NCBI GenBank assembly: GCA_937870685.1
Contig: CALMZX010000029.1
Span: 62,001-126,000, forward strand
Direction: 5' to 3'
DNA: 64,000 nucleotides
Source of the DNA: an uncultured Alphaproteobacteria bacterium
GTDB lineage: Bacteria > Pseudomonadota > Alphaproteobacteria > Rhizobiales > Aestuariivirgaceae
The translations under genes were made by a program, and so were the position numbers. Positions 1 to 64,000 of this stretch are shown piece by piece; the first letter of the stretch is position 1; each line of letters starts with the position of its first letter. The notes under the pieces were generated by a model. The model did no database searches, had not been told where the DNA came from, and saw only the letters and a program-made list of their open reading frames with translations.

Positions 1-786
1 GCGCTCCTGCCGGCAGTACCAGCTTTCTTCCGGGTCACGGATGATGGGCAGTTCGCCCTTGCCTGCCGCGATGCGCGCGGCAATGTCGGGAATGGTGTCC
101 GTCACAAGATATTGGTGCAGCACCGGCACCGAGGGCACGTTGACGCCCATCATCTTTCCGACTTCGAAGCCCCATGTGCCTGCGGCATTGACAATGTGCG
201 TTGTCCGGAGCGTGCCCTTGGCGGTTTCGACAATCCATTTTCTGTCCTCGCGCCGGATCGCCTGCACCGGATTGTAGCGCTGGATGGTGGCACCGTGCTT
301 CTGCGCCATCTGGGCCATGGCATTGGTGGCGAGTGACGGGTCCACATGGCCGTCATCCGGTTCGTAGATGCCTCCGATCAGTCCGTCGAGAACCGCCAGC
401 GGATGCAGTTCGGCGATGCGCGCTGGCGTCACCAGTTCAAGTTTGTAGCCGGTGAACTGCGAAAGGCCGACGACATGGGCGAACTCATCCATGCGGTCGG
501 GATTGCGTGTGACGCGCATGGCGCCCGAGCGGTGAAAGCCGCAAGACTGCCCTGTCTCCTGCGGAAGAATATCGTGGTAGAGACGCACCGAGGTGGCGCG
601 CAGTTCCTGGATGGTGGCGTTGTGCGAGAAGTGCGTGCAGAGCCCCGCCGCATGCCATGTGGAGCCATGGGTGAGGTCATTTTTTTCCACAAGAACAATG
701 TCTTTCCAACCGTTCTTGGCAAGATGGTAGAGCAGGGATGTGCCCATGGCCCCGCCACCAATGATGACAACCTGTACCTCGTTCAC
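1..786 (-). CDS. FAD-dependent oxidoreductase, dimethylglycine/sarcosine dehydrogenase-like (3' end outside window)
   Basis: The frame opens with GTG at 786, overlapping the stop of the upstream gene as GTGA, and stays open for 262 codons to the window edge, so the C-terminal part is missing. The start of the product has the Rossmann motif VIIGGGAMG followed by a GSTWHAAG segment; the histidine there matches the residue that covalently binds FAD in dimethylglycine dehydrogenase. Further on are the family segments DDGHVDPS and IIRDPEESWYCRQE. Family members oxidatively remove methyl groups from N-methylated amino acids and often pass them to tetrahydrofolate through a C-terminal GcvT region, which would lie outside the window. 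It is third in an operon after an MttB-family gene and a second flavoprotein. The exact substrate is not determinable. Confidence 0.85.
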   Translation of the reverse strand, partial: MNEVQVVIIGGGAMGTSLLYHLAKNGWKDIVLVEKNDLTHGSTWHAAGLCTHFSHNATIQELRATSVRLYHDILPQETGQSCGFHRSGAMRVTRNPDRMDEFAHVVGLSQFTGYKLELVTPARIAELHPLAVLDGLIGGIYEPDDGHVDPSLATNAMAQMAQKHGATIQRYNPVQAIRREDRKWIVETAKGTLRTTHIVNAAGTWGFEVGKMMGVNVPSVPVLHQYLVTDTIPDIAARIAAGKGELPIIRDPEESWYCRQER

Positions 787-3176
787 GCCTTCATCCTTTC
801 GCCTGCGGCATCGAAGGGCGGCTTTGCCAGCGCCCGTGCCGCGCAATCTTTTCCGGCCACGTGGATGGTGAAGGACCGGGCGCAAGTCTGCGCCAGAGAT
901 TCACCCTCCGCGATTGCCACCACGCCCAGGGCCAATGTCAGCCCTGTGCGCGCACCGCGTGCCCCGGAGGTGGTCATGCCCACCACCTTGCCGTTCTCCA
1001 GAATGGGCTCGTCATGCAGCATCAGCGGATGGCCAGCGACGTCGAACAGCACCATCCTGCGGTCCAGCCCCATGGAGCGTTGGTGAAGCAAGGCATCGCG
1101 CCCGCGAAAATCCTTTGACCAGTCGATGGTGAAGGCAAGGCCTGCCTCGAGTGGTGTGATGTCCGGTCCGAGATCGTGACCCCAGTGGCGGTAACCCTTC
1201 TCGATGCGGCAGGCATCCAGTGCGTAGTGGCCAAGTGGTCGCGCACCCTGCGCAAGCAATACATCAAACACCTGGCCAGCCTGTGCTGCGGGGATCGTCA
1301 GTTCCCAGCCCAGTTCACCGACGAAGCTGAGGCGCGTGGCGAGGCATGCCACTCCCGCCACCGTCACGGTGCGCGCAGTGGAGAAGGCGAACGTGTTCCA
1401 ATCATCTTCTGAAAGACCGGTCAGCACATGGCGCGCTGCCGCACCCATGATTCCGATGACGCAACTGGACTCTGTCACATCGGAGATGATGCACTGCCTG
1501 TCGCGCGCCGCGCGGCGCAGGAAGGCCAGATCCTTCTGACGCGTCGCCGCACCCGAAACGATGCGGAATTCCGTTTGGCCAAGCCGCGTGACCGTCACAT
1601 CCGCTTCAATGCCACCCCTGTCGTTCAGCATGAGCGTGTAGACGGCGGTGCCGCTTGGCACATCGATGTTGGCGGTGCACAGGCGCTGCAACAGTTCGAG
1701 CGCCTCCTGTCCCTGCACATCGATTTTCGTGAATGGGGAGAGATCGATGAGAGCGGCACCCACTTGCATCTGTGCGGCTTCACGCACCACAAACGGATAC
1801 CAATGTTGCGCGCCAACGGAATAGGGCAGGTGGCGCTCCGTCTCACTGTGCGCATACCAGAGGCCGCGCTCCCAACCTGCCGTCAGCCCGAAGACAGCCC
1901 CTTGCGCTGCCCAACGGTCATGCAGGGCGGAAGTGCGCAGGCCACGACCTGCCTTCGGTTGCTTGAACGGCCAGTGCAGCGCGAAGAGATCGGCAACGGC
2001 TTCCTCCATGCGGGCGGACATGTGTGCATCCGACGCCGTCAGCGGATCAACGCGGGCGATGTCGATGCCCCACAGGTCAGACGGGGCCTCGCCAGCGATT
2101 ACCCAGTCAGCCAGCACCTTGCCGATGCCGGCCGAACTCATGATGCCCACGGAATTCATGCCTGCTGCGACGAACAAGCCGTCAACATGGGGTGCCGCAC
2201 CGACCAGCGGCCGCGTGTCCGCCGTGAAGCTTTCAGGCCCATTCATGAAACGCTGGATGCCGGTTTCGGCCAGCGCCGGAACAAGCGCAAGCGCTGCCTC
2301 CATGAAGGGCGTGAACTGTTCCCAGTCCTCGGGCAGTTCAAGGAAGGCGCGGTTGCCTTCCGGTCCGCGCGGGTTCCAGCATTTCGCGTTCGGTTCGAAA
2401 CCGCCGATCACCAGACGGCCTGCATCCCCCTTCACATAGATTCCGGTGTCGAGGTCACGCACCACGGGGAAGGGATTGGGCAGGCCGGGAATGGGTTCGG
2501 TCACAATGTACATGTGCTCGACCGGTTGCAGAGGCAGCGCCACACCGATGTCAACCGCAAGGTGTTTTGACCACGCACCCGCGCAGAGCACCACGCGGTC
2601 CGCCGCAATCGTGCTGCCATCGGCCAGGGCAACGCCCGTCACGCTATTCCCGTTCATCAGGATGCGCGACACTTCCATGCATTCGCGGATGACAGCGCCA
2701 CGGGCCTTGGCCGCCCGGGCATAGGCCATGCACAGGTCAACCGGATTCACGTTGGCGTCTTCCGGCACCATCAACCCGCCCACATGGTCATGCAACGCCA
2801 GTTGCGGCACTGCGATCTTGTCTGGCGTGATGACTTCAGGTGTCAGCCCCATGTGAAGGCCCACCGCGCAGATACGCCGCAGTTCATCCATGCGTTCCGG
2901 CTGGCGCGCCAGCCAGTAGCCGCCCGTGCGACGGTAGCCGGTGCTCATACCGGTTTCGGCTTCAAGTTGCGGGAAGAGCGTCATGGCATGGGATGCGATC
3001 TGCGTCATCGCCGCGGTGGCGCGCAAAGGCCCCACGATTCCCGCCGCATGCCAGCTGGTGCCGGAGGTGAGCTGGTTGCGCTCCAGCAGCAGCACATCCG
3101 CCTCGCCACGGCAGGCCAGATGGTAGGCCACTGAAAGCCCCACCGCGCCGCCACCAATGATGATGATCCTGCCCAT
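783..3176 (-). CDS. FAD-dependent oxidoreductase with C-terminal GcvT domain (dimethylglycine dehydrogenase-like)
   Basis: The 797-residue product has an N-terminal DAO-type FAD domain (IIIIGGGAVG at residues 4-13, GTSWHAAG near 40 with the flavin-linking histidine position) and a C-terminal aminomethyltransferase (GcvT) fold from about 430 onward. SFVGELGWEL and the ALDACRIEKGYRHWGHDL segment are hallmarks of folate-binding GcvT/DMGDH proteins. Known relatives oxidise dimethylglycine or sarcosine and load the released one-carbon unit on tetrahydrofolate. Its ATG shares its A with the TGA stop of the upstream MttB-family gene, and its own stop overlaps the GTG of the next flavoprotein, so all three are probably translationally coupled. 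The length matches the fused DMGDH class. The substrate is inferred to be a methylated amine or betaine intermediate. Confidence 0.92.
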   Translation of the reverse strand: MGRIIIIGGGAVGLSVAYHLACRGEADVLLLERNQLTSGTSWHAAGIVGPLRATAAMTQIASHAMTLFPQLEAETGMSTGYRRTGGYWLARQPERMDELRRICAVGLHMGLTPEVITPDKIAVPQLALHDHVGGLMVPEDANVNPVDLCMAYARAAKARGAVIRECMEVSRILMNGNSVTGVALADGSTIAADRVVLCAGAWSKHLAVDIGVALPLQPVEHMYIVTEPIPGLPNPFPVVRDLDTGIYVKGDAGRLVIGGFEPNAKCWNPRGPEGNRAFLELPEDWEQFTPFMEAALALVPALAETGIQRFMNGPESFTADTRPLVGAAPHVDGLFVAAGMNSVGIMSSAGIGKVLADWVIAGEAPSDLWGIDIARVDPLTASDAHMSARMEEAVADLFALHWPFKQPKAGRGLRTSALHDRWAAQGAVFGLTAGWERGLWYAHSETERHLPYSVGAQHWYPFVVREAAQMQVGAALIDLSPFTKIDVQGQEALELLQRLCTANIDVPSGTAVYTLMLNDRGGIEADVTVTRLGQTEFRIVSGAATRQKDLAFLRRAARDRQCIISDVTESSCVIGIMGAAARHVLTGLSEDDWNTFAFSTARTVTVAGVACLATRLSFVGELGWELTIPAAQAGQVFDVLLAQGARPLGHYALDACRIEKGYRHWGHDLGPDITPLEAGLAFTIDWSKDFRGRDALLHQRSMGLDRRMVLFDVAGHPLMLHDEPILENGKVVGMTTSGARGARTGLTLALGVVAIAEGESLAQTCARSFTIHVAGKDCAARALAKPPFDAAGERMKA

Positions 3177-4720
3177 CAGAAGTAGTTCATGTCCGGCTTC
3201 TCGGCCTTGCGGCGGGCGATGTAGTCCTTCAGCGCCTCGTCGATCGCAGGATCGAGACCCGGGTCTTCATAGGAGTCGAGTTGCTTCTTCCACAGCGAAT
3301 TGGCGCGCGATGCCGCGTCACGTCCGCCATCGGCGCTCCACTGTTCAAAGGAATTGTTGTCGGGTGTGAGCGGACGGAACAATGCGCTCATGAAATTCGC
3401 GCGCGTGTGGTCACTTCCGAGGAAATGCTGTCCCGGACCTGTCGCTGCGATGGCAGCCATGGCCTGCGCGTTCTCTGAAAGGTCGATGCCATCAAAGAAG
3501 CGCGCCACCTTGCCGCACAGATCAGCATCAATGATGGTTTTCTCGAAGGACGTGACCAGCCCGCCCTCCAGCCAACCGGTGGCGTGGTTGATGAGATTGG
3601 CTCCGGCGAACATCGACATCAGCAGGCCCCAGGTTGCTTCCTGCTGGCTCTGTGCGTCGGGCAGTTTCGATGCCGAGAGCGTGCCCACCGTGTGCAGCGG
3701 AACGCCGAGCCGCCGCGCCAGTTGCCCCGCCGCCAGAACCATGAGTCCTGCTTCCGGTGTGCCGAACGTCGGCGCACCCGACTGCATCGACATGGTGGAG
3801 GCAAAGCTGCCCATCAGGCAGGGCGCTCCGGGGTTGACCAACTGCACCAGCGCCAGACAGGCTGTCGCTTCGGCCAGAACCTGGGCCAGGGTGCCCGCGA
3901 CCGTGGTGGGGCTCATGGCTCCGGTGAGCACCCACGGCGTGCAGGCCACCGGTTGTCCGGCCCGGGCATAGGTCTTCAAGGCACCGGACATGTGGGCATC
4001 CAGCACCAGTGGCGCGTTGGTGTTGGACACACAATAGAGCACAGGATTGCTTGCCACATATTCTTCGCCAAAGAGAATGCGCGCCATGTCGATGGCATGG
4101 CCCGCGCGCTCTGCCCCGATGAAAGCCCCCATGAAGGCACGGTCCGACCAGCGGATATGGGCATAGAGCATGTCGAGGTGGCGCTTGTTGGCAGGCAGGT
4201 CTACAGGCTCGCAGACCACGCCGCCGGAATGATGCAGCCAGGGTATGGTCTGGTGCAGCTTCACGAGCGTGGTGAAATCCTCATAGCTGGCGTAGCGGCG
4301 GCCGCGGTCGAGATCGTGCACGAAGGGTGGCCCCCAGGAGGGGCAGAGCACTGTGCCGTTACCGCCCAGCTTCACCGTGTTGCCGGGATTGCGAGCGTGC
4401 TGGTGAAATTCCCGTGGCGCCGTTGCCTGTATGGTGCGGCGGCAGAAGCCCGGCTCGAAGCGCACCCGCTCGCCCTTCACGTCGCAGCCCGCGGCACGGA
4501 AAATCTCCAGGATTTCGGGATCGCCAGTGAAATCCATGCCGGTGTCCATGAGGATGGCATCGGCATTCTGTTCAATCAGCGACAGTCCCTCGTCACCCAG
4601 CACATTGAAGGTTCCGAGCTTGCGGGAGATGAAAGGTGCGCGCGGCTGTACTGCTTTCATCTCGGTGCCGCGCCTGCGCCGGGTGTCACGGGTGGGGTTT
4701 TGCCGTTCTTCGGTGTTCAT
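3176..4720 (-). CDS. trimethylamine methyltransferase (MttB) family protein, non-pyrrolysine type
   Basis: The 514-residue product belongs to the MTTB family (about 500 residues). The frame is uninterrupted, so unlike archaeal MttB it carries no in-frame amber codon for pyrrolysine. Family segments include the glycine-rich TGAMSPTTVAGTLAQ stretch mid-protein. Characterised non-pyrrolysine members demethylate glycine betaine, proline betaine or carnitine by transfer to a corrinoid protein; no corrinoid-protein gene is visible here. It is the first gene of the minus-strand operon that continues into two DMGDH-like flavoproteins, consistent with stepwise demethylation of a quaternary amine. The start is the ATG at 4720; a second ATG about 20 codons in (MKAVQPR) is also possible because the first segment is basic and low in complexity. 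Confidence 0.88.
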   Translation of the reverse strand: MNTEERQNPTRDTRRRRGTEMKAVQPRAPFISRKLGTFNVLGDEGLSLIEQNADAILMDTGMDFTGDPEILEIFRAAGCDVKGERVRFEPGFCRRTIQATAPREFHQHARNPGNTVKLGGNGTVLCPSWGPPFVHDLDRGRRYASYEDFTTLVKLHQTIPWLHHSGGVVCEPVDLPANKRHLDMLYAHIRWSDRAFMGAFIGAERAGHAIDMARILFGEEYVASNPVLYCVSNTNAPLVLDAHMSGALKTYARAGQPVACTPWVLTGAMSPTTVAGTLAQVLAEATACLALVQLVNPGAPCLMGSFASTMSMQSGAPTFGTPEAGLMVLAAGQLARRLGVPLHTVGTLSASKLPDAQSQQEATWGLLMSMFAGANLINHATGWLEGGLVTSFEKTIIDADLCGKVARFFDGIDLSENAQAMAAIAATGPGQHFLGSDHTRANFMSALFRPLTPDNNSFEQWSADGGRDAASRANSLWKKQLDSYEDPGLDPAIDEALKDYIARRKAEKPDMNYF

Positions 4721-4881
4721 GCGAGCAAATCAGCATGCCTCCGCCGCTTTGGCCAGCCGCCAGACTGGCACGATGCCATGACCAGCGCGCATATCCGTCC
4801 GCGTGCATCGCAGGTGCATTTGCAACGCTGGCCCAGCCGCGCCATAAGTCAGGTCATGATTTGCCAGCAGAGCCTTCGCCC
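4721..4881. promoter_or_regulatory. Divergent intergenic region between mttB-like operon and deoC operon
   Basis: This 161-bp space separates two divergent operons and must hold both promoters. I see no convincing paired -35/-10 boxes and no long palindrome. A short inverted repeat (GCCAG/CTGGC) lies near 4752-4769. No regulator gene is adjacent. Confidence 0.4.
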
Positions 4882-5862
4882 ATGACCACCAACGCAGCCC
4901 CCGCAGGCCATAACCTGCCGCGCAACCCTGGCACGGCGCTCACGCCAGAGTGGTTTGAAACAGCGCAGGTGAACACCAGTGCCGCCGAGCGCCGCGCCGC
5001 AACCCTGGTCACGCGCCGCAGTGTGAAGAAGGAATACCAGGCGGCGTGGCTGGTGAAGGCGCTGCAATGCATCGACCTGACGACACTTGCTGGCGACGAT
5101 ACGGCTGGCCGCGTACACCGTCTCTGCGCCAAGGCCATGCGGCCCTTGCGCGATGACATCGTGGACAAGCTGGGCCTTGCGGCCCATCCGCCCACGGTGG
5201 GAGCGGTTTGTGTCTATCCCGCCATGGTGCCCCATGCGGTGAAAGCGCTGCGCGGCTCCGGCATTCCGGTGGCGTCCGTTGCCACCGGCTTTCCGGCGGG
5301 TTTGACGCCATTGCCCATGCGTCTTGCGGAAATCCGCTGGGCGGTGGATCAGGGAGCCCGCGAAATTGACATCGTCATCTTCCGCGAACAGGTGCTCACC
5401 CAGAACTGGTCGGCGCTCTATGACGAAGTGGCGGCCATGCGCGAGGCCTGTGGCGATGCCCATCTCAAAGCCATTCTGGCAACGGGCGATCTCAAGACGC
5501 TGCGCAATGTCTACAAGGCCTCCATGGTGGCCATGCAGGCAGGGGCTGACTTCATCAAGACCTCGACCGGCAAGGAAGAGGTCAATGCCACGCTGCCCGT
5601 CAGCCTCACCATGGTGCGGGCCCAGCGCGACTATGGCGAACTGACAGGGCACAAGGTCGGCTTCAAACCGGCAGGAGGTCTGCGCACCGCGAAGGACGCC
5701 ATGAACTGGCTGATCCTGATGAAGGAGGAACTGGGCCGCCGCTGGCTGGAGCCCGACCTTTTCCGCATTGGCGCATCATCGCTTCTCGCTGACATCGAGC
5801 GGCAACTCGAACACCATGTGACCGGGCGCTATGCCGCGCTCTCACACCACGCACTTGCCTGA
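4882..5862 (+). CDS. deoC: Deoxyribose-phosphate aldolase
   Basis: DERA cleaves 2-deoxy-D-ribose 5-phosphate to acetaldehyde and glyceraldehyde 3-phosphate in the cytoplasm. The 326-residue product contains the Schiff-base motif GADFIKTSTGK, with the catalytic lysine in KTSTGK, followed by GFKPAGGLRT with the second active-site lysine. Upstream segments AVCVYP and GFPAG are also typical. The length is that of the longer alphaproteobacterial form. The ATG at 4882 was chosen because the frame upstream is low-complexity and no better ribosome site is visible; the site itself is weak. An aldehyde dehydrogenase begins 10 nt downstream and adenine deaminase follows, forming a nucleoside salvage operon. 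The aldehyde dehydrogenase would remove the acetaldehyde released here. Confidence 0.95.
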   Translation: MTTNAAPAGHNLPRNPGTALTPEWFETAQVNTSAAERRAATLVTRRSVKKEYQAAWLVKALQCIDLTTLAGDDTAGRVHRLCAKAMRPLRDDIVDKLGLAAHPPTVGAVCVYPAMVPHAVKALRGSGIPVASVATGFPAGLTPLPMRLAEIRWAVDQGAREIDIVIFREQVLTQNWSALYDEVAAMREACGDAHLKAILATGDLKTLRNVYKASMVAMQAGADFIKTSTGKEEVNATLPVSLTMVRAQRDYGELTGHKVGFKPAGGLRTAKDAMNWLILMKEELGRRWLEPDLFRIGASSLLADIERQLEHHVTGRYAALSHHALA

Positions 5863-5872
5863 GGAAAGAGCA

Positions 5873-8269
5873 ATGCCCAGCGTTTCCGACGTTCTCGACA
5901 GCATGGACTACGGCCCGTCGCCGGAGCAGACCAATCATGTCACCGACTGGTTGGCCCTGCACAAGGATGGCTTCGGCCATTTCATCGACGGTGCGTTTGT
6001 GGCCTCCTCGGCCAAGGCCTGGATCTCCGTGGACAACCCGGCCACTGGCGCAACCCTTGGCCGGGTGCCCCAAGGCACCGAAGCCGATGTGGATGCCGCC
6101 GTGAAGGCAGCCCGCAAGGCCTTTCCGGCATGGTCGAAACTGCCGGGCTTTCAGCGCGCCAAACATCTTTATGCACTGGCGCGTCATATCCAGAAGCGCG
6201 AGCGTTTCTTTGCCGTTCTGGAAACCATGGACAACGGCAAGACCATCCGGGAGAGCCGTGACATCGACGTGCCATTGGTGGCGCGTCACTTCTATCATCA
6301 TGCCGGCTGGGCCCAACTCGTGGAGAGCGAGTTCAAGGGCTATGGCCCCGTGGGCGTGTGTGGCCAGATCATTCCGTGGAACTTCCCGCTGCTCATGCTG
6401 GCGTGGAAGATCGCGCCAGCCCTGGCGGCGGGCAACACGGTGGTTCTGAAGCCTGCGGAGTTCACGCCACTCACCGCATTGGCCTTGGCTGAAGCCTGTG
6501 TCGAAGCGGGCCTGCCCAAAGGCGTTGTCAATATTGTCACTGGCGATGGCGAAACGGGTGCCGCCTTGGTGAAGCACCCGGACGTGGACAAGATCGCCTT
6601 CACGGGTTCAACCGAAGTGGGCCGCATCATCCGCCAGGTCACGGCGGGCACGGGAAAGAAGCTGTCGCTGGAATTGGGGGGCAAGTCGCCCTTCATCGTG
6701 TTCGAGGATGCTGATCTCGATGCGGCGGTAGAAGGTGTTGTCGATGCGGTCTGGTTCAATCAGGGGCAGGTTTGCTGCGCAGGCACGCGCCTTCTGGTGC
6801 AGGAAGGCGTTGCGCCCCGCTTCTTTGCCAGATTGAAAAAGCGCATGGACACCTTGCGTGTGGGTGATCCTCTCGACAAATCCACCGACATGGGGCCGCT
6901 GGTGGCGCCCGTGCAGTTGCAGCGTGTCTCAGGACTGGTGAAAAAGGGCGAGAGCGAAGGTGCCACACTGGTGCAGGCACCGTGTCCGCTGCCAGCGAAG
7001 GGCAACTACTTCCCGCCGTCCCTGTTTCTGGATGCAGAGCCTGCCTCCACCATCATGCAGGAGGAAATCTTTGGTCCGGTCATCGCCGCCATGACGTTCC
7101 GTACGCCGGATGAGGCGGCGGCGATTGCCAACCACACGCGCTATGGTCTCGCCGCATCCATCTGGTCCGAGAATCTCAATGTGGCGCTGGATGCGGCAGC
7201 CCGCATGAAGGCAGGTGTCGTGTGGATCAACTCCACCAACCTCTTCGATGCCGCTGCAGGTTTTGGCGGCTACAAGGAATCGGGCTTTGGCCGTGAAGGC
7301 GGTCGCGAGGGCATGCACGAGTATCTGGTCGCCGACTGGCTGAGGAACCTGCCCAAGGCCAAGGATGCAGCGCCGTCCAAACTCTCGGGCGCTACGTCCA
7401 CTTCTTCTCCGGCCGAGGCAGGTGGCATTGACCGCACGGCGAAACTCTACATTGGCGGCAAACAGGCGCGCCCCGACAGCGGCTATTCCTGTGCCGTCAC
7501 GAATGCCAAGGGCAAGGTGATCGGCCAGGCCAGCCTGGGCAGCCGCAAGGACATCCGGAATGCCGTCGAGGCCGCCGTGAAGGCCTCCGCATGGTCTTCG
7601 GCCTCGGCTCACAACCGTGCCCAGGTGCTCTATTTCATCGCGGAAAACCTGGCGGCCCGCTCTGCGGAGTTTGCAGACAGGCTGGCGCAAGGCGGTGCCA
7701 CGCCGCGCACGGCGCGGCAAGAAGTTGATGCCGCGCTCGAACGCATTTTCTTCTACGCTGCCCATGCCGACAAATACGATGGCCGCATCCACTCCACCAA
7801 CAGCAAGCGCCAGACGACACTGGCCTTCAACGAACCCTATGGCGTGATGGGTCTTGTCTGCCCGGACCAGTCGCCGCTGCTGGCCATGGTCTCGCTGCTC
7901 ATGCCGGTGCTGGCCATGGGCAACCGTGCGGTCCTTGTGCCCTCCGCCGCGATGCCGCTTGTCGCCACGGATTTCTATCAGGTGCTCGACACGTCTGATG
8001 TTCCCGCTGGCGCCGTGAACATCGTCACGGGTGCTGGCGACGAACTGGCGAAGACCCTCGCGGAACACGACGAAGTGGCGGCTCTCTGGTATCACGGAAC
8101 GGCGCAAGGGGCGGCGATGGTGGAGAAGGCGTCCGCAGGCAATCTCAAGCCGACATGGGTCGCGGGCGCAAACTCCGTGGACTGGTCCGACGCCGGGCAA
8201 GGACAAGGCACGGAATACCTCCGCCGCGCCACGCAGGTGAAGAACATCTGGATCCCTTACGGAGAGTGA
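5873..8269 (+). CDS. Aldehyde dehydrogenase, tandem double-domain (second domain degenerate)
   Basis: The 798-residue product is a head-to-tail fusion of two aldehyde dehydrogenase folds. The first (about 1-500) is intact: PWNFPLLML for NAD binding, LELGGKSP near residue 265 with the general-base glutamate, and [11 protein letters not shown] near 300 with the nucleophilic cysteine. The second (about 530-798) keeps the overall pattern ([10 protein letters not shown] replacing PWNFP, then [11 protein letters not shown]) but has no catalytic cysteine after it, so it is probably structural. The ATG at 5873 is preceded by GAGGAAAG at good spacing, whereas the 14 codons upstream overlap deoC. Placement between deoC and ade suggests it oxidises the acetaldehyde made by DERA. 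The same fused form is common beside deoC in rhizobia; the exact substrate is inferred. Confidence 0.93.
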
Positions 8270-8277
8270 GCGAAGCC

Positions 8278-9999
8278 ATGAGCGGATCGGTTGAATTCCT
8301 CGCGCGTGCGATCGATCAGGGCAAGGGTGCTGCGGCGGCTGATCTGGTACTGAAAGGCGGTTCGTTCCTAGACCTCGTCTCGGGCGAGGTCATTGCCTCC
8401 GATGTCGCGATCTGTGGCAACACGATCGTGGGTACCCATGGCATGTACCGGGGCGTGAAGGAGATCGACGTCACGGGCAAGGTCGTCGTGCCGGGCTTCA
8501 TTGACACGCATCTCCATGTCGAATCCTCGCTGGTCACACCCTTCGAATTCGACCGCTGCGTCCTTCGCCATGGGGTGACGACGGCGATCTGCGATCCCCA
8601 CGAAATCGCCAACGTGCTTGGCGTGGAGGGCATTCGCTATTTCTTCGACTGCGCGCAGGAAACGGTCATGGACCTGCGCGTCCAGCTCTCCAGTTGCGTG
8701 CCTGCAACCCATCTCGAAACCTCCGGCGCCCGCATCACGGCTGAGGACCTGCGGCCCTTCATGGGCCATCCCAAAGGGATTGGCCTCGCCGAGTTCATGA
8801 ATTTCCCCGGCGTCCTGTTCCATGATCCCGAATGCCTCGACAAGCTCGCCCTCTTTGCCGGACACCACATCGATGGCCATGCCCCACTGCTTCGGGGCAT
8901 GGACCTCAACGGTTATCTCGCGGCGGGCATCCGCACCGACCACGAGACAACAACAGCGGCGGAGGCGCTGGAGAAACTCTCGAAGGGCATGCACATCCTC
9001 GTGCGCGAAGGCTCTGTTTCCAAGGACCTGCATGCCCTCATTCCCATCATCACCGAGCGAAACTCGCCCTTCCTTGCGTTCTGCACAGACGACCGCAATC
9101 CCCTCGACATTGCCGAAGAGGGACACCTCGATTTCATGATCCGTACGGCGATTGCCGGAGGTGCGCCACCGCTCGCCGTCTACCGTGCGGCGAGCATATC
9201 GGCGGCAAAGGCGTTCCGCCTGCATGACCGCGGCCTGGTTGCTCCGGGCTGGCGGGCTGACCTCGCCGTGCTGGACGGACTGGACACGTGCGGCGTGAGC
9301 GCGGTGATCGCCGCGGGACGTTACGTGGATGACGCCCTCTTTGAAGGCCGCAGGACCGTGCCGCCCGTCGGCTACAACAGCGTGAAGTCGCGCAAGCTCG
9401 CGCCGCTTGATTTCCGTGTCGAAGGACATGGCCAGTCCACCCCCGTGATCGGCGTGGAGGCCGGCAAGATCATCACGCAGAGACTGTCAATGAACTTGCC
9501 GTCGCGGGGCGGATCGGTGGAATGTGATCCCGCGCAGGATGCCATCAAGGTCGCGGTCATTGAGCGTCACGGCAAGAACGGCAACATCGGCCGTGGCTTT
9601 GTCCATGGCTTTGGCCTGAAAGCGGGCGCCATCGGATCGACAGTTGGCCATGACAGCCACAACATCTGCGTCGTTGGAGCAAGTGATGAAGACATGGCTG
9701 CCGCTGTGAACCGCCTCATCACCTTGCAGGGCGGTTTTGTGGTGGTGCGCGATGGCGAGGTGCTGGCGGAACTGCCACTGCCCGTTGCGGGCCTGATGAG
9801 TGACCGCAGTTTTGAAGAGGTGCATGATGCGCTGATCCCGCTGCGTGCTGCCGCGAAATCTCTCGGCACAGTGTTGCCGGAGCCCTTCCTGCAGGTCGCC
9901 TTCCTGCCGCTGCCTGTCATTCCGCATCTCAAGATTTCCGACCGTGGTCTTGTTGATGTGGACCGTTTCGAACTGGTGTCACGTCTCAATTCCGCCTGA
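8278..9999 (+). CDS. ade: Adenine deaminase
   Basis: Adenine deaminase (EC 3.5.4.2) converts adenine to hypoxanthine and ammonia. The 573-residue product has the amidohydrolase metal site [12 protein letters not shown] near residue 80, then [11 protein letters not shown], the mid-protein GHAPLLRG, and the DDRNP motif with the catalytic aspartate. The C-terminal adenine deaminase domain is present ([18 protein letters not shown], then [10 protein letters not shown]). Length fits the family (about 560-600). The ATG at 8278 lies 8 nt after the aldehyde dehydrogenase stop. The upstream in-frame extension is only that gene's other frame. The operon deoC-aldehyde dehydrogenase-ade handles both the sugar and base halves of deoxyadenosine-type nucleosides. 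Confidence 0.96.
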
Positions 10000-10051
10000 G
10001 CGCGCTGCAGCCGCGGCATTCCCGCAGTGTTCGCGTCCGTGAGCGAAAGTG

Positions 10052-10066
10052 ATCATTTGAAATCAT
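10052..10066. promoter_or_regulatory. Imperfect palindrome ATCATTTGAAATCAT, possible operator
   Basis: This 15-bp near-palindrome (mismatched only at the third position of each arm) lies in the 210-bp space between ade and the sugar importer. It is about 35 bp upstream of a possible -35 box. The regulator is unknown, and a chance occurrence is possible. Confidence 0.3.
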
Positions 10067-10099
10067 TGCAGGAATTCCGTTGGTTGCGGACAATGCCGC

Positions 10100-10127
10100 T
10101 TGACTCGCCTTGTCGTCCGTTCATTAT
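10100..10127 (+). promoter_or_regulatory. Candidate sigma70-type promoter for the sugar ABC operon
   Basis: TTGACT at 10100-10105 is separated by 16 bp from CATTAT at 10122-10127, about 80 bp upstream of the ATPase start. The -35 match is good and the -10 match moderate. Confidence 0.35.
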
Positions 10128-10209
10128 CAATCGTCGTTCTTCGCCTTGCGGCGAGGCCACAACACGAGCGGCGGAAGGCAGGCCCTAACCGCGCGCCGGG
10201 AAAGTGCAG

Positions 10210-11769
10210 ATGGGAAGCGGAACGCAAAATAGTGACTCGGCCGGAGGAGATGGCGCCACATCTGGCTTTCTGCCGATCGAATTGCGTGCGGTTTCCAAGT
10301 CGTTCGCCGGCATCAAGGTCGTAAGCAACGTCAGCTTCGACATCAGGCCGGGCGAGGTTCACGCGCTGATGGGCGAGAACGGTGCAGGCAAATCCACCAT
10401 GATCAAGATCATGGCAGGCCTGCACCAGGCCGATGAAGGGGACATTCTTGTCAATGGCAAGGTGGTGAAATTCGCCTCACCCAAGGATGCGCACGCTGCT
10501 GGCATCGCCACGGTCCACCAGGAGCTGTTGCTCTTTCCGGAACTGACAGTGGCCGAGAACATTTTTCTGGGCCAGACACCCAAGACAGCCATGGGCCTCA
10601 TCGATTGGCAGGCCATGCGCGTCAGGGCGCGCGACCTTCTCAACTCGCTCGACAGCCACGATCTCGACATCGACCAGAAAGTGGCGAGTCTTTCGGTCGG
10701 CAACCGCCAGCGCATCGAAATTGCCCGTGCGCTGGCGCAGGATGCACGCGTCCTGATCATGGATGAACCCACGGCGGCACTCGCCGAAGCGGATGTTCAG
10801 CGCCTGATGGCCATCGTCCGCAATCTCTGTGCCCGCGGTGTTGCCATCGTCTATGTCAGCCACCGCATGCCGGAAATCTTCGCGCTGGCAAACCGGGTCA
10901 CGGTCCTGCGGGACGGCCAGCACGTCGCCACCAAGCCTGTGAGCGAAGTGGATGAGGCCAAGCTCGTTTCCATGATGGTGGGACGTTCCATCGACCGCCT
11001 CTATCCGCCCAAGCAGGGGGAGAATGGGAATGTGGCCCTGGAGCTGCGCAAGGTTTCCTTCGGCAAAGTGGTACGGGACATTTCTTTCTCGCTCCGCTAC
11101 GGCGAAATCCTGGGGCTGGCCGGGCTTGTGGGCTCGGGCCGCACGGAAACAGCTCTCACCATCTTCGGCATCACCCCGCCAACGAGCGGTGACATCCTCG
11201 TCGATGGCAAGCCGCAGGTCATTTCCAGCCCCGAAGCCGCGCGCGATCTCGGCATCGCCTATGTGCCGGAGGACCGTGGCCAGCAGGGCCTGATCAAGGC
11301 GCAGTCCATTGAAGACAACATCGCACTCGCCAATCTCCGCCGCCTTATGCGTGGCATATTCGTGGACGCTGCGCGCGTCACGGAAGAGGCGCGCAAGGCC
11401 ATCACCCGTTTTGGCATCCGCGCCCGCGGACCTGAGCAGCTTGTGCGGCAACTCTCCGGCGGCAACCAGCAGAAGGTGGTGCTGGGCAAATGGCTGGCCA
11501 CCAACCCGCGCATCCTCATCATGGACGAGCCGACGCGCGGCATCGACGTCGGCGCCAAGGCGGAGATCCACCAGCTGATGCGCAAGCTCGCCGGTGAAGG
11601 CATGGCTATCCTGATGATTTCCAGCGAGCTGCCTGAGGTCCTCGGCATGAGCGACCGTGTGCTGGTGATGGGCGGTGGCCGGGTTGTCGCCGAGTTCGAC
11701 AAGGCCCACGCCACTGCGGAAGCCGTGGGCGCCGAGATGACACGCAGCGACGCAAGGGATGCGGCATGA
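10210..11769 (+). CDS. Sugar ABC transporter ATP-binding protein (RbsA/XylG type, two ATPase domains)
   Basis: The product of about 519 residues has two ABC domains. The first has Walker A GENGAGKST near residue 55, signature SVGNRQRIEIA and Walker B VLIMDEPT. The second has the degenerate Walker A GLVGSGRTE typical of carbohydrate-uptake family 2 importers, signature LSGGNQQKVVLGKWL and Walker B ILIMDEPTRGIDVG. It energises import through the two permeases that follow. The ATG at 10210 has a GGGAAAG upstream; a GTG two codons earlier (10204) is an alternative. Its stop overlaps the first permease start as ATGA. The ligand is not readable from this subunit. Confidence 0.94.
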   Translation: MGSGTQNSDSAGGDGATSGFLPIELRAVSKSFAGIKVVSNVSFDIRPGEVHALMGENGAGKSTMIKIMAGLHQADEGDILVNGKVVKFASPKDAHAAGIATVHQELLLFPELTVAENIFLGQTPKTAMGLIDWQAMRVRARDLLNSLDSHDLDIDQKVASLSVGNRQRIEIARALAQDARVLIMDEPTAALAEADVQRLMAIVRNLCARGVAIVYVSHRMPEIFALANRVTVLRDGQHVATKPVSEVDEAKLVSMMVGRSIDRLYPPKQGENGNVALELRKVSFGKVVRDISFSLRYGEILGLAGLVGSGRTETALTIFGITPPTSGDILVDGKPQVISSPEAARDLGIAYVPEDRGQQGLIKAQSIEDNIALANLRRLMRGIFVDAARVTEEARKAITRFGIRARGPEQLVRQLSGGNQQKVVLGKWLATNPRILIMDEPTRGIDVGAKAEIHQLMRKLAGEGMAILMISSELPEVLGMSDRVLVMGGGRVVAEFDKAHATAEAVGAEMTRSDARDAA

Positions 11770-12746
11770 CGGTCGAAGCATCCCCGGCACCTCTCGGACG
11801 GTCCGCTTTCCAGCGCTTCATCGGTGGCTATGGACAGGAGATTGTTGTCTTCCTCTCCATCGTGTTTCTCTTCATTGTTGTCGGCGCCATCAACCCGCGC
11901 TTTCTGTCGGACACGAACATCAACTCGATCTTCGCCGGCAACGCCTACATCGCGGTGGCTGCCATCGGCATGTCGATGATCATCATCGCAGGCCACATCG
12001 ATGTTTCGGTCGGCGCGTTGATTGGTGTCATTGCCACGATTGCCGGCACCTTGGCCGTATCAGGCTATCCCGTCTGGGTGGCATGGACCGTGCCCGTGCT
12101 GTTCTCCATCGTCGTCAACGGCCTTGTGGGCGCGCTTGTGGCCTACACCCGCATTCCCTCGATTGTCGTGACGCTCGGCATGCTCTCCATTCTCAAGGGT
12201 GGCCTGATCAGCGCCACGGCAGGCGCCTGGATCAGCGACATGCCGCCCGAATTCATGATCGCCCAGATGCGCCCCTTCGGCATTCCATCGGCGGTCTACT
12301 TCATGGTGATCCTCACCATCATCGCCTCGCTCTTCATCCGCTACACGGATTTCGGCCGCTCGATCTATGCGGTGGGTGGCAACATGGAAGCAGCCCGCGC
12401 CGCTGGCATCAATCCGGAGCGGACAGTTGTGGGCGTCTTTGCGCTGCATGGTTTCTTCGCCGGAATTGCAGGCATCCTTTTTGCCACCCAGTTGCAGGTG
12501 ATCCAGTCGACGGTGCCACCCAACCTTGAACTCACAGTGATCACGGCTTCGGTGATTGGCGGTGTCTCCATTCTTGGCGGTACGGGAACGGTGATCGGTT
12601 CCACCCTCGCGGCCATCCTGTTTGCCTGCATCGGTTCGGCGCTGATCTTCCTCAACGTGTCGGCCTATTGGCTGCGCGCCGTGCTGGGCCTCATGATCCT
12701 CGCCACGGTTCTCGCCGACATGGCCCGGCGCCGGAGGGCGAAATGA
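11766..12746 (+). CDS. Sugar ABC transporter permease (RbsC/LsrC type)
   Basis: The 326-residue inner-membrane protein has about nine hydrophobic helices. It carries the family segments GMSMIIIAGHIDVSVG, ending in the characteristic DLSVG-like turn, and FGRSIYAVGGNMEAARAAGI, the cytoplasmic loop that contacts the ATPase. Its ATG overlaps the ATPase stop (ATGA) and its own stop overlaps the second permease, so the subunits are translationally coupled. Two distinct permeases, as here, are typical of the LsrCD and rhamnose-type importers rather than the single RbsC. Confidence 0.93.
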   Translation: MTVEASPAPLGRSAFQRFIGGYGQEIVVFLSIVFLFIVVGAINPRFLSDTNINSIFAGNAYIAVAAIGMSMIIIAGHIDVSVGALIGVIATIAGTLAVSGYPVWVAWTVPVLFSIVVNGLVGALVAYTRIPSIVVTLGMLSILKGGLISATAGAWISDMPPEFMIAQMRPFGIPSAVYFMVILTIIASLFIRYTDFGRSIYAVGGNMEAARAAGINPERTVVGVFALHGFFAGIAGILFATQLQVIQSTVPPNLELTVITASVIGGVSILGGTGTVIGSTLAAILFACIGSALIFLNVSAYWLRAVLGLMILATVLADMARRRRAK

Positions 12747-13687
12747 CGCTCTCACGCCTGCTGCGCCATGAAACCATCCTCGCCGTTCTCACGGTGATTG
12801 CACTCATCGTTCTGGCCTCGCTCTCGGACAAGTTCTTCACCACGGAAAACCTCCTGAACCAGGGCCGCCTCATGTCCGAGGTGGGCTTGGTGGCACTCGC
12901 CATGACATTCGTCATCGTCACGGGCGGGATTGACCTGTCGGTGGGATCGATCCTCGGACTCACCGCCATCCTGCTCGGCGTCTTCTGGAAGAACCTTGGC
13001 CTGCCGCTGCCCGCCGCCATTGCCCTTGCCATGCTGTGTGGCACCTTTGCGGGCTGGGTGAACGGCTACATCATCACCCGTTTCAACGTGCCGGCCCTCA
13101 TTGCCACGCTCGCCACGCTGGCACTCTACCGTGGCCTTGCAGAAGGCATCAGCCAGGCGCGCTCGGTCCGCGGCTATCCTGAATGGTTCTTCTTCTTTGG
13201 CCAGGGGGAAGTGCTGGGCGTGCCGTTTCAGCTTTGGCTGCTGGGCATCGCCACCGTGATTGCGGCAGTGGTGCTGGGCCTCACGCCCTTTGGCCGCGCC
13301 ACCTATGCCATCGGCGCCAATGAAACGGCGGCGCGCTTTTCCGGCATCCGCGTGAATGCCACAAAGCTGTGGATCTACTCCGCCGCCGGGTTCCTGTCGG
13401 CGCTGGCCGCAGTGGTCTTTGTCTCGCGCGTCACCACCACGCGCTCCGACATGGGCACCGGCCTTGAACTGGATGTGATCACCGGCGTGGTGCTGGGCGG
13501 CACATCGATTTTTGGCGGTCGCGGCACCATCATCGGCACGGTGCTCGGCCTCATTCTCATCCAGGCCCTGAAAAACGGCCTGGCGCTCTCCGGCGTCAAG
13601 GGAGACGGGACCATTGTGGTCATCGGTCTGGTTCTGATCGGCGCCATCCTCGTGGGTGCGCTGTTCGACAAGAACAGAGGCGGCTGA
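12743..13687 (+). CDS. Sugar ABC transporter permease, second subunit (RbsC/LsrD type)
   Basis: The 314-residue inner-membrane protein is a paralogue of the preceding permease. It has the TGGIDLSVGSILG motif near residue 60 and a FGRATYAIGANETAARFSGI coupling loop near 190. The ATG at 12743 overlaps the previous stop as ATGA, which decides against the longer upstream frame. It presumably forms a heterodimeric pore with the first permease. The binding-protein gene follows after a 65-nt gap that contains a hairpin. Confidence 0.93.
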   Translation: MTLSRLLRHETILAVLTVIALIVLASLSDKFFTTENLLNQGRLMSEVGLVALAMTFVIVTGGIDLSVGSILGLTAILLGVFWKNLGLPLPAAIALAMLCGTFAGWVNGYIITRFNVPALIATLATLALYRGLAEGISQARSVRGYPEWFFFFGQGEVLGVPFQLWLLGIATVIAAVVLGLTPFGRATYAIGANETAARFSGIRVNATKLWIYSAAGFLSALAAVVFVSRVTTTRSDMGTGLELDVITGVVLGGTSIFGGRGTIIGTVLGLILIQALKNGLALSGVKGDGTIVVIGLVLIGAILVGALFDKNRGG

Positions 13688-13701
13688 ATTCGGGAGGAGC
13701 T

Positions 13702-13733
13702 GTTTCCGCCCACCCGCCTGTGGGTCCGGAAAC
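13702..13733 (+). other. Intercistronic hairpin upstream of the binding-protein gene
   Basis: GTTTCCG-CCCAC pairs with GTGGG-(TC)-CGGAAAC, a 12-bp stem with a 2-nt bulge, with no U-run after it. Such hairpins between permease and binding-protein genes often protect the binding-protein mRNA from decay; that role is inferred. Confidence 0.5.
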
Positions 13734-13752
13734 AACAACGGGAGTTTGAGAC

Positions 13753-14859
13753 ATGATGAAGAAACTGACGATTGCCGCCCTGCTGGGCCTCGGCCTTGTG
13801 AGCAGCCAGGCGCTGGCCGCCGGCTGGACCGGTGGTGACGACCAGGCCACCAATCCGCTGGCCTGCGATGGCACACCCGCTGCCGCCGCTGCCATGCCCT
13901 ATGACGGTGGCGCACCCACCAGCCCGCCGGACCGCAAAGGCAAGAAGATCACTGTCGTTGACGTGCCGAAGCTGATCGGCATCGGCTACTTCAATGCCAC
14001 CTCGAAAGGCATTGCCGACGCCGCTGCCGAACTTGGCAATGTGGACGCCAAGACCGACGGCCCCACCAAGGCCAACATCGACGAGCAGATCACCTTCCTC
14101 GACAACTACATCACCTCGGGTGTGGATGGCATTCTCTTCGCCGCCAACGATCCCGTGGCCATTGCCCCGGTGCTGAAGAAGGCGCTGGAAAAGGGCATCA
14201 ACGTCGTCGGCTATGACGCCAACTCCACGCCGGATGCCCGCCAGTGGTTCGTGAACCAGGCCCAGTTCAACGGCATCGCCAAGGCGCTGGTGGACTCGCT
14301 GGCCGCCGAGATCGGCGAGGAAGGTGGTTTTGCCATCGTGACCTCGACCTTCACGACGCCGAACCAGGCACGCTGGATCGCCGAAATGTCGGCCTACGCC
14401 GAGAAGTGCCACCCCAAGATGAAGTGGCTGGAAACCGTCGAAGCGCAGGAAGACAACAACCTGTCCTTCAACCAGGCCACCACGCTCATCAACAAGTACG
14501 GTGACGACCTGAAGGGCATCTTCGGCATGACTTCGGTGGCAACACCGGCTTCGGCCGAAGCCGTGACCCAGGCTGGCAAGTGCGGCAACATCGCCGTGGT
14601 CGGCCTCGCCACGCCGAACGCCATGAAGCCCTACGTGGAAAAGGGCTGCGTGAAGTCGGTGGTTCTCTGGAACCCTGTGGACCTGGGCTACGCCGCCATG
14701 CATGTGCTGCGCGCCGTTGCCGACGGCACGCTGCAGGGTGGTGCCACTTCGGTGAAGGCTGGCAAGCTGGGCGAACTCCAGGTCATCAACGGCTCGGAAA
14801 TCCTGCTTGGCGCGCCTTACGTGTTCAACAAGGACAACATCGGCCAGTTTGACTTCTGA
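13753..14859 (+). CDS. Sugar ABC transporter substrate-binding protein (LsrB/RhaS-like)
   Basis: The 368-residue periplasmic protein has a clear signal peptide (MMKKLTIAALLGLGLVSSQA, cleavage after ALAA). It has a type I periplasmic binding fold starting at ITVVDVPKLIGIGYFNAT. The pattern of GPTKANIDEQITFLDN, GLATPNAMKPYVEKG and the C-terminal NIGQFDF resembles LsrB (AI-2) and rhamnose-binding proteins more than ribose-binding RbsB. A proline-rich insert (about 40-60) precedes the first domain. GGGAG lies 8 nt before the ATG. The gene is followed by a strong terminator, then a xylulokinase, so a five-carbon sugar or polyol is a more likely ligand than AI-2. The ligand remains open. Confidence 0.9.
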   Translation: MMKKLTIAALLGLGLVSSQALAAGWTGGDDQATNPLACDGTPAAAAAMPYDGGAPTSPPDRKGKKITVVDVPKLIGIGYFNATSKGIADAAAELGNVDAKTDGPTKANIDEQITFLDNYITSGVDGILFAANDPVAIAPVLKKALEKGINVVGYDANSTPDARQWFVNQAQFNGIAKALVDSLAAEIGEEGGFAIVTSTFTTPNQARWIAEMSAYAEKCHPKMKWLETVEAQEDNNLSFNQATTLINKYGDDLKGIFGMTSVATPASAEAVTQAGKCGNIAVVGLATPNAMKPYVEKGCVKSVVLWNPVDLGYAAMHVLRAVADGTLQGGATSVKAGKLGELQVINGSEILLGAPYVFNKDNIGQFDF

Positions 14860-14882
14860 GATTGGTCATCAGGCAATGTTTG

Positions 14883-14913
14883 GCGCCGTCCTTCGGGGCG
14901 GCGCTTTCATTTT
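14883..14913 (+). terminator. Rho-independent terminator after the sugar ABC operon
   Basis: The 9-bp stem GCGCCGTCC/GGGCGGCGC (one G-T pair) closes a stable TTCG tetraloop and is followed by TTTCATTTT. It lies 23 nt after the binding-protein stop, separating the importer from the kinase gene. Confidence 0.85.
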
Positions 14914-15008
14914 GACGCAGGGCGAAGGGTGCCCCGGGAGCCGATGCACGCTTGACTTTCCGCGCCACGCTGCAAGTCTGTGACAAAAATGATCGGGTGG
15001 AAAAATAC

Positions 15009-16481
15009 ATGTATCTAGGCATTGATCTCGGCACATCTGGCGTCAAATCCGTTCTGATTGACAGCCAGCAGAAGCTCATTGGGCAGCATTCCTCGAAACC
15101 GCTGGACGTTTCACGCCCGCACTTCAGCTGGTCCGAGCAGGATCCCGCCATCTGGTGGGACGGTGTTTGCCAGACTCTCGATGGCCTCGCGGCGAACCAT
15201 CCGAAGGAGCTTGCCGCGGTGAAAGCCATCGGTCTCTCCGGGCAGATGTATGGTGCCACGGTCCTTGGTGCCGATGACAAGCCGTTGCGGCCTGCCATCC
15301 TCTGGAATGACACGCGCACCGAAAAGCAGTGCGCTGAACTGGAAAGGCTGGAACCGAATGTCCGCCGCATCGCCGGACGCATGCCGACGCCGGGGGTAAC
15401 CGCGGTCAAACTGCTCTGGCTGCGCGAACACGAGCGCGCGGTCTATGACGCCACCAGAACCGTACTGCTGCCCAAGGACTATGTGCGGCTGATGCTGTCG
15501 GGCGAAAAAGCCTCTGACATGGCGGATTCAAGTGGCACCATGTGGATGGACATCGCCACCCGCGACTGGTCAGACGAACTTCTCTCGGCCACGGGCATGC
15601 GGCGATCCCAGATGCCACGCCTGCATGAGGGCACGGACGTGACGGGCAAACTGCGTGGCGAATTGGCAGCGCGCTGGGGCATGTCCGGCAATGTCGTCAT
15701 TGCAGGTGGCGGTGGCGACAACGCCTGCGGTGCCTGCGGCACGGGCGTGATTGGCGAAGGCGAGGGCACGGTGTCGCTTGGAACCTCCGGCGTTCTCTTC
15801 GTCGCCATGAACAAGCCACGCCCCAGCCTCGACTATGCAATCGAAACCCTGTGCCATTCGGTGCCCGGGACATGGCATCAGATGTCGGTGATCCTCTCGG
15901 CCACCTCGTGCCTGAACTGGCTGGCAAAGCTTTTGAAGCGCAATGCTGCCGATCTGGTGGGCGAACTTGGCACTGAACTGTCAGCACCATGTCCCGTATC
16001 CTTCGTGCCATTCCTCGACGGCTCATGGTCACCGCGCAGCGACACGGAAATCCGGGGCGCTCTCTTTGGGCTTCAGCATTCGACGGATGATGCCGAAATG
16101 ACGCGCGCTGTCCTCCAGGGCGTGGCATTTGCGCTGCGCGAGTGTGCTGACGCTTTCCGCGCCACAGGCACGCCCATCGACAAGCTGCTGGCCATCGGTG
16201 GTGGGTCCCGTTCTGATGTCTGGCTGTCGATGATTGCAACCCTGTTCGGCGTCGAACTGCGTGTTCCGGAATCAAGCGAACTGGGCGCCGCCTTCGGTGC
16301 CGCGCGCCTTGCCATCATCGCCGAAACGGGTGCCAGCCCGGCCGCCGTCCTCACCCGCCCGCGGATCAACCGCACCATCACGCCGCGCACGCAATTTGCC
16401 GAGGCCTACGAGCAGGGCTACCAATCCTGGCTGCAGTCCATCGCGCAAATCCGCGCTGCACGCACGGCGAAGGCAGGGTGA
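15009..16481 (+). CDS. xylB: Xylulokinase (FGGY family)
   Basis: The enzyme phosphorylates D-xylulose (or a close ketopentose) with ATP in the cytoplasm. The 490-residue product begins MYLGIDLGTSGVKS, the FGGY N-terminal phosphate-binding motif. It then has GLSGQMYGATVL with the glutamine/methionine substrate motif of xylulokinases, WNDTRTEKQC, and the C-terminal ATP site AIGGGSRSDVWLSM near 395. Length matches XylB (480-500). The ATG at 15009 was chosen because homology begins exactly there; 19 upstream codons in frame look non-coding. The adjacent importer probably supplies the substrate. Another ketopentose or pentulose kinase specificity cannot be excluded. Confidence 0.9.
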   Translation: MYLGIDLGTSGVKSVLIDSQQKLIGQHSSKPLDVSRPHFSWSEQDPAIWWDGVCQTLDGLAANHPKELAAVKAIGLSGQMYGATVLGADDKPLRPAILWNDTRTEKQCAELERLEPNVRRIAGRMPTPGVTAVKLLWLREHERAVYDATRTVLLPKDYVRLMLSGEKASDMADSSGTMWMDIATRDWSDELLSATGMRRSQMPRLHEGTDVTGKLRGELAARWGMSGNVVIAGGGGDNACGACGTGVIGEGEGTVSLGTSGVLFVAMNKPRPSLDYAIETLCHSVPGTWHQMSVILSATSCLNWLAKLLKRNAADLVGELGTELSAPCPVSFVPFLDGSWSPRSDTEIRGALFGLQHSTDDAEMTRAVLQGVAFALRECADAFRATGTPIDKLLAIGGGSRSDVWLSMIATLFGVELRVPESSELGAAFGAARLAIIAETGASPAAVLTRPRINRTITPRTQFAEAYEQGYQSWLQSIAQIRAARTAKAG

Positions 16482-16488
16482 CGTCAGG

Positions 16489-17391
16489 TCAGGCGGCAGC
16501 CGCTCCTGTGCCTGCCTCTCTCACAATGGCAGCGATCTGCGAGAGTTGATCGGCAATCGGGTTGGTCTTGCGCCAGACCATGCCGATCTTGCGCGACGGG
16601 TGCGGCGCAGGAAGACGGGCCACGGACACCTCGGCGGAGCGTGTTTCTATGCTGACGGCCATTTCCGGAATGAGCGTGACGCCAATGCCCGCCCCCACCA
16701 TCTGCACCAGCGTTGACAGTGAACTGCCTTCCATGAGGTCGCGGGGCGCGGAGGAGGTCAGGTTGCAGTAGGACAGGGCCTGATCGCGGAAGCAATGGCC
16801 CTCCTCAAGCAGCAACAGCCGCATTTCCCGCAGCATCTCCGGATTGGGAACAGGCTTCCCGGCATCGTCCCTGGCACGGACCAGAAGGAACTGCTCGTCG
16901 AAGAGCGCGAGTTCGGTGAGTGATGGCTCCGAGACAGGCAAGGCCAGGATGGCGGCGTCGAGCCGTGCATCCATCAGGTCGTCGATCAGCCGTTGCGTCA
17001 CCGCCTCGCGCGGATGCAGGTCGAGATTGGGGAAACGCTTTGACAACTCCTTGATCACGGCGGGCAGGAGATAGGGTGCGACCGTCGGAATGACGCCGAT
17101 CCTGAAGCGGCCCACCAACGGATTCCGGTGCGCCTGCGCCAGATCCCCCAATTCGTCCACCGCCCGCAGGATGTCGCGCGCGCGGATGGCGAGACTTTCT
17201 CCCAGATGGGTCAGACGAACATGGCGTGTCCCGCGTTCAATCAAGGGTACACCCAGTGTTTCCTCAAGCGCCTTCATCTGAAGCGAGAGCGCAGGCTGCG
17301 AGATCGCGCAGGCATCCGCTGCTCGCCCATAGTGCCCCTGCAGGGCGAGCGCTTCAAAATAGCGCAGTTGCTTGAGTGTTACTCCATTCAT
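16489..17391 (-). CDS. oxyR: Hydrogen peroxide-inducible genes activator OxyR
   Basis: This LysR-family redox sensor of 300 residues has an N-terminal winged HTH (LKQLRYFEALALQGHYGRAA) and a C-terminal effector domain. It contains EEGHCFRDQALSYC: the two cysteines separated by eight residues match C199 and C208 of E. coli OxyR, which form the peroxide-induced disulfide. It is divergent from katG, the classic target, across a 146-bp AT-rich spacer. It ends 7 nt from the convergent xylB. The start ATG sits exactly where LysR proteins begin. Confidence 0.95.
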   Translation of the reverse strand: MNGVTLKQLRYFEALALQGHYGRAADACAISQPALSLQMKALEETLGVPLIERGTRHVRLTHLGESLAIRARDILRAVDELGDLAQAHRNPLVGRFRIGVIPTVAPYLLPAVIKELSKRFPNLDLHPREAVTQRLIDDLMDARLDAAILALPVSEPSLTELALFDEQFLLVRARDDAGKPVPNPEMLREMRLLLLEEGHCFRDQALSYCNLTSSAPRDLMEGSSLSTLVQMVGAGIGVTLIPEMAVSIETRSAEVSVARLPAPHPSRKIGMVWRKTNPIADQLSQIAAIVREAGTGAAAA

Positions 17392-19703
<2,312 letters not shown>

Positions 19704-19715
19704 AACTGAACCACA

Positions 19716-19748
19716 CTCCATGCCGACATGCATTGTGTCGGCATGGAG
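19716..19748. terminator. Hairpin terminator between convergent katG and LysR gene
   Basis: A perfect 13-bp inverted repeat (CTCCATGCCGACA/TGTCGGCATGGAG) with a 7-nt loop lies between the two convergent stops. The T-run is short (CTTT), so it may act as a bidirectional terminator or mRNA-end stabiliser. Confidence 0.7.
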
Positions 19749-19770
19749 CTTTGCGCAGCGACTGGAACGG

Positions 19771-20718
19771 CTAGGTCGGTGTCTTGTTCCGGCGACTGGT
19801 TTTTTCCGGTTTGTGGGCGGTGCCGATATCGCGGGCGCACTGCGCCATGAATGTGCGCACAGTGAGCGTGGGTTTGGCCTTGGCGATGTGCAGAAGCCCC
19901 ATGTGGAGGGGCCGCAAGGGACCAGTCAATTGCACGCTGTGCAGCCGCTTGCCATCCGGCGAGTGTGTCGGGGCGGGTTGAATGTTCGCCAGGGAATATC
20001 CAAAGCCATTGCCCACCAGCGACTGCATGACCGCGATGTCGCGCGTCCGTTCGATGATCCGGGGAGTCTGCCCTGTGCGTTTGAACAGCGAGAGGAAGTA
20101 TTCGGAACTCGCGGGCAGGTCGAGCAACACCATGGGGTGGTCTGCGAGCATCCTGGCATTGACGGTACGCGCGCGGGCGAGAGGATGGACGGCCCCAACG
20201 AGCACGTAAGGCGGCAACGTCGCCAGTGGCTGGAAGCGCAGGTCGCCGGGGATGTTGAGGTCATAGGTCAGCGCCACGTCCAGCGAGGCATTCCGCACGC
20301 CCTCGAACAGGCCGGTCTGCGACATCTCAAACTGCCGGAAGGTGACGTCCGGGTAGGCGTCCACGAATCTCCGCCGCAGCTGCGGAAGGACAATTTGCGC
20401 GAATGTCAGCAGACAACCGACGTTGAGCGGACCTCTCACTTCATGCGTGACCTCATGTGCCAGCGTGCCAAGCCGCCTGGCATGTGCCAGAACCTGGCGG
20501 GCCTGCGCCAGCAACTGCGTTCCCGCAGGTGTGAGGGAGAGCCCCTGTGCATGCTTGCGCACGAACACCTGCACACCGAACTCCATTTCCAGTTGGGAAA
20601 TCGCTGCCGAAATGGAGGGTGACGAGACATTGATCTCGTCCGCCGCGCCCGCGATTGAACCGTGTTCGGCGACGGCATGGAAATATTCCAGCTGGCGCAG
20701 CGAGAAACGTAAGGCCAT
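19771..20718 (-). CDS. LysR-family transcriptional regulator
   Basis: The 315-residue product has the winged-HTH start LRQLEYFHAVAEHGSIAGAADEINVSSPSISA and a LysR substrate-binding domain from about 90. The start at 20718 (MALRFSLRQ) fits LysR alignment; the frame extends 15 codons upstream without support. It is divergent from a flavin monooxygenase across 142 bp, so that gene is its likely target. A GGAAGTTCC palindrome at 20745-20753 lies in the spacer. The inducer is unknown. Confidence 0.9.
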   Translation of the reverse strand: MALRFSLRQLEYFHAVAEHGSIAGAADEINVSSPSISAAISQLEMEFGVQVFVRKHAQGLSLTPAGTQLLAQARQVLAHARRLGTLAHEVTHEVRGPLNVGCLLTFAQIVLPQLRRRFVDAYPDVTFRQFEMSQTGLFEGVRNASLDVALTYDLNIPGDLRFQPLATLPPYVLVGAVHPLARARTVNARMLADHPMVLLDLPASSEYFLSLFKRTGQTPRIIERTRDIAVMQSLVGNGFGYSLANIQPAPTHSPDGKRLHSVQLTGPLRPLHMGLLHIAKAKPTLTVRTFMAQCARDIGTAHKPEKTSRRNKTPT

Positions 20719-20860
20719 GACTAATCCTTCGGTGTGGCTTGTTCGGAAGTTCCTAACCAGCACCTCGGAAAATCATAATTTACTGCGGGTGGCGGCCTCA
20801 ATAAGAATCTGCGTTCGCCTTGCGGAAGTGCCACAGCGGTGCGGGATGGAGATGTTGCGC
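20719..20860. promoter_or_regulatory. Divergent LysR-monooxygenase intergenic region
   Basis: This 142-bp spacer contains GGAAGTTCC at 20745-20753 and an AT-rich patch (ATCATAATTTAC, about 20772-20783). They are candidates for a LysR site and the monooxygenase promoter. No exact LysR box could be proven. Confidence 0.4.
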
Positions 20861-22081
20861 ATGACTATCGAAAAAGCCGGGACACTCATCATCGGGGGCG
20901 GTCAGGCAGGCCTCGCCATGAGCGAACATCTCGGCAAGCTGAACATGCCGCATCTCGTTGTGGAACGTCACCGCATCGCCGAACGCTGGCGCACTGAAAG
21001 ATGGGACTCGCTGGTTGCCAACGGACCGGCGTGGCATGACCGCTTCCCGACCCAGACCTTTGACGGCATTGATCCCGGCAGCTTTGCCACCAAGGACAGA
21101 ATCGTGGCTTACCTCGAGGCCCATTCCCGCCAGATCAAGGCACCTGTGCGTTGCGGGGTCGATGTCAAGGCGCTGCACCGGAAGCCCGGTGGCAAGGGCT
21201 TCAGCGCTGAAACAACCACCGGAGTGATCGAAGCCGACAACGTGGTCGTGGCGACCGGCCCGTTCCAGAAACCGGTCATTCCCGCCATGATTCCGGGCGA
21301 TGCCGGGGTCATGCAGATTCACTCGGCGCACTACCGAAATCCTGCCCAGTTGCCAGCGGGGGCTGTACTGGTGATTGGCGCGGGCTCATCGGGCGTTCAG
21401 ATCGCCGATGAGATCCGGCGTGCGGGCAGGCGTGTCTATCTCTGCGTCGGCCCGCACGACCGGCCACCAAGAGCCTACCGCGGCAAGGACTTCGTCTGGT
21501 GGCTGGGTGCGCTTGGAAAGTGGGACGCAAAGGCCGTGACCCCCGGCATGGAGCACGTCACCATCGCGGTCAGTGGAGCACACGGCGGCCATACCGTGGA
21601 TTTCAAGCGGCTCGCGGCGGAGGGAGTCACCCTGCTGGGCCGCGCCGAAGGCTATTCGGACGGTGCCTTGCGGATCGCGCCCGATCTTGCCGCGAACATT
21701 GCCGCAGGTGACGCGAACTACCTGTCGGTGCTGGATGAAGCGGATGCCCATGTCGCGCGCATGGGGCTGGACTTGCCGGAAGAACCAGAGGCGCGGCGGG
21801 TGGAGCCGACGCCGGAGTGTGTGGCCAACCCGCTGTTGTCGCTGGACCTCGCCTCGGCAGGCATTTCATCGGTGATTTGGGCAACCGGCTACGCGCTGGA
21901 TTTCGGCTGGGTGAAGATGGACATCTTTGACGGCAAGGGCCGCCCCGTTCACGAACGCGGGGTTTCGTCCGTGCCCGGACTGTATTTCCTTGGATTGGCC
22001 TGGCTGTCGCGCCGTGCCTCGCCCTTCATCTGGGGTGTCTGGCACGACGCGGAATATCTTGCCGCCCGGATCGCGCAATAG
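20861..22081 (+). CDS. Flavin-containing monooxygenase (CzcO/FMO-like)
   Basis: The 406-residue product has two dinucleotide folds: IIGGGQAGLAMS at about residue 10 for FAD and VIGAGSSGVQIADEI near 170 for NADPH. Between them is a MQIHSAHYRNP segment corresponding to the FMO signature. An ATGYALDFGW motif lies near the C-terminus. Such enzymes hydroxylate soft nucleophiles (N, S) or perform Baeyer-Villiger reactions. The ATG at 20861 follows GGAG by 9 nt; in-frame ATGs at 20846 and 20852 are alternatives. The substrate is unknown, and control by the divergent LysR regulator is inferred. Confidence 0.88.
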   Translation: MTIEKAGTLIIGGGQAGLAMSEHLGKLNMPHLVVERHRIAERWRTERWDSLVANGPAWHDRFPTQTFDGIDPGSFATKDRIVAYLEAHSRQIKAPVRCGVDVKALHRKPGGKGFSAETTTGVIEADNVVVATGPFQKPVIPAMIPGDAGVMQIHSAHYRNPAQLPAGAVLVIGAGSSGVQIADEIRRAGRRVYLCVGPHDRPPRAYRGKDFVWWLGALGKWDAKAVTPGMEHVTIAVSGAHGGHTVDFKRLAAEGVTLLGRAEGYSDGALRIAPDLAANIAAGDANYLSVLDEADAHVARMGLDLPEEPEARRVEPTPECVANPLLSLDLASAGISSVIWATGYALDFGWVKMDIFDGKGRPVHERGVSSVPGLYFLGLAWLSRRASPFIWGVWHDAEYLAARIAQ

Positions 22082-22130
22082 GGGAAGCACGAAAACGCGT
22101 GCCATTCCGGGTGGCCAGACGGTTCGAATG

Positions 22131-23102
22131 TCAGGCGCTTCCACCATTTTCGTCGCCATGGAGCACGGGCACGAAGCCTCCGCGCAGCGTGCGCACGGAA
22201 AACCACACCAGAAAGGCAAGTCCGGCAACAAGCATGAAGAGTCGTGCCCAATCATCTCCATTGGCAATCTCATAGGCCGGAAAGTCGGGGTGGCCTGCGA
22301 ATTGGCTTGTGCGCATGGCAAAGGCGTTGGCTGCGACCTCGACAAGAACCCAGAGGGTGGCGGCGATGACGACATAGGCAAGCGGTGGAATCAGCCAGAC
22401 CGTGGCAACCGCAAAGCTCACGAGGATCATGGCTGCCATCAGGCTTGTGCCGAACGGCGACTGCGCCGCAAAGGCAGGCAAGCTCGCCAGAATGACCAAT
22501 GCAGTCCACAGGAGGGCCGACCAGAGCGTCTTGCGTCGGGCCGGACGGTCAGTCACCGATGACGCAATGAAAGACTTTGCGGCGGCAAAATTGTCTTCCG
22601 TGCAATAGATGACGGCAACCGTGCGCCAGTCATTGCGCAGGGCGATGGCACGTTGGGCCGAATGAATACGGACCGCTGCCACACTTTTCCAGGTACCAGA
22701 GCGGCGCTCCGTTGACAGGGCCAGAAGACCGGACCCTGCCACTCCTGCTTTCCCCAGCAACAATCCGAGCCCTGTCGTGAGCCAGCCAACCCGGCGGGCG
22801 CGGGCGTCAACGACGGCAGACTCGAATCCAACTGGTGACAAGGTGAACCGGTAGCGCATGCGGTTCCGGTAGATCAGGAGAGAGGAAACGACAGCGAGCA
22901 AAAACAGGCCCGCCGACAGCGCAAACAGCAAGCCCGAAATGGCAGGAAGTGGCGACATGTCGCCCTGACTCCAGAAGGCCAGGGCCAGCAATGCGGCAGG
23001 CAGCAGCGGGGCAAGAACGAAAACCAGCAGCAACTGCTTCATCACCAGGGGATTGCTGATGATGGGAACGTCGATCTCCCACGCTAAGTCACGGCGCTTC
23101 AT
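22131..23102 (-). CDS. Polytopic inner-membrane protein of unknown function
   Basis: The product has 323 residues. Two strongly hydrophobic segments at about 20-45 and 52-80 are followed by a soluble stretch of roughly 100 residues. Further membrane segments lie at about 190-210, 215-260 (two) and 285-310, giving five or six helices. The soluble stretch (MRYRFTLSPVGFESAVVDARARR, then AVRIHSAQRAIALRNDW) could be a beta-rich PH-like module, but this is uncertain. The ATG at 23102 follows ACGGGGAC and overlaps the SH3 gene by 14 nt; the 94-codon upstream extension merely reads that gene in another frame. It is the last gene of a three-gene unit with the giant exported protein. I do not recognise a family. 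Confidence 0.7.
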   Translation of the reverse strand: MKRRDLAWEIDVPIISNPLVMKQLLLVFVLAPLLPAALLALAFWSQGDMSPLPAISGLLFALSAGLFLLAVVSSLLIYRNRMRYRFTLSPVGFESAVVDARARRVGWLTTGLGLLLGKAGVAGSGLLALSTERRSGTWKSVAAVRIHSAQRAIALRNDWRTVAVIYCTEDNFAAAKSFIASSVTDRPARRKTLWSALLWTALVILASLPAFAAQSPFGTSLMAAMILVSFAVATVWLIPPLAYVVIAATLWVLVEVAANAFAMRTSQFAGHPDFPAYEIANGDDWARLFMLVAGLAFLVWFSVRTLRGGFVPVLHGDENGGSA

Positions 23103-23562
23103 CAAGTCCCCGTGCAATGTCACGCATGATGCCGTCCGCGTCCACGGCGGCCTCGGCACTTTCCTCCTGCGATGCGGGGATCTGGGCCTCAGGCGAGTCA
23201 TCGGTGCTGTCCGGAGGCGATGTGAGGATGTCGCCGCCAATCTCCTCATCGGGCGGTGACTCAACTGGTGGCGGCGTTGCTTCAGTTGCGATTGCTGGCA
23301 GGCCGTGGCGGATGTATTTCCCGAAGGCCCAACCCTCGGTGCCATCCTCCAATTGAACCCGCCGCCAGCCTGCGCGCTTCTCAACGACGGTCACGACCGT
23401 ATCCGGTCCCATGCGCCGGAGTTCGTCGTATTTCGAACCGGGGCCGGAACGCAGTGAGAGGTAGTTGTCGCCATTGGGATCAAGTCCGCCGACATAGTCA
23501 GCCAGCGCAGGACCGGAGAAGACCAGCAGCAACATGACAACGAAGAGGTGTGTCCTGATCAT
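23089..23562 (-). CDS. Exported SH3-domain protein
   Basis: The 157-residue product starts with a signal peptide (MIRTHLFVVMLLLVFSGPALA, cleavage before DYVGG). A bacterial SH3 domain (SH3b, about 25-87) follows: YLSLRSGPGSKYDEL, VTVVEKRAGWRRVQL and GWAFGKYI are its characteristic beta strands. The C-terminal 65 residues are acidic and proline-rich and probably disordered. SH3b domains commonly bind peptidoglycan peptides or other envelope components. The gene lies 7 nt after the stop of the 1632-residue protein and overlaps the membrane-protein gene, so the three are almost certainly cotranscribed. Confidence 0.82.
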   Translation of the reverse strand: MIRTHLFVVMLLLVFSGPALADYVGGLDPNGDNYLSLRSGPGSKYDELRRMGPDTVVTVVEKRAGWRRVQLEDGTEGWAFGKYIRHGLPAIATEATPPPVESPPDEEIGGDILTSPPDSTDDSPEAQIPASQEESAEAAVDADGIMRDIARGLDEAP

Positions 23563-23569
23563 CGCCCAC

Positions 23570-26500
23570 TCACTTCTGCCGCGACAGCATGTCGAACTCG
23601 GCCGGGCTGATCAATCCCTTTGCCTTGGAGGCCTGGGCCCAAAGATCCACCTCGTCAGGACGGAGGTTGCGGGTGGCGTCCTGAATCACCTCGTTGCGCA
23701 TTTTCATGAAGTCACTTCCGGAGAGGATGCCGGACTTGAGCCCGGTGTTGATTTCACCAAGAGCCGCGTAATGCCAGTAGGGCGTGCCGCCGGTGGACAG
23801 TTTCTTGATGGACGCAGCGACAAGGTCCCGTGTTTCACCACGAGCCGCCTTGCCTGTTACTTTCTCGATGGTCTCGAACATTGAACCCATGTCCTTGACG
23901 GCCTGTTGCGGACTGCTGCCGATGGCGGCCAACATGGCCTCAGCCTGTTTGGCCGTGACTTCACCTTTTTCAACTTTCCTGAAGATGTTGAGAGAGGCTT
24001 GCAGTTTCGGTGGCACGGCCGCCGGGTCCATGCCATAGGCCTTCATGCGCGAGGCGATGATGTCATCATATTGCTTGGTCGCCTGCCGCATGCCCTCCGC
24101 CACGTTGCGGGCCTGCTCGGTCGGGTCGGCGGATTTCGATGCCCGGTCAAACCATACATTCGACTTGAATGTGATGGTGTCGCGCACATCTTCCACCCGC
24201 GTGATGCTGGGTGTCATGCCCTTGTTGAGGAAATCATCCAGCGCCACCTCGCCCGGATTGTAGGCTTCCTTGTGCCATTTTGAGGTGACAGTCTGGTCCA
24301 TTTTCTCATGCGCATATGAGTGGATCGTGGCCATGTCGGGCTTGCCGTCTTTCATCGGCAGGGGGGCATTGTGTGTGCTCTTCCAGAAATTCTGTTCGTA
24401 AATGGCCTCGCTCACCTCGTGGTCAACGTCGAAGCGGCGGCCATCGGGCGCGACGATTTCAAACGTCACATCGCGGTCGCGGCCAAAACTTGTCTTGACC
24501 GGTTTGTTCGGATCAACCGGGCGCTTGTTGGTGATCGTCTTCACTTCAATCTTGAAGTCTTCGAGTGGCAGGCCCTTGGATCTGGCATAGGCCGCCATCT
24601 GATCGCGCATTTTCCGGGCCGCCTCCTCGTTGATCCCCAACGCCTTGGCAGCCTCCTTCGCGTCGTCGCCATAGCCGATCAGCTGTTTCAGGTTGCCCTT
24701 GGTTCCGGCATCGGCAGTCTTGTACCAGCCTTCAACCGCCGCCTTGGCCTTCTTGCGCACATCGTCGGGAATGTCCGCGCCATTGATGAGTGACTGTGCC
24801 GTCTTGTTGGCCTGCAATTGGCGCACTGCATCCTCGAAGTCCGGTGTACCCGGTTCGGTTTTCTTCAGCCGGTCAATCAGGTCGCTGGCTGTCTCTTGGT
24901 CAATCTTGGCGCGGTTGATTTCGGCAAGTCCCTCCGGTGTGCTGGCGAAGTCCTTGGCCGCCTTCTCGGCTTGCGCGTCCAGTGCCTCTGTTGCGGCCTT
25001 GCGCTTCTTTGCGACAGCCTCGGAAATCCCGCCAACGCCTTGCGCCACTTCAACGGCCGAGCGGCCAACACTTTTGGCGACGGCCTTGCCAGCGCCACCT
25101 TTCCCCAGCGTGTGGGCTGCCGCACCGACATCATCGGCAAGCTTCGCGGCAGCCTTTGAATTGCCCAGCAGCTTCTCGAGACCTGCTGGCCCCGCAATTC
25201 CCACGAAGCGGATCAGGGCATCAAGGCCCGTCACTTTCTCACCTGACAGGGTCCAGTCCCCGTCGCCAGCCAGCCAACCTGCCACTGCGATGGCATCCAT
25301 GGCATCGCCGACCACCGGCACCGATGACATGACGTCTTCCACGAATTTCTGATTGCCTGCGATTTCATCAAGCGCGCCTTCCGCCGCCTGATGCATGCCT
25401 TCGTCATAGTTGCCCAGCGCCTGCGATGTCTGGCGGATGCCTGCCATGATGGTGTGGGGATTGCCGGATTCGAGGAGTCCGATGAAGCGTGTGTCCCATT
25501 TCTCGAGCATGCCGCGGCGCCAGCGTTCAAGCTCTGCTGCGTCTTCCTTCGGCGGGCTGGCGAGACCCAAGCTCTCCCAGAAGCCAGGCAGTGCACCTGG
25601 CTGGTTGAGTCCCATGATGTGTTTGCGCACCATGGCATTCAGCTGTTCGATGCGGTTCATCGGGTAGCCGCGCATGCGCAGGTCGGTGAGATGCTTTGCG
25701 ACGAGCTTGTCGTAGTCGCTGACAGTGCTGTCCGGCCCCTTGCCTGGATTGGGCGCGGCCGTTGCCGCGGCCGCTGCCTTCTTCTTGTCGCGCAGGCCTT
25801 TCACTTCGCCCGCCAACACGTCAACCAGCGACGAGCCATCGTCATAGCGCTGTGACTCGACACAGCTGGCCCAGGTCGAGGCATCGTTCGGCAACGGTTC
25901 ATCCCATTCGCCAAAGCCGGAGAAGTGGCATTTGCCATCCCGGTAGCTGACGCCAACATGGCCAGCCCGCCAATAGGTGCCACACAGGCAGGCGTAGAAG
26001 TCCTTGGGTGGCTGGCGACCCACGTGAGCCATAAGGGCGTCCAGCTTCTCCCTGTTCAACTTCGAGAGGCGGTCCTCGATCCGTTTGCGGATCGCAGCTT
26101 CCTCTTCATCCTTGGCCGTCTCGGCTTGCGCCATCTGCCAGACAGGGTCGGCATCATTCATGATCACGCCAGACTCCGCCACTTGCACTATCACGGAACC
26201 TTGCAAGGCACCCTCGCGGACAGGAGCCTCATCGCCGAGCAACTCATCCATGAAGTCATCCGGCTTGAAATCCTTGTCCTTGACGAAAAGCCAGCGCTGC
26301 GCCTTGTCCATACCATCAGGTGGCACGCGGCCTGCCTCGATGGACTTGAGGGTGAAGGATGTCGGCTGGTTCTCGCCCGGCGGATTGGCCATGACAGCGG
26401 TGTAGAAGTGAAAGCCGTTGCCATAGGCGTTGACGGGCAGGGACACGGTCGCCCCATTCTCAAGTCTTGCTGTCACCCGGTCCCGCGTGAAGACGAGATC

Positions 26501-28468
26501 GAAAACACTGCCCCAGGCTCTGGGAATCTTGCGCTGCGTGTTGATTTCATTGGTGGAGTGCACAAACAGCAGGGATGATTCGTCATCCAGTTCGGCGATA
26601 CCGGCGGCAATCCAGTGTCTGTCGTCAATGTCCTCTCCAAGCTCGCCCCGCATGGCAATGCGGAATGCCTTTGTCTTTGCCGGATCGAACGTGAAGCGCA
26701 GCCGGTAGGGTGCCAGCCCGTCGGTCGGTTCGAGAATGAAAAGCGGGTCCTTGGAGACGATGCCGACCTTGCCCCAGGAGGCATTTTCCGGGACTTTGAC
26801 GGCAAGGCCGGATTTTCCCATGTGGGCGTGCGCGGCAAAATCACCACCTGCCACCGCCATCTGGTTCCACAGCGCCTTGCCTCTGCCCGGGAAAACCATC
26901 TCGCTGGGCAATGGTTCCACGCCGTCGGCGGCCTTTGGCTCAACAATCGGCGCACCCGCTGTGCGCGACATCTCCACCCGCCGCACTGCCATGCTGGTGG
27001 CGAGATGCGGCTCCGGCACACTGGAGAACAGGCTGATGTAGAGCCCGGTGTTGGGTTGCAGGGCAGGATCCTCGACTTCGACCGGCGCGAAACCGTCGGC
27101 TTCGAGGATGTATTTGCCACGCCTGATCGTCACGCGGATTGTCTCGGGTGCCGTTAGTACTCCATCGGCCCTGAATGGCGAACCACCGACACCCTGCTGC
27201 GATTTGATGACGCTCAACAATCCCGCCGTTTTGTCCGCAGTGATGTTCCACTGAACATACAGTCCAGGCATTGACCACGGATCGGGTGACCATGAAGAAC
27301 CGATTGCGAGTCCAAGTCCTGTGGTGCGTGCCGGGTCGAATGTGAAAGACAGCTTGATTTCCGCACCATCGCCAAACTCATCCAGCCATATGATGGGTGC
27401 TTTCGACACAAGCCCGGCTTTCGCCCAGCCGTGACCTTCCGGCATGCGGACCACAAGTGCCCCATCCTCAAAGGTTGCGTTGCCTTCGTAGACGCCGCCT
27501 GCTGCTTCACCCGGCCGCCAACGTTCATCCATGTCGCCGCTGAAAGGGACTTGTTGCAGCGGGTCCGGGGTGAATGCTTCAACTGAAGTTGCTCCACCAA
27601 CTGCGAGAGAAAACATGTCGGCAACGCCGTCGAGCGCATCCGGGCGGGTGGGATCGGCAAGTGCGGTCACCAGAGTGGCTGATACGTCGCCTTCAATCAG
27701 GTACAGCCGTGCCGCGACCTCATCGCCGTTGTGGACGCCGGTCAGACTGGCAACACGCGCCGTGGAACCTGCGACGGCCGTTTCATCGATGTCGGTGACG
27801 ACCGATTCCGTCACGACGTCACGCTGGTAGGCAGCCAGGAACTGTTCAAACAGCGCGCTGCTTGAGCCTGACTGCAACGCGGTAACGCTGACGGCTCTCA
27901 GGGCGGCAGCGCGATCAGGATTGCGGTAGATGCTGGTTCTCGAATCCTGCCGATTGCTGTTGGTCTTCGTCCACCCCTTCGGCATTGAAAAGATCAGCTT
28001 GGCAGCATCAGATGTCTCTTGATCGCTTCCAAAGGTGATCCCCTTTGCCACGCCAGCCAGAACTGGTTTCAGCGCGCTCCAGCGCTCGTGGGGGGCGCGG
28101 AAGCTGACGGTGACGTGCCGTCCGTCCTTGTCACCCTCCTTGAAGATCAGGGCGAAGCCCCGCATGACATCGTCTTTCCAGTCGATGCGGCGAACGGGGG
28201 CACCATCAACCTCCGTGTCAATCTGGCTGATCAGACCTTCAAGATCGCTGTTCTCGAGGCTTTCGCCCTTGAAGATTTCGATGTGCGCCGCTTGCGCCGC
28301 ATCCACCCCGGTTTCCACCAGCGAGACTGGTCCCTTGCCAGACTTTGACCAATTGTCTGGAACAGGAACCGAGATGCCGAATGCGCTTGCATCAGCGGCC
28401 TGCACTGTCCACCCGCTCATGCAGGTCAGAAGCAGACCCGCCGTCACCCGCACCAGAAGACCAGCCAT
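23570..28468 (-). CDS. Giant exported multidomain protein with repeated N-terminal modules and pretoxin-like C-terminal region
   Basis: This 1632-residue product is not recognised as a whole. A signal peptide (about 1-24) is followed by two related alpha/beta modules (about 28-150 and 158-295, each beginning like VPDNWSKSG / MPKGWTKTN, suggestive of PsbP/DcrB-like folds). Then come two related beta-sandwich modules (about 308-500 and 525-710, sharing WAKAGLVSKAPI / WGKVGIVSKDPL and FTFDPA; concanavalin- or 3-keto-glycoside-hydrolase-like). A charged helical linker and a cysteine module (about 823-873, CLC plus two further cysteines) follow. Next is a hydrophobic SVPVVGDAMDAIAVAGWLAGDG segment (about 1047-1070) like those preceding toxin domains in polymorphic toxins, an Ala/Lys-rich helical stretch, and an unknown domain (about 1310-1632, with FGRDRDVTFEI and FDVDHEVSEAIYE). 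GGAGG lies 8 nt before the ATG. An effector role is inference. Confidence 0.75.
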   Translation of the reverse strand: MAGLLVRVTAGLLLTCMSGWTVQAADASAFGISVPVPDNWSKSGKGPVSLVETGVDAAQAAHIEIFKGESLENSDLEGLISQIDTEVDGAPVRRIDWKDDVMRGFALIFKEGDKDGRHVTVSFRAPHERWSALKPVLAGVAKGITFGSDQETSDAAKLIFSMPKGWTKTNSNRQDSRTSIYRNPDRAAALRAVSVTALQSGSSSALFEQFLAAYQRDVVTESVVTDIDETAVAGSTARVASLTGVHNGDEVAARLYLIEGDVSATLVTALADPTRPDALDGVADMFSLAVGGATSVEAFTPDPLQQVPFSGDMDERWRPGEAAGGVYEGNATFEDGALVVRMPEGHGWAKAGLVSKAPIIWLDEFGDGAEIKLSFTFDPARTTGLGLAIGSSWSPDPWSMPGLYVQWNITADKTAGLLSVIKSQQGVGGSPFRADGVLTAPETIRVTIRRGKYILEADGFAPVEVEDPALQPNTGLYISLFSSVPEPHLATSMAVRRVEMSRTAGAPIVEPKAADGVEPLPSEMVFPGRGKALWNQMAVAGGDFAAHAHMGKSGLAVKVPENASWGKVGIVSKDPLFILEPTDGLAPYRLRFTFDPAKTKAFRIAMRGELGEDIDDRHWIAAGIAELDDESSLLFVHSTNEINTQRKIPRAWGSVFDLVFTRDRVTARLENGATVSLPVNAYGNGFHFYTAVMANPPGENQPTSFTLKSIEAGRVPPDGMDKAQRWLFVKDKDFKPDDFMDELLGDEAPVREGALQGSVIVQVAESGVIMNDADPVWQMAQAETAKDEEEAAIRKRIEDRLSKLNREKLDALMAHVGRQPPKDFYACLCGTYWRAGHVGVSYRDGKCHFSGFGEWDEPLPNDASTWASCVESQRYDDGSSLVDVLAGEVKGLRDKKKAAAAATAAPNPGKGPDSTVSDYDKLVAKHLTDLRMRGYPMNRIEQLNAMVRKHIMGLNQPGALPGFWESLGLASPPKEDAAELERWRRGMLEKWDTRFIGLLESGNPHTIMAGIRQTSQALGNYDEGMHQAAEGALDEIAGNQKFVEDVMSSVPVVGDAMDAIAVAGWLAGDGDWTLSGEKVTGLDALIRFVGIAGPAGLEKLLGNSKAAAKLADDVGAAAHTLGKGGAGKAVAKSVGRSAVEVAQGVGGISEAVAKKRKAATEALDAQAEKAAKDFASTPEGLAEINRAKIDQETASDLIDRLKKTEPGTPDFEDAVRQLQANKTAQSLINGADIPDDVRKKAKAAVEGWYKTADAGTKGNLKQLIGYGDDAKEAAKALGINEEAARKMRDQMAAYARSKGLPLEDFKIEVKTITNKRPVDPNKPVKTSFGRDRDVTFEIVAPDGRRFDVDHEVSEAIYEQNFWKSTHNAPLPMKDGKPDMATIHSYAHEKMDQTVTSKWHKEAYNPGEVALDDFLNKGMTPSITRVEDVRDTITFKSNVWFDRASKSADPTEQARNVAEGMRQATKQYDDIIASRMKAYGMDPAAVPPKLQASLNIFRKVEKGEVTAKQAEAMLAAIGSSPQQAVKDMGSMFETIEKVTGKAARGETRDLVAASIKKLSTGGTPYWHYAALGEINTGLKSGILSGSDFMKMRNEVIQDATRNLRPDEVDLWAQASKAKGLISPAEFDMLSRQK

Positions 28469-28617
28469 CGAAATTGCCTCCAGTAAACAAGGAAAGGCTA
28501 GACCGGGGTCCATGCGGGGCATTGATGCAGGTCAAGATGCGCGGCGGAGCCGCAGCTGCAAAGTGAGCACGCACCTTCCAGGATGCGCGATGGAGGACAT
28601 TCCCGTGCAGCGGGCAT

Positions 28618-29490
28618 TCAACCGAGTTGAAGCTCCGCGCTGATCCAGTCGCGGAACAACTGCAGCGGTTGCCGGCGCAAGGCCACCCGGGGAAACACCA
28701 GGAAGTGACCGACATAGCGGATGTCCCTCGCCTGTCCGGCAAGAATGGGCACAAGTGATCCGTTGGCGATTTCCTTCTCCGCCAGCCGCGTGGATTCAAG
28801 GGCAATGCCCAGGCCGTTGACGGCAGCGGAGATGGCAAGGAAACTCCTGTCGAAACGCATGCCATGTGGTGGCGGGGCCGTCAGGCCGTTGGCCGCGAAC
28901 CAGTCCGGCCAGCGAACCTTCTTGTTGTCACTGTCGATCAGGGCGTGATGCAGCAGATCCTCCGGTCTCCTGACCAGACTGGCAAACTTGGGCGCGCAGA
29001 GCGGCGTCACCGTTTCTTCGCCGAGCGGCAGCACGATGACACCTTCCTGTGTCGGTCGCCCATAGACGATGTCCACATCGAACTCATCGTTGGCAAAACG
29101 CGTGTAGTCCACGCCAGCGGACAGGCGGATTTCAATGTCGGCATGCGAAGCAAGGAAGCGCGGCAGCCGTGGCGTGAGCCACTGTGCGGCGAAACTGGGC
29201 GCGGCGTGGACACGCAGGACCTTTGGCCCCCGCAGCGAAACAGTTTCAAGGCCGCGGCGAAGGTCATCAAAGGCAGGGCCGACGTGACGCATGAGCGCAA
29301 TGCCATCCGCGCTGAGCTTCACCCGGCGGCCTTCGCGCTCAAACAGGCTGGCACCCAGCAGGTTCTCAAGTTTGCGGATGGCATGGCTCACAGCACTCGC
29401 CGACAGATGCAGTTCTGTCGCCGCTTCATTGAAGGAACCGGATCGCGCAGCGGCCTCGAAGGCCTTGAGAAGTGACAGGTTGAGCTGCAT
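28618..29490 (-). CDS. LysR-family transcriptional regulator (GcvA-like)
   Basis: The 290-residue product has the HTH segment LSLLKAFEAAARSGSFNEAATELHLSASAVSHAIRKLE and an effector domain from about 90, in the style of GcvA-like LysR proteins (AQWLTPRLPRFLASHADIEIRL). It is divergent from the SDR-importer-transketolase operon starting at 29608 and is its likely regulator. A T-N11-A inverted repeat lies 8 nt before its start. The giant-protein gene follows on the same strand after 149 nt, but a functional link is doubtful. Confidence 0.9.
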   Translation of the reverse strand: MQLNLSLLKAFEAAARSGSFNEAATELHLSASAVSHAIRKLENLLGASLFEREGRRVKLSADGIALMRHVGPAFDDLRRGLETVSLRGPKVLRVHAAPSFAAQWLTPRLPRFLASHADIEIRLSAGVDYTRFANDEFDVDIVYGRPTQEGVIVLPLGEETVTPLCAPKFASLVRRPEDLLHHALIDSDNKKVRWPDWFAANGLTAPPPHGMRFDRSFLAISAAVNGLGIALESTRLAEKEIANGSLVPILAGQARDIRYVGHFLVFPRVALRRQPLQLFRDWISAELQLG

Positions 29491-29498
29491 CCAATTAG

Positions 29499-29511
29499 TG
29501 AACAGGATTCA
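29499..29511. promoter_or_regulatory. Candidate LysR-type operator TGAACAGGATTCA
   Basis: TGAA-CAGGA-TTCA is an interrupted palindrome with the T-N11-A geometry of LysR boxes. It lies in the 117-bp divergent spacer between the LysR gene and the SDR start, close to the regulator's own start, as expected for autoregulation. Confidence 0.5.
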
Positions 29512-29607
29512 TCAGTACTTGTAAAGTTCGCGTTTGTCAGGGGCGCAGACCTGATGAAATCTCGCGCATCAACGACAATCAGAAAATGTTCGGCTTGGGA
29601 GGATGAA

Positions 29608-30357
29608 TTGCTCTTGCACGGCAAAACAGCGGTTATCTCGGGTGCTGCCAGCCGCAGGGGGATTGGTCTTGCCACGGCAAGGCTCTTTGCGTCCCATGGT
29701 GCCAAAGTTGCGATCCTTGATCTGGACTTGAATGCGGCACATGAGGCGGCGAGCACTCTGGGCGAAGGTCACATCGGTTTGCGCTGTGACGTGACCGATT
29801 CTGAAGCCTGCCGAAGCGCCGTGGCTGCCGTAGCCGGAAAATTCGGCGGGATCGACATCCTGATCAACAATGCCGGCATTACCCAGCCGGTGAAGACCCT
29901 CGAAATTGACGCGAAGAGCTGGCAGCGCATTGTTGATGTGAACCTCACGGGCGTTCTGCTGCTGAGCCAGGCCGTGATCCCCCACATGAAGAACCGCGGC
30001 AAGGGCTCCATCGCTTGCATGTCGTCCGTATCCGCCCAGCGCGGTGGCGGCATTTTTGGCGGTCCGCACTACTCGGCGGCAAAGGCCGGTGTGCTCGGCC
30101 TGGCCAAGGCCATGGCCCGCGAATTCGGCCCGGATGGCATCCGCGTCAACTGCGTCACCCCCGGCCTGATTGAAACCGACATCACGGGGGACAAGCTCAC
30201 GCCTTCCATGAAGGCCGACATCATCAAGGGCATTCCGCTGGGCCGCCTGGGCGCGGCCAGTGATGTGGCCAACATCTACCTGTTCCTGGCGTCCGATCTC
30301 TCCGCCTATGTCACTGGCGCGGTGATCGACGTGAATGGAGGAATGCTGATCCACTAG
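29608..30357 (+). CDS. SDR-family NAD(P)-dependent oxidoreductase
   Basis: The 249-residue classical short-chain dehydrogenase has the TGxxxGIG cofactor motif in the form SGAASRRGIG near residue 12. It also has NNAGI near 85, the catalytic tyrosine/lysine pair in HYSAAK, and the C-terminal VIDVNGGML. The TTG at 29608 is the preferred start because GGGAGGA lies 3-4 nt upstream and homology begins at LLHGKTAVI. The frame extends upstream 18 codons without conserved sequence. It is the first gene of a sugar or polyol uptake operon, so it probably oxidises the imported polyol or sugar. The substrate is unknown. Confidence 0.88.
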   Translation: MLLHGKTAVISGAASRRGIGLATARLFASHGAKVAILDLDLNAAHEAASTLGEGHIGLRCDVTDSEACRSAVAAVAGKFGGIDILINNAGITQPVKTLEIDAKSWQRIVDVNLTGVLLLSQAVIPHMKNRGKGSIACMSSVSAQRGGGIFGGPHYSAAKAGVLGLAKAMAREFGPDGIRVNCVTPGLIETDITGDKLTPSMKADIIKGIPLGRLGAASDVANIYLFLASDLSAYVTGAVIDVNGGMLIH

Positions 30358-30427
30358 GGTCAGTGAACACAACGTCGGTCCACCTCCGAGGCGACATCGG
30401 GAACCGGCATCACATTGGGAGGATAAA

Positions 30428-31864
30428 GTGATCAACAGACGACAACTCATGCTGGGAGCTTCGCTTCTCGCGTTGACCCCATCCATGGCCCTCGCCCAGG
30501 CCAAGAACGCCGCGGAAGTGGCTGTAGAGGCCGCCAAGAAGTTTGCGGGCACAGAAATCAGCATTGTCTGGGAAGCGGGCCTGCAGTCCCTCGATCCGCT
30601 CAACTACTCGGGCCCCAAGTGGGAGAAGCTGACTGGCATCAAGGTCAAGGTCGTGGAAGTGCCGACCGACCAGATGTTCACCAAGATCATGCAGGACTTC
30701 CGCTCCGGTGCGGGGGCCTATGACGCGCTCAACGTCATTCCGTCATGGATGCCGGATCTGGTCAAGGCCGGTGCGCTTGAGCCGCTTGACGCAATGGTGG
30801 ACCAGTTTGGCTACCGCGACGAGTTGCAGGACATCGCCGCCGCCTATCGCGACAACCAGATGAAGGTTGGCGACAAGATTTATGGTTTCCCCGATGACGG
30901 CGACGTCATGCTCCTCTACTACCGCAAGGACATCTTCGAAGATCCGAAGATGATGGAAGAGTTCAAGGCGAAGCACGGCTACGACCTGGCGCCGCCCAAG
31001 GACTGGAAGCAGTTCTCCGAGATTGGACAGTTCATCACCGACAAAATGGCGCCAAAAACCTACGGCGCTGGCTTCTTCCGCGCGGCGCCCTATCCGCAGT
31101 ACATGTACCAGGAACGTTTCCGCATGGAAGGCGGCAAGTTCTTTGATGCCGAAACGATGAAATCGACGGTCAACAGCGATGTGGGCGTCAAGGTCCTGCA
31201 GGACATGCTGGCCGACAACAAGTTCATGCCGCCTGGCGTCGAACAATGGAACTTCGTCGACAATCTCGCGAACTTCCTGCAGGGCGCAACCGCCATGACG
31301 ATTTCCTGGCCGCCTTATGGACGCTGGGCCGCCGGATATGGTTCAGGTGAAGAAGCCCTGAACTGGGTGCCAAAGACCCAGGTCGCGGGCAAGGTCGGCT
31401 ATTCCATCAACCCGCTGGGCAGGCCGGAACTGGGCGTGGGCTTCGCACTGTCCGTGTCTTCAGCATCGAAGAACAAGGAAGCGGCCTATCTCTTCATCCA
31501 GTGGCTGAACAGCAAGCAGACGAGCCTTGAGCGTGTGCAGCTTCCCTACACGCTGCGCGATCCGTTCCGCACCTCGCACTACGAAAGCGCGGAGTATCGC
31601 AAGCTCTGGCCAGACGCCGGCGCCTATCTCGACACGATCAAGCTGTCCGGCGAGAAGGGCCTGCTCGACCTCTCGATGCTGCAACAGGACAAGTACGACG
31701 AGGCCATGTCCAAGGCACTCAGCAGCCTGTTTGCCGGAACCGACCCGAAAGCCGTGGCGGATGAAATGGCGGCCCAGTTCGACGCCATCACCGAAAAGGT
31801 GGGAGCCGACAAGCAGAAGGAAATCTATCAGGCCTGGGCAGCCAAGCCCGGCGCCTACCCTTGA
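30428..31864 (+). CDS. Carbohydrate ABC transporter substrate-binding protein (family 1)
   Basis: The 478-residue periplasmic protein has a signal peptide (MINRRQLMLGASLLALTPSMALA) with a twin-arginine-like NRRQLML start. The extracellular solute-binding family 1 fold is shown by GPKWEKLTGIKVKVVEV, IPSWMPDLVKAGALEPLD and YGFPDDGDVMLLYYRKD. Relatives bind sugars, polyols or oligosaccharides. The start is GTG at 30428 after TGGGAGGATAAA. A strong terminator lies between this gene and the permeases, which would give excess binding protein. It is longer than typical sugar binders (about 420), as in several alpha-proteobacterial polyol systems. The ligand is unknown. Confidence 0.92.
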   Translation: MINRRQLMLGASLLALTPSMALAQAKNAAEVAVEAAKKFAGTEISIVWEAGLQSLDPLNYSGPKWEKLTGIKVKVVEVPTDQMFTKIMQDFRSGAGAYDALNVIPSWMPDLVKAGALEPLDAMVDQFGYRDELQDIAAAYRDNQMKVGDKIYGFPDDGDVMLLYYRKDIFEDPKMMEEFKAKHGYDLAPPKDWKQFSEIGQFITDKMAPKTYGAGFFRAAPYPQYMYQERFRMEGGKFFDAETMKSTVNSDVGVKVLQDMLADNKFMPPGVEQWNFVDNLANFLQGATAMTISWPPYGRWAAGYGSGEEALNWVPKTQVAGKVGYSINPLGRPELGVGFALSVSSASKNKEAAYLFIQWLNSKQTSLERVQLPYTLRDPFRTSHYESAEYRKLWPDAGAYLDTIKLSGEKGLLDLSMLQQDKYDEAMSKALSSLFAGTDPKAVADEMAAQFDAITEKVGADKQKEIYQAWAAKPGAYP

Positions 31865-31875
31865 TGTGTTGACAG

Positions 31876-31906
31876 GGGAGGGCCACCCTTGTGGCCCTCC
31901 CTTTTT
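31876..31906 (+). terminator. Strong intra-operon terminator/attenuator
   Basis: An 11-bp perfect stem (GGGAGGGCCAC/GTGGCCCTCCC) with a 4-nt loop is followed directly by TTTTT. It sits between the binding protein and its permease genes, 12 nt after the stop. It probably lowers downstream expression rather than ending the operon, because the next genes have little room for another promoter. Confidence 0.85.
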
Positions 31907-31923
31907 CGCGCTTGCATGACGCC

Positions 31924-32823
31924 ATGAGCACAGACACCTACGGACACCGCCTTTCCGTATTCTCCGACAGGAACTTCAAGTACCTGATGGTCGCACCGGG
32001 TATCCTGATCCTGCTTCTCGTCGGCATTTTTCCGCTCATTTATTCGCTGGTGGTGAGTTTCCAGAACATCACCATGACGGATGTGGACACGTCATTTCAG
32101 GGCCTTCTGAACTACAAGCAGTTGTTCAGGGATGCGCGGCTGTGGCAGGCGTTGGGGCATACCGCGCTGATCACGGCGATTGCCCTGCCGCTGGAACTCG
32201 TCCTCGGATTCCTGCTCGCGCAACTGTTCCTTGAGCGGATGCCGGGGCGGCAGATCTTTGTGGCACTTCTCGTGCTGCCCACCGTACTCTCTCCCATCGT
32301 GGCCGGGGCCACCTGGCGCCTGATGTTTGACGTGCGCTTCGGCCCCATCGGACAGATCGTCAGCTATTTCGCGGGCGAGCCGGTGACCCTGCTGTGGACG
32401 GTGAACCCCAGTCTTGTCTATCCCGCCATCATCATCTGCGAAGTCTGGCAATGGACGCCATTCATGTTCCTGCTCCTGCTTGCGGCGCTTTCCAACGTTG
32501 ACCAGTCGCAACTGGAAGCGGCTGAACTGGATGGTGCGTCCTACTGGCGGGTGCTCCGGCAGATCATCATGCCTGCCATCAAGCCGGTTGTGGCGATCGC
32601 CGTGCTGATCCGCGGGCTCGACCTTTTCCGCATCTTTGACATCATCTGGGCCCTGACCGAGGGCGGTCCGGGCTCCATGACGGAGACAATCTCGCTCTAC
32701 ACTTATGTGATCGGATTCACGCAGTTCGACACCAGCTACACCGCGGCCGTCGCATTCCTCGTGGTAGCGCTGCTCAGCGTGATCGTCACACTGGTCCTGC
32801 GCCGCATGGAGTTGGTGAAGTGA
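31924..32823 (+). CDS. Carbohydrate ABC transporter permease (MalF/UgpA type)
   Basis: The 299-residue inner-membrane protein has six predicted helices. The first is VAPGILILLLVGIFPLIYSLVV. It carries the EAA coupling loop EAAELDGASYWRVLRQIIMP in the C-terminal half. The ATG at 31924 was preferred over GTG 31891, which lies inside the terminator stem. Its stop overlaps the GTG of the second permease (GTGA). With that subunit and the MalK-type ATPase it forms a CUT1-type importer for the preceding binding protein. Confidence 0.92.
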   Translation: MSTDTYGHRLSVFSDRNFKYLMVAPGILILLLVGIFPLIYSLVVSFQNITMTDVDTSFQGLLNYKQLFRDARLWQALGHTALITAIALPLELVLGFLLAQLFLERMPGRQIFVALLVLPTVLSPIVAGATWRLMFDVRFGPIGQIVSYFAGEPVTLLWTVNPSLVYPAIIICEVWQWTPFMFLLLLAALSNVDQSQLEAAELDGASYWRVLRQIIMPAIKPVVAIAVLIRGLDLFRIFDIIWALTEGGPGSMTETISLYTYVIGFTQFDTSYTAAVAFLVVALLSVIVTLVLRRMELVK

Positions 32824-33659
32824 CCGCGCTCACCCGCAGACAGCGCCGCGCGCTCACGCTGGCCATGCGCTATCTCATCGCCGTGGCCGTGACGCTGCTG
32901 TTCCTTTTCCCGGTCTACTGGCTGTTCATGATCTCGTTCAAGACGCCGGAGGAGATCTTCCATGTTCCGCCGCTCTGGCTTCCGGGGCAGATACAGTTCA
33001 ACAACTACTGGGTCCTGTTCAAGGATGGAGACGTGGTCGCCATTCTCAACAGCCTGATCGTGGCGGGCACCAGTTCGGTGATTGCCATGGTGCTGGGCAC
33101 CTTCTGTGCCTACAGCCTCGCCCGATTCAACACGGGCGGGGAGAACCTCGCCATGTGGATCATTTCGCAGCGGATGATCCCGCCCATGGCCGTCGTCTTC
33201 CCGATCTTCCTGATCTACGTGCACTTTGGCATGGTCGACACCTTTTCGGGCCTCATTCTGCTCTACACGGCGTTCAACCTGCCATACGTCATCTGGATGA
33301 TGCGCGGCTACATCGCCGACATTCCGTTGGAACTCGAGGAAAGTGCTCTGGTTGACGGCTGCACGCGCTGGCAGGTGATCTGGAAAGTGGTGTTCCCCAT
33401 GGCGCGGTCCGGCCTGATGGCAACTGCGGTTTTCACTTTTGTCTTTGCGTGGAACGACTTCCTCTTCGCCCTCATCCTCACGCGGACGGAGGTGATCACC
33501 TTCCCGGTCCAACTGACACACTACATGGGTGGGCAGTCCAACTTCTGGGCGAAGATCGCGGCCATGTCGGTGCTCGGTACTTTGCCGATCTTCGTCGCGG
33601 TCACGATCATGCAAAGGTATCTGGTGCGCGGCATTTCGCTAGGCGCGGTCAAGGGTTAG
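32820..33659 (+). CDS. Carbohydrate ABC transporter permease (MalG/UgpE type)
   Basis: The 279-residue inner-membrane protein has six helices and the EAA-type loop [20 protein letters not shown]. It ends in the positively charged [14 protein letters not shown] tail common to MalG-type subunits. The start GTG overlaps the upstream stop. The ATPase gene begins 10 nt downstream. It pairs with the preceding MalF-type permease. Confidence 0.93.
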
Positions 33660-33669
33660 GGAGAACAGG

Positions 33670-34770
33670 GTGGCGGACGTCCGGATTTCAGGTCTCCACA
33701 AATATTATGGTGCCATGCATGCCCTCAAGGGCATCGACCTCACCATTGCTGACGGGGAGTTTGCCGTCTTCGTCGGACCCTCGGGTTGTGGCAAGAGCAC
33801 CTTGCTGCGCACTATCGCCGGGCTGGAAGACGTGGATGCGGGAGAGATTGCAATTGGTGGCGGCGTGGTCAATGACATGCGGCCGCGCGACCGGAACATC
33901 GCCATGGTGTTTCAGAACTATGCGCTCTACCCCTATCTCACGGTATTTGAGAATATCGCCTTCGGATTGCGGGCACGGAAGTTTGCCGATTCCGAAATCA
34001 GCAAGCGGGTCGGTGATGCGGCATCAATGCTGGGCATCACCGCATTGCTGGACCGGTTCCCGCGCCAGTTGTCGGGTGGACAGCGGCAACGTGTTGCCAT
34101 TGGCCGGGCCATTGTGCGGCAGGCGCAGCTCTTCCTCTTCGACGAGCCGCTGTCCAATCTGGATGCCAAGTTGCGAGACGAGATGCGGAGTGAGATCAAG
34201 CGCCTGCACAAGAACATCGCCACCACGATGATCTACGTCACGCACGACCAGGTGGAGGCGATGACTTTGGCGGACCGGATTGTCCTGTTGCGGGATGGCC
34301 GCATTGAACAGCAGGGTTCGCCGCTGGACCTGTTTGAGCGGCCGGCGACGGGATTTGTGGCAGGTTTCCTCGGGTCGCCGACAATCAATCTTATTCCTGC
34401 CGTCATGGACGTGCGCGGCAACTCGGTGGCCGTGAGGTTGACCTCAGGAGAAATGTTGGAACTCCCCGCAGACAAAGTGCAAAGTGCGGCCGGCAGCAAT
34501 GGCAAGAAAGTCATCCTCGGCATCAGGCCACAACATCTGACTCGCGCCGGGCGCGCTGCGCTGCCCAAGGGCCAGATACGGGTCAAGGCGGTGGCCGATC
34601 TGATCCAGCCCACGGGAACGCGTACCTACGTGACTTCGCGGATTGGTGATGTGGCGGTCACTGCGGAATTGGGCGCCCATGATGTGCACGAGCAGGGCGC
34701 AACCCTGGACTATGCCGTGGACATGAATCGCTGTGTGCTGATTGACCCGCAAACAGACAAGGTGTTGTGA
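33670..34770 (+). CDS. Carbohydrate ABC transporter ATP-binding protein (MalK/UgpC type)
   Basis: The 366-residue ATPase has Walker [10 protein letters not shown] near residue 36, Q-loop [13 protein letters not shown], signature [16 protein letters not shown], Walker [13 protein letters not shown] and H-loop [15 protein letters not shown]-terminal TOBE-type region (about 240-366) as in MalK can serve regulation. The start GTG lies 10 nt after the permease stop. A transketolase gene begins two nucleotides after its TGA, so transport and catabolism are in one transcript. Confidence 0.94.
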
Positions 34771-34771
34771 C

Positions 34772-35611
34772 GTGACGGGGAAAATCTCAAATACGAGCCT
34801 CGAACAGCGGGCAAGGAACATCCGGCGCCATGCATTGCGCATGGCCGAGGTGCAAGGGCAGGGCTACATCGCGCAGGCGCTTGGCATTGCGGATGTTCTG
34901 GCCGTGTCCTATTTTGATGGCCTGAATTACAGGGCCCATGATCCGGAATGGGAGGGCCGCGACCGCTTCCTGCTTTCCATCGGCCACTATGCCATTGCAC
35001 TGTATGCCGCATTGATTGAGGCGGGCATCATCCCCGAGGATGAGATTGAAACATACGGATCTGATGACAGCCGTTTGCCGATGTCCGGCATGGCCTCCTA
35101 CACACCGGGAATGGAAATTACCGGCGGATCGCTTGGGCAGGGGCTTTCAATAGCGGTGGGCATGTGTCTCGGCTTGAAGCGGAAACAATCCGGGAGCTTC
35201 GTCTACAACCTGCTCTCCGATGGCGAGCTTGACGAGGGATCCACGTGGGAGGCGGCGATGTCGGCTGCAAGTTTTGGTCTCGACAACCTCATCGCCATTG
35301 TGGATGTCAACAACATGCAGGCCGATGGACCGTCGAAAGGCATCCTGAATTTTGAACCCTTGCATGAGAAATTTGCCGCTTTCGGTTGGCACGTGCAGCG
35401 TGTGGATGGAAATGTGATCGCTGATCTCGTGACTGCCTTTCGCGCCGCCCGCGCATGTGGGCAAAGAAAGCCACGCGTCATCATCTGTGATACCAAGATG
35501 GGAAAGGGTGTTGATTTCCTTGAGGCGCGCGAGCGCAATCACTTCCTCAGGGTCGAGCCGGAGGAATGGAGCAGGGCACTCGAAGCGATCAACGCCGGGC
35601 GTGCGTCATGA
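34772..35611 (+). CDS. Transketolase, N-terminal (TPP-binding) subunit
   Basis: The 279-residue product corresponds to the pyrophosphate-binding half of transketolase. Near the start it has DRFLLSIGHYAIALYAAL, then GSLGQGLSIAVG and the TPP/Mg motif SDGELDEGSTWEAAMSAASFGLDNLIAIVDVNN, followed by GKGVDF. The conserved GDG is SDG here, as in many split enzymes. The GTG at 34772 starts just after the ATPase stop. Its TGA overlaps the ATG of the C-terminal subunit (ATGA), so the two chains are made in equal amount. Split transketolases in sugar operons act on specific ketose phosphates (for example apulose 4-phosphate in AptAB); the substrate here is unknown. Confidence 0.93.
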   Translation: MTGKISNTSLEQRARNIRRHALRMAEVQGQGYIAQALGIADVLAVSYFDGLNYRAHDPEWEGRDRFLLSIGHYAIALYAALIEAGIIPEDEIETYGSDDSRLPMSGMASYTPGMEITGGSLGQGLSIAVGMCLGLKRKQSGSFVYNLLSDGELDEGSTWEAAMSAASFGLDNLIAIVDVNNMQADGPSKGILNFEPLHEKFAAFGWHVQRVDGNVIADLVTAFRAARACGQRKPRVIICDTKMGKGVDFLEARERNHFLRVEPEEWSRALEAINAGRAS

Positions 35612-36627
35612 TGCGCGACAAGTACAGCCGTCCACACGTGGCGGCGCAGGGAGTCCGGCTGAAGACATCGGCCATGATTGCCTCCATTGCCGGTGATGAC
35701 CAGCCAACCCGCATGGCACCCTTCGGCACGGCATTGGTCGAACTTGCAAAAAGCCGGCCGGACGTGGTGGGTTTGTCCGCCGACCTGGCGAAGTATACCG
35801 ATCTGCATGTCTTCGCGCAGGCCCATCCCGACAGGTTCTACCAGATGGGCATGGCGGAACAGTTGCTCATGGGAGCCGCCGCCGGCCTTGCCCGGGAAGG
35901 GTTCCTTCCATTTGCAACCACCTATGCGGTTTTTGCCTCGCGCCGCGCCTATGATTTCATCTGCATGGCGATCGCCGAGGAAAATCTCAATGTGAAGATT
36001 GCCTGTGCCTTGCCTGGTCTCACCACTGGCTATGGTCCCAGCCATCAGGCAACAGAAGACCTTGCTATCTTCCGTGGCCTTCCCAACCTCACGATCATTG
36101 ACCCATGTGATGCGCTGGAGATTGAGCAGGCAGTGCCCGCCGTTGCCGAACATCAGGGCCCGGTCTACATGCGCCTGCTACGGGGCAAGGTCCCGCTTGT
36201 GCTCGACAAGTATGACTACCGCTTTGAGATCGGAAAGGCCAAGCTGCTGCGGGATGGATCGGACGTGTTGTTCATATCAAGCGGGCTGATGACCATGCGG
36301 GCGCTGGAGGCGGCCGCTGAACTTGAGAGATCCGGCACACGCGCCGCCGTGCTTCATGTCGGCACCATCAAGCCACTGGATACCGAAACCATCCTGAACG
36401 AGGCCATGCGCGGCGGGCGAGCCGTAGTTGTCGCCGAGAATCACACCGTGGTTGGCGGGCTTGGCGAAGCCGTGGCTCGCCACCTCGTGCTCAATGGGTT
36501 CTCGGGCCGCTTTCATCACATCGGATTGCCTGACGCCTTCCTCGATGCGGGCGCATTGCCCACGCTCCACGACCGCTACGGCATCTCATCTCAACGCATG
36601 GCCGAAACAATCAGGAACTGGCTTTAG
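35608..36627 (+). CDS. Transketolase, C-terminal (pyrimidine-binding) subunit
   Basis: The 339-residue product carries the pyrimidine-binding domain and the C-terminal domain of transketolase. Key segments are MGMAEQLLMGAAAGLAREG with the TPP-activating glutamate, LPGLTTGYGPSHQATEDLA and HVGTIKPLDTETI. It starts with ATG at 35608 inside the preceding stop; the longer in-frame extension overlaps the first subunit and is not supported. It joins the N-terminal subunit to make a complete enzyme transferring two-carbon ketol units. The lactonase gene follows after 16 nt. Confidence 0.93.
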   Translation: MMRDKYSRPHVAAQGVRLKTSAMIASIAGDDQPTRMAPFGTALVELAKSRPDVVGLSADLAKYTDLHVFAQAHPDRFYQMGMAEQLLMGAAAGLAREGFLPFATTYAVFASRRAYDFICMAIAEENLNVKIACALPGLTTGYGPSHQATEDLAIFRGLPNLTIIDPCDALEIEQAVPAVAEHQGPVYMRLLRGKVPLVLDKYDYRFEIGKAKLLRDGSDVLFISSGLMTMRALEAAAELERSGTRAAVLHVGTIKPLDTETILNEAMRGGRAVVVAENHTVVGGLGEAVARHLVLNGFSGRFHHIGLPDAFLDAGALPTLHDRYGISSQRMAETIRNWL

Positions 36628-36643
36628 AAGACGGGAGGACAAC

Positions 36644-37537
36644 ATGGCTTCGGGGATTTTTGCGCGGAACATTGGGGCACCGGAGGGACCAATCTCTCTG
36701 ACGGACGGTTCAATGTATGTGACGGAGATGTCGAATTCGACATTGAACGTGACGAGGCTGTCTCCGAAAGGTGAGAGAAAGGTCATCAAGAACACGGGAG
36801 GGCGGCCCAATGGGTTGGCCGTTGATGGCGAAGGCCTGATCTGGATTGCCGAGGCCGGGCAGCGTGCACTTGTCTGCATCGATCCTGCGGGCCGGGAACT
36901 GAAGCGCCTCGAAGGGGATGAAAAGCACGGGCGCTTCTTCTTCCCGAACGATCTTGCCTTTGGTCCGGATGGTGATCTCTACATGACGGATTCCGGCATG
37001 GCGCTCACCGATTTTCTCGACGGCCAGAACTTTGTTGACGACTTTATGAATCTGAAATGGGACGGCCGCGTCTACCAGATCGATCCACGCAGCATGAAGA
37101 TTGTCAGGTTGATTGACCGCAAGATCCGCTTCACGAATGGCATCGCTTTTGGTCCGGACAACACGCTCTACGCCAATGCGTCCTTCACCGGCGAAATCTA
37201 CAGCTATGATGTCTTTGGCGCACGCAAGCCGAAGCGCGAGCTGTTTGGCAATGTCCTGCAGAAGGACAAGCAGACCGGCTTCAAAGGCCCGGATGGCATG
37301 AAATTCGGCGTTGATGGTCGCCTCTATTGCACGGTCTATGGCCAGAAGAACGTGACTGTGCTCAACAAGAATGGCAAGGTGGCGGACCGGATTCCGCTTG
37401 ACGGTCCGTGCCCGACAAACCTTGCGTTCTCGCGCGATGGCACGATGATCTTGGTCACAGAAGTTTCAAAAGGCCAGGTGGAACAGCTCGAAGCACCCTG
37501 CCGCGGCCTCGAACTCTTTTATCCCAAGACTTCGTGA
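36644..37537 (+). CDS. SMP-30/gluconolactonase/LRE family protein
   Basis: The 297-residue product is a six-bladed propeller of the SMP-30 family. Visible metal-site and blade motifs are GAPEGPISL at the start, RPNGLAVDGEG, FPNDLAFGPDGDLYMTDSG and FTNGIAFGPDNTLY, the last two giving the asparagine/aspartate ligands. Members hydrolyse sugar lactones. GGGAGGAC precedes the ATG at 36644. As the last gene of the transporter-transketolase run it suggests that an aldonolactone is an intermediate, probably made by a dehydrogenase acting on an aldose. Phosphotriesterase-like or regulatory roles are less likely. Confidence 0.88.
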   Translation: MASGIFARNIGAPEGPISLTDGSMYVTEMSNSTLNVTRLSPKGERKVIKNTGGRPNGLAVDGEGLIWIAEAGQRALVCIDPAGRELKRLEGDEKHGRFFFPNDLAFGPDGDLYMTDSGMALTDFLDGQNFVDDFMNLKWDGRVYQIDPRSMKIVRLIDRKIRFTNGIAFGPDNTLYANASFTGEIYSYDVFGARKPKRELFGNVLQKDKQTGFKGPDGMKFGVDGRLYCTVYGQKNVTVLNKNGKVADRIPLDGPCPTNLAFSRDGTMILVTEVSKGQVEQLEAPCRGLELFYPKTS

Positions 37538-37839
37538 CCCCCGTTGTTGTCGTTCGCATTCGCGACGGCCTCATCGCCGCTCTCGGCCGTCAACACTGAC
37601 GGAACTGGTCCGAAGACTTCCGCACGGACGTGGTGCGAATCTCGGGGTGCGCCAGCCTCTTGCCGGAGGGCCGAAGCAGCTGGGCCTTCGTGCTGATGCG
37701 GAGAAGTCATCGGAAGGTCGGCCCGGCCTGTGGCATTTGACGAAAGGAGGGACTGGTTGGATAGTTGCCACAACTGCGGGCTCTGTTGCGCGCCGAACGG
37801 CATCTGCGCATCAATTGAAACGGCAGCGGGAGACTGGAC
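37538..37839. other. Non-coding gap with possible weak terminator
   Basis: This 302-bp stretch has no convincing gene; the minus-strand frame across it lacks family features. A GACGGCC/GGCCGTC inverted repeat at 37564-37591 without U-run may end the transketolase-lactonase transcript. A promoter for the dioxygenase must lie in the second half but is not recognisable. Confidence 0.4.
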
Positions 37840-38784
37840 ATGGTCAAGAAAATTGTCAGGCGCAAGCCAGCAGACAAAAAGGTCCCGGCGATAAAAACGA
37901 AATCCCGGAACTCGGAGGCCCAGTGCTTCTTCACGGTCAGGGACAGCGTGAAAGTGGTTCAGGGGCGCGTGGGTCAGAAAGCAAACCAGCGCGTGAAATT
38001 CATCGCAGACGCATTGGTCAGGCATCTCCACGCCTTCATCAAGGAAACCCGTCCGACCATGGACGAATGGATGCAGGGCATCGGGTTTCTCACCCGAACC
38101 GGTCATCTCAGCAATGATTGGCGGCAGGAATTCATCCTGCTGTCCGATGTGCTTGGAGTCTCAATGCTCGTGGAAACACTCAACCATCAAAAGACGTCGG
38201 GCGAGACTGAATCGACAGTGCTGGGGCCATTCTATGTGAAGAATGCGCCGCAGTATCCCAATGGCGCCAACATCTGCCTTGATGGAAAGGGCGAGGCTGT
38301 GCTTGTCCGCGGTCGCGTGACCAACGCGAGAGGCAAGCCCATTGCGGGAGCCCTGCTGGAAATCTGGCAGGCGAATGAGGATGGCTTCTACGATGTCCAG
38401 CAAAAAGGCACCCAGCCTGACATGAATTTGCGAGGTGTGTTTACTTCGGATGAAGACGGAAAATACAGCTTCCGGACAGCCTACCCGCGCCACTATCCCA
38501 TCCCCTATGATGGAAGTGTGGGAGACCTTTTGAAAGCGCTGGACCGGAACCCCAACCGTCCGGCACACATGCATTTCATGGTATCGGCAGAAGGCCATGA
38601 AACGCTCGTGACACATATCTTCACGCCGGACTGCCCATGGCTCAGGGATGATGCTGTCTTCGGAGTCAAGGAAAGCCTGATTGCCGACTTCAGGATTGTG
38701 GATGACCAGCAGCGCGCGGCGGATCTGGGCTTGCCCAATCCGTTTCGCGAGGTGGAGTGGAACGTGGTATTGGCAGCTACATGA
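37840..38784 (+). CDS. Intradiol ring-cleavage dioxygenase (hydroxyquinol 1,2-dioxygenase-like)
   Basis: The 314-residue product has the helical N-terminal dioxygenase domain with EWMQGIGFLTRTGHLSNDWRQEF and the LGPFYVKNAP junction. The beta-sandwich catalytic domain follows. The four ferric ligands are visible: the tyrosine of DGFYDVQ, the tyrosine in PRHYPIPYDG, and two histidines in RPAHMHFMVSAEGH. Residue patterns match hydroxyquinol/catechol dioxygenases, which open 1,2-diol aromatic rings to maleylacetate- or muconate-type acids. The lysine-rich first 25 residues are unusual. GGGAGA precedes the ATG. It is coupled by ATGA overlap to a BKACE-family gene. Hydroxyquinol specificity is likely but not proven. 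Confidence 0.88.
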   Translation: MVKKIVRRKPADKKVPAIKTKSRNSEAQCFFTVRDSVKVVQGRVGQKANQRVKFIADALVRHLHAFIKETRPTMDEWMQGIGFLTRTGHLSNDWRQEFILLSDVLGVSMLVETLNHQKTSGETESTVLGPFYVKNAPQYPNGANICLDGKGEAVLVRGRVTNARGKPIAGALLEIWQANEDGFYDVQQKGTQPDMNLRGVFTSDEDGKYSFRTAYPRHYPIPYDGSVGDLLKALDRNPNRPAHMHFMVSAEGHETLVTHIFTPDCPWLRDDAVFGVKESLIADFRIVDDQQRAADLGLPNPFREVEWNVVLAAT

Positions 38785-39632
38785 ATTCATCACCATGCAT
38801 CATCTGTGTCGCCATCACCGGATCGCTCCCGACCAAGGAGAACAACCCGGCTGTGCCCATCAGCATCGCTGAGCAGATCGAAAGCACCCATGAGGCATTC
38901 GAGGCCGGTGCGTCGATCGCGCATTGCCATGTGCGCGACGACGAAGGCAAACCCACCTCGGACCCGGAACGCTTCGCGCGGCTCAAGGCCGGAATTGAGA
39001 AGCATTGCCCCGGCATGATCATTCAGCTTTCCACCGGTGGCCGCTCCGGCGCTGGCAAGGCGCGGGGTGGAATGTTGCCATTGCGGCCAGACATGGCCTC
39101 ACTGTCGGTTGGCTCCAACAACTTCCCGACCCGCGTCTATGAGAACCCGCCGGACTTGGTCGACTGGTTGGCGCAGGAGATGATTGCCCATGACGTGAAA
39201 CCGGAGATCGAGGCATTTGACCTGTCACATATCGTACAGGCTGCGGCGATGCTCAAAGACGGCAGGTTGAAGGGGCCGCTTTATGTGCAGTTTGTCATGG
39301 GCGTCAAAAACGCCATGCCGGCGGATGAACGCATTTTTGACTTCTATGTTGAGACACTGGACCGCCTCGCCCCTGGTTCGCAGTGGTGTGCGGCAGGCAT
39401 CGGACAGTCGCAGGTCACGGTGAATGAGTGGTGCATCGCCAAGGGTGGGCACACCCGGACGGGAATGGAAGACAACGTGCGGCTCGACCGCTTCACGCTG
39501 GCGCCTTCGAATGCGGCGCTTGTGAAGCGTGCCGTGGGTATCTGCGCAACCTATGGCCGCCCGGTCGCCACATGGCGGCAGGCAAGGAAAATCCTCGGAC
39601 TGGAAAAGGCAGTGGGATCCATCGGCCTGTAA
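38781..39632 (+). CDS. Beta-keto acid cleavage enzyme (BKACE, DUF849) family protein
   Basis: The 283-residue product is a TIM-barrel Zn enzyme of the BKACE family, which converts a beta-keto acid plus acetyl-CoA into acetoacetate and a new acyl-CoA. Family motifs are CVAITGS at the start, the zinc-binding AHCHVRDDEG near residue 47, STGGRSG, FVMGVKNAMPA near 170 and GGHTRTGMEDN. The ATG at 38781 overlaps the dioxygenase stop, so the pair is translationally coupled. That link suggests the substrate is the beta-keto acid made by ring cleavage (maleylacetate or 3-oxoadipate). The 3-keto-5-aminohexanoate activity of the founding member is less likely here. Confidence 0.88.
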   Translation: MNSSPCIICVAITGSLPTKENNPAVPISIAEQIESTHEAFEAGASIAHCHVRDDEGKPTSDPERFARLKAGIEKHCPGMIIQLSTGGRSGAGKARGGMLPLRPDMASLSVGSNNFPTRVYENPPDLVDWLAQEMIAHDVKPEIEAFDLSHIVQAAAMLKDGRLKGPLYVQFVMGVKNAMPADERIFDFYVETLDRLAPGSQWCAAGIGQSQVTVNEWCIAKGGHTRTGMEDNVRLDRFTLAPSNAALVKRAVGICATYGRPVATWRQARKILGLEKAVGSIGL

Positions 39633-39649
39633 CCCGGCGGCAGGAGGGC

Positions 39650-40435
39650 CTAACCCAAAGATCTCACTTTCGCGAGCGCTGCTTGCAGTCCTCTGCTGAC
39701 GGCCTGATCAAATCCATTCTCCTGCATCGTGGTGATGGCAGCGGCTATCGCACCCTTGTAGTCGACAAACTCGCGGACAATCTCTGCCATCGGCTTTGGG
39801 TCCTTCTCCATCAGATGCCCCGATCCCACGAGCAATTGGAACACGGCGCGCTCGGCAACGTCCGGTGCAATGCCACGTGCCACGGCATCTGCCTTGAGGG
39901 CGGCTGCAAGCAGGGCCGGATAGGCCGGGCCAGAGCCTGTGAGGCCCGTGAGGTAGTCAAGATGTTCTTCGCTTTTGACTTCGTCACATTGGCCACATGC
40001 TTCAAAGATTTTTCTTGTGATGGCAATGTCAGCATGAGTGGCCGTAGATGAGGCAACGACAGGTGTGTAAGAATAGCCAATGTTCGCTGCGACATTTGGC
40101 ATGGCACGCAGGATGCAAAGGGCCTGTGTTGCGCTGGCGATCCGGGCCATGGAAATGCCTGCCATCACCGAGATGACGCGTTTTCCTGCTGCATTGATCC
40201 TGAGGTTTTCAAAGTCCGCCGGGCGAACAGAGAGAATGACGGTTTCGCACGCGTCGACAAGTTGCTGCGAATCCCTTGTCAGGAGGGCCGCGCTGAAGTC
40301 TGCGGGTGTCTTGCTGCGGTAGGATATCGCCAGTTCACGTTCCGAAACGACGCCCTTGGCGAGGAGAGCCTTGACGATGGTCTGGGCCAGCCAGCCGCCG
40401 CCACCAATCACGCCAATTTTCAATTTGCCTGTCAC
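39650..40435 (-). CDS. Pyrroline-5-carboxylate reductase family protein
   Basis: The 261-residue product has the Rossmann start KIGVIGGGGWLAQTIVKALL, an SVRPADFENL segment, and the C-terminal LTGLTGSGPAYPALLAAAL motif of ProC-type reductases. It converges on the BKACE gene, with 17 nt between stops. ProC makes proline from pyrroline-5-carboxylate. Because it sits among catabolic genes and has diverged from textbook ProC spacing, it may act on another imine or keto compound. The 350-nt upstream gap separates it from the RuBisCO-like operon, so it may have its own promoter. Confidence 0.85.
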   Translation of the reverse strand: MTGKLKIGVIGGGGWLAQTIVKALLAKGVVSERELAISYRSKTPADFSAALLTRDSQQLVDACETVILSVRPADFENLRINAAGKRVISVMAGISMARIASATQALCILRAMPNVAANIGYSYTPVVASSTATHADIAITRKIFEACGQCDEVKSEEHLDYLTGLTGSGPAYPALLAAALKADAVARGIAPDVAERAVFQLLVGSGHLMEKDPKPMAEIVREFVDYKGAIAAAITTMQENGFDQAVSRGLQAALAKVRSLG

Positions 40436-40785
40436 GTCTGCAACTCCCTGTCTCGTGTCCCGAGGCTGTGTCGCCTTTGGAAGCGGTTCATTTCATACTT
40501 CGACGCGGTGGTATTGGCAAAGACCACCACATGTCAGGGCATGCTTGACGTGCCAGCGTCCAGCGGCACTGCCGCCTGTATCAGGAGGTGGACGACTGAG
40601 AGAGTTGATTGCGCGCGGACGCTCGTCCCGACCCAGCAACAAGCCGAAGCGCAGGAGCAGATCAGCCAGTTCAGGGAGGCGTCCACATTGTGTAGGGCCT
40701 CGGCTACCGCCTCCCGAACATGAATTGCCATTTCTGCTCACTGCCGGGATTCCCGGCGGAGTGTTCGTGTCATCTGGCTACGTCA
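40436..40785. other. 350-bp gap with possible decayed coding remnant
   Basis: No complete gene is seen between the reductase and the RuBisCO-like gene. Two short minus-strand frames overlap here (40534-40731, 65 codons beginning MAIHVREAVAEALHNVDASLNW; and 40493-40741). The first 20 residues of one and a leucine-rich stretch of the other could be a frameshifted remnant, but no family is recognised. The region should otherwise hold the reductase promoter. Confidence 0.25.
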
Positions 40786-42027
40786 TCAACGCAGGTCGCG
40801 CACGGCCGTCATGAAGTCATTGCAGGCCTGGGTCAGGTCCGGCTTCTGAAACAATGCGCCAGACATGAGAAGCGCGGTATCCTGGCCAAAGACGTCCACA
40901 AATTCCGCCAGGCGGTCCATGGTGACGCCCCCGCCGGGCATCGGCAACGCGGGCCTGAGATTTCCACAAGGGCGTTGCAAGGCTTCAGTGACAGACCTGC
41001 AAGCCTTGCGCGGGATATCGAAGCGGCCACCAAAGCCGGGCATGATGGAAAGATCGGCTCCCGCCAGCCGGGGAAACAAGCCGAAGACCAGTGGCATGGA
41101 GATAGCCGGGTTGGGCGGGCGGCAGAGTGCGCCCTGCCAGGCGCAATGGCTGATCACAGGAAGATCGAGGCCAGGGAGGCTGGAGACCATGCGAATGGAA
41201 TCGAGTCCCATCGGTCCGGGAAGGATTTCGATGCCGGTGGCCCCCTTCTCCTTGGCAAAATAAGCCCGTTCAGCAAGGCCTTCCATCGGACCCGTGATAT
41301 TGGCGAAGTAGATGCAAGGTTTCCCGGTCTTGGAACTGGCGTCCGCAATGGCTGCGGCGCAGCGTTCCACCCGCTCGTGGAAAGGGGCAAATACCTGCGT
41401 GGAAACACCATCATCTTCCTTGATGATATCCATGCCGCCAAGCGCCAAGGCACTGGCGATGCGCGCAAGTTCCCGGGGCGAAGCGCCAACGGGCTTCAGG
41501 GCCGTAGCGCCAAGGGCACCATTCTTCACACCCAGGAGTGAGCGAATCCCGTCAACACCAAACCGTGGCCCGGATGATGCCCCTGCGAAGCCTCGCGGCA
41601 ATTCCACATCCTGCAACTCTATCACGGGCAGGAAACTGCCGTTTCCGGACAGCAGTGTGAGCAGCGTGGTGAGACCTCCGCTGGCCACCTCTGACGCATA
41701 GGAGAGTATGCACGCGCTGCTGCCATCGGGATTGGCGGAGATGCTGTCGACCCGTCCCACAATGTCTGACGCCAGAAAACCCTCGGGAAGAACATCCGAC
41801 GGGAGTTCGACGGTGTGTTCATGCACAAGAAAGCGGGCAATCTCCGCAGCCTTCGCTGGCGCGCATCGAAACCTGTAGTGCGCATGGATGCGTTCGCCGG
41901 AAAGCGGCAAGCCTGAAACTTCAAGCAAGGGATGCCCGGAGGAGCTGTTCAACTCTCGAAGGGCGGAACGCGTTCCCGGACTGTCTGGCCGGCTCCAAAC
42001 CGGCTGTGGCAAGAGGCCAGCCATCAT
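40786..42027 (-). CDS. RuBisCO-like protein (form IV large-chain homologue)
   Basis: The 413-residue product shows the RuBisCO large-chain fold. GIRSLLGVKNGALGATALKP gives the first-strand lysine, GGMDIIKEDDG corresponds to the metal-carbamate strand (KDDE in true RuBisCO), ISHCAWQGAL has the active-site histidine position, and PMPGGGVTMD the phosphate loop. Loop 6, normally with a catalytic lysine, reads PGFGGRFDI, so carboxylase activity is not expected. RuBisCO-like proteins act as enolases, isomerases, or sugar-acid phosphate transcarboxylases/decarboxylases. Start choices are ATG 42027 or 42024 after TGAGG. It is the last gene of an operon with a ribose-type importer and an SDR, implying a step in sugar or sugar-acid breakdown. 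Confidence 0.93.
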   Translation of the reverse strand: MMAGLLPQPVWSRPDSPGTRSALRELNSSSGHPLLEVSGLPLSGERIHAHYRFRCAPAKAAEIARFLVHEHTVELPSDVLPEGFLASDIVGRVDSISANPDGSSACILSYASEVASGGLTTLLTLLSGNGSFLPVIELQDVELPRGFAGASSGPRFGVDGIRSLLGVKNGALGATALKPVGASPRELARIASALALGGMDIIKEDDGVSTQVFAPFHERVERCAAAIADASSKTGKPCIYFANITGPMEGLAERAYFAKEKGATGIEILPGPMGLDSIRMVSSLPGLDLPVISHCAWQGALCRPPNPAISMPLVFGLFPRLAGADLSIMPGFGGRFDIPRKACRSVTEALQRPCGNLRPALPMPGGGVTMDRLAEFVDVFGQDTALLMSGALFQKPDLTQACNDFMTAVRDLR

Positions 42028-42034
42028 CACGGCC

Positions 42035-42787
42035 TCAGCTCAGGACAATGCCGCCATCAACATTGAGTGTCTGGCCCGTGACAAAAGCGCTGTCATCAGA
42101 ACAGAAGAACGCCACAGGCCCCGCCACGTCTTCGGGATCACCGATACGGGCCATGGCCGTCCTCGATTGCCAGATCGCGCGGGTTGCGGGATCGTCCAGA
42201 TTGACGCGGCCCATGTCGGTGTAGATGATGCCCGGACAGATGCAGTTCGCGGTGATGCCAAGTGGCCCGACTTCTTGCGCAAGCACGCGGGTGAATCCCA
42301 TGACGGCGGCCTTTGACGCGGAATAATGCGCCTGTTCAGGCGCGCCGTGCTTGCCGCCAATCGATGCGATATTGCAGATGCGGCCATATTTCTGCTTCTT
42401 CATGAGCGGCAGAACGGCCTGGATCACCAGGAAAGTGCCTTTGGCATTCACATCCATCACGGCATCCCACGCCTGCTCCGGCAAAGTCTCGACTTCAGAG
42501 GCAATGAGGATACCCGCGTTGTTGACAACAGCATGCACCGTGCCCAAGTCATTGACGATGCTGCCGATCATGTTCTCAACTTCCGACTTCGATGAGACAT
42601 CGGCGAAATAACACTTCGCCTGTCGGCCCATTGCCGCGATCTCTGCCGCAACGTTCTCGAGTGACGTCTTCTGTTTTGGGATGTCGTTCAATGCGAGGTC
42701 GAAGCCGCGCTCCGCAAGGCCAAGCGCAATGGCCTTGCCGATTCCACGGCTGGCACCGGTCACAAGGGCGATTCTGGATTGTGTCAT
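42035..42787 (-). CDS. SDR-family oxidoreductase
   Basis: The 250-residue classical short-chain dehydrogenase has VTGASRGIGKAIA at the N-terminus, NNAGI near residue 90, the catalytic HYSASKAAV, and a C-terminal TLNVDGG. The ATG at 42787 has GAGG 7 nt upstream; a GTG four codons earlier is possible. It lies between the importer permease and the RuBisCO-like gene with a 7-nt gap to the latter, so it probably oxidises the imported sugar before the RuBisCO-like step. FabG is the closest general family, but the context argues against fatty-acid synthesis. Confidence 0.9.
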   Translation of the reverse strand: MTQSRIALVTGASRGIGKAIALGLAERGFDLALNDIPKQKTSLENVAAEIAAMGRQAKCYFADVSSKSEVENMIGSIVNDLGTVHAVVNNAGILIASEVETLPEQAWDAVMDVNAKGTFLVIQAVLPLMKKQKYGRICNIASIGGKHGAPEQAHYSASKAAVMGFTRVLAQEVGPLGITANCICPGIIYTDMGRVNLDDPATRAIWQSRTAMARIGDPEDVAGPVAFFCSDDSAFVTGQTLNVDGGIVLS

Positions 42788-42795
42788 GTGGAACC

Positions 42796-43785
42796 TCACA
42801 GGAGATTGAGTTTCGTGGTACGTGACACGATGGCCACGGCAACGAGTATGATGATGCCTTTCACAATGGCCTGGATGTAGGTGTCCATGCCAATGAGGTT
42901 CAGGCCGTTGTTGATGATGCCAATGAACAGGGCACCGAAGAACGTGCCGAGGACTGTGGCCGTTCCGGGCCTGAACATCGTCATGCCGATGAAGACGGTG
43001 GCGAGGCCGTCCAGCAGGTAACGTTCACCCACGTTGGGCTGGCCGGAACCAAGACGCGCGGCCAGCAAAGTGCCTGCAATGACGGAAAAGACCGAACACA
43101 CGACCAATGCAGCCGAGCGATAGAGATTGACCCTGATGCCAGAGAGTTCCGCCGCCTTGCGGTTGCCGCCGACGGCATAGATGTAACGGCCGAAGACTGT
43201 CCTCTCCATGATGAACCAGGCGATGCCCACAATGGCCAGCATGAAGAATGCAAGGACCGGTACTCCGGCAATTCGGCCTTGCCCGAGCCATGTGTAGGTT
43301 TCGGGCAGGCCGCCGTAAATCGCCCGGCCATCGGTAAGAAGATAGTTGATGCCAAACAGGATCGAGCCCGTTGCCAGGGTTGCGATGAGGGATGGTATGC
43401 CCACTCCGGTCACAAGTGCCGCGTTGACGCCACCGACAACAAGTCCGGACAGGAGGCCGGCACCGGCGGCCACCGGGAGCGAATATCCGTTAATCAGCAA
43501 CAGTGGCACCAGAATGCCGGACAAGCCGACGGCGTAGCCCACCGAAAGATCCATCTCACGCGCCGCGAATCCGAATGTGAGTCCCGCTCCCACGATTGTC
43601 AGCATCGAAATCTGCTGCGCGATGTTCAAAAGGTTTGTTGCGGTGAGAAAACGCTCCACAAACAGGGCAAAACCCAGGAAAATGAGAGCAAGCACGACGA
43701 CCGTCGAGTACCGGTTGACGGTATCCTTGCGGAGACCGAGAAACATATCGTGTTCTTGCAAGTCGGTTGAGGCTGCGGTGTTCAT
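42796..43785 (-). CDS. Sugar ABC transporter permease (RbsC type)
   Basis: The 329-residue membrane protein has about nine or ten helices, AAREMDLSVGYAVGLSG near residue 75 and the coupling loop FGRYIYAVGGNRKAAELSGI near 215. It is the sole permease of this importer (a homodimer is expected, as for RbsC). Its start ATG overlaps the stop of the ATPase gene as ATGA. The SDR gene starts 8 nt downstream. Confidence 0.93.
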   Translation of the reverse strand: MNTAASTDLQEHDMFLGLRKDTVNRYSTVVVLALIFLGFALFVERFLTATNLLNIAQQISMLTIVGAGLTFGFAAREMDLSVGYAVGLSGILVPLLLINGYSLPVAAGAGLLSGLVVGGVNAALVTGVGIPSLIATLATGSILFGINYLLTDGRAIYGGLPETYTWLGQGRIAGVPVLAFFMLAIVGIAWFIMERTVFGRYIYAVGGNRKAAELSGIRVNLYRSAALVVCSVFSVIAGTLLAARLGSGQPNVGERYLLDGLATVFIGMTMFRPGTATVLGTFFGALFIGIINNGLNLIGMDTYIQAIVKGIIILVAVAIVSRTTKLNLL

Positions 43786-45284
43786 GCTCCGGCTCCTGTC
43801 ATCGCGGAAATGAAGGCGGACTCCGAGAATTGCCCCCGTTGAAGTTCCTTGGCCGGTTCCTGGTTGACGAATGAAATCACGCGGTCCGCGATGGTCTCGA
43901 TTTCGATCAGGTCTGAAGAGGCAATCAGGATGGCAGCCCCGGAGGCGGCAAGGCGGCGCATTTCTGCATAGATCTCCGCCTTAGAACCGATATCGACGCA
44001 CTCGGTGGGTTCGATGAAGATCAGCAGCTTGTAGCGTCCCTCACCCCCATAGAGCCACTTGCCAATGGAGGCCTTCTGCTTGTTGCCGCCTGACAGTGTG
44101 CGGATCTGCTGTGACGAGGAGTGGGCTTTGATATTCAGGAGCTTGGTCACGCGTGCCGTCTCGGTTTCTTCACGGCCAATCGAAAGCACCCCCGCGCGTG
44201 CCGCGTGGCCAGTGTGCACCATGGCAAGGGTTTCGCGGACATTCCACTCACCGATCAACGAATTTTCCATGCGATGGTCTGGTATCAGGGCAATTCCCGC
44301 TTTCAGCATGTCGCGGACGGTTCCAACTTTCTGGGATTCACCGCAGATGGATAAGGTGCGCACCCGCACCCCGACGGGGTTGTGCAGTGAGCGCGCGAAT
44401 CCGATATGGCCTGCACCGCTCAGTCCGATCAGCCCGACGATTTCGCCGCCGCTGATCTGGAAGGAGTCAATGTGGGTGCGACCCACTTGCCAGTCTTCAA
44501 TCTGAAGGATCACTGGGCCTGTTGATTTGGGAACAGTGCCGCCAGTTTGGTCCGACTGTCCTCCGCCCCGGCGCAGCATCATGTCCACCATTTGCGCCTC
44601 GGAGAGCGTGTCGGCCTTGTCCGTGGTGATCTTGCGGCCGTCGCGAAGCACTGTGATCACGTCAGACAGCGCCTTGATCTCGGTCAGGAAGTGGCTGATC
44701 AGCACCACGCCAACACCGCGTTCGGGCAATGAGCGTATGATCTTCCAAAGCTGTTCTTTTTCCCGCGCCGGCAATGTCGCTGTCGGCTCATCAAGGATCA
44801 GCAGCCTGACGTCGTGCCGCAACGCACGCACGATCTCGATGACTTTGCGCTCCGCCATGGCCAGTGTGGAGACCGGCACATCGAGATCAAAATCCATCTT
44901 GGGAAACCACTTGGCAACAAGCGCTTTGGCCGTTTGCACAAGGCGTCCGGCAAGAATGATGCCGCCCTTCTGAGGCTCGGCGCCGAGCAGGATATTTTCG
45001 GCCCCCGTCAGTGACAGCACCAGGCTGCCCTCCTGGCTCACATGCGCTATGCCTTGGGACAGGGCGGCGCGCGGAGATTTGATCCTGATTGGCTTGCCAT
45101 CCTTGCAGATGCGACCCGCTGTTGGCTGCTGGCTTCCGCCAAGCACGTTGACAAGCGTGGATTTGCCAGCACCGTTCTCGCCGATGATGCCGTGCACCTC
45201 ATCGGTCGAGAAATCCACGCTCACGCCATCCAGCGCGCGCGTGCCTGGGAACTGCACACTGATGTCCTGCAGGGCAATTTGCAT
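43782..45284 (-). CDS. Sugar ABC transporter ATP-binding protein (RbsA type)
   Basis: The 500-residue double ATPase has Walker A GENGAGKST near residue 39, STLAMAERKVIEIVRAL as first signature region and LLILDEPTATLP as first Walker B. The degenerate second site has GLSGAGHIGFA, and the second signature is LSGGNKQKASIGKWL. The second Walker B reads LLIFIEPTECVDIG, where the usual D is replaced by I-E, so the second site is altered. The start at 45284 fits RbsA alignment, and the 29-codon extension is unsupported. It works with the preceding binding protein and the following permease. Confidence 0.92.
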   Translation of the reverse strand: MQIALQDISVQFPGTRALDGVSVDFSTDEVHGIIGENGAGKSTLVNVLGGSQQPTAGRICKDGKPIRIKSPRAALSQGIAHVSQEGSLVLSLTGAENILLGAEPQKGGIILAGRLVQTAKALVAKWFPKMDFDLDVPVSTLAMAERKVIEIVRALRHDVRLLILDEPTATLPAREKEQLWKIIRSLPERGVGVVLISHFLTEIKALSDVITVLRDGRKITTDKADTLSEAQMVDMMLRRGGGQSDQTGGTVPKSTGPVILQIEDWQVGRTHIDSFQISGGEIVGLIGLSGAGHIGFARSLHNPVGVRVRTLSICGESQKVGTVRDMLKAGIALIPDHRMENSLIGEWNVRETLAMVHTGHAARAGVLSIGREETETARVTKLLNIKAHSSSQQIRTLSGGNKQKASIGKWLYGGEGRYKLLIFIEPTECVDIGSKAEIYAEMRRLAASGAAILIASSDLIEIETIADRVISFVNQEPAKELQRGQFSESAFISAMTGAGA

Positions 45285-45380
45285 GAGGTTTCTTTCACGA
45301 ACTGCCAAGCATTTTGCATGTGGTACAGTTCGGCGTGAATGGGCAGGATGGACCAACGCCCATCCTGCCACGTGCGGTGT

Positions 45381-46322
45381 TTACAGGAAGTCCTTGCAGT
45401 TCTTCTTGGTCACCAGCGGAGCATCCATGTAGACGGTCTTTGACGGGATGACGTCATCCTCGGCCTTTTTTTCGACGACAATGGAATTGATCCATTCGCC
45501 GACCTGCTTGCCCATCTTCTCGAAGGGCTGGCTGACCGTTGCAATCATCATGCTGTCCGGCTTGCACACCTCGGCAACAGCCTGCGGGTGGCCGTCAATG
45601 CCGATGACCTTGACGCCCGTAAGCCCGGCGGCAGTCATGGCGTTGATCGTTGCCTGGGCAGGTTCATCCCAAGGGGCCCAGACAGCGTTGATGTCCTTGC
45701 CGAAGCGTGCGGCATAGTCTTCCATCGACTTGGAGGTGTCTTCGAAGAAAGCCTTGTAGTCGATGTTATGCTCTTCAAGAACCTTCACGCCCGGATATTC
45801 CTTGAGCACCTTTTCCATCACATCGCCGCGCTTGCGGGTGCCGTGGTGGTCGGCCATGCGGAAGAATACGAGATTGCCCTGCCCACCCATCTGATCGAGC
45901 AGGTAGGTCGAAACGTCTGCCGACATCGCCCAGTTGTTGGTGGTGATGTCAACGACGACGCCGGGCGTGTAGCCGGAGTCGACCGCGAAGACCGGAATCT
46001 TTGCGGCGTTTGCAGCTTCAAGGGCGGCCTTTGAGGCGCGCAGGTCCGACATGGTGACGATGATGGCGCCAACACCGCGCGATGCCGCGTCCTGGATGTT
46101 CGCAGCCGTCTTTTCGCCCGAACCGCCGCTGTCGAGATAGCTGACGTTCCAGTCTGCTTTTCCTGTTTCCTTCAGCCATGCATCAAAGCCAGCCTTGACG
46201 CGCTGCTCCGACTGGGCAGCCGCGTTCGACTGGACCCACGCGATATCAAGTGCGAGTGCCCCGGTGCTCGCCAGAGTTGCCGCAGAGGCAGCAACCAGCA
46301 ATCCTGTGATCCACTTTTTCAT
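45381..46322 (-). CDS. Sugar ABC transporter substrate-binding protein (RbsB type)
   Basis: The 313-residue periplasmic protein has a signal peptide (MKKWITGLLVAASAATLASTGALA, cleavage before LDIAW). The type I periplasmic binding fold has AASRGVGAIIVTMSD and the hinge/ligand segment KVIGIDGHPQAVAEV. AGGAGG lies 6 nt before the ATG at 46322, which is decisive for this start. It is the first gene of the importer-SDR-RuBisCO-like operon, with the SorC-type regulator divergent. The ligand is unknown; a sugar, polyol or branched sugar derivative is expected. Confidence 0.93.
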   Translation of the reverse strand: MKKWITGLLVAASAATLASTGALALDIAWVQSNAAAQSEQRVKAGFDAWLKETGKADWNVSYLDSGGSGEKTAANIQDAASRGVGAIIVTMSDLRASKAALEAANAAKIPVFAVDSGYTPGVVVDITTNNWAMSADVSTYLLDQMGGQGNLVFFRMADHHGTRKRGDVMEKVLKEYPGVKVLEEHNIDYKAFFEDTSKSMEDYAARFGKDINAVWAPWDEPAQATINAMTAAGLTGVKVIGIDGHPQAVAEVCKPDSMMIATVSQPFEKMGKQVGEWINSIVVEKKAEDDVIPSKTVYMDAPLVTKKNCKDFL

Positions 46323-46404
46323 TCCATTCCTCCTCATTTGTGCCATTCACTTTGTGTTTTCGTCTCGGTAGCCCACCGACACGCAAAAGGTTGCAAACCG
46401 TTCT

Positions 46405-46445
46405 ACAAATGTCAATGTACAAAACATCTGTAACGGTACATTTGT
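46405..46445. promoter_or_regulatory. Operator-like inverted repeats in the divergent SorC/ABC promoter
   Basis: ACAAATGT (46405-46412) and ACATTTGT (46438-46445) form widely spaced inverted arms. Within them AATGTAC (46414-46420) and GTACATT (46436-46442) form a second pair. The AT-rich block lies between the binding-protein and regulator starts, immediately before the regulator gene, as expected for a SorC/DeoR-like operator controlling both directions. Confidence 0.6.
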
Positions 46446-46469
46446 AATTCAATGGGTTGAAATGAAGAG

Positions 46470-47462
46470 ATGAACGGTGAAGCTCAAGAAGATCAAATAC
46501 TTATGGCGCGGGCGGCGTGGCTTTATCACATCGGGGGGCTGAACCAGGAAGCCGTCGCCAATCGCCTCGGCACCACGAGGGCGCGTGTCAACAAGATGCT
46601 GGCTGAGGCCCGCGAGACGGGTTTGGTGAGCGTTTCGATTGCACCCGGCAACATCGGGCTGCTCGAGATCGAGAACACGATCAAGGCACGCTATGGTCTG
46701 GAAACCTGCATCTGCACGCCGCCACTCGGATGGGACATCCGGGTTCCGGAAACGGAGCCGTTGCTCTCCAAATTTGCCTTCAAGGCCGTGGGCGCGGCGG
46801 CGGCGTCGCACCTGCGCGCGCATCTGAACGAAAACCCGGATGCCGTCGTCGGCACAGGCTGGGGGCGCACATTGGAACAACTGACCTTGAATTTCGCAGG
46901 GGTCGCGGCACCGCGAGCGAAATTCATCAGCCTCATGGGTTCACTCAACGCCAACTCCTCCTACAACCCCTATGAAGTTGTCCTGTCGCTGGCGCGCGCC
47001 ACGGGTGGCGAAGGCTACGTCATGCCCGTGCCATTCATTGCGGACAGTGTTGAGGACCGGCAAGTCCTGCTCTCCCAGCGCACGGTCCGCCGCACGCTTG
47101 AAATCGCCCGTTCCACCACGGTCGGCTACATCTCCATTGGCGAACTCAAGGAAAACTCCCTGTTGCGGCGCCAGGACATGGTCACCGCCCAGGAAGTATC
47201 GGAATTGCGTTTGGCGGGGGCCGTGGGCGACACGAACGGCATTTTCTTCGATGCGGAAGGACAGGCTGTCAGGCATTCACTGAATGACCGCACGATCGCT
47301 CTTGGCTTCGACGATCTGCGCAAGTCCAACATGATTGCGCTCGTAGCAGGCGCGAGCAAACTGACGGCTGCCCGCGGCTTTCTGAAAAGCGGTGTGGCCA
47401 AAGGCTTGATCGTTGATGGCGACACGGCCCTGTTGTTGGCAGAGGATGGCGCAAAGCCGTGA
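46470..47462 (+). CDS. SorC-family sugar-binding transcriptional regulator
   Basis: The 330-residue product has an N-terminal HTH (LNQEAVANRLGTTRARVNKMLAEARETGLV, about 24-53) and a C-terminal phosphosugar-binding domain like that of SorC/DeoR-type proteins (VGTGWGRTLEQL near 125, SLMGSL, and the C-terminal KSNMIALVAGASKLTAARGFL). Such regulators sense a sugar or sugar phosphate. It is divergent from the ribose-type importer-SDR-RuBisCO-like operon and is its probable local regulator. Confidence 0.92.
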   Translation: MNGEAQEDQILMARAAWLYHIGGLNQEAVANRLGTTRARVNKMLAEARETGLVSVSIAPGNIGLLEIENTIKARYGLETCICTPPLGWDIRVPETEPLLSKFAFKAVGAAAASHLRAHLNENPDAVVGTGWGRTLEQLTLNFAGVAAPRAKFISLMGSLNANSSYNPYEVVLSLARATGGEGYVMPVPFIADSVEDRQVLLSQRTVRRTLEIARSTTVGYISIGELKENSLLRRQDMVTAQEVSELRLAGAVGDTNGIFFDAEGQAVRHSLNDRTIALGFDDLRKSNMIALVAGASKLTAARGFLKSGVAKGLIVDGDTALLLAEDGAKP

Positions 47463-47643
47463 TTGCCGGACGTCGACCATGACAAGCGAAATGTGGCCCG
47501 CCCAGTATCCGGAGAAACCGCAATGGCCTTCCCCGCTCGTGCATGTCAATGAACGTCGTGCGGCGTGGAATTGAGCGCAAGGTTGCGCGCATCAAGCGAG
47601 GCCCATTGTCAATTCTTTGGTTGCGGATGTTCCACGCCGACCA

Positions 47644-48792
47644 TTACACGCAAGGCAATCTTCGTCTGGCAATCGCAACATGCACAGCGGCGCCATGGAG
47701 CAAGGCCTGGTCATTGAAGTCATAGGATGGATTGTGCAGGGGTGCTGAGGACTCGCCATTGCCAATGAACAGGAAACAGCCTGGCACGTGGCTGAGGAAG
47801 CGCGCAAAATCCTCCGATCCCGTCATCGGTTCACAGTCATCGCTGACACGGGCAGAAAATGGAATGCATGCGGAAAGAGCTTCTCTGGTCAGCTCCGCAT
47901 CATTCAGCAAAGGCACAAACTCGCGGGTATAGATGATCTCGCTCCTGATCGCGTACTGGGTAGCCTTGCCAGCAACGATCATCCGCATCTCCTCTTCAAT
48001 CCGCGCAGAAACTTCAGGACGAAAGCTGCGGGCATCGCCCTTGATGCTCGCGGTGCCGGGCAGGGCATTGCGGGTTCCATCGGTGACCAGTTCCGTGACC
48101 GAGACCACCGCCACGTCGGCTGGGCTGAGGCGGCGTGAGACTATGGTCTGCAAGTCCATCACAAGGGAGCAGGCAGGCACGAGAACCTCACGACCCCATT
48201 GCGGCCGGGCCGCGTGGCCGCCCAGACCCTTGAGGATGATCTCAAAATTGTCCTCTGCCGCCATGATTGCGCCCGCACGCGTTTCCACATGGCCAACAGG
48301 CAAGCCCGGCATGTTGTGCAGGCCATAGATTTCGTCAAATGGAAAGCGGGAGAGCAGGCCATCATCCAGCATGGCAAGTGCACCGCGCCCCCATTCCTCC
48401 GCAGGCTGGAAAATGAAGCGGATTGTGCCGTCAAAGCCTCCCTCTTCAGCCAGCGTTCGCGCAGCTCCGAGCAGCATGGCAGTATGTCCGTCGTGGCCGC
48501 AGGCGTGCATGGTGCCCGGTGAGCGGGACTTCCATTGTGAACTGCCGCTTTCCGTGATGCGCAAGGCATCCATGTCGGCGCGCAATGCAATGGCACGATT
48601 GGACATGCCCATCTTCAAGGTTCCGACGATACCCGTCCCGCCAATACCCTCGGTGACGGCAAGGCCGAAGCTGCGGAGTGTCTCGGCAACGAAAGCCGCC
48701 GTACGCGCTTCTTCAAAGCCAAATTCAGGGTGCTGGTGCAAATCGTGCCGCCACAGCGTCATTTGCTGCTGCAGTGAGGATGAGGTGCTCAT
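47644..48792 (-). CDS. M20-family amidohydrolase (hippurate hydrolase-like)
   Basis: The 382-residue metallohydrolase begins with LWRHDLHQHPEFGFEE. It has the metal ligands MHACGHDGHTAMLLG near residue 95 and FQPAEEWGRGA near 130, and the dimerisation segment GLGGHAARPQWG. Relatives cleave N-acyl amino acids, hippurate or indole-acetyl conjugates. The ATG overlaps the stop of the upstream N-carbamoylase-like gene (ATGA). As last gene of the three-gene amino-acid operon it probably removes an acyl group from an N-acylated amino acid or diamine. The exact substrate is not determinable. Confidence 0.92.
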   Translation of the reverse strand: MSTSSSLQQQMTLWRHDLHQHPEFGFEEARTAAFVAETLRSFGLAVTEGIGGTGIVGTLKMGMSNRAIALRADMDALRITESGSSQWKSRSPGTMHACGHDGHTAMLLGAARTLAEEGGFDGTIRFIFQPAEEWGRGALAMLDDGLLSRFPFDEIYGLHNMPGLPVGHVETRAGAIMAAEDNFEIILKGLGGHAARPQWGREVLVPACSLVMDLQTIVSRRLSPADVAVVSVTELVTDGTRNALPGTASIKGDARSFRPEVSARIEEEMRMIVAGKATQYAIRSEIIYTREFVPLLNDAELTREALSACIPFSARVSDDCEPMTGSEDFARFLSHVPGCFLFIGNGESSAPLHNPSYDFNDQALLHGAAVHVAIARRRLPCV

Positions 48793-50018
48793 GTTGCTTT
48801 CCCCGCAAGGTTTTGGACTACATCCAGAAGAACGCTGGCTCCCCTGATGAGTGCGGCATCTTCAGTGAATTCCGCAGGGTTGTGGCTGACGCCACTTCGG
48901 GATGGCACAAAGATCATGGCGGCTGGAGCAACACGTGCCATCATCTGGGCATCGTGGCCCGCACCTGAGGTCATCCTGCGGCAAGTGATCTGGCGCCGCT
49001 GCGCAGATCGTTCGATTTCAGACACGATGGCAGGGGAAAAAACCACGGGCTCAAAGCGGGCGAGCCTTTCGGTTTCGATGGCATATCCTTCGCCGCGCAG
49101 CACATTCAGAAAATTGGCAAGCGCGGTCTCGCTGGCCTGCAAACGCGATTCCACGGGATTTCGCAGGTCAACGGTAAACGTTGCCTTGGCAGGTATGACG
49201 TTGATGGCACCCGGTTCAAGCATCATGGTGCCGACCGTTGCGACAGCGCCGGTCGTGTCGCGTGCACTGGCATCAAGGTGGGCGATCACGCGCGCGGCAG
49301 CAACTCCGGCATCCTTGCGCATGGCCATGGGCGTGGTGCCTGCATGATTGGCGGAACCTGCAATCGTGATCTTCTGCCACGAAATGCCCTGCAGGCTTTC
49401 AACGGCCCCCAGCGACAGTCCTTCGGCTTCCAGCACGGGTCCTTGCTCGATGTGAAGCTCCACATAGGCGTGAGGCTGGAGGAAACCGGGTTGCTCGGTT
49501 CCGGCATAGCCAATCCGTGCAAGCTCACTGCCAAGGGTCAATCCATCGTTTCCGATTGTGGACAGGGCAATGTCGACGTCCATGCCTCCGGCGGCCACAA
49601 GGCTCCCCATCATATCGGGCGCGAAGCGGACACCTTCTTCGTTGGTAAAGGCGGCAACTGCGAGCGGGCGGCGCAGATCGGCCCCGGCCGTCTTGAGCGC
49701 CTCGATGACCGCTAGCCCCGACAACACCCCGTAGCAGCCATCAAAAATGCCGGCATCAATCACCGTGTCAATGTGCGACCCCACTACAACAGGATCACCG
49801 GATGCCCCACCAGGCGACCAGACACCGTATATGTTGCCGATGCGGTCGATCCTGATGTCGAGGCCAGCGCCATCGAGCCATTTGCACAACAGGTCGCGGC
49901 CAGCCTTGTCAGCATCGGTGGCTGCGATGCGGCACAGCCTGCCAGCGTCATCCCGGCCTGTGGCGCCAAGTTCGCGCAGGCGGTCCATCAGGAGCGCGCC
50001 GTCAATACCCGGGGTCAT
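48789..50018 (-). CDS. Zn-dependent amidase/hydantoinase (N-carbamoyl-L-amino acid hydrolase/allantoate amidohydrolase family)
   Basis: The 409-residue product is an M20-superfamily dinuclear zinc enzyme of the AllC/HyuC class. Motifs are GSHIDTVIDAGIFDG near residue 80, FTNEEGVRFAPDMMGS near 125, ELHIEQGPVLE near 193 and SANHAGTTPM. Family members hydrolyse N-carbamoyl-amino acids, allantoate or ureidoglycine. Both ends overlap neighbours by ATGA-type junctions, so it is coupled to the ammonia-lyase before it and the M20 amidohydrolase after it. No allantoinase or hydantoinase gene is present, so a ureide pathway is not proven. Confidence 0.9.
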   Translation of the reverse strand: MTPGIDGALLMDRLRELGATGRDDAGRLCRIAATDADKAGRDLLCKWLDGAGLDIRIDRIGNIYGVWSPGGASGDPVVVGSHIDTVIDAGIFDGCYGVLSGLAVIEALKTAGADLRRPLAVAAFTNEEGVRFAPDMMGSLVAAGGMDVDIALSTIGNDGLTLGSELARIGYAGTEQPGFLQPHAYVELHIEQGPVLEAEGLSLGAVESLQGISWQKITIAGSANHAGTTPMAMRKDAGVAAARVIAHLDASARDTTGAVATVGTMMLEPGAINVIPAKATFTVDLRNPVESRLQASETALANFLNVLRGEGYAIETERLARFEPVVFSPAIVSEIERSAQRRQITCRRMTSGAGHDAQMMARVAPAAMIFVPSRSGVSHNPAEFTEDAALIRGASVLLDVVQNLAGKAT

Positions 50019-51214
50019 GCAGTTGACCCCTTCAGCACCTCGGTCGCTGATCTGCCGACAATCCTGAGGTAGAGTTCGGGATCAGTTGCTCCCTCGGTGT
50101 TGATGACGAGCACGCGGGAGCTTGGCCCCAGTTCGATTTCATGCGCTAGGGTTTGATCCTTCATGACAGCCAGCAATCCAGCGAGCCCGGCCCCACCACT
50201 TTCGCCAACCACAATTGCGGGGTCGCCATTTGAGGGCTGGGCCAGACGTCGCATGACAGCTCTGGCGTCGTCATCCTCCACAGTCATGAAACCATCAGCT
50301 GCCCGTTCAAGGATGCGATACGCGATCATGGATGGTTCATAGCATTCCAGCATGGCCATGACCGTGGGCTGGGACTCGGCAATCTTGTGAAGACGTCCGG
50401 CCCGGGCACTCTCGAACAGACAGGCCGCGCGGGACGGCTCAACCACGGTGATATGAGGGCGGTCCTCCCCGAGTTGCAGGCACATGCTGCCCGCCACTGC
50501 CGCTGCAAATCCGCCGACACCAGCCTGCAGGAATACATGGGTTGGCGGACGATCCAGCACGTCGAGCATTTCACGCACCATGAGTGTGTAGCCCTGCATC
50601 ACCAGGGAAGGGATATGCTCATATCCCGGCCAGGATGTGTCGGAGAGAACGGTCCAGCCCTCCTCTGCGGCCACACGTGCCGCCTCTGCCACGGAGTCAT
50701 CGTAGTTCCCTGAGACCCGCACCATCCTGGCGCCAAACCTTGCGATGGCCGCGATGCGCGCGTCGCTGACACCTGCGTGCACGAAGATGACAGACTTGGC
50801 CCCCACGAGTTGCGCACCTTGGGCAACAGATCGGCCATGATTGCCATCTGTGGCGCAGGCGAAGGTCATCGTGGCTGCAATCTCCCGAATGGCGGGTGTC
50901 ATGAGTTCGGACACCGCCACCGTACGACCCAGTCGGTGTGCTGCTTCTTCCTGTAAAAGCCTCATCAACGCGAAGGCCCCTCCCAGGGCCTTGAAGCTGC
51001 CGAGGCCCAGCCGGTAGCCTTCGTCCTTGACGTGCAGGCTGCCGAGCCCCAAGCGACGCGCCAAAGCAGGCAGGTTGTGAAGCGGCGTTGGTTCATTTTT
51101 GTCGCGGACGGCGTGAAAGCGCGCCACTTCGTCAATGGCATTGCTGCCGAGATATCGGGCGTCTTGTGGAAGAAGGGCGTGACGGTGTTGGCTGAGGGTG
51201 TTTTTCAGGTACAT
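50015..51214 (-). CDS. dpaL: Diaminopropionate ammonia-lyase family protein
   Basis: This PLP enzyme is related to E. coli YgeX and converts 2,3-diaminopropionate to pyruvate and two ammonia. The 399-residue product has LGSFKALGGAFAL near residue 65 with the PLP lysine, then CATDGNHGRSVAQGA, and the C-terminal GESGGAGLAGL phosphate loop. The start at 51214 (MYLKNTLSQH) is preferred. The longer frame runs into the divergent Lrp gene. It overlaps the amidohydrolase downstream and is divergent from the Lrp regulator with 71 bp between starts. Length matches DpaL (about 400). Confidence 0.9.
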   Translation of the reverse strand: MYLKNTLSQHRHALLPQDARYLGSNAIDEVARFHAVRDKNEPTPLHNLPALARRLGLGSLHVKDEGYRLGLGSFKALGGAFALMRLLQEEAAHRLGRTVAVSELMTPAIREIAATMTFACATDGNHGRSVAQGAQLVGAKSVIFVHAGVSDARIAAIARFGARMVRVSGNYDDSVAEAARVAAEEGWTVLSDTSWPGYEHIPSLVMQGYTLMVREMLDVLDRPPTHVFLQAGVGGFAAAVAGSMCLQLGEDRPHITVVEPSRAACLFESARAGRLHKIAESQPTVMAMLECYEPSMIAYRILERAADGFMTVEDDDARAVMRRLAQPSNGDPAIVVGESGGAGLAGLLAVMKDQTLAHEIELGPSSRVLVINTEGATDPELYLRIVGRSATEVLKGSTA

Positions 51215-51241
51215 GTAGCGACAATAGTCAATCGAGCACGA

Positions 51242-51258
51242 AAAATGCGCTGCATTTT
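51242..51258. promoter_or_regulatory. Operator-like palindrome AAAATGCGCTGCATTTT
   Basis: Perfect 7-bp arms AAAATGC/GCATTTT around GCT lie in the 71-bp divergent promoter between dpaL and the Lrp-family gene. Size and AT-rich flanks fit an Lrp/AsnC-type site controlling both genes. Confidence 0.6.
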
Positions 51259-51285
51259 GGTGTGTATTGTGCAAGTTTGTTTCGT

Positions 51286-51747
51286 ATGGTTGCCCTTGAC
51301 GACTTTGACCGGTCCATTCTCCGAATCCTGCAGAAGGACGCGAACACGCCGCAACGCGAGATTGGCCGGGCAATCAACCTCTCGGCCCCGGCCGTTCAGC
51401 GGCGCATCAAGCGCCTGGAAGAGCAAGGGGTCATTGCTGAAACGGTGGCGCGGGTAGCGCCTGAAACCGTTGGCCTGCCCGTCACCCTCATCGTCGAAAT
51501 CGAGCTGGTCAGTGAGACTCTGCAGGACATCGATGAAATGAAAACCCGTCTCAGTTCGGCTCCGGAAGTCCAGCAGTGCTACTACGTGACAGGGGAAGCG
51601 GATTTCATCGTGGTCGTGGTCATTGAAAGCATGGCAGCCTATGAAGGGTTCACCCGCCAGCATTTTTTCCAGCACGGCAATGTCAAGAAGTTCAGGACCT
51701 TCGTGTCCATGGACGCCGTGAGGCGGGGAACGCAGGTGAAGGTCTAG
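51286..51747 (+). CDS. Lrp/AsnC-family transcriptional regulator
   Basis: The 153-residue product has the AsnC-type HTH (LDDFDRSILRILQKDANTPQREIGRAINLSAPAVQRRI) and a C-terminal RAM/effector domain (about 70-150). The RAM domain includes QQCYYVTGEADFIVVVVI. The ATG at 51286 fits the family start; GTG 51262 is a less likely alternative. It is divergent from the dpaL operon and is its likely amino-acid-responsive regulator. It converges on the PutR-like gene. Confidence 0.93.
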   Translation: MVALDDFDRSILRILQKDANTPQREIGRAINLSAPAVQRRIKRLEEQGVIAETVARVAPETVGLPVTLIVEIELVSETLQDIDEMKTRLSSAPEVQQCYYVTGEADFIVVVVIESMAAYEGFTRQHFFQHGNVKKFRTFVSMDAVRRGTQVKV

Positions 51748-51844
51748 CGGGTCACATCACATTGGGAATTGTGCCGTTGAACGCGTGACACATCCGACAT
51801 GTTTCACCAGAAGCCGGCAGACATCGTGGCTCCGGCTGCGGCTG

Positions 51845-52339
51845 TTAACTCCGGCCAGCCTTGCCACCGGGGCCCCCCCAATTCTCCTTGACTGTTTCCA
51901 TGGCGACATTGGTTGACGTGCTCGCAACAAACGGCAAATCCGAAACCTTTTCACCCAACACGTGCCTATAGCGCCTGATGTCGCTGGTTCTGATCTTGAG
52001 CAGATAGTCAAAGCGCCCAGCGATCATGTGGCATTCCTCCACTTCGGGAATCTTCTTCACGGCTGCATTGAAGGCACGCAGGGCTCCTTCTTGCGTGTTG
52101 GTGAGCTTCACTTCGGCAAAGGCCACGTGGTCCAGCCCCATTTTCGATGGATTGAGGACCGCGCGAAAGCCGTCAATATAGCCCTCCGCCACAAGCCGCT
52201 TGAGCCGGAGCTGGCAGGGGGTTTTTGACAGCCCGACCAATGACGCCAGTTCTGTGATTGGCATGCGGCCGTCCCTGTCGAGGGCCTTCAGGATCTTTTG
52301 ATCTATCTGGTCTAATTTACTACCATCTTTGGATTTCAT
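51845..52339 (-). CDS. putR: Lrp/AsnC-family regulator, PutR-like
   Basis: The 164-residue product has an AsnC-type HTH (LDQIDQKILKALDRDGRMPITELASLVGLSKTPCQLRLKRL) and a RAM domain (EVEECHMIAGRFDYLLKI). It is divergent from putA by 118 bp, the arrangement of PutR-PutA in rhizobia and Rhodobacter, where PutR activates putA in response to proline. The ATG at 52339 is preferred over TTG 52357. The symbol rests on context plus family. Confidence 0.85.
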   Translation of the reverse strand: MKSKDGSKLDQIDQKILKALDRDGRMPITELASLVGLSKTPCQLRLKRLVAEGYIDGFRAVLNPSKMGLDHVAFAEVKLTNTQEGALRAFNAAVKKIPEVEECHMIAGRFDYLLKIRTSDIRRYRHVLGEKVSDLPFVASTSTNVAMETVKENWGGPGGKAGRS

Positions 52340-52457
52340 GTTCTTTTCGCCTGCCAATCGATCATGAAATTAGACGAAATGACCGTTTCTGGCAACAACA
52401 TGGGCAGATTGACATCAAGACAAGCGCTATGTTCATTTCGAAACGAAAGTGAAGCCC
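52340..52457. promoter_or_regulatory. putR-putA divergent regulatory region
   Basis: The 118-bp spacer is AT-rich near the regulator. TTTCG-AAA-CGAAA at 52436-52448 overlaps the putA translation start region, and ATTAGACGAAAT lies at about 52369-52380. These are candidate PutR half-sites, and autoregulation and activation of putA are inferred. Confidence 0.5.
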
Positions 52458-55400
52458 ATGCCCGCACAATCTTCTCCCTTCGCCAATTTTGCTCCCCCGA
52501 TCCGCCCGCAAGACAAACTGCGTGCAGCGATCACCAGTGCCTACCGGCGGTCCGAGCCGGATTGCGTTGTCCCGCTTGCGAACGCGGCGCGTGTTGCCCC
52601 GGCGGAAAAGCAGGCGATTGCCGAAACGGCCCGAAACCTCATCGCCGCGCTACGCGCCAAGCACAGGGGAACGGGTGTTGAGGGTTTGGTGCAGGAGTAT
52701 GCACTTTCAAGCCAGGAAGGCGTGGCGCTGATGTGTCTGGCGGAAGCGCTGCTGCGCATCCCTGACATGGAAACACGAGATGCCCTGATCCGCGACAAGA
52801 TTTCAGAAGGTGACTGGCGTTCCCACGTCGGAGGCGGAAAATCGCTGTTCGTGAATGCCGCCACATGGGGCCTGGTTGTCACAGGCAGGCTGACGGCAAC
52901 AGTCAGTGATCGCGGCTTGGGCGCTGCGTTGACGAGGCTCATCGCACGCGCGGGCGAACCCGTGATCCGGCGCGGTGTTGACATGGCCATGCGCATGATG
53001 GGCGAACAGTTTGTCACCGGCGAAACCATTGCAGAAGCGCTCGAACGTTCCCGCCCTCAGGAAGCGCGAGGCTTTCGCTACTCCTACGACATGCTGGGCG
53101 AGGCGGCGACCACAGCGGCGGATGCCGCACGCTACTTCAAGGACTATGAAGCCGCCATCCACGCCATCGGCAAGGCCGCAAACGGACGCGGCATCTATGA
53201 GGGACCCGGCATTTCCATCAAGCTCTCGGCCCTGCATCCGCGCTACAGCCGCGCTCAGGCCGCCCGTGTGACAGGGGAGCTGCTGCCGCGGGTGAGGGCC
53301 CTGGCCCTGCATGCCAAGGCCTATGACATTGGCCTCAATATTGATGCCGAGGAGGCGGACAGGCTGGAACTCTCGCTCGATCTGCTTGAATCCCTTTGCC
53401 TTGATCCTGAACTTGCGGGCTGGAATGGCATCGGCTTCGTCGTGCAGGCCTATGGCAAGCGCTGCCCCTTTGTGCTCGACTACATCATCGATCTGGCACA
53501 GCGCAGCAAGCGCCGGATCATGGTGCGGCTTGTGAAGGGTGCCTATTGGGATGCCGAGATCAAGCGCGCGCAAGTGGATGGTCTTGAGGATTTCCCGGTC
53601 TTCACCCGCAAGGTTCACACAGACGTCTCATACATCGCCTGTGCGAGGAAACTGCTGGCGGCACGAGAGCACGTGTTTCCGCAATTCGCCACGCACAATG
53701 CGCAGACACTCGCCACGATCTATCATCTGGCGGGGTCTCAATTCACCATTGGCGACTATGAATTCCAATGCCTGCATGGCATGGGTGAGCCGTTGTATGA
53801 TGAGGTCGTTGGGGCGGAGCGCCTGAACCGGCCAGGCCGCATTTATGCGCCGGTCGGCACCCACGAAACCCTTCTGGCCTATCTTGTGCGCCGTCTCTTG
53901 GAGAATGGTGCCAACTCCTCGTTCGTCAACCGCATCTCAGATCCAAAGGTTTCAGTCTCTGAACTCGTGGCTGATCCCGTCGACGTCGTGGAAGCCATGC
54001 CTGTACTGGGGCAACCGCATGACCAGATTGCTTTGCCGTCGCGTCTCTTCGGCAAGGCACGTGTCAATTCCAAGGGCCTCGATCTGTCCAATGAAATTGC
54101 TCTGGCCATGCTTGCGAAAGAGCTGTCGGCAAGCAATGCGTTGACGTGGCATGCCAAGCCGCTGCTGGCGGACGGAAGTGAGGCTGGTGAGACCCGTGAG
54201 GTTCTGAACCCAGCCGACCATGCAGACAGTGTGGGAAAAGTGACGGAACTGCGCGTTGAAGATGCCGCGCGCATCTCCGCGATGGCGGCCAAAGCACAAT
54301 CATCCTGGGGCAATGTCAGCCCTGCCCAGCGTGCAGCCTGCCTTGAAAAGGCGGCCGACCTGATGCAGGCGCGCATCACCACCCTCATGGCAATCGCCAT
54401 GCGGGAAGCAGGCAAGACAGCCGCCAACGCCGTGGGTGAGGTGCGCGAGGCGATCGATTTCCTGCGCTACTACGCTGAACAGGCAAGACGCACGCTGGGA
54501 CCATCTCACCGGCCGCTTGGGCCAGTGGTCTGCATCAGCCCCTGGAACTTTCCTCTGGCCATTTTCACCGGGCAGGTGGCTGCGGCCCTCGTGGCAGGCA
54601 ATGCGGTGATCGCCAAGCCAGCAGGCGTCACGCCTCTGATCGCCCACGAAAGCGTGAGAATCCTGCATGAGGCAGGGATTCCCCAAGGCGCCTTGCAGTT
54701 TGCCCCGGGCAGTGGCCGCATGGGAGCGGCACTGATTGCGTCACCGCACGTCTGTGGCGTGATGTTTACTGGCTCCACCGAAGTGGCGCGCCTCATTCAG
54801 GCCCAACTGAGTGAGCGGTTGTCACCGCAAGGCAGGCCCATTCCCTTTATCGCTGAAACCGGTGGGCAGAATGGCATGATTGTCGACTCTTCCGCGCTCG
54901 CAGAACAGGTTGTGGCCGACGTCATCACGTCTGCCTTCGACAGCGCCGGGCAGCGGTGCTCCGCGTTGCGCGTTCTGTGTCTGCAAGAAGATGTGGCAGA
55001 CCGCACGCTCACCATGCTGAAGGGCGCGCTGCACGAACTTTCCATCGGAAACACAGACCGACTCTGTATTGACATCGGGCCTGTGATCAATGATGCGGCG
55101 CAGAACGAAATCAACCAGCACATCGCCCGCATGCAGGAAGCGGGCGGGCGAATTGAACAGTTGCCATTGCCGGAGACAGCCCGGCGGGGCACATTTGTAC
55201 CACCGACCATCATCGAAATCGGTTCGATTTCCGAACTCAAGCGCGAAGTTTTTGGCCCGGTGTTGCATGTGCTTCGCTACGCACGGGAAAATCTTGATGC
55301 ACTCATCGATGAGATCAACCATACGGGGTACGGCCTCACTTTTGGATTGCATACGCGGCTTGATGAGACCATTGCCCATGTCACCGACCGGGTGAAGGCT

Positions 55401-56129
55401 GGCAATCTTTATGTGAACCGCAACATGATCGGCGCTGTCGTCGGAGTTCAACCATTTGGCGGAAGAGGGCTGTCAGGTACCGGGCCAAAGGCAGGCGGAC
55501 CGCTTTACCTTGGCCGACTGGTGCAGCGCGCTCCAGTACCGTCACAGAACACGTCCTTGCATGCTGATCCTGCCTTGCGGGATTTTGCCGTCTGGCTCGG
55601 TCAGAAGGGGTACAACGCGGAAGCTGCCGCAGCGCGCGAACTGATGGGGATCTCCGCGTTGGGCGCCGTCCGGGAACTGTCCGGCCCTGTTGGTGAGCGC
55701 AATCTCCATGCGCTGCACCCCCGAGGCCGCATTCTGCTGCTGCCTCAGACTACGGCCGGTCTGTTCCGGCAGATGGCAGCAGTCCTGGCCACAGGCAACA
55801 GCGCTGTCATCGGCACGGCAGACGGCTTTGCAAACCAGATTGCCGCTCTGCCAGGCACAATTGCGGCGCGCATCATCCTGCAGGCAAACTGGCGTGAACA
55901 TGGTCCCTATGCCGGTGCCCTGATAGAAGGTGACGGTGATCGCACCCGAATACTGAACAAGGCAATTGCGGAGTTGGAGGGGCCGCTGGTTCTGGTCCAG
56001 TCTGCAACGTCAGAAGAACTACAGACCGACAACGAGGCCTATTGCCTCAACTGGCTGCTGGAGGAAGTCTCAACATCCATCAATACGGCGGCCGCTGGCG
56101 GAAATGCCAGCCTGATGGCGATTGGCTGA
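52458..56129 (+). CDS. putA: Bifunctional proline dehydrogenase/L-glutamate gamma-semialdehyde dehydrogenase PutA
   Basis: This enzyme oxidises proline to glutamate in two steps with FAD and NAD at the inner membrane surface. The 1223-residue product lacks the N-terminal ribbon-helix-helix of E. coli PutA. It has an arm/alpha domain, then the PRODH barrel (about 150-470; GPGISIKLSALHPRY, RIMVRLVKGAYWD, FATHNAQTLA). The aldehyde dehydrogenase domain (about 560-1010) has PWNFPLAIFTG, the base in ETGGQNGMI and the nucleophile in GQRCSALRVLC near 833. A C-terminal extra ALDH-like domain (about 1040-1223) is typical of type B PutA. Start ATG 52458 or GTG 52449 is possible. Regulation is left to the divergent PutR-like protein. 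Confidence 0.97.
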   Translation: MPAQSSPFANFAPPIRPQDKLRAAITSAYRRSEPDCVVPLANAARVAPAEKQAIAETARNLIAALRAKHRGTGVEGLVQEYALSSQEGVALMCLAEALLRIPDMETRDALIRDKISEGDWRSHVGGGKSLFVNAATWGLVVTGRLTATVSDRGLGAALTRLIARAGEPVIRRGVDMAMRMMGEQFVTGETIAEALERSRPQEARGFRYSYDMLGEAATTAADAARYFKDYEAAIHAIGKAANGRGIYEGPGISIKLSALHPRYSRAQAARVTGELLPRVRALALHAKAYDIGLNIDAEEADRLELSLDLLESLCLDPELAGWNGIGFVVQAYGKRCPFVLDYIIDLAQRSKRRIMVRLVKGAYWDAEIKRAQVDGLEDFPVFTRKVHTDVSYIACARKLLAAREHVFPQFATHNAQTLATIYHLAGSQFTIGDYEFQCLHGMGEPLYDEVVGAERLNRPGRIYAPVGTHETLLAYLVRRLLENGANSSFVNRISDPKVSVSELVADPVDVVEAMPVLGQPHDQIALPSRLFGKARVNSKGLDLSNEIALAMLAKELSASNALTWHAKPLLADGSEAGETREVLNPADHADSVGKVTELRVEDAARISAMAAKAQSSWGNVSPAQRAACLEKAADLMQARITTLMAIAMREAGKTAANAVGEVREAIDFLRYYAEQARRTLGPSHRPLGPVVCISPWNFPLAIFTGQVAAALVAGNAVIAKPAGVTPLIAHESVRILHEAGIPQGALQFAPGSGRMGAALIASPHVCGVMFTGSTEVARLIQAQLSERLSPQGRPIPFIAETGGQNGMIVDSSALAEQVVADVITSAFDSAGQRCSALRVLCLQEDVADRTLTMLKGALHELSIGNTDRLCIDIGPVINDAAQNEINQHIARMQEAGGRIEQLPLPETARRGTFVPPTIIEIGSISELKREVFGPVLHVLRYARENLDALIDEINHTGYGLTFGLHTRLDETIAHVTDRVKAGNLYVNRNMIGAVVGVQPFGGRGLSGTGPKAGGPLYLGRLVQRAPVPSQNTSLHADPALRDFAVWLGQKGYNAEAAAARELMGISALGAVRELSGPVGERNLHALHPRGRILLLPQTTAGLFRQMAAVLATGNSAVIGTADGFANQIAALPGTIAARIILQANWREHGPYAGALIEGDGDRTRILNKAIAELEGPLVLVQSATSEELQTDNEAYCLNWLLEEVSTSINTAAAGGNASLMAIG

Positions 56130-56140
56130 AAGGTTTGCAT

Positions 56141-56180
56141 GACAACAGGCAAGCCAGTGGCGAGAACGACACTGGTTGTC
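56141..56180 (+). terminator. Weak hairpin downstream of putA
   Basis: GACAAC/GTTGTC plus CAGTG/CACTG form an interrupted stem 12 nt after the putA stop. There is no U-run, so termination may be Rho-dependent. Confidence 0.35.
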
Positions 56181-56404
56181 CGCAATCCATTTGACAGGGC
56201 CGACGGCTGCATTTCCGCAAAGCCTCGTCCGGCGCGCGCACCGGCTGCGCATCTGATCAGAGAGAGCCGTTCATGAAGTACTTCAAGACCGCACGGACTC
56301 ATCTGGTTTGGCGTACATGTGTGAACGCCCTTCCCTCCAGGCTTTCCGGACCGTCTTCTTCCGGTTCTTCTCCGGTGCTGACTGCGCCCTGAAACCAGCC
56401 GGAC

Positions 56405-56440
56405 TCACATGAGGCAATATCATCACATGAGGCAATATCA
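56405..56440. repeat. Perfect tandem duplication of an 18-bp unit
   Basis: TCACATGAGGCAATATCA occurs twice head-to-tail with no mismatch, in the gap between putA and the aldolase gene. It may be recent slippage or a paired binding site. Confidence 0.9.
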
Positions 56441-56497
56441 GTGTTTCAAGTGGCGTTGTGCGCGCTTGAATAGCATTGAGCGTGCGTGACTCTCGTC

Positions 56498-57343
56498 TCA
56501 ACCTGTCTCGCGGAGTTGACGTGCCAAATCTTCCATCACCCGCCGGGCCTCCAGCCGCAAAGCAGGTTCTGTGGCCGCCAGCAAAGTCACGCGGTCGAAT
56601 GTGCCGGGATTGTCCGCGATGGATTTGCGCAACGCCTTGCCAAAGGCGAGGCGCAGTTCAGTGCCAATATTGAATTTCTTGACCCGCGTCTGAGAGGCCA
56701 GAAGCTGCCGTGTTGCAACGGGTATGCCGCTGCCGCCATGAAGAACGAGGGGCACAGTGGTCACCGCCTCGATGGCGGCCAGTGATGCCATGTCGATGAT
56801 TGCCTGTTGCTCAGTCTGAAGATGCAGGTTTCCAACTGAAATGGCGAGGGCGTCAACGCCCGTGTCACGCGCGAAGATCTCGGCTTCGTCAGGTGATGTA
56901 TGGGCAGAGGCCGCACCGCCACTGTACCCTACAACCCCCACTTCGCCTTCAACTGATATGCCATGCGGCCTTGCGAGCTTCACCACGTTGCGGGTCAAAG
57001 CGATGTTTTCGGCCAGTGGCAACATGGAGCCGTCAATCATCAAGGACGTAAAACCACAGTCCATTCCTTCGCGGCACTCATCGACAGTCTTGGCATGGTC
57101 AATGTGACACACCACGGGAACCGCTGCTTGTTCCGCGAGGTGACGAAACATCCTGCCGAGGATTGCAACAGGCGTGTGCTTGCGGCACCCTGGCCCTGCC
57201 TGGAGGATGACCGGAAGCCGTGCCTCTTCCGCCGCCGCAACATAGGCCCGTGCATCCTCCCATCCCAGCACAACGAGCCCGGCAACGGCATAGTGGCCGA
57301 CAAGGGCAGGGCGCAGCACATCATTCAGTGTTGCGACTGTCAT
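56498..57343 (-). CDS. Class II fructose-bisphosphate aldolase family protein, probably inositol-pathway aldolase (IolJ-like)
   Basis: The 281-residue product is a zinc aldolase. It has HIDHAKTVDECREGMDCGFTS with zinc histidine and acidic residue near 85, EGEVGVVGY, LHGGSGIP with the phosphate loop, and KFNIGTELR. The ATG at 57343 overlaps the iolB stop, so it is the last gene of iolD-iolC-iolB-aldolase. In the inositol pathway the aldolase splits 2-deoxy-5-keto-gluconate 6-phosphate into dihydroxyacetone phosphate and malonate semialdehyde, the step after IolC; that assignment is from context. Tagatose/fructose-bisphosphate aldolase is the alternative. The longer upstream frame lies within iolB and is rejected. 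Confidence 0.9.
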   Translation of the reverse strand: MTVATLNDVLRPALVGHYAVAGLVVLGWEDARAYVAAAEEARLPVILQAGPGCRKHTPVAILGRMFRHLAEQAAVPVVCHIDHAKTVDECREGMDCGFTSLMIDGSMLPLAENIALTRNVVKLARPHGISVEGEVGVVGYSGGAASAHTSPDEAEIFARDTGVDALAISVGNLHLQTEQQAIIDMASLAAIEAVTTVPLVLHGGSGIPVATRQLLASQTRVKKFNIGTELRLAFGKALRKSIADNPGTFDRVTLLAATEPALRLEARRVMEDLARQLRETG

Positions 57344-58182
57344 TTGAACTTGGCAATCATGTCTTTGATGCCGGGTATGGTTTCGACCTGATAGGCATGG
57401 GTGGGCTGGAAGAACTGCACAAGCGAACGCTGGCTCATGCCACCGAGGATGGTGAAGTAGTACATCTCGTAGCCAGGTGCGGCCACGCAAGGGTGATAGC
57501 CTTTTTCAAGCACCACCGTGGAACCATCCACGAGATGATAGGCATCGCCAACCTTGCCATCTTCCTTCTGCACCAGTTGCAGGCCAAAACCATGTTTGGG
57601 GCGGAAGCGGAAACTGTAGGTTTCGTCGTGCCGTGTTTCGAGGGGCAGTCGGTCGGTGTCATGCTTGTGCGGCGGGAAACCCGACCAGCCGCCCTGCCCG
57701 ACAGTGAAGAGTTCTGACACCAACAAACGCCCGACACGGCCATGATACTTGGTGCCGAGGATATGCTTGATCTTGCGGTGGGTCTTTGTGTCGTCGGAGC
57801 CATACTGAATCTTGTCGATATCAGCAGTTCGCACGGCGAAGGGCGTCAGTTCGCCATCAAAGCGCGCGCCTGCCACAAACACTTCCGCCTTGTCTGAAGT
57901 GCAGGTCATCCGCACCTTCGCTGCAACAGGCGCATAGACGCCTTCTGGCTCCCCGTCCCAGACATCTGACCCGCGCTGACCGATGGCGTTGAAGGTCTCG
58001 CCACCGACTGTCACGTCAACGGTGCCGGTGGCGGGTACGATGGCGGTCTCATAACCCGGCACCTGATACACGAAGCTTTGCCCGGCGGTGAGTTTTACAA
58101 TGTTGAAGTAGTTCAGCGGCACACGGGCATCATCAACATCGATGATCGGCCTGTTGTGATTGTCATGGGGCGGAATATGCAT
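57340..58182 (-). CDS. iolB: 5-deoxy-glucuronate isomerase
   Basis: IolB converts 5-deoxy-D-glucuronate to 2-deoxy-5-keto-D-gluconate in inositol catabolism. The 280-residue bicupin has WSGFPPHKHD with metal-binding histidines near residue 167, a glutamate in DETYSFRF, and a further histidine in GYHPCVAAPGYEMYYF. Length fits IolB (about 270). Its start lies 20 nt inside the iolC end and its stop overlaps the aldolase start, so the cluster is tightly coupled. Confidence 0.96.
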   Translation of the reverse strand: MHIPPHDNHNRPIIDVDDARVPLNYFNIVKLTAGQSFVYQVPGYETAIVPATGTVDVTVGGETFNAIGQRGSDVWDGEPEGVYAPVAAKVRMTCTSDKAEVFVAGARFDGELTPFAVRTADIDKIQYGSDDTKTHRKIKHILGTKYHGRVGRLLVSELFTVGQGGWSGFPPHKHDTDRLPLETRHDETYSFRFRPKHGFGLQLVQKEDGKVGDAYHLVDGSTVVLEKGYHPCVAAPGYEMYYFTILGGMSQRSLVQFFQPTHAYQVETIPGIKDMIAKFK

Positions 58183-59155
58183 CAGTGTTGAATCCTATAT
58201 TCGTCCGGCTTTGCATGAAACAGCTGACCTCGTCGGCATCAGGCATGGCGGGCGCACAGCCCACCTTTGTCACCACGATGGCGGCCATGGCTGCACCTCT
58301 CCGGACAGCACCGGGCACATCGGCACCCGCTGCAAGCCCAGCCAGGAACCCACCCATGAAACCATCTCCCGCGCCCGTCGGCTTGAGGGCTTTCACCCGG
58401 AAGACAGGCACGTCAAACCGCGCACCATCAGCAAAGGCGATGCAACCATTTTCACCCATCTTGTGCACAACAATGCGCCCGGGCTCCCGGGCCAGGTCCT
58501 CGGCGTGCCGCACACTGTCACCGTCGCCTGCCAGCACGGTGAATTCATCGTCATTGCCGACAATGATGCCGCAGTGCTCGGCGGCGCGTGAACATACCTG
58601 CCGCGCCTCTTGCTTCGAGACCCAGGAATAGGGCCGGTAGTCGATGTCAATAACGGTGACGAGCCCTGCGACCTTTGCCCGTTCCAGGACCTTGAGCGTG
58701 GCGCTGCGCGACGGTTCACGGGCCAGTGCCGTGCCTGTGACAATCACGGCGCAAAATGCGCTGTAGTCGATGATACTTGCATCATTCTCGCTGACTTCAA
58801 AGTCGGCGGCACCATTGCGGTAGATGACGGACTGGCAATTTTCGGCCCGCGTTTCAACAACGGCGAGTGAATTGCGGGCCTCACCGCCAACAGTCCTGAG
58901 ATAAGCCGTGTCGACGCCATAGCCCACAAGTGCATTCCGTGTGTAGCGCCCCACAGCGTCATTGGACACGGCGGTGAACAGGCTGCTGTGCCCGCCTTGC
59001 CGAACAATCGCAACAGCGATGTTGGCCGCAGAGCCGCCGAGTGCCGGGAAAAATCCCCTGGCATTCTCGATTTCGGTGCCGGGTGGTTCGGCGTAGAGAT
59101 CGAGTCCCGCGCGCCCCACGACAAGAAAACGGTTCTCGCGCAAGCGTGCAAGCAT
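58163..59155 (-). CDS. iolC: 5-dehydro-2-deoxygluconokinase
   Basis: This PfkB-family kinase phosphorylates 2-deoxy-5-keto-D-gluconate. The 330-residue product has ALGGSAANIAVAIVRQGG near the N-terminus and the catalytic PTGAGDGFMGGFLAGL near residue 265, with the general-base aspartate. It starts 2 nt after the iolD stop and overlaps iolB by 20 nt. Related PfkB kinases exist, but the flanking iolD and iolB settle the assignment. Confidence 0.95.
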   Translation of the reverse strand: MLARLRENRFLVVGRAGLDLYAEPPGTEIENARGFFPALGGSAANIAVAIVRQGGHSSLFTAVSNDAVGRYTRNALVGYGVDTAYLRTVGGEARNSLAVVETRAENCQSVIYRNGAADFEVSENDASIIDYSAFCAVIVTGTALAREPSRSATLKVLERAKVAGLVTVIDIDYRPYSWVSKQEARQVCSRAAEHCGIIVGNDDEFTVLAGDGDSVRHAEDLAREPGRIVVHKMGENGCIAFADGARFDVPVFRVKALKPTGAGDGFMGGFLAGLAAGADVPGAVRRGAAMAAIVVTKVGCAPAMPDADEVSCFMQSRTNIGFNTDAYSAP

Positions 59156-59157
59156 GG

Positions 59158-61044
59158 CTAAACGCCCGCCCGCTGGCGCGCGCGGCCGCGCTCAACATCG
59201 TCATGGGCCGCAAGAACTTCCTCGCGCATGGACACCGAAGGTGTACCGATTTCCCACCAGGTGTGACCTTCCTTGGTCCAGCCTTCATGGGCGTCCACCT
59301 TGAGGCTGATGACATAAGTCTTCCCGGATTTCTGCGCCCGCCCAAAGGCCTGCTTCAGTGCCTCGATGGAATGAACCTCCTCGGCCGCAGCGCCCATGGT
59401 GCGGGCATGGGTTGCGAAGTCCACGGCAAAAGGTTCACCTTCGATGTTGCAGTCGGCAATCAGGTTGTTGAAGGACACATTGCCGGTGTTGTTCTGCAGC
59501 TTGTTGATGACGGCAAAGCCGCCATTGTCACACACAATGATGATCAGTTTCCGGCCGTTGAGCACCGAAGAGTAGATGTCGGAGTTCATCATCAGGTAGG
59601 AGCCGTCGCCCGTGAACACGATGGTATCGCGTTCGGGTTCGGTTTCCATCTGTGCGATGCGCGCCCCCCAGCCGCCGGCGATTTCGTAGCCCATGCAGGA
59701 ATAGCCAAACTCGATGTCAACCGTACCGACAGAAAGGGTGCGCCAGTTGGCGGCCACTTCGGCAGGCAAGCCACCAGCTGCTGCAACGATCCGGTCCCGC
59801 GGATCGCAGAGGGTGTTGATGGCACCAATCACTTGCGCATACGACATGGGCCGGTTGGACCCTTCTCCCGTCTTCGGTGAGATGTTTGCATCGACATAGG
59901 CATTCCATGCCCCGCGTTCGTTGCTGGCTGCTATCACCCAGGCGTCGCTGGAGCGGAAACCACCCAAAGCGGCCGACAGGTTTCTCAGCGAAAGAAGCGC
60001 ATCGCCGACGATCGGGGTGGACATGTGCTTGGTGGCATCATGGCGGCCCACATTGATGGTGATGATCCGTGCGCCGCGGTCAAAGGCGGTCCATGAGCCC
60101 GTGGTGAAATCCTGCAATCGCGTGCCCACAGCAAGAATGCAATCAGCCTGCGCCGCGATGGTGTTGGCGGAGTTTGATCCCGTGACACCGATGGGGCCGA
60201 TGTTGAGGGCATGGCCATGCACGATGTTGGCGCGGCCCGCGATGGTTTCCACCACTGGAATATTGTGCTGTTCGGCAAAGCCGAGCAGTTCTTCCGAAGC
60301 ACTCGAATACTGCACGCCACCACCCGCGATGATGACCGGGCGGCTTGCCGTCTTGAGCAGGGCAGCGGCGTTCCGCACCTCCAGGTCATCTGGTGCCTGA
60401 CGGCGGATGTGATGGATGCGCTCTGCAAAGAACTCCTCCGGAAAATCAATGCTCCAACCCTGCACATCCTGCGGCAGGCCGAGGAACACCGGGCCGCAAT
60501 CAGCGGGGTCCAGCATGGTGGCAATAGCGCGGGGTAGGGATTGAATGATTTGTGCGGGATGGGTGATGCGGTCCCAGTAGCGGGTGACACTCTTGAAAGC
60601 GTCATTCACGCTCAGCGTCGGGTCACCGAAGTGCTCAACCTGCTGCAAGACCGGATCGGGCAGGCGCGTGGCGTAGGTGTCGCCACAGAGGAACAGGATG
60701 GGCAGGCGGTTGGTGTGGGCCACGGCTGCGGCTGTCAGCATGTTTGTTGTGCCGGGTCCTGCCGAGGCTGTGGCAAACATGAATTTGTGGCGCAACTTCT
60801 GCTTGGCATAGGCCACGGCAGCCAGCGCCATGGACTGCTCATTCTGACCGCGCCACAAAGGCAGCTCTTTCCTGTATTCGTACAGTGCCTCGCCCAGGCA
60901 GATGACATTGCCGTGGCCGAAAATGCCAAAGCCGCCGCCGCACAGCCGTTGCTTTACGCCGTCAATCTCGATGAACTGGTTGGCAAGATGCCGGACGATA
61001 GCCTGCGCCGTGGTCAAGTGGAGGGTGCGGGGAAGGTTGGCCAT
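59158..61044 (-). CDS. iolD: 3D-(3,5/4)-trihydroxycyclohexane-1,2-dione acylhydrolase (decyclizing)
   Basis: This TPP-dependent enzyme opens the ring of diketo-inositol to 5-deoxy-glucuronate. The 628-residue product has the three acetolactate-synthase-like domains: GQNEQSMALAAVAYA near residue 65 with the TPP glutamate, ATASAGPGTTNM, and TGDGSYLMMNSDIYSSVLNG with the Mg/TPP site near 475. The start ATG 61044 (MANLPRTLHL) is preferred over a 10-codon extension. It is the first minus-strand gene of the iol cluster, 81 bp from the divergent dehydrogenase, with a LacI-type operator between. Confidence 0.97.
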   Translation of the reverse strand: MANLPRTLHLTTAQAIVRHLANQFIEIDGVKQRLCGGGFGIFGHGNVICLGEALYEYRKELPLWRGQNEQSMALAAVAYAKQKLRHKFMFATASAGPGTTNMLTAAAVAHTNRLPILFLCGDTYATRLPDPVLQQVEHFGDPTLSVNDAFKSVTRYWDRITHPAQIIQSLPRAIATMLDPADCGPVFLGLPQDVQGWSIDFPEEFFAERIHHIRRQAPDDLEVRNAAALLKTASRPVIIAGGGVQYSSASEELLGFAEQHNIPVVETIAGRANIVHGHALNIGPIGVTGSNSANTIAAQADCILAVGTRLQDFTTGSWTAFDRGARIITINVGRHDATKHMSTPIVGDALLSLRNLSAALGGFRSSDAWVIAASNERGAWNAYVDANISPKTGEGSNRPMSYAQVIGAINTLCDPRDRIVAAAGGLPAEVAANWRTLSVGTVDIEFGYSCMGYEIAGGWGARIAQMETEPERDTIVFTGDGSYLMMNSDIYSSVLNGRKLIIIVCDNGGFAVINKLQNNTGNVSFNNLIADCNIEGEPFAVDFATHARTMGAAAEEVHSIEALKQAFGRAQKSGKTYVISLKVDAHEGWTKEGHTWWEIGTPSVSMREEVLAAHDDVERGRARQRAGV

Positions 61045-61095
61045 GGTAAAACTCCAGACGTCTTGACGGAGCATGATAGTTCGTGCTTACTCGGT

Positions 61096-61113
61096 TTGCA
61101 AGCGCTTGCAAAA
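61096..61113. promoter_or_regulatory. LacI-family operator TTTGCAAGCGCTTGCAAA
   Basis: This perfect 18-bp palindrome with the central CG typical of LacI/GalR operators lies between iolD and the divergent dehydrogenase gene, 12 bp before the latter's GTG. Binding here would block both promoters. No regulator gene is in the window. Confidence 0.85.
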
Positions 61114-61125
61114 TGAGGGAGTCCG

Positions 61126-62229
61126 GTGGCGGAAATCGGGATTGGAATTGTGGGCGGCGGTTACATGGGCAAGGCCCATGCCGTGGCCATGGCTGCCGTT
61201 GGCGCGGTGTTCGACGCGGCGCTCCGTCCATCGTTGGAAATGATTTGCACCACCACGGAGTCCGGCGCTGCCCACAAGGCGCGCCAGTTCGGTTTCAAGA
61301 GCTCAACTGCCGACTGGCGCAAACTGGTCGATGACCCGGCGGTGCGGGCCCTTGTCATCGCCAGTCCGCAGGAGACACACCACGATATTGCACTGGCGGC
61401 CTTTGCGAGGGGCAAGCATGTGTTGTGCGAAAAGCCGCTGGGCCTTGGCCTTGAACAGTCCCGTGCCATGGTAGAGGCTGCCGAGAGAAGCGGCTGCATC
61501 CACATGGTTGGCTTCAACTACATCCGCACACCCGCCTCGCAACTGGCGCGGCAAATCATTGCGCGCGGCGAGATTGGAGACATCACCTTCCTGCGCGCCG
61601 AACACACAGAAGACTTTCTTGCCGATGCATCTCAGCCGGGAGACTGGCGCACGCAAGGTCGCGCCAATGGCAACATGGGTGACTTGGCACCCCATATCAT
61701 CAACGCGGCTCTCGCATTGGCGGGGCCGATCACGTCGCTTGTCGCCGACATCGCTACCGTCCATGCCGCGCGGGGTGGGCTGCCCGTCACCAATGACGAT
61801 CAAAGTGCCATCATGTGCCGCTTTGCGAGTGGTGCCATGGGGCAGCTTTTTGTGAGCCGTATCGCCACGGGCCGCAAGATGGGTTACGCCTACGAAATTT
61901 ATGGCACCAAGGGCTCGATCCGCTTCGATCAGGAAGACCAGAATGCGGTGTGGCTTTACCGCGCCCAGGGGCCGGAGGAGCGCCGCGGCTTCGCCAAGAT
62001 CCTTACCGGTCCATTGCATCCTGACTACAAGCCCTTCTGCCTCGGGCCGGGCCATGGCACCGGATACCAGGACCAGATCATCATTGAAGCGCGTGATTTT
62101 CTGCAAGCCATCCACGAGGGCAAGTCAAGCTGGCCCACCTTCCGCGACGGCATGCAGGTGAACCAGATCATCGAGGCGGGCTGGCGCTCCCACGAGGGGC
62201 GTTGCTGGGTGAACATTGAAGGCGTGTGA
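61126..62229 (+). CDS. Gfo/Idh/MocA-family oxidoreductase, inositol dehydrogenase-like
   Basis: The 367-residue NAD(P)-dependent dehydrogenase begins EIGIGIVGGGYMGKAHA with the Rossmann motif. It has the catalytic lysine in the LCEKPLGLGLEQ segment near residue 100 and a GNMGDLAPHIIN motif with substrate residues near 185. GAGGGAG precedes the GTG at 61126. iolE follows after 9 nt. Its position makes it a candidate myo- or scyllo-inositol 2-dehydrogenase, but a second Gfo/Idh gene follows iolE, and I cannot say which does the first oxidation. Confidence 0.9.
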   Translation: MAEIGIGIVGGGYMGKAHAVAMAAVGAVFDAALRPSLEMICTTTESGAAHKARQFGFKSSTADWRKLVDDPAVRALVIASPQETHHDIALAAFARGKHVLCEKPLGLGLEQSRAMVEAAERSGCIHMVGFNYIRTPASQLARQIIARGEIGDITFLRAEHTEDFLADASQPGDWRTQGRANGNMGDLAPHIINAALALAGPITSLVADIATVHAARGGLPVTNDDQSAIMCRFASGAMGQLFVSRIATGRKMGYAYEIYGTKGSIRFDQEDQNAVWLYRAQGPEERRGFAKILTGPLHPDYKPFCLGPGHGTGYQDQIIIEARDFLQAIHEGKSSWPTFRDGMQVNQIIEAGWRSHEGRCWVNIEGV

Positions 62230-62238
62230 GAAACAAAC

Positions 62239-63129
62239 ATGAGCATGAGAATTGGCAATGCCCCTTGTTCCTGGGGCGTGGAATTTGCGGATGATCCGCG
62301 CAACCCGTCATGGACCCGCGTGCTCGATGAATGCAAGGCGGCTGGCTATGATGGCATCGAACTGGGCCCCATCGGCTTCATGCCGGAAGACCCGAACCAG
62401 CTGGGAGATGCACTGGCTACTCGCGGACTGGCACTGATTGGCGGCGTGGTCTTCCGGCCATTTCATGATCCCGCAAAGTGGGATGAGGTGAAGCATGCTG
62501 CCGTCCGCACCTGCAAGTCGCTGGCGGCCCATGGTGCAAGACATCTGGTTCTGATCGATTCCATTTCACCACGTCGCGCCACCACGGCAGGACGGCCTGC
62601 CGAGGCCGAGCAGATGTCAAAAGCGGAGTGGGATAACTTCATCTCGCGCTTCCGCGATGTCTCACGCATGGGCAGCGAGGAGTACGGCCTCACCGTATCT
62701 CTTCACCCGCATGCGGCAGGATTCATGGACTTTGAGGTGGAAGTGGAACGTCTCCTGTGGGAGATAGAGCCTGCCCTGCTGCGACTTTGCCTTGATACCG
62801 GTCATTCGAACTATGCCGGGCTTGATCCAGTATCCTTCATGAAGCGCCATCGTGAGCGGTTGGCCTATGTCCACTTCAAGGACATTGATCCTGCGGTTCG
62901 TGCAGATGTGGTGGCAAAGCGCACGGATTTCTACACGGCCTGCGGCCAGGGCATCTTCTGCAACCTGGGCAAAGGCATGACGGATTTCCATGCCGTGCGG
63001 CAGTTGTTGCTTGAGACGGGTTATGACGGCTGGTGCACTGTGGAACAGGATTGCGACCCCACTGGACCCACAAGCCCCGTGGATGATGCGCGCGCCAACC
63101 GCGCTTATCTCAAGACAATCGGTTTCTGA
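62239..63129 (+). CDS. iolE: Myo-inosose-2 dehydratase
   Basis: IolE dehydrates 2-keto-myo-inositol to the diketone used by IolD. The 296-residue xylose-isomerase-like barrel has APCSWGVEF at the start, YDGIELGPIGFMP near residue 40, VSLHPHAAGFMD near 155 and LCLDTGHSNYAG near 185 with metal ligands, and YVHFKDID near 215. Length matches IolE (about 300). It lies between two Gfo/Idh genes and is transcribed away from iolDCB. Confidence 0.96.
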   Translation: MSMRIGNAPCSWGVEFADDPRNPSWTRVLDECKAAGYDGIELGPIGFMPEDPNQLGDALATRGLALIGGVVFRPFHDPAKWDEVKHAAVRTCKSLAAHGARHLVLIDSISPRRATTAGRPAEAEQMSKAEWDNFISRFRDVSRMGSEEYGLTVSLHPHAAGFMDFEVEVERLLWEIEPALLRLCLDTGHSNYAGLDPVSFMKRHRERLAYVHFKDIDPAVRADVVAKRTDFYTACGQGIFCNLGKGMTDFHAVRQLLLETGYDGWCTVEQDCDPTGPTSPVDDARANRAYLKTIGF

Positions 63130-63144
63130 GTTCGGAGTTTTGTC

Positions 63145-64000
63145 ATGACACGTTTGACCTGGGGGATGATTGGCGGCGGCGAAGGCAGCCAGATCGGCCC
63201 TGTGCACCGGATCGCATCGGCGCTTGATGCACGCTTTGACTTCACGGCCGGCGCCCTCGATGCCGATCCTGCGAAGGGCCGTGATTTTGCCCGACGCCTC
63301 GGCATTCCCGCTGACCGTGCCTATGGTGACTGGCAGGAAATGCTGGCAGCAGAGAAGAACCGCAAGGACAAACTCGACCTTGTTACGGTCGCCACGCCCA
63401 ATTCCACCCACTACGCCATCACCAAGGGTTTCCTCGAAGCGGGCATCAACGTGCTGTGTGAAAAGCCGATGACGGTGACGGTGGATGAGGCCGAAGACAT
63501 TGCGGCCACGGCCAAGCGCAAAGGCGCGATTTGCGCCGTCAACTATGGCTATACCGGTTACGCCCTTGTGCGTCACATGCGGGCGATGGTTGCGCGCGGT
63601 GACCTTGGCAAGGTGCGGCTTGCCGTTGTGGAGTTCTCGCACGGCTTTCACGCTGATGCGGCGGATGCAGAAAATCCGCGCATGCGCTGGCGCTATGATC
63701 CTGCGCAGGCCGGGATCTCCGGCCAGTTTGCTGATTGCGGCATCCACGCCCTGCACATGGCAAGTTTTGTCACGGGCCAGAATGCGCGCGAACTCTCGGC
63801 GGATTTTGTTTCAGCCATCGACAGCCGAAAGCTTGAGGATGATGCGATGGTCAATGTACGCATGGACGGCGGCACCACGGTGCGCCTGTGGACCAGTTCC
63901 GTGGCCGTGGGCAGCTTCCATGGCTTCAACATCCGTGTGTTCGGCGAGAAGGGCGGTCTGCGCTGGGCCCAGCAATGGCCGGACCAGTTGCACTGGACAC
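63145..64000 (+). CDS. Gfo/Idh/MocA-family oxidoreductase (3' end outside window)
   Basis: The frame opens with ATG at 63145, 15 nt after iolE, and runs 285 codons to the window edge. MTRLTWGMIGGGEGSQIGPVHR carries the Rossmann motif, VATPNSTHYAI follows, and the catalytic lysine is in LCEKPMTV near residue 110. SGQFADCGIHALHM holds the substrate histidine. The last visible residues are still within the C-terminal domain. A glucose-fructose-oxidoreductase-like enzyme for inositol isomers or a related cyclitol is likely. Confidence 0.9.
   Translation, partial: MTRLTWGMIGGGEGSQIGPVHRIASALDARFDFTAGALDADPAKGRDFARRLGIPADRAYGDWQEMLAAEKNRKDKLDLVTVATPNSTHYAITKGFLEAGINVLCEKPMTVTVDEAEDIAATAKRKGAICAVNYGYTGYALVRHMRAMVARGDLGKVRLAVVEFSHGFHADAADAENPRMRWRYDPAQAGISGQFADCGIHALHMASFVTGQNARELSADFVSAIDSRKLEDDAMVNVRMDGGTTVRLWTSSVAVGSFHGFNIRVFGEKGGLRWAQQWPDQLHWT

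Follow-up and report, generated by a model that had tools for sequence, protein, structure and literature searches.

A RuBisCO-like protein beside the DeepYkr 1,3-isomerases is the last gene of a SorC-regulated sugar importer operon

The window, by which we mean the whole 64 kb stretch of DNA analysed here, carries one compact operon that brings together a SorC regulator, a ribose-type importer, an SDR and, as its last gene, a RuBisCO-like protein (RLP), as the earlier note had read it and as both the reading frames and the Pfam matches bear out. The RLP belongs to a sister lineage of the DeepYkr RLPs, and we propose, with a probability of roughly 0.45, that it shifts the carbonyl group of a ketose phosphate in the breakdown of a putative (deoxy)polyol or ketose substrate. 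The DeepYkr label and its reaction, that of a 5-(methylthio)ribulose-1-phosphate 1,3-isomerase in R. rubrum and in RLP1 (RPA2169) of R. palustris, are taken from passages of PMC5893883. RLPs are a test bed for the origin of RuBisCO, and few of their functions are known; the RLP described here falls outside the functional clades known so far and lends itself well to testing, with an importer protein suited to ligand screening, a candidate kinase, and a sister cluster for comparison.

The five operon genes and the divergent regulator are all open reading frames (Table 1), which match Peripla_BP_4, ABC_tran (in two stretches), BPD_transp_2, adh_short_C2, RuBisCO_large and, in the regulator, Sugar-bind. 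The RuBisCO_large match scores 73.4 bits against a cut-off of 30.1. The permease stop and the SDR start overlap by 4 bp (42796-42799), and 4 bp separate the SDR stop from the start of the RLP frame, within which TTG codons further in are alternative candidate starts. Position 46322, an internal ATG of the frame 45381-46346 with AGGAGG just before it, is probably the true start of the binding protein, and the ATPase probably also starts inside its frame. Among the neighbours scanned (28.6-47.5 kb), no DUF1537 kinase and no methionine-salvage gene was recognised, in agreement with the earlier note, and the RLP operon itself contains neither a kinase nor a cleavage enzyme.

Table 1. Features of the RLP operon and its surroundings in the window
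Feature	Position	Strand	Basis or remark
RuBisCO-like protein (RLP)	40786..42030	-	sister lineage of DeepYkr (1,3-isomerase) RLPs; Pfam, tree, active-site columns, structure model
SDR dehydrogenase	42035..42799	-	orthologue of the last SDR in RLP-free operons
Ribose-type ABC permease	42796..43785	-	Pfam; 78% to Tritonibacter permease
Ribose-type ABC ATPase, two ABC domains	43782..45371	-	Pfam; 60% to Tritonibacter ATPase
Periplasmic sugar-binding protein	45381..46322	-	Pfam; frame open to 46346
Two operator-like sites	46404..46445	-	TTGACATTTGTA (46404-46415) and ACAAATGTA (46437-46445)
SorC-type sugar-binding regulator, divergent	46470..47462	+	Pfam Sugar-bind; 56% and 69% to orthologous regulators
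Split transketolase of convergent operon	34742..36627	+	N half 34742-35611, C half 35566-36627; possible partner, outside the system as counted

The form IV tree, which the earlier note had proposed as a check, pairs the RLP with one encoded on a plasmid of Vibrio nigripulchritudo (44% identity, support 100/99) and places this pair as sister to, and outside, 39 other DeepYkr-type rows (96/92), although the bootstrap had not settled and the outgroup branches are long. The DeepYkr rows linked to MtnA and MtnK also exclude the window RLP, and the OiaX rows lie far from it. From the 103 other DeepYkr-type rows, 7 that were fused, short or motif-unread were dropped and 40 were thinned, leaving 56 for the alignment and first tree; for the final tree they were thinned to 39, and the form I row was omitted. 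The position numbers used below are those of spinach RuBisCO, with residue roles that we take to be those of RuBisCO; the window motif K-E-D-D comprises residues 204-207 of the protein itself. At position 204 the window and Vibrio RLPs have Asp, whereas all 56 other aligned rows have His. Read without alignment, 101 of the 103 other DeepYkr-type rows carry a K-x-D-H metal motif (the other two being motif-unread), which, on our own reading of the sampled rows, may serve as a mark of the family. The core catalytic residues, equivalents of Lys175, Lys201, Asp203 and His294, are conserved in the window RLP. Both members of the pair deviate from at least 90% of the aligned sister rows at 204, 72, 122, 125, 128, 296, 369 and 381, the labels 296, 369 and 381 being approximate in that alignment columns beyond 204 depart from spinach numbering; positions 294, 295, 298, 334 and 379-381 were re-derived from motifs, and 327 was not placeable.

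A structure model of the RLP (pLDDT 90.4, with residues 1-30 at low confidence) has 3qfw as its nearest fold. The sequence of 3qfw scores 324 bits against a cupin-linked Terrarubrum RLP and 205.5 bits against the window RLP, a better fit to the former that is consistent with 3qfw being a DeepYkr protein. Identity to the window RLP is 36-43% for 29 DeepYkr rows and, in the best segment, 44% for a main-clade RLP (L079, from a scan of the best 80 of 495 relatives); since plain identity shows no great distance, it is the tree and position 204 that set the branch apart. The window RLP is nearest in clade and fold to DeepYkr RLPs such as those of R. rubrum and R. palustris (RLP1, RPA2169), but differs from them in lying outside the sampled clade, in having Asp for His at 204 and in standing within a sugar importer operon. 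No cupin, MtnA or MtnK was found next to it among the scanned neighbours.

For the regulator, importer, SDR and operator there are orthologues in an operon type with the gene order SorC-SBP-ATPase-permease-E1alpha-E1beta-E2-CMD-FGGY-SDR. All nine loci of this type that were inspected (Tritonibacter, Sinorhizobium, Shinella, Rhizobium, Nitratireductor, Roseateles and three further genomes) encode an FGGY kinase and an acetoin-dehydrogenase-like complex, with no RLP seen; the window operon is the reverse. Identities to Tritonibacter are 56% for SorC, 78% for the binding protein, 60% for the ATPase, 78% for the permease and 76% for the SDR. Against nine plasmid records, the binding protein reaches 76-79% and the SDR 71-75%, the latter rising to 77% against genome G657. 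E1, E2 and the FGGY kinase are absent from the window operon, and their best matches in the draft genome reach 32% (kinase) and 43% (E1alpha), as against 73-75% between Tritonibacter and G657 or G516 and 55/67% for G568. The word ACAAATGTA recurs in eight of nine SorC/binding-protein intergenic stretches, the window counted; it occurs once in the 64 kb, where 0.05 occurrences are expected. By origin the importer, SDR and regulator belong to an operon type without an RLP at the loci inspected.

The V. nigripulchritudo plasmid cluster (NZ_AP027047.1) shares with the window the sister RLP, an SDR, a SorC-like regulator (26%) and a sugar importer, but its importer is of another type, and there the RLP is flanked by a split transketolase and an FGGY kinase in one transketolase-RLP-kinase run. 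The pairing of an RLP with a split transketolase is recurrent: among the matches listed, 52 of 80 related RLPs, from ten named phyla, are adjoined by the C half of a dedicated split transketolase. Neighbours were counted as same-strand blast matches above 80 bits, which excludes an opposite-strand cupin at locus L140, and 6 of the 28 transketolase-free loci have less than 2.3 kb upstream. At six Chloroflexota loci an FGGY kinase is joined to a DeepYkr-type RLP. No report of a link between RLPs and split transketolases was found in the open-access literature searched, parts of PMC7895386 included; the pair would make a branch of RLP chemistry directly testable.

As to a kinase, the best candidate is an FGGY kinase on contig C84 of the same draft genome, 62% identical to the RLP-linked Vibrio kinase (the next best in plasmids reaches 45%). 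The SDR beside it shows 64% identity to the SDR that comes first in the Tritonibacter operon, and 47% to the Vibrio SDR. This kinase is unlinked to the RLP operon and near a contig edge, the operator word ACAAATGTA is absent from its stretch, and its best curated score, to XylB, is 269 bits, below the cut-off of 380, so that its class is 'FGGY' only. Of its relatives in Deinococcus, two that were inspected (45 and 43%) belong to sugar clusters in which no RLP is annotated, and the kinase family is therefore not RLP-specific. The FGGY kinase of the window itself (14952-16481) was rejected as a partner; it is a xylulokinase (512 bits against a cut-off of 380) in its own importer operon, with 24-27% identity to RLP-linked or parent-operon kinases.

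In the route and substrate that we infer from the observed genes, operon, orthology, tree and residues, SorC would sense a polyol or sugar and the importer would take up the same compound, which the SDR would oxidise to a ketose and an FGGY kinase encoded elsewhere, perhaps that on C84, would phosphorylate. Using Lys175 as base and Mg2+ bound by a carbamylated lysine, Asp203 and Asp204, the RLP would enolise the ketose phosphate and move its carbonyl by successive proton transfers, a mechanism proposed by homology with the action of DeepYkr RLPs on 5-methylthioribulose 1-phosphate. The product would probably be the phosphate of a 1-deoxyketose or of an ordinary ketose, its carbonyl adjacent to the end of the chain, to be cleaved by a thiamin enzyme, in the Vibrio relative presumably the transketolase. 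This reading draws on the tree position by the 1,3-isomerase clade, the intact enolase machinery, 3qfw as closest fold, the orthology to FGGY-kinase operons, the kinase linkage in Vibrio with the 62% copy on C84, and the Chloroflexota loci; the lack of a kinase or cleavage gene in the operon, and a C84 kinase that is unlinked and assigned to class only, count against it. The earlier note had suggested a sugar or sugar-acid route. Its sugar part stands, of a type that is neither MtnW nor isoapionate, whereas the sugar-acid part fares less well: the kinase logic among relatives appears to be FGGY (sugar or ketose), and because the RLP stands beside the DeepYkr 1,3-isomerases a sugar acid is not the first guess. 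A literature search for a deoxypolyol pathway gave no pertinent match. More tentatively, and with distinctly less confidence, a general two-step bacterial route can be imagined, in which a DeepYkr-like RLP would relocate the carbonyl group within a (deoxy)ketose phosphate and the 1-deoxyketose phosphate so formed would be cut by a thiamin enzyme, be it a split transketolase dedicated to the task or a complex of the acetoin-dehydrogenase-like kind. The window and Vibrio RLPs would then be an early side branch serving sugar/polyol catabolism rather than methionine salvage, the RLP having joined, in this genome, an importer operon whose counterparts elsewhere supply the acetoin-dehydrogenase-like variant of the route.

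RLP chemistry varies, as MtnW (2,3-diketo-5-methylthiopentyl-1-phosphate enolase) and OiaX (3-oxo-isoapionate-4-phosphate decarboxylase) illustrate, and the window RLP has the RuBisCO superfamily in common with both. A CO2-fixing RuBisCO was rejected, given an Arg at the aligned Lys334 (loop-6) and a gap at Lys177. MtnW models are the best NCBIfam matches, but at 159.4 and 114.4 bits they stay below cut-offs of 409 and 513.6, and no other recognised methionine-salvage gene adjoins the RLP. Action on 3-oxo-isoapionate 4-phosphate or a hamamelose-type substrate, for which only a general family resemblance speaks, is most improbable: in a comparison made with OiaX only, the RLP scores 66.7 bits against the NF042437 cut-off of 700, belongs to a different clade and differs in kinase class. 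It does not cluster with the 3-oxo-isoapionate 4-phosphate enzymes; the earlier note had said that such clustering, together with the rest of that pathway in the genome, would make it known. The true OiaX of the genome (757.7 bits) lies on another contig, C117, beside the only PF07005 (DUF1537) match, so that the sugar-acid kinase the earlier note would have sought elsewhere in the genome does exist, next to a different RLP. The idea that the RLP is an ordinary salvage enzyme, which isomerises 5-methylthioribulose 1-phosphate (or 5-deoxyribulose 1-phosphate) supplied through the MtnK and MtnA of contig C146, has more in its favour and is still unlikely. There, MtnA (419.9 bits, cut-off 279) is clustered with an MtnK homologue (48% to Agrobacterium MtnK) and an ABC importer, and the draft genome, with two RuBisCO_large matches, has no other DeepYkr-type RLP. 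These genes are, however, unlinked to the RLP and have their own importer, the RLP falls outside even the MtnA- and MtnK-linked rows and differs at position 204, and a cupin methylsulfurylase found no match in the genome in a search run without a positive control.

Asp in place of His204 could point to another reaction, and an RLP that runs a different enolate chemistry (decarboxylation, hydrolysis or epimerisation of a keto-sugar phosphate) in place of the 1,3-carbonyl shift, though on the unlikely side, would suit both the further residues at which the two members deviate and the known variety of RLP reactions; the fold and the core catalytic residues, on the other hand, are as in the isomerase group. 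The convergent split transketolase of the window, some 4 kb from the RLP, was first suggested as a partner by the Vibrio and Rhizobiaceae clusters and has since been demoted to a rival, in which the two operons form one pathway and the transketolase cleaves the RLP product. The many related RLPs, and the sister RLP, that adjoin a C half lend this some appeal, but the two halves in the window share 79% and 73% identity with a pair of NGR234, whose LysR-SDR-transketolase operon has no annotated RLP within the 18 kb fetched, and the window C half is only 36-43% identical to the RLP-linked ones (a long match from 51 of the 52 loci), so that no transketolase of the RLP-linked subfamily lies next to the window RLP. 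The convergent operon is also served by a LysR regulator and an importer of its own, and the operator word has no second occurrence in the window. Together with the C-half identities, the NGR234 and Hartmannibacter operons make the partnership weak and rather improbable; judged by its sequence, the nearby transketolase is of another, RLP-free type.

Searches for further members of the branch covered 61, 385 and 397 genomes, 72,556 plasmids and the genome contig scan, and a search of viral contigs gave no match. Eight of the 24 other genomes with an RLP were examined, and their RLPs proved nearer to a Ponticoccus or Agrobacterium RLP (47-84%); of 364 matching plasmid records 13 were opened, all but three as DeepYkr-type loci. 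A passage of PMC8914248 states, with data not shown there, that in two Rhizobium strains the genes next to rlp have to do with the transport and assimilation of ribose. Among the rows placed in the tree or motif-read (the best 80 of 495 in the contig scan), only the V. nigripulchritudo RLP joined the window branch.

The earlier note had described an operon in which a ribose-type importer and a short-chain dehydrogenase (SDR) are followed by a terminal RuBisCO-like protein (RLP), under a SorC regulator. Gene positions and junctions bear this out. The RLP makes a well-formed end to the operon: where the permease meets the SDR and the SDR meets the RLP, one gene's stop codon either overlaps the next start codon or is separated from it by 4 bp. 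The draft genome comprises 155 contigs and is 92.2% complete.

Genes of the importer-SDR-RLP operon and its divergent regulator, in window coordinates
Feature	Position	Strand or orientation
Periplasmic sugar-binding protein	45381-46322 (frame open to 46346)	minus
ABC ATPase, two domains	43782-45371	minus
Permease	42796-43785	minus
SDR	42035-42799	minus
RLP	40786-42030	minus
SorC-type regulator	46470-47462	divergent from operon

The RLP scores far below every curated NCBIfam cut-off, including those for MtnW (159.4 of 409 and 114.4 of 513.6 bits) and OiaX, the 3-oxo-isoapionate-4-phosphate decarboxylase (66.7 of 700 bits), and both identities are rejected. Its nearest solved structure, by sequence (205.5 bits) as well as fold, is 3qfw from Rhodopseudomonas palustris, which Foldseek aligns to the predicted model (mean pLDDT 90.4) at 34% identity and a TM-score of 0.94 on the target. 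The cupin-linked Terrarubrum RLP matches 3qfw much better (324 bits), a fit that, judged by sequence, would be expected for the DeepYkr group. DeepYkr RLPs are described as 1,3-isomerases that convert 5-(methylthio)ribulose 1-phosphate to 1-(methylthio)xylulose 5-phosphate and 1-(methylthio)ribulose 5-phosphate (PMC5893883).

Placement in the form IV tree, as proposed in the earlier note, sets the RLP beside DeepYkr-type rows and apart from OiaX-like and MtnW rows. Maximum-likelihood analysis of 47 rows pairs it with a plasmid-borne RLP of Vibrio nigripulchritudo (support 100/99). The pair is sister to 39 other DeepYkr-type rows (96/92), and a 98/94 split sets all of these apart from the rows of MtnW, Photo and OiaX-like type; the program warned of an unsettled bootstrap and of long outgroup branches that meet. 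The same branching order, with support of 94 and 93, comes from a quick 63-row tree.

Alignment shows that the RLP keeps equivalents of Lys175, Lys201, Asp203, His294, Gly380 and Gly381, has a gap in place of a Lys at 177 and, like the sister group, carries Arg at the place aligned with Lys334. At position 204, the window and Vibrio RLPs have Asp, where all 56 other aligned DeepYkr-type rows have His and the six printed RuBisCO, MtnW, Photo and OiaX-like rows have Glu. The K-x-D-H motif occurs in 101 of 103 other rows of the unthinned set, the motif going unread in L128 and L146, where the simple pattern matched another place. Seven more positions (72, 122, 125, 128, 296, 369 and 381) differ in both window and Vibrio RLPs from the state found in at least 90% of sister rows. 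The window RLP, in its rebuilt importer operon, forms a side branch adjacent to the DeepYkr-type RLPs and, on the features tested, is not a member of the DeepYkr family proper.

With the window RLP as query, no relative more than 39% identical was found among 385 genomes at class level (17 matching at E <=1e-40, own included) or 397 at order level (25 at E <=1e-60, own included), and the best relatives in 36 other genomes of the genus reach 35-36%. Among 72,556 plasmid records, the best matches are two from V. nigripulchritudo (44.2%). The closest of the genome-contig matches listed, L079, is 44% identical in its best segment, yet has K-x-D-H and falls within the main clade in both trees, so the branch is marked by the tree and position 204 and not by identity alone.

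The draft genome encodes one further RuBisCO-family protein, on contig C117, which is OiaX (757.7 of 700 bits). A sugar-acid kinase, which the earlier note suggested seeking elsewhere, was found there too: the genome's only DUF1537 kinase match adjoins this OiaX (L077:7677-10324), forming its known isoapionate-type pair. The earlier reading of a route with unassigned chemistry would have been refuted by clustering of the window RLP with isoapionate enzymes, but it does not cluster with them, and that pathway's enzymes, although present in the genome, accompany the other RLP. On contig C146 (L169), MtnA and MtnK homologues accompany their own ribose-type importer; comparison with a reference set recognised no RLP, cupin or aldolase next to them.

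Relatives of the binding protein (76-79%) and of the SDR (71-75%) occur in the same nine plasmid records, with no other above 60% among 257 plasmid records counted for the former or the best 5000 matches listed for the latter. Parent-type loci were inspected in six of these records (Tritonibacter, Nitratireductor, Sinorhizobium, Rhizobium CIAT894, Shinella and Roseateles) and in three genomes, one of which, G568, shows a stop codon in the binding-protein frame and lower identities. All nine operons encode an FGGY kinase together with E1 alpha, E1 beta and an E2 or E2-like protein, the last being split in two in Sinorhizobium. Eight also carry the orthologous SDR and a carboxymuconolactone-decarboxylase-like gene, and no RLP shows in any of the stretches fetched. 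In genome G657, the E2 scores 320.7 bits, above the 307-bit cut-off for acetoin-dehydrogenase E2.

Window and Tritonibacter proteins are 56% (SorC), 78% (binding protein), 60% (ATPase), 78% (permease) and 76% (SDR) identical. Between the SorC and binding-protein genes, ACAAATGTA occurs in eight of nine stretches compared (the window and eight relatives other than G568); in the window, it is found once against 0.05 expected and is adjoined by TTGACATTTGTA. Orthologues of the parent kinase and E1 alpha are absent from the draft genome (best 32% and 43%); for comparison, two relatives reach 73-75% against Tritonibacter, and a third 55 and 67%. The window operon therefore keeps parent-type sensing, uptake and oxidation. 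As far as sequence comparison indicates, the RLP stands in place of the parent kinase and cleavage complex, 'parent' being a label that implies no order in time. Three further clusters, on C151, C153 and C99 (L220, L221 and L222), combine FGGY kinases with acetoin-dehydrogenase-like E1 alpha/beta; the genome is rich in such logic.

The V. nigripulchritudo cluster runs from an ABC ATPase through the transketolase N and C halves and the RLP to an FGGY kinase, with an SDR, importer and SorC-like regulator alongside. An FGGY kinase on contig C84 of the window's genome is 62% identical to this RLP-linked kinase; among 1100 matching plasmid records, only the two from V. nigripulchritudo exceed 60% (next, 45%). 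A divergent SDR beside it, at the contig edge, is 64% identical to the first Tritonibacter-operon SDR and 47% to that of Vibrio. Since the assembly does not link the kinase to the RLP and the operator word is missing from the kinase's stretch, the two are tied by phylogeny only. Two Deinococcus relatives of the kinase that were inspected (45 and 43%) adjoin importer genes and fucose isomerase or polyol dehydrogenases; neither locus has an annotated RLP.

A split transketolase recurs beside DeepYkr-type RLPs. Among 80 loci from named genomes, chosen non-randomly as the best 80 of 495 relatives of the window RLP, 52 have a same-strand C half no more than 3 kb away (44 of them within 300 bp), and 44 have an N half within 3 kb. 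The 52 loci span ten named phyla, four loci being without a phylum, and 14 have MtnA-like genes within 8 kb. Seven plasmids (six Rhizobiaceae, one Mariluticola) carry a run of aldolase/SDR, importer, mtnK, mtnA, transketolase pair and RLP, with a SorC regulator in all three stretches long enough to include it. No transketolase was found at the four of these 80 loci with a same-strand cupin methylsulfurylase homologue, or at the six where an FGGY kinase is no more than 8 kb away, unlike the Vibrio cluster, where kinase and transketolase occur together. Among these six FGGY loci, four carry a DhaL-like gene over the same distance, three also a DhaK-like gene (at 8.2 kb in the fourth); in the other two, the contig stops upstream. 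Chloroflexota operons at L082, L085, L091 and L135 combine dihydroxyacetone-kinase-like subunits, a ribose-type importer, FGGY kinase and RLP, and dihydroxyacetone may be a product there.

The recurrent pairing suggests that a thiamin enzyme cleaves the ketose phosphate made by the RLP. We found no description of it in the open-access papers searched, and the dedicated split transketolase seems to be a route out of the RLP reaction that has yet to be described. The window has its own split transketolase (34742-36627), in a convergent operon, but it is 79 and 73% identical to a LysR-SDR-transketolase operon of NGR234, which has no annotated RLP within 18 kb, and against RLP-linked C halves (51 loci), the window's own reaches only 36-43% identity. 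Besides the window's own, four of 61 genomes have C-half matches at E <=1e-50; in G049 and G058 (C half 73%), RuBisCO-family matches are only distant (30 and 29%). For these reasons, the window's split transketolase is not counted in the RLP system. The convergent run (29554-39632) comprises an SDR, importer, UgpC-like ATPase, the split transketolase, an SMP-30-like protein, an intradiol dioxygenase and a BKACE enzyme, which is a 3-oxoadipate:acetyl-CoA acetyltransferase (491 of 350 bits), with a divergent LysR regulator beside it.

From the genes, orthology, tree and residues observed, we infer the following reactions. The substrate would enter through the ribose-type importer and be oxidised by the SDR, the unlinked FGGY kinase would phosphorylate the product, the RLP would shift the carbonyl, likely working as a ketose-phosphate isomerase, and a thiamin-dependent cleavage would come last. 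Going by the titles of two old papers, pyruvate and acetoin dehydrogenases reportedly form 1-deoxyketoses and xylulokinase is said to phosphorylate 1-deoxy-D-xylulose; given these reports, the parent acetoin-dehydrogenase-like complex would be chemically in line with 1-deoxyketose cleavage. Our guess at the true substrate is a deoxypolyol.

Elsewhere in the window, a single frame of 1650 residues spans 23570-28522, and a second sugar operon (10204-16481) pairs an ABC importer having a RhaS-like binding protein with a xylulokinase (512 of 380 bits).
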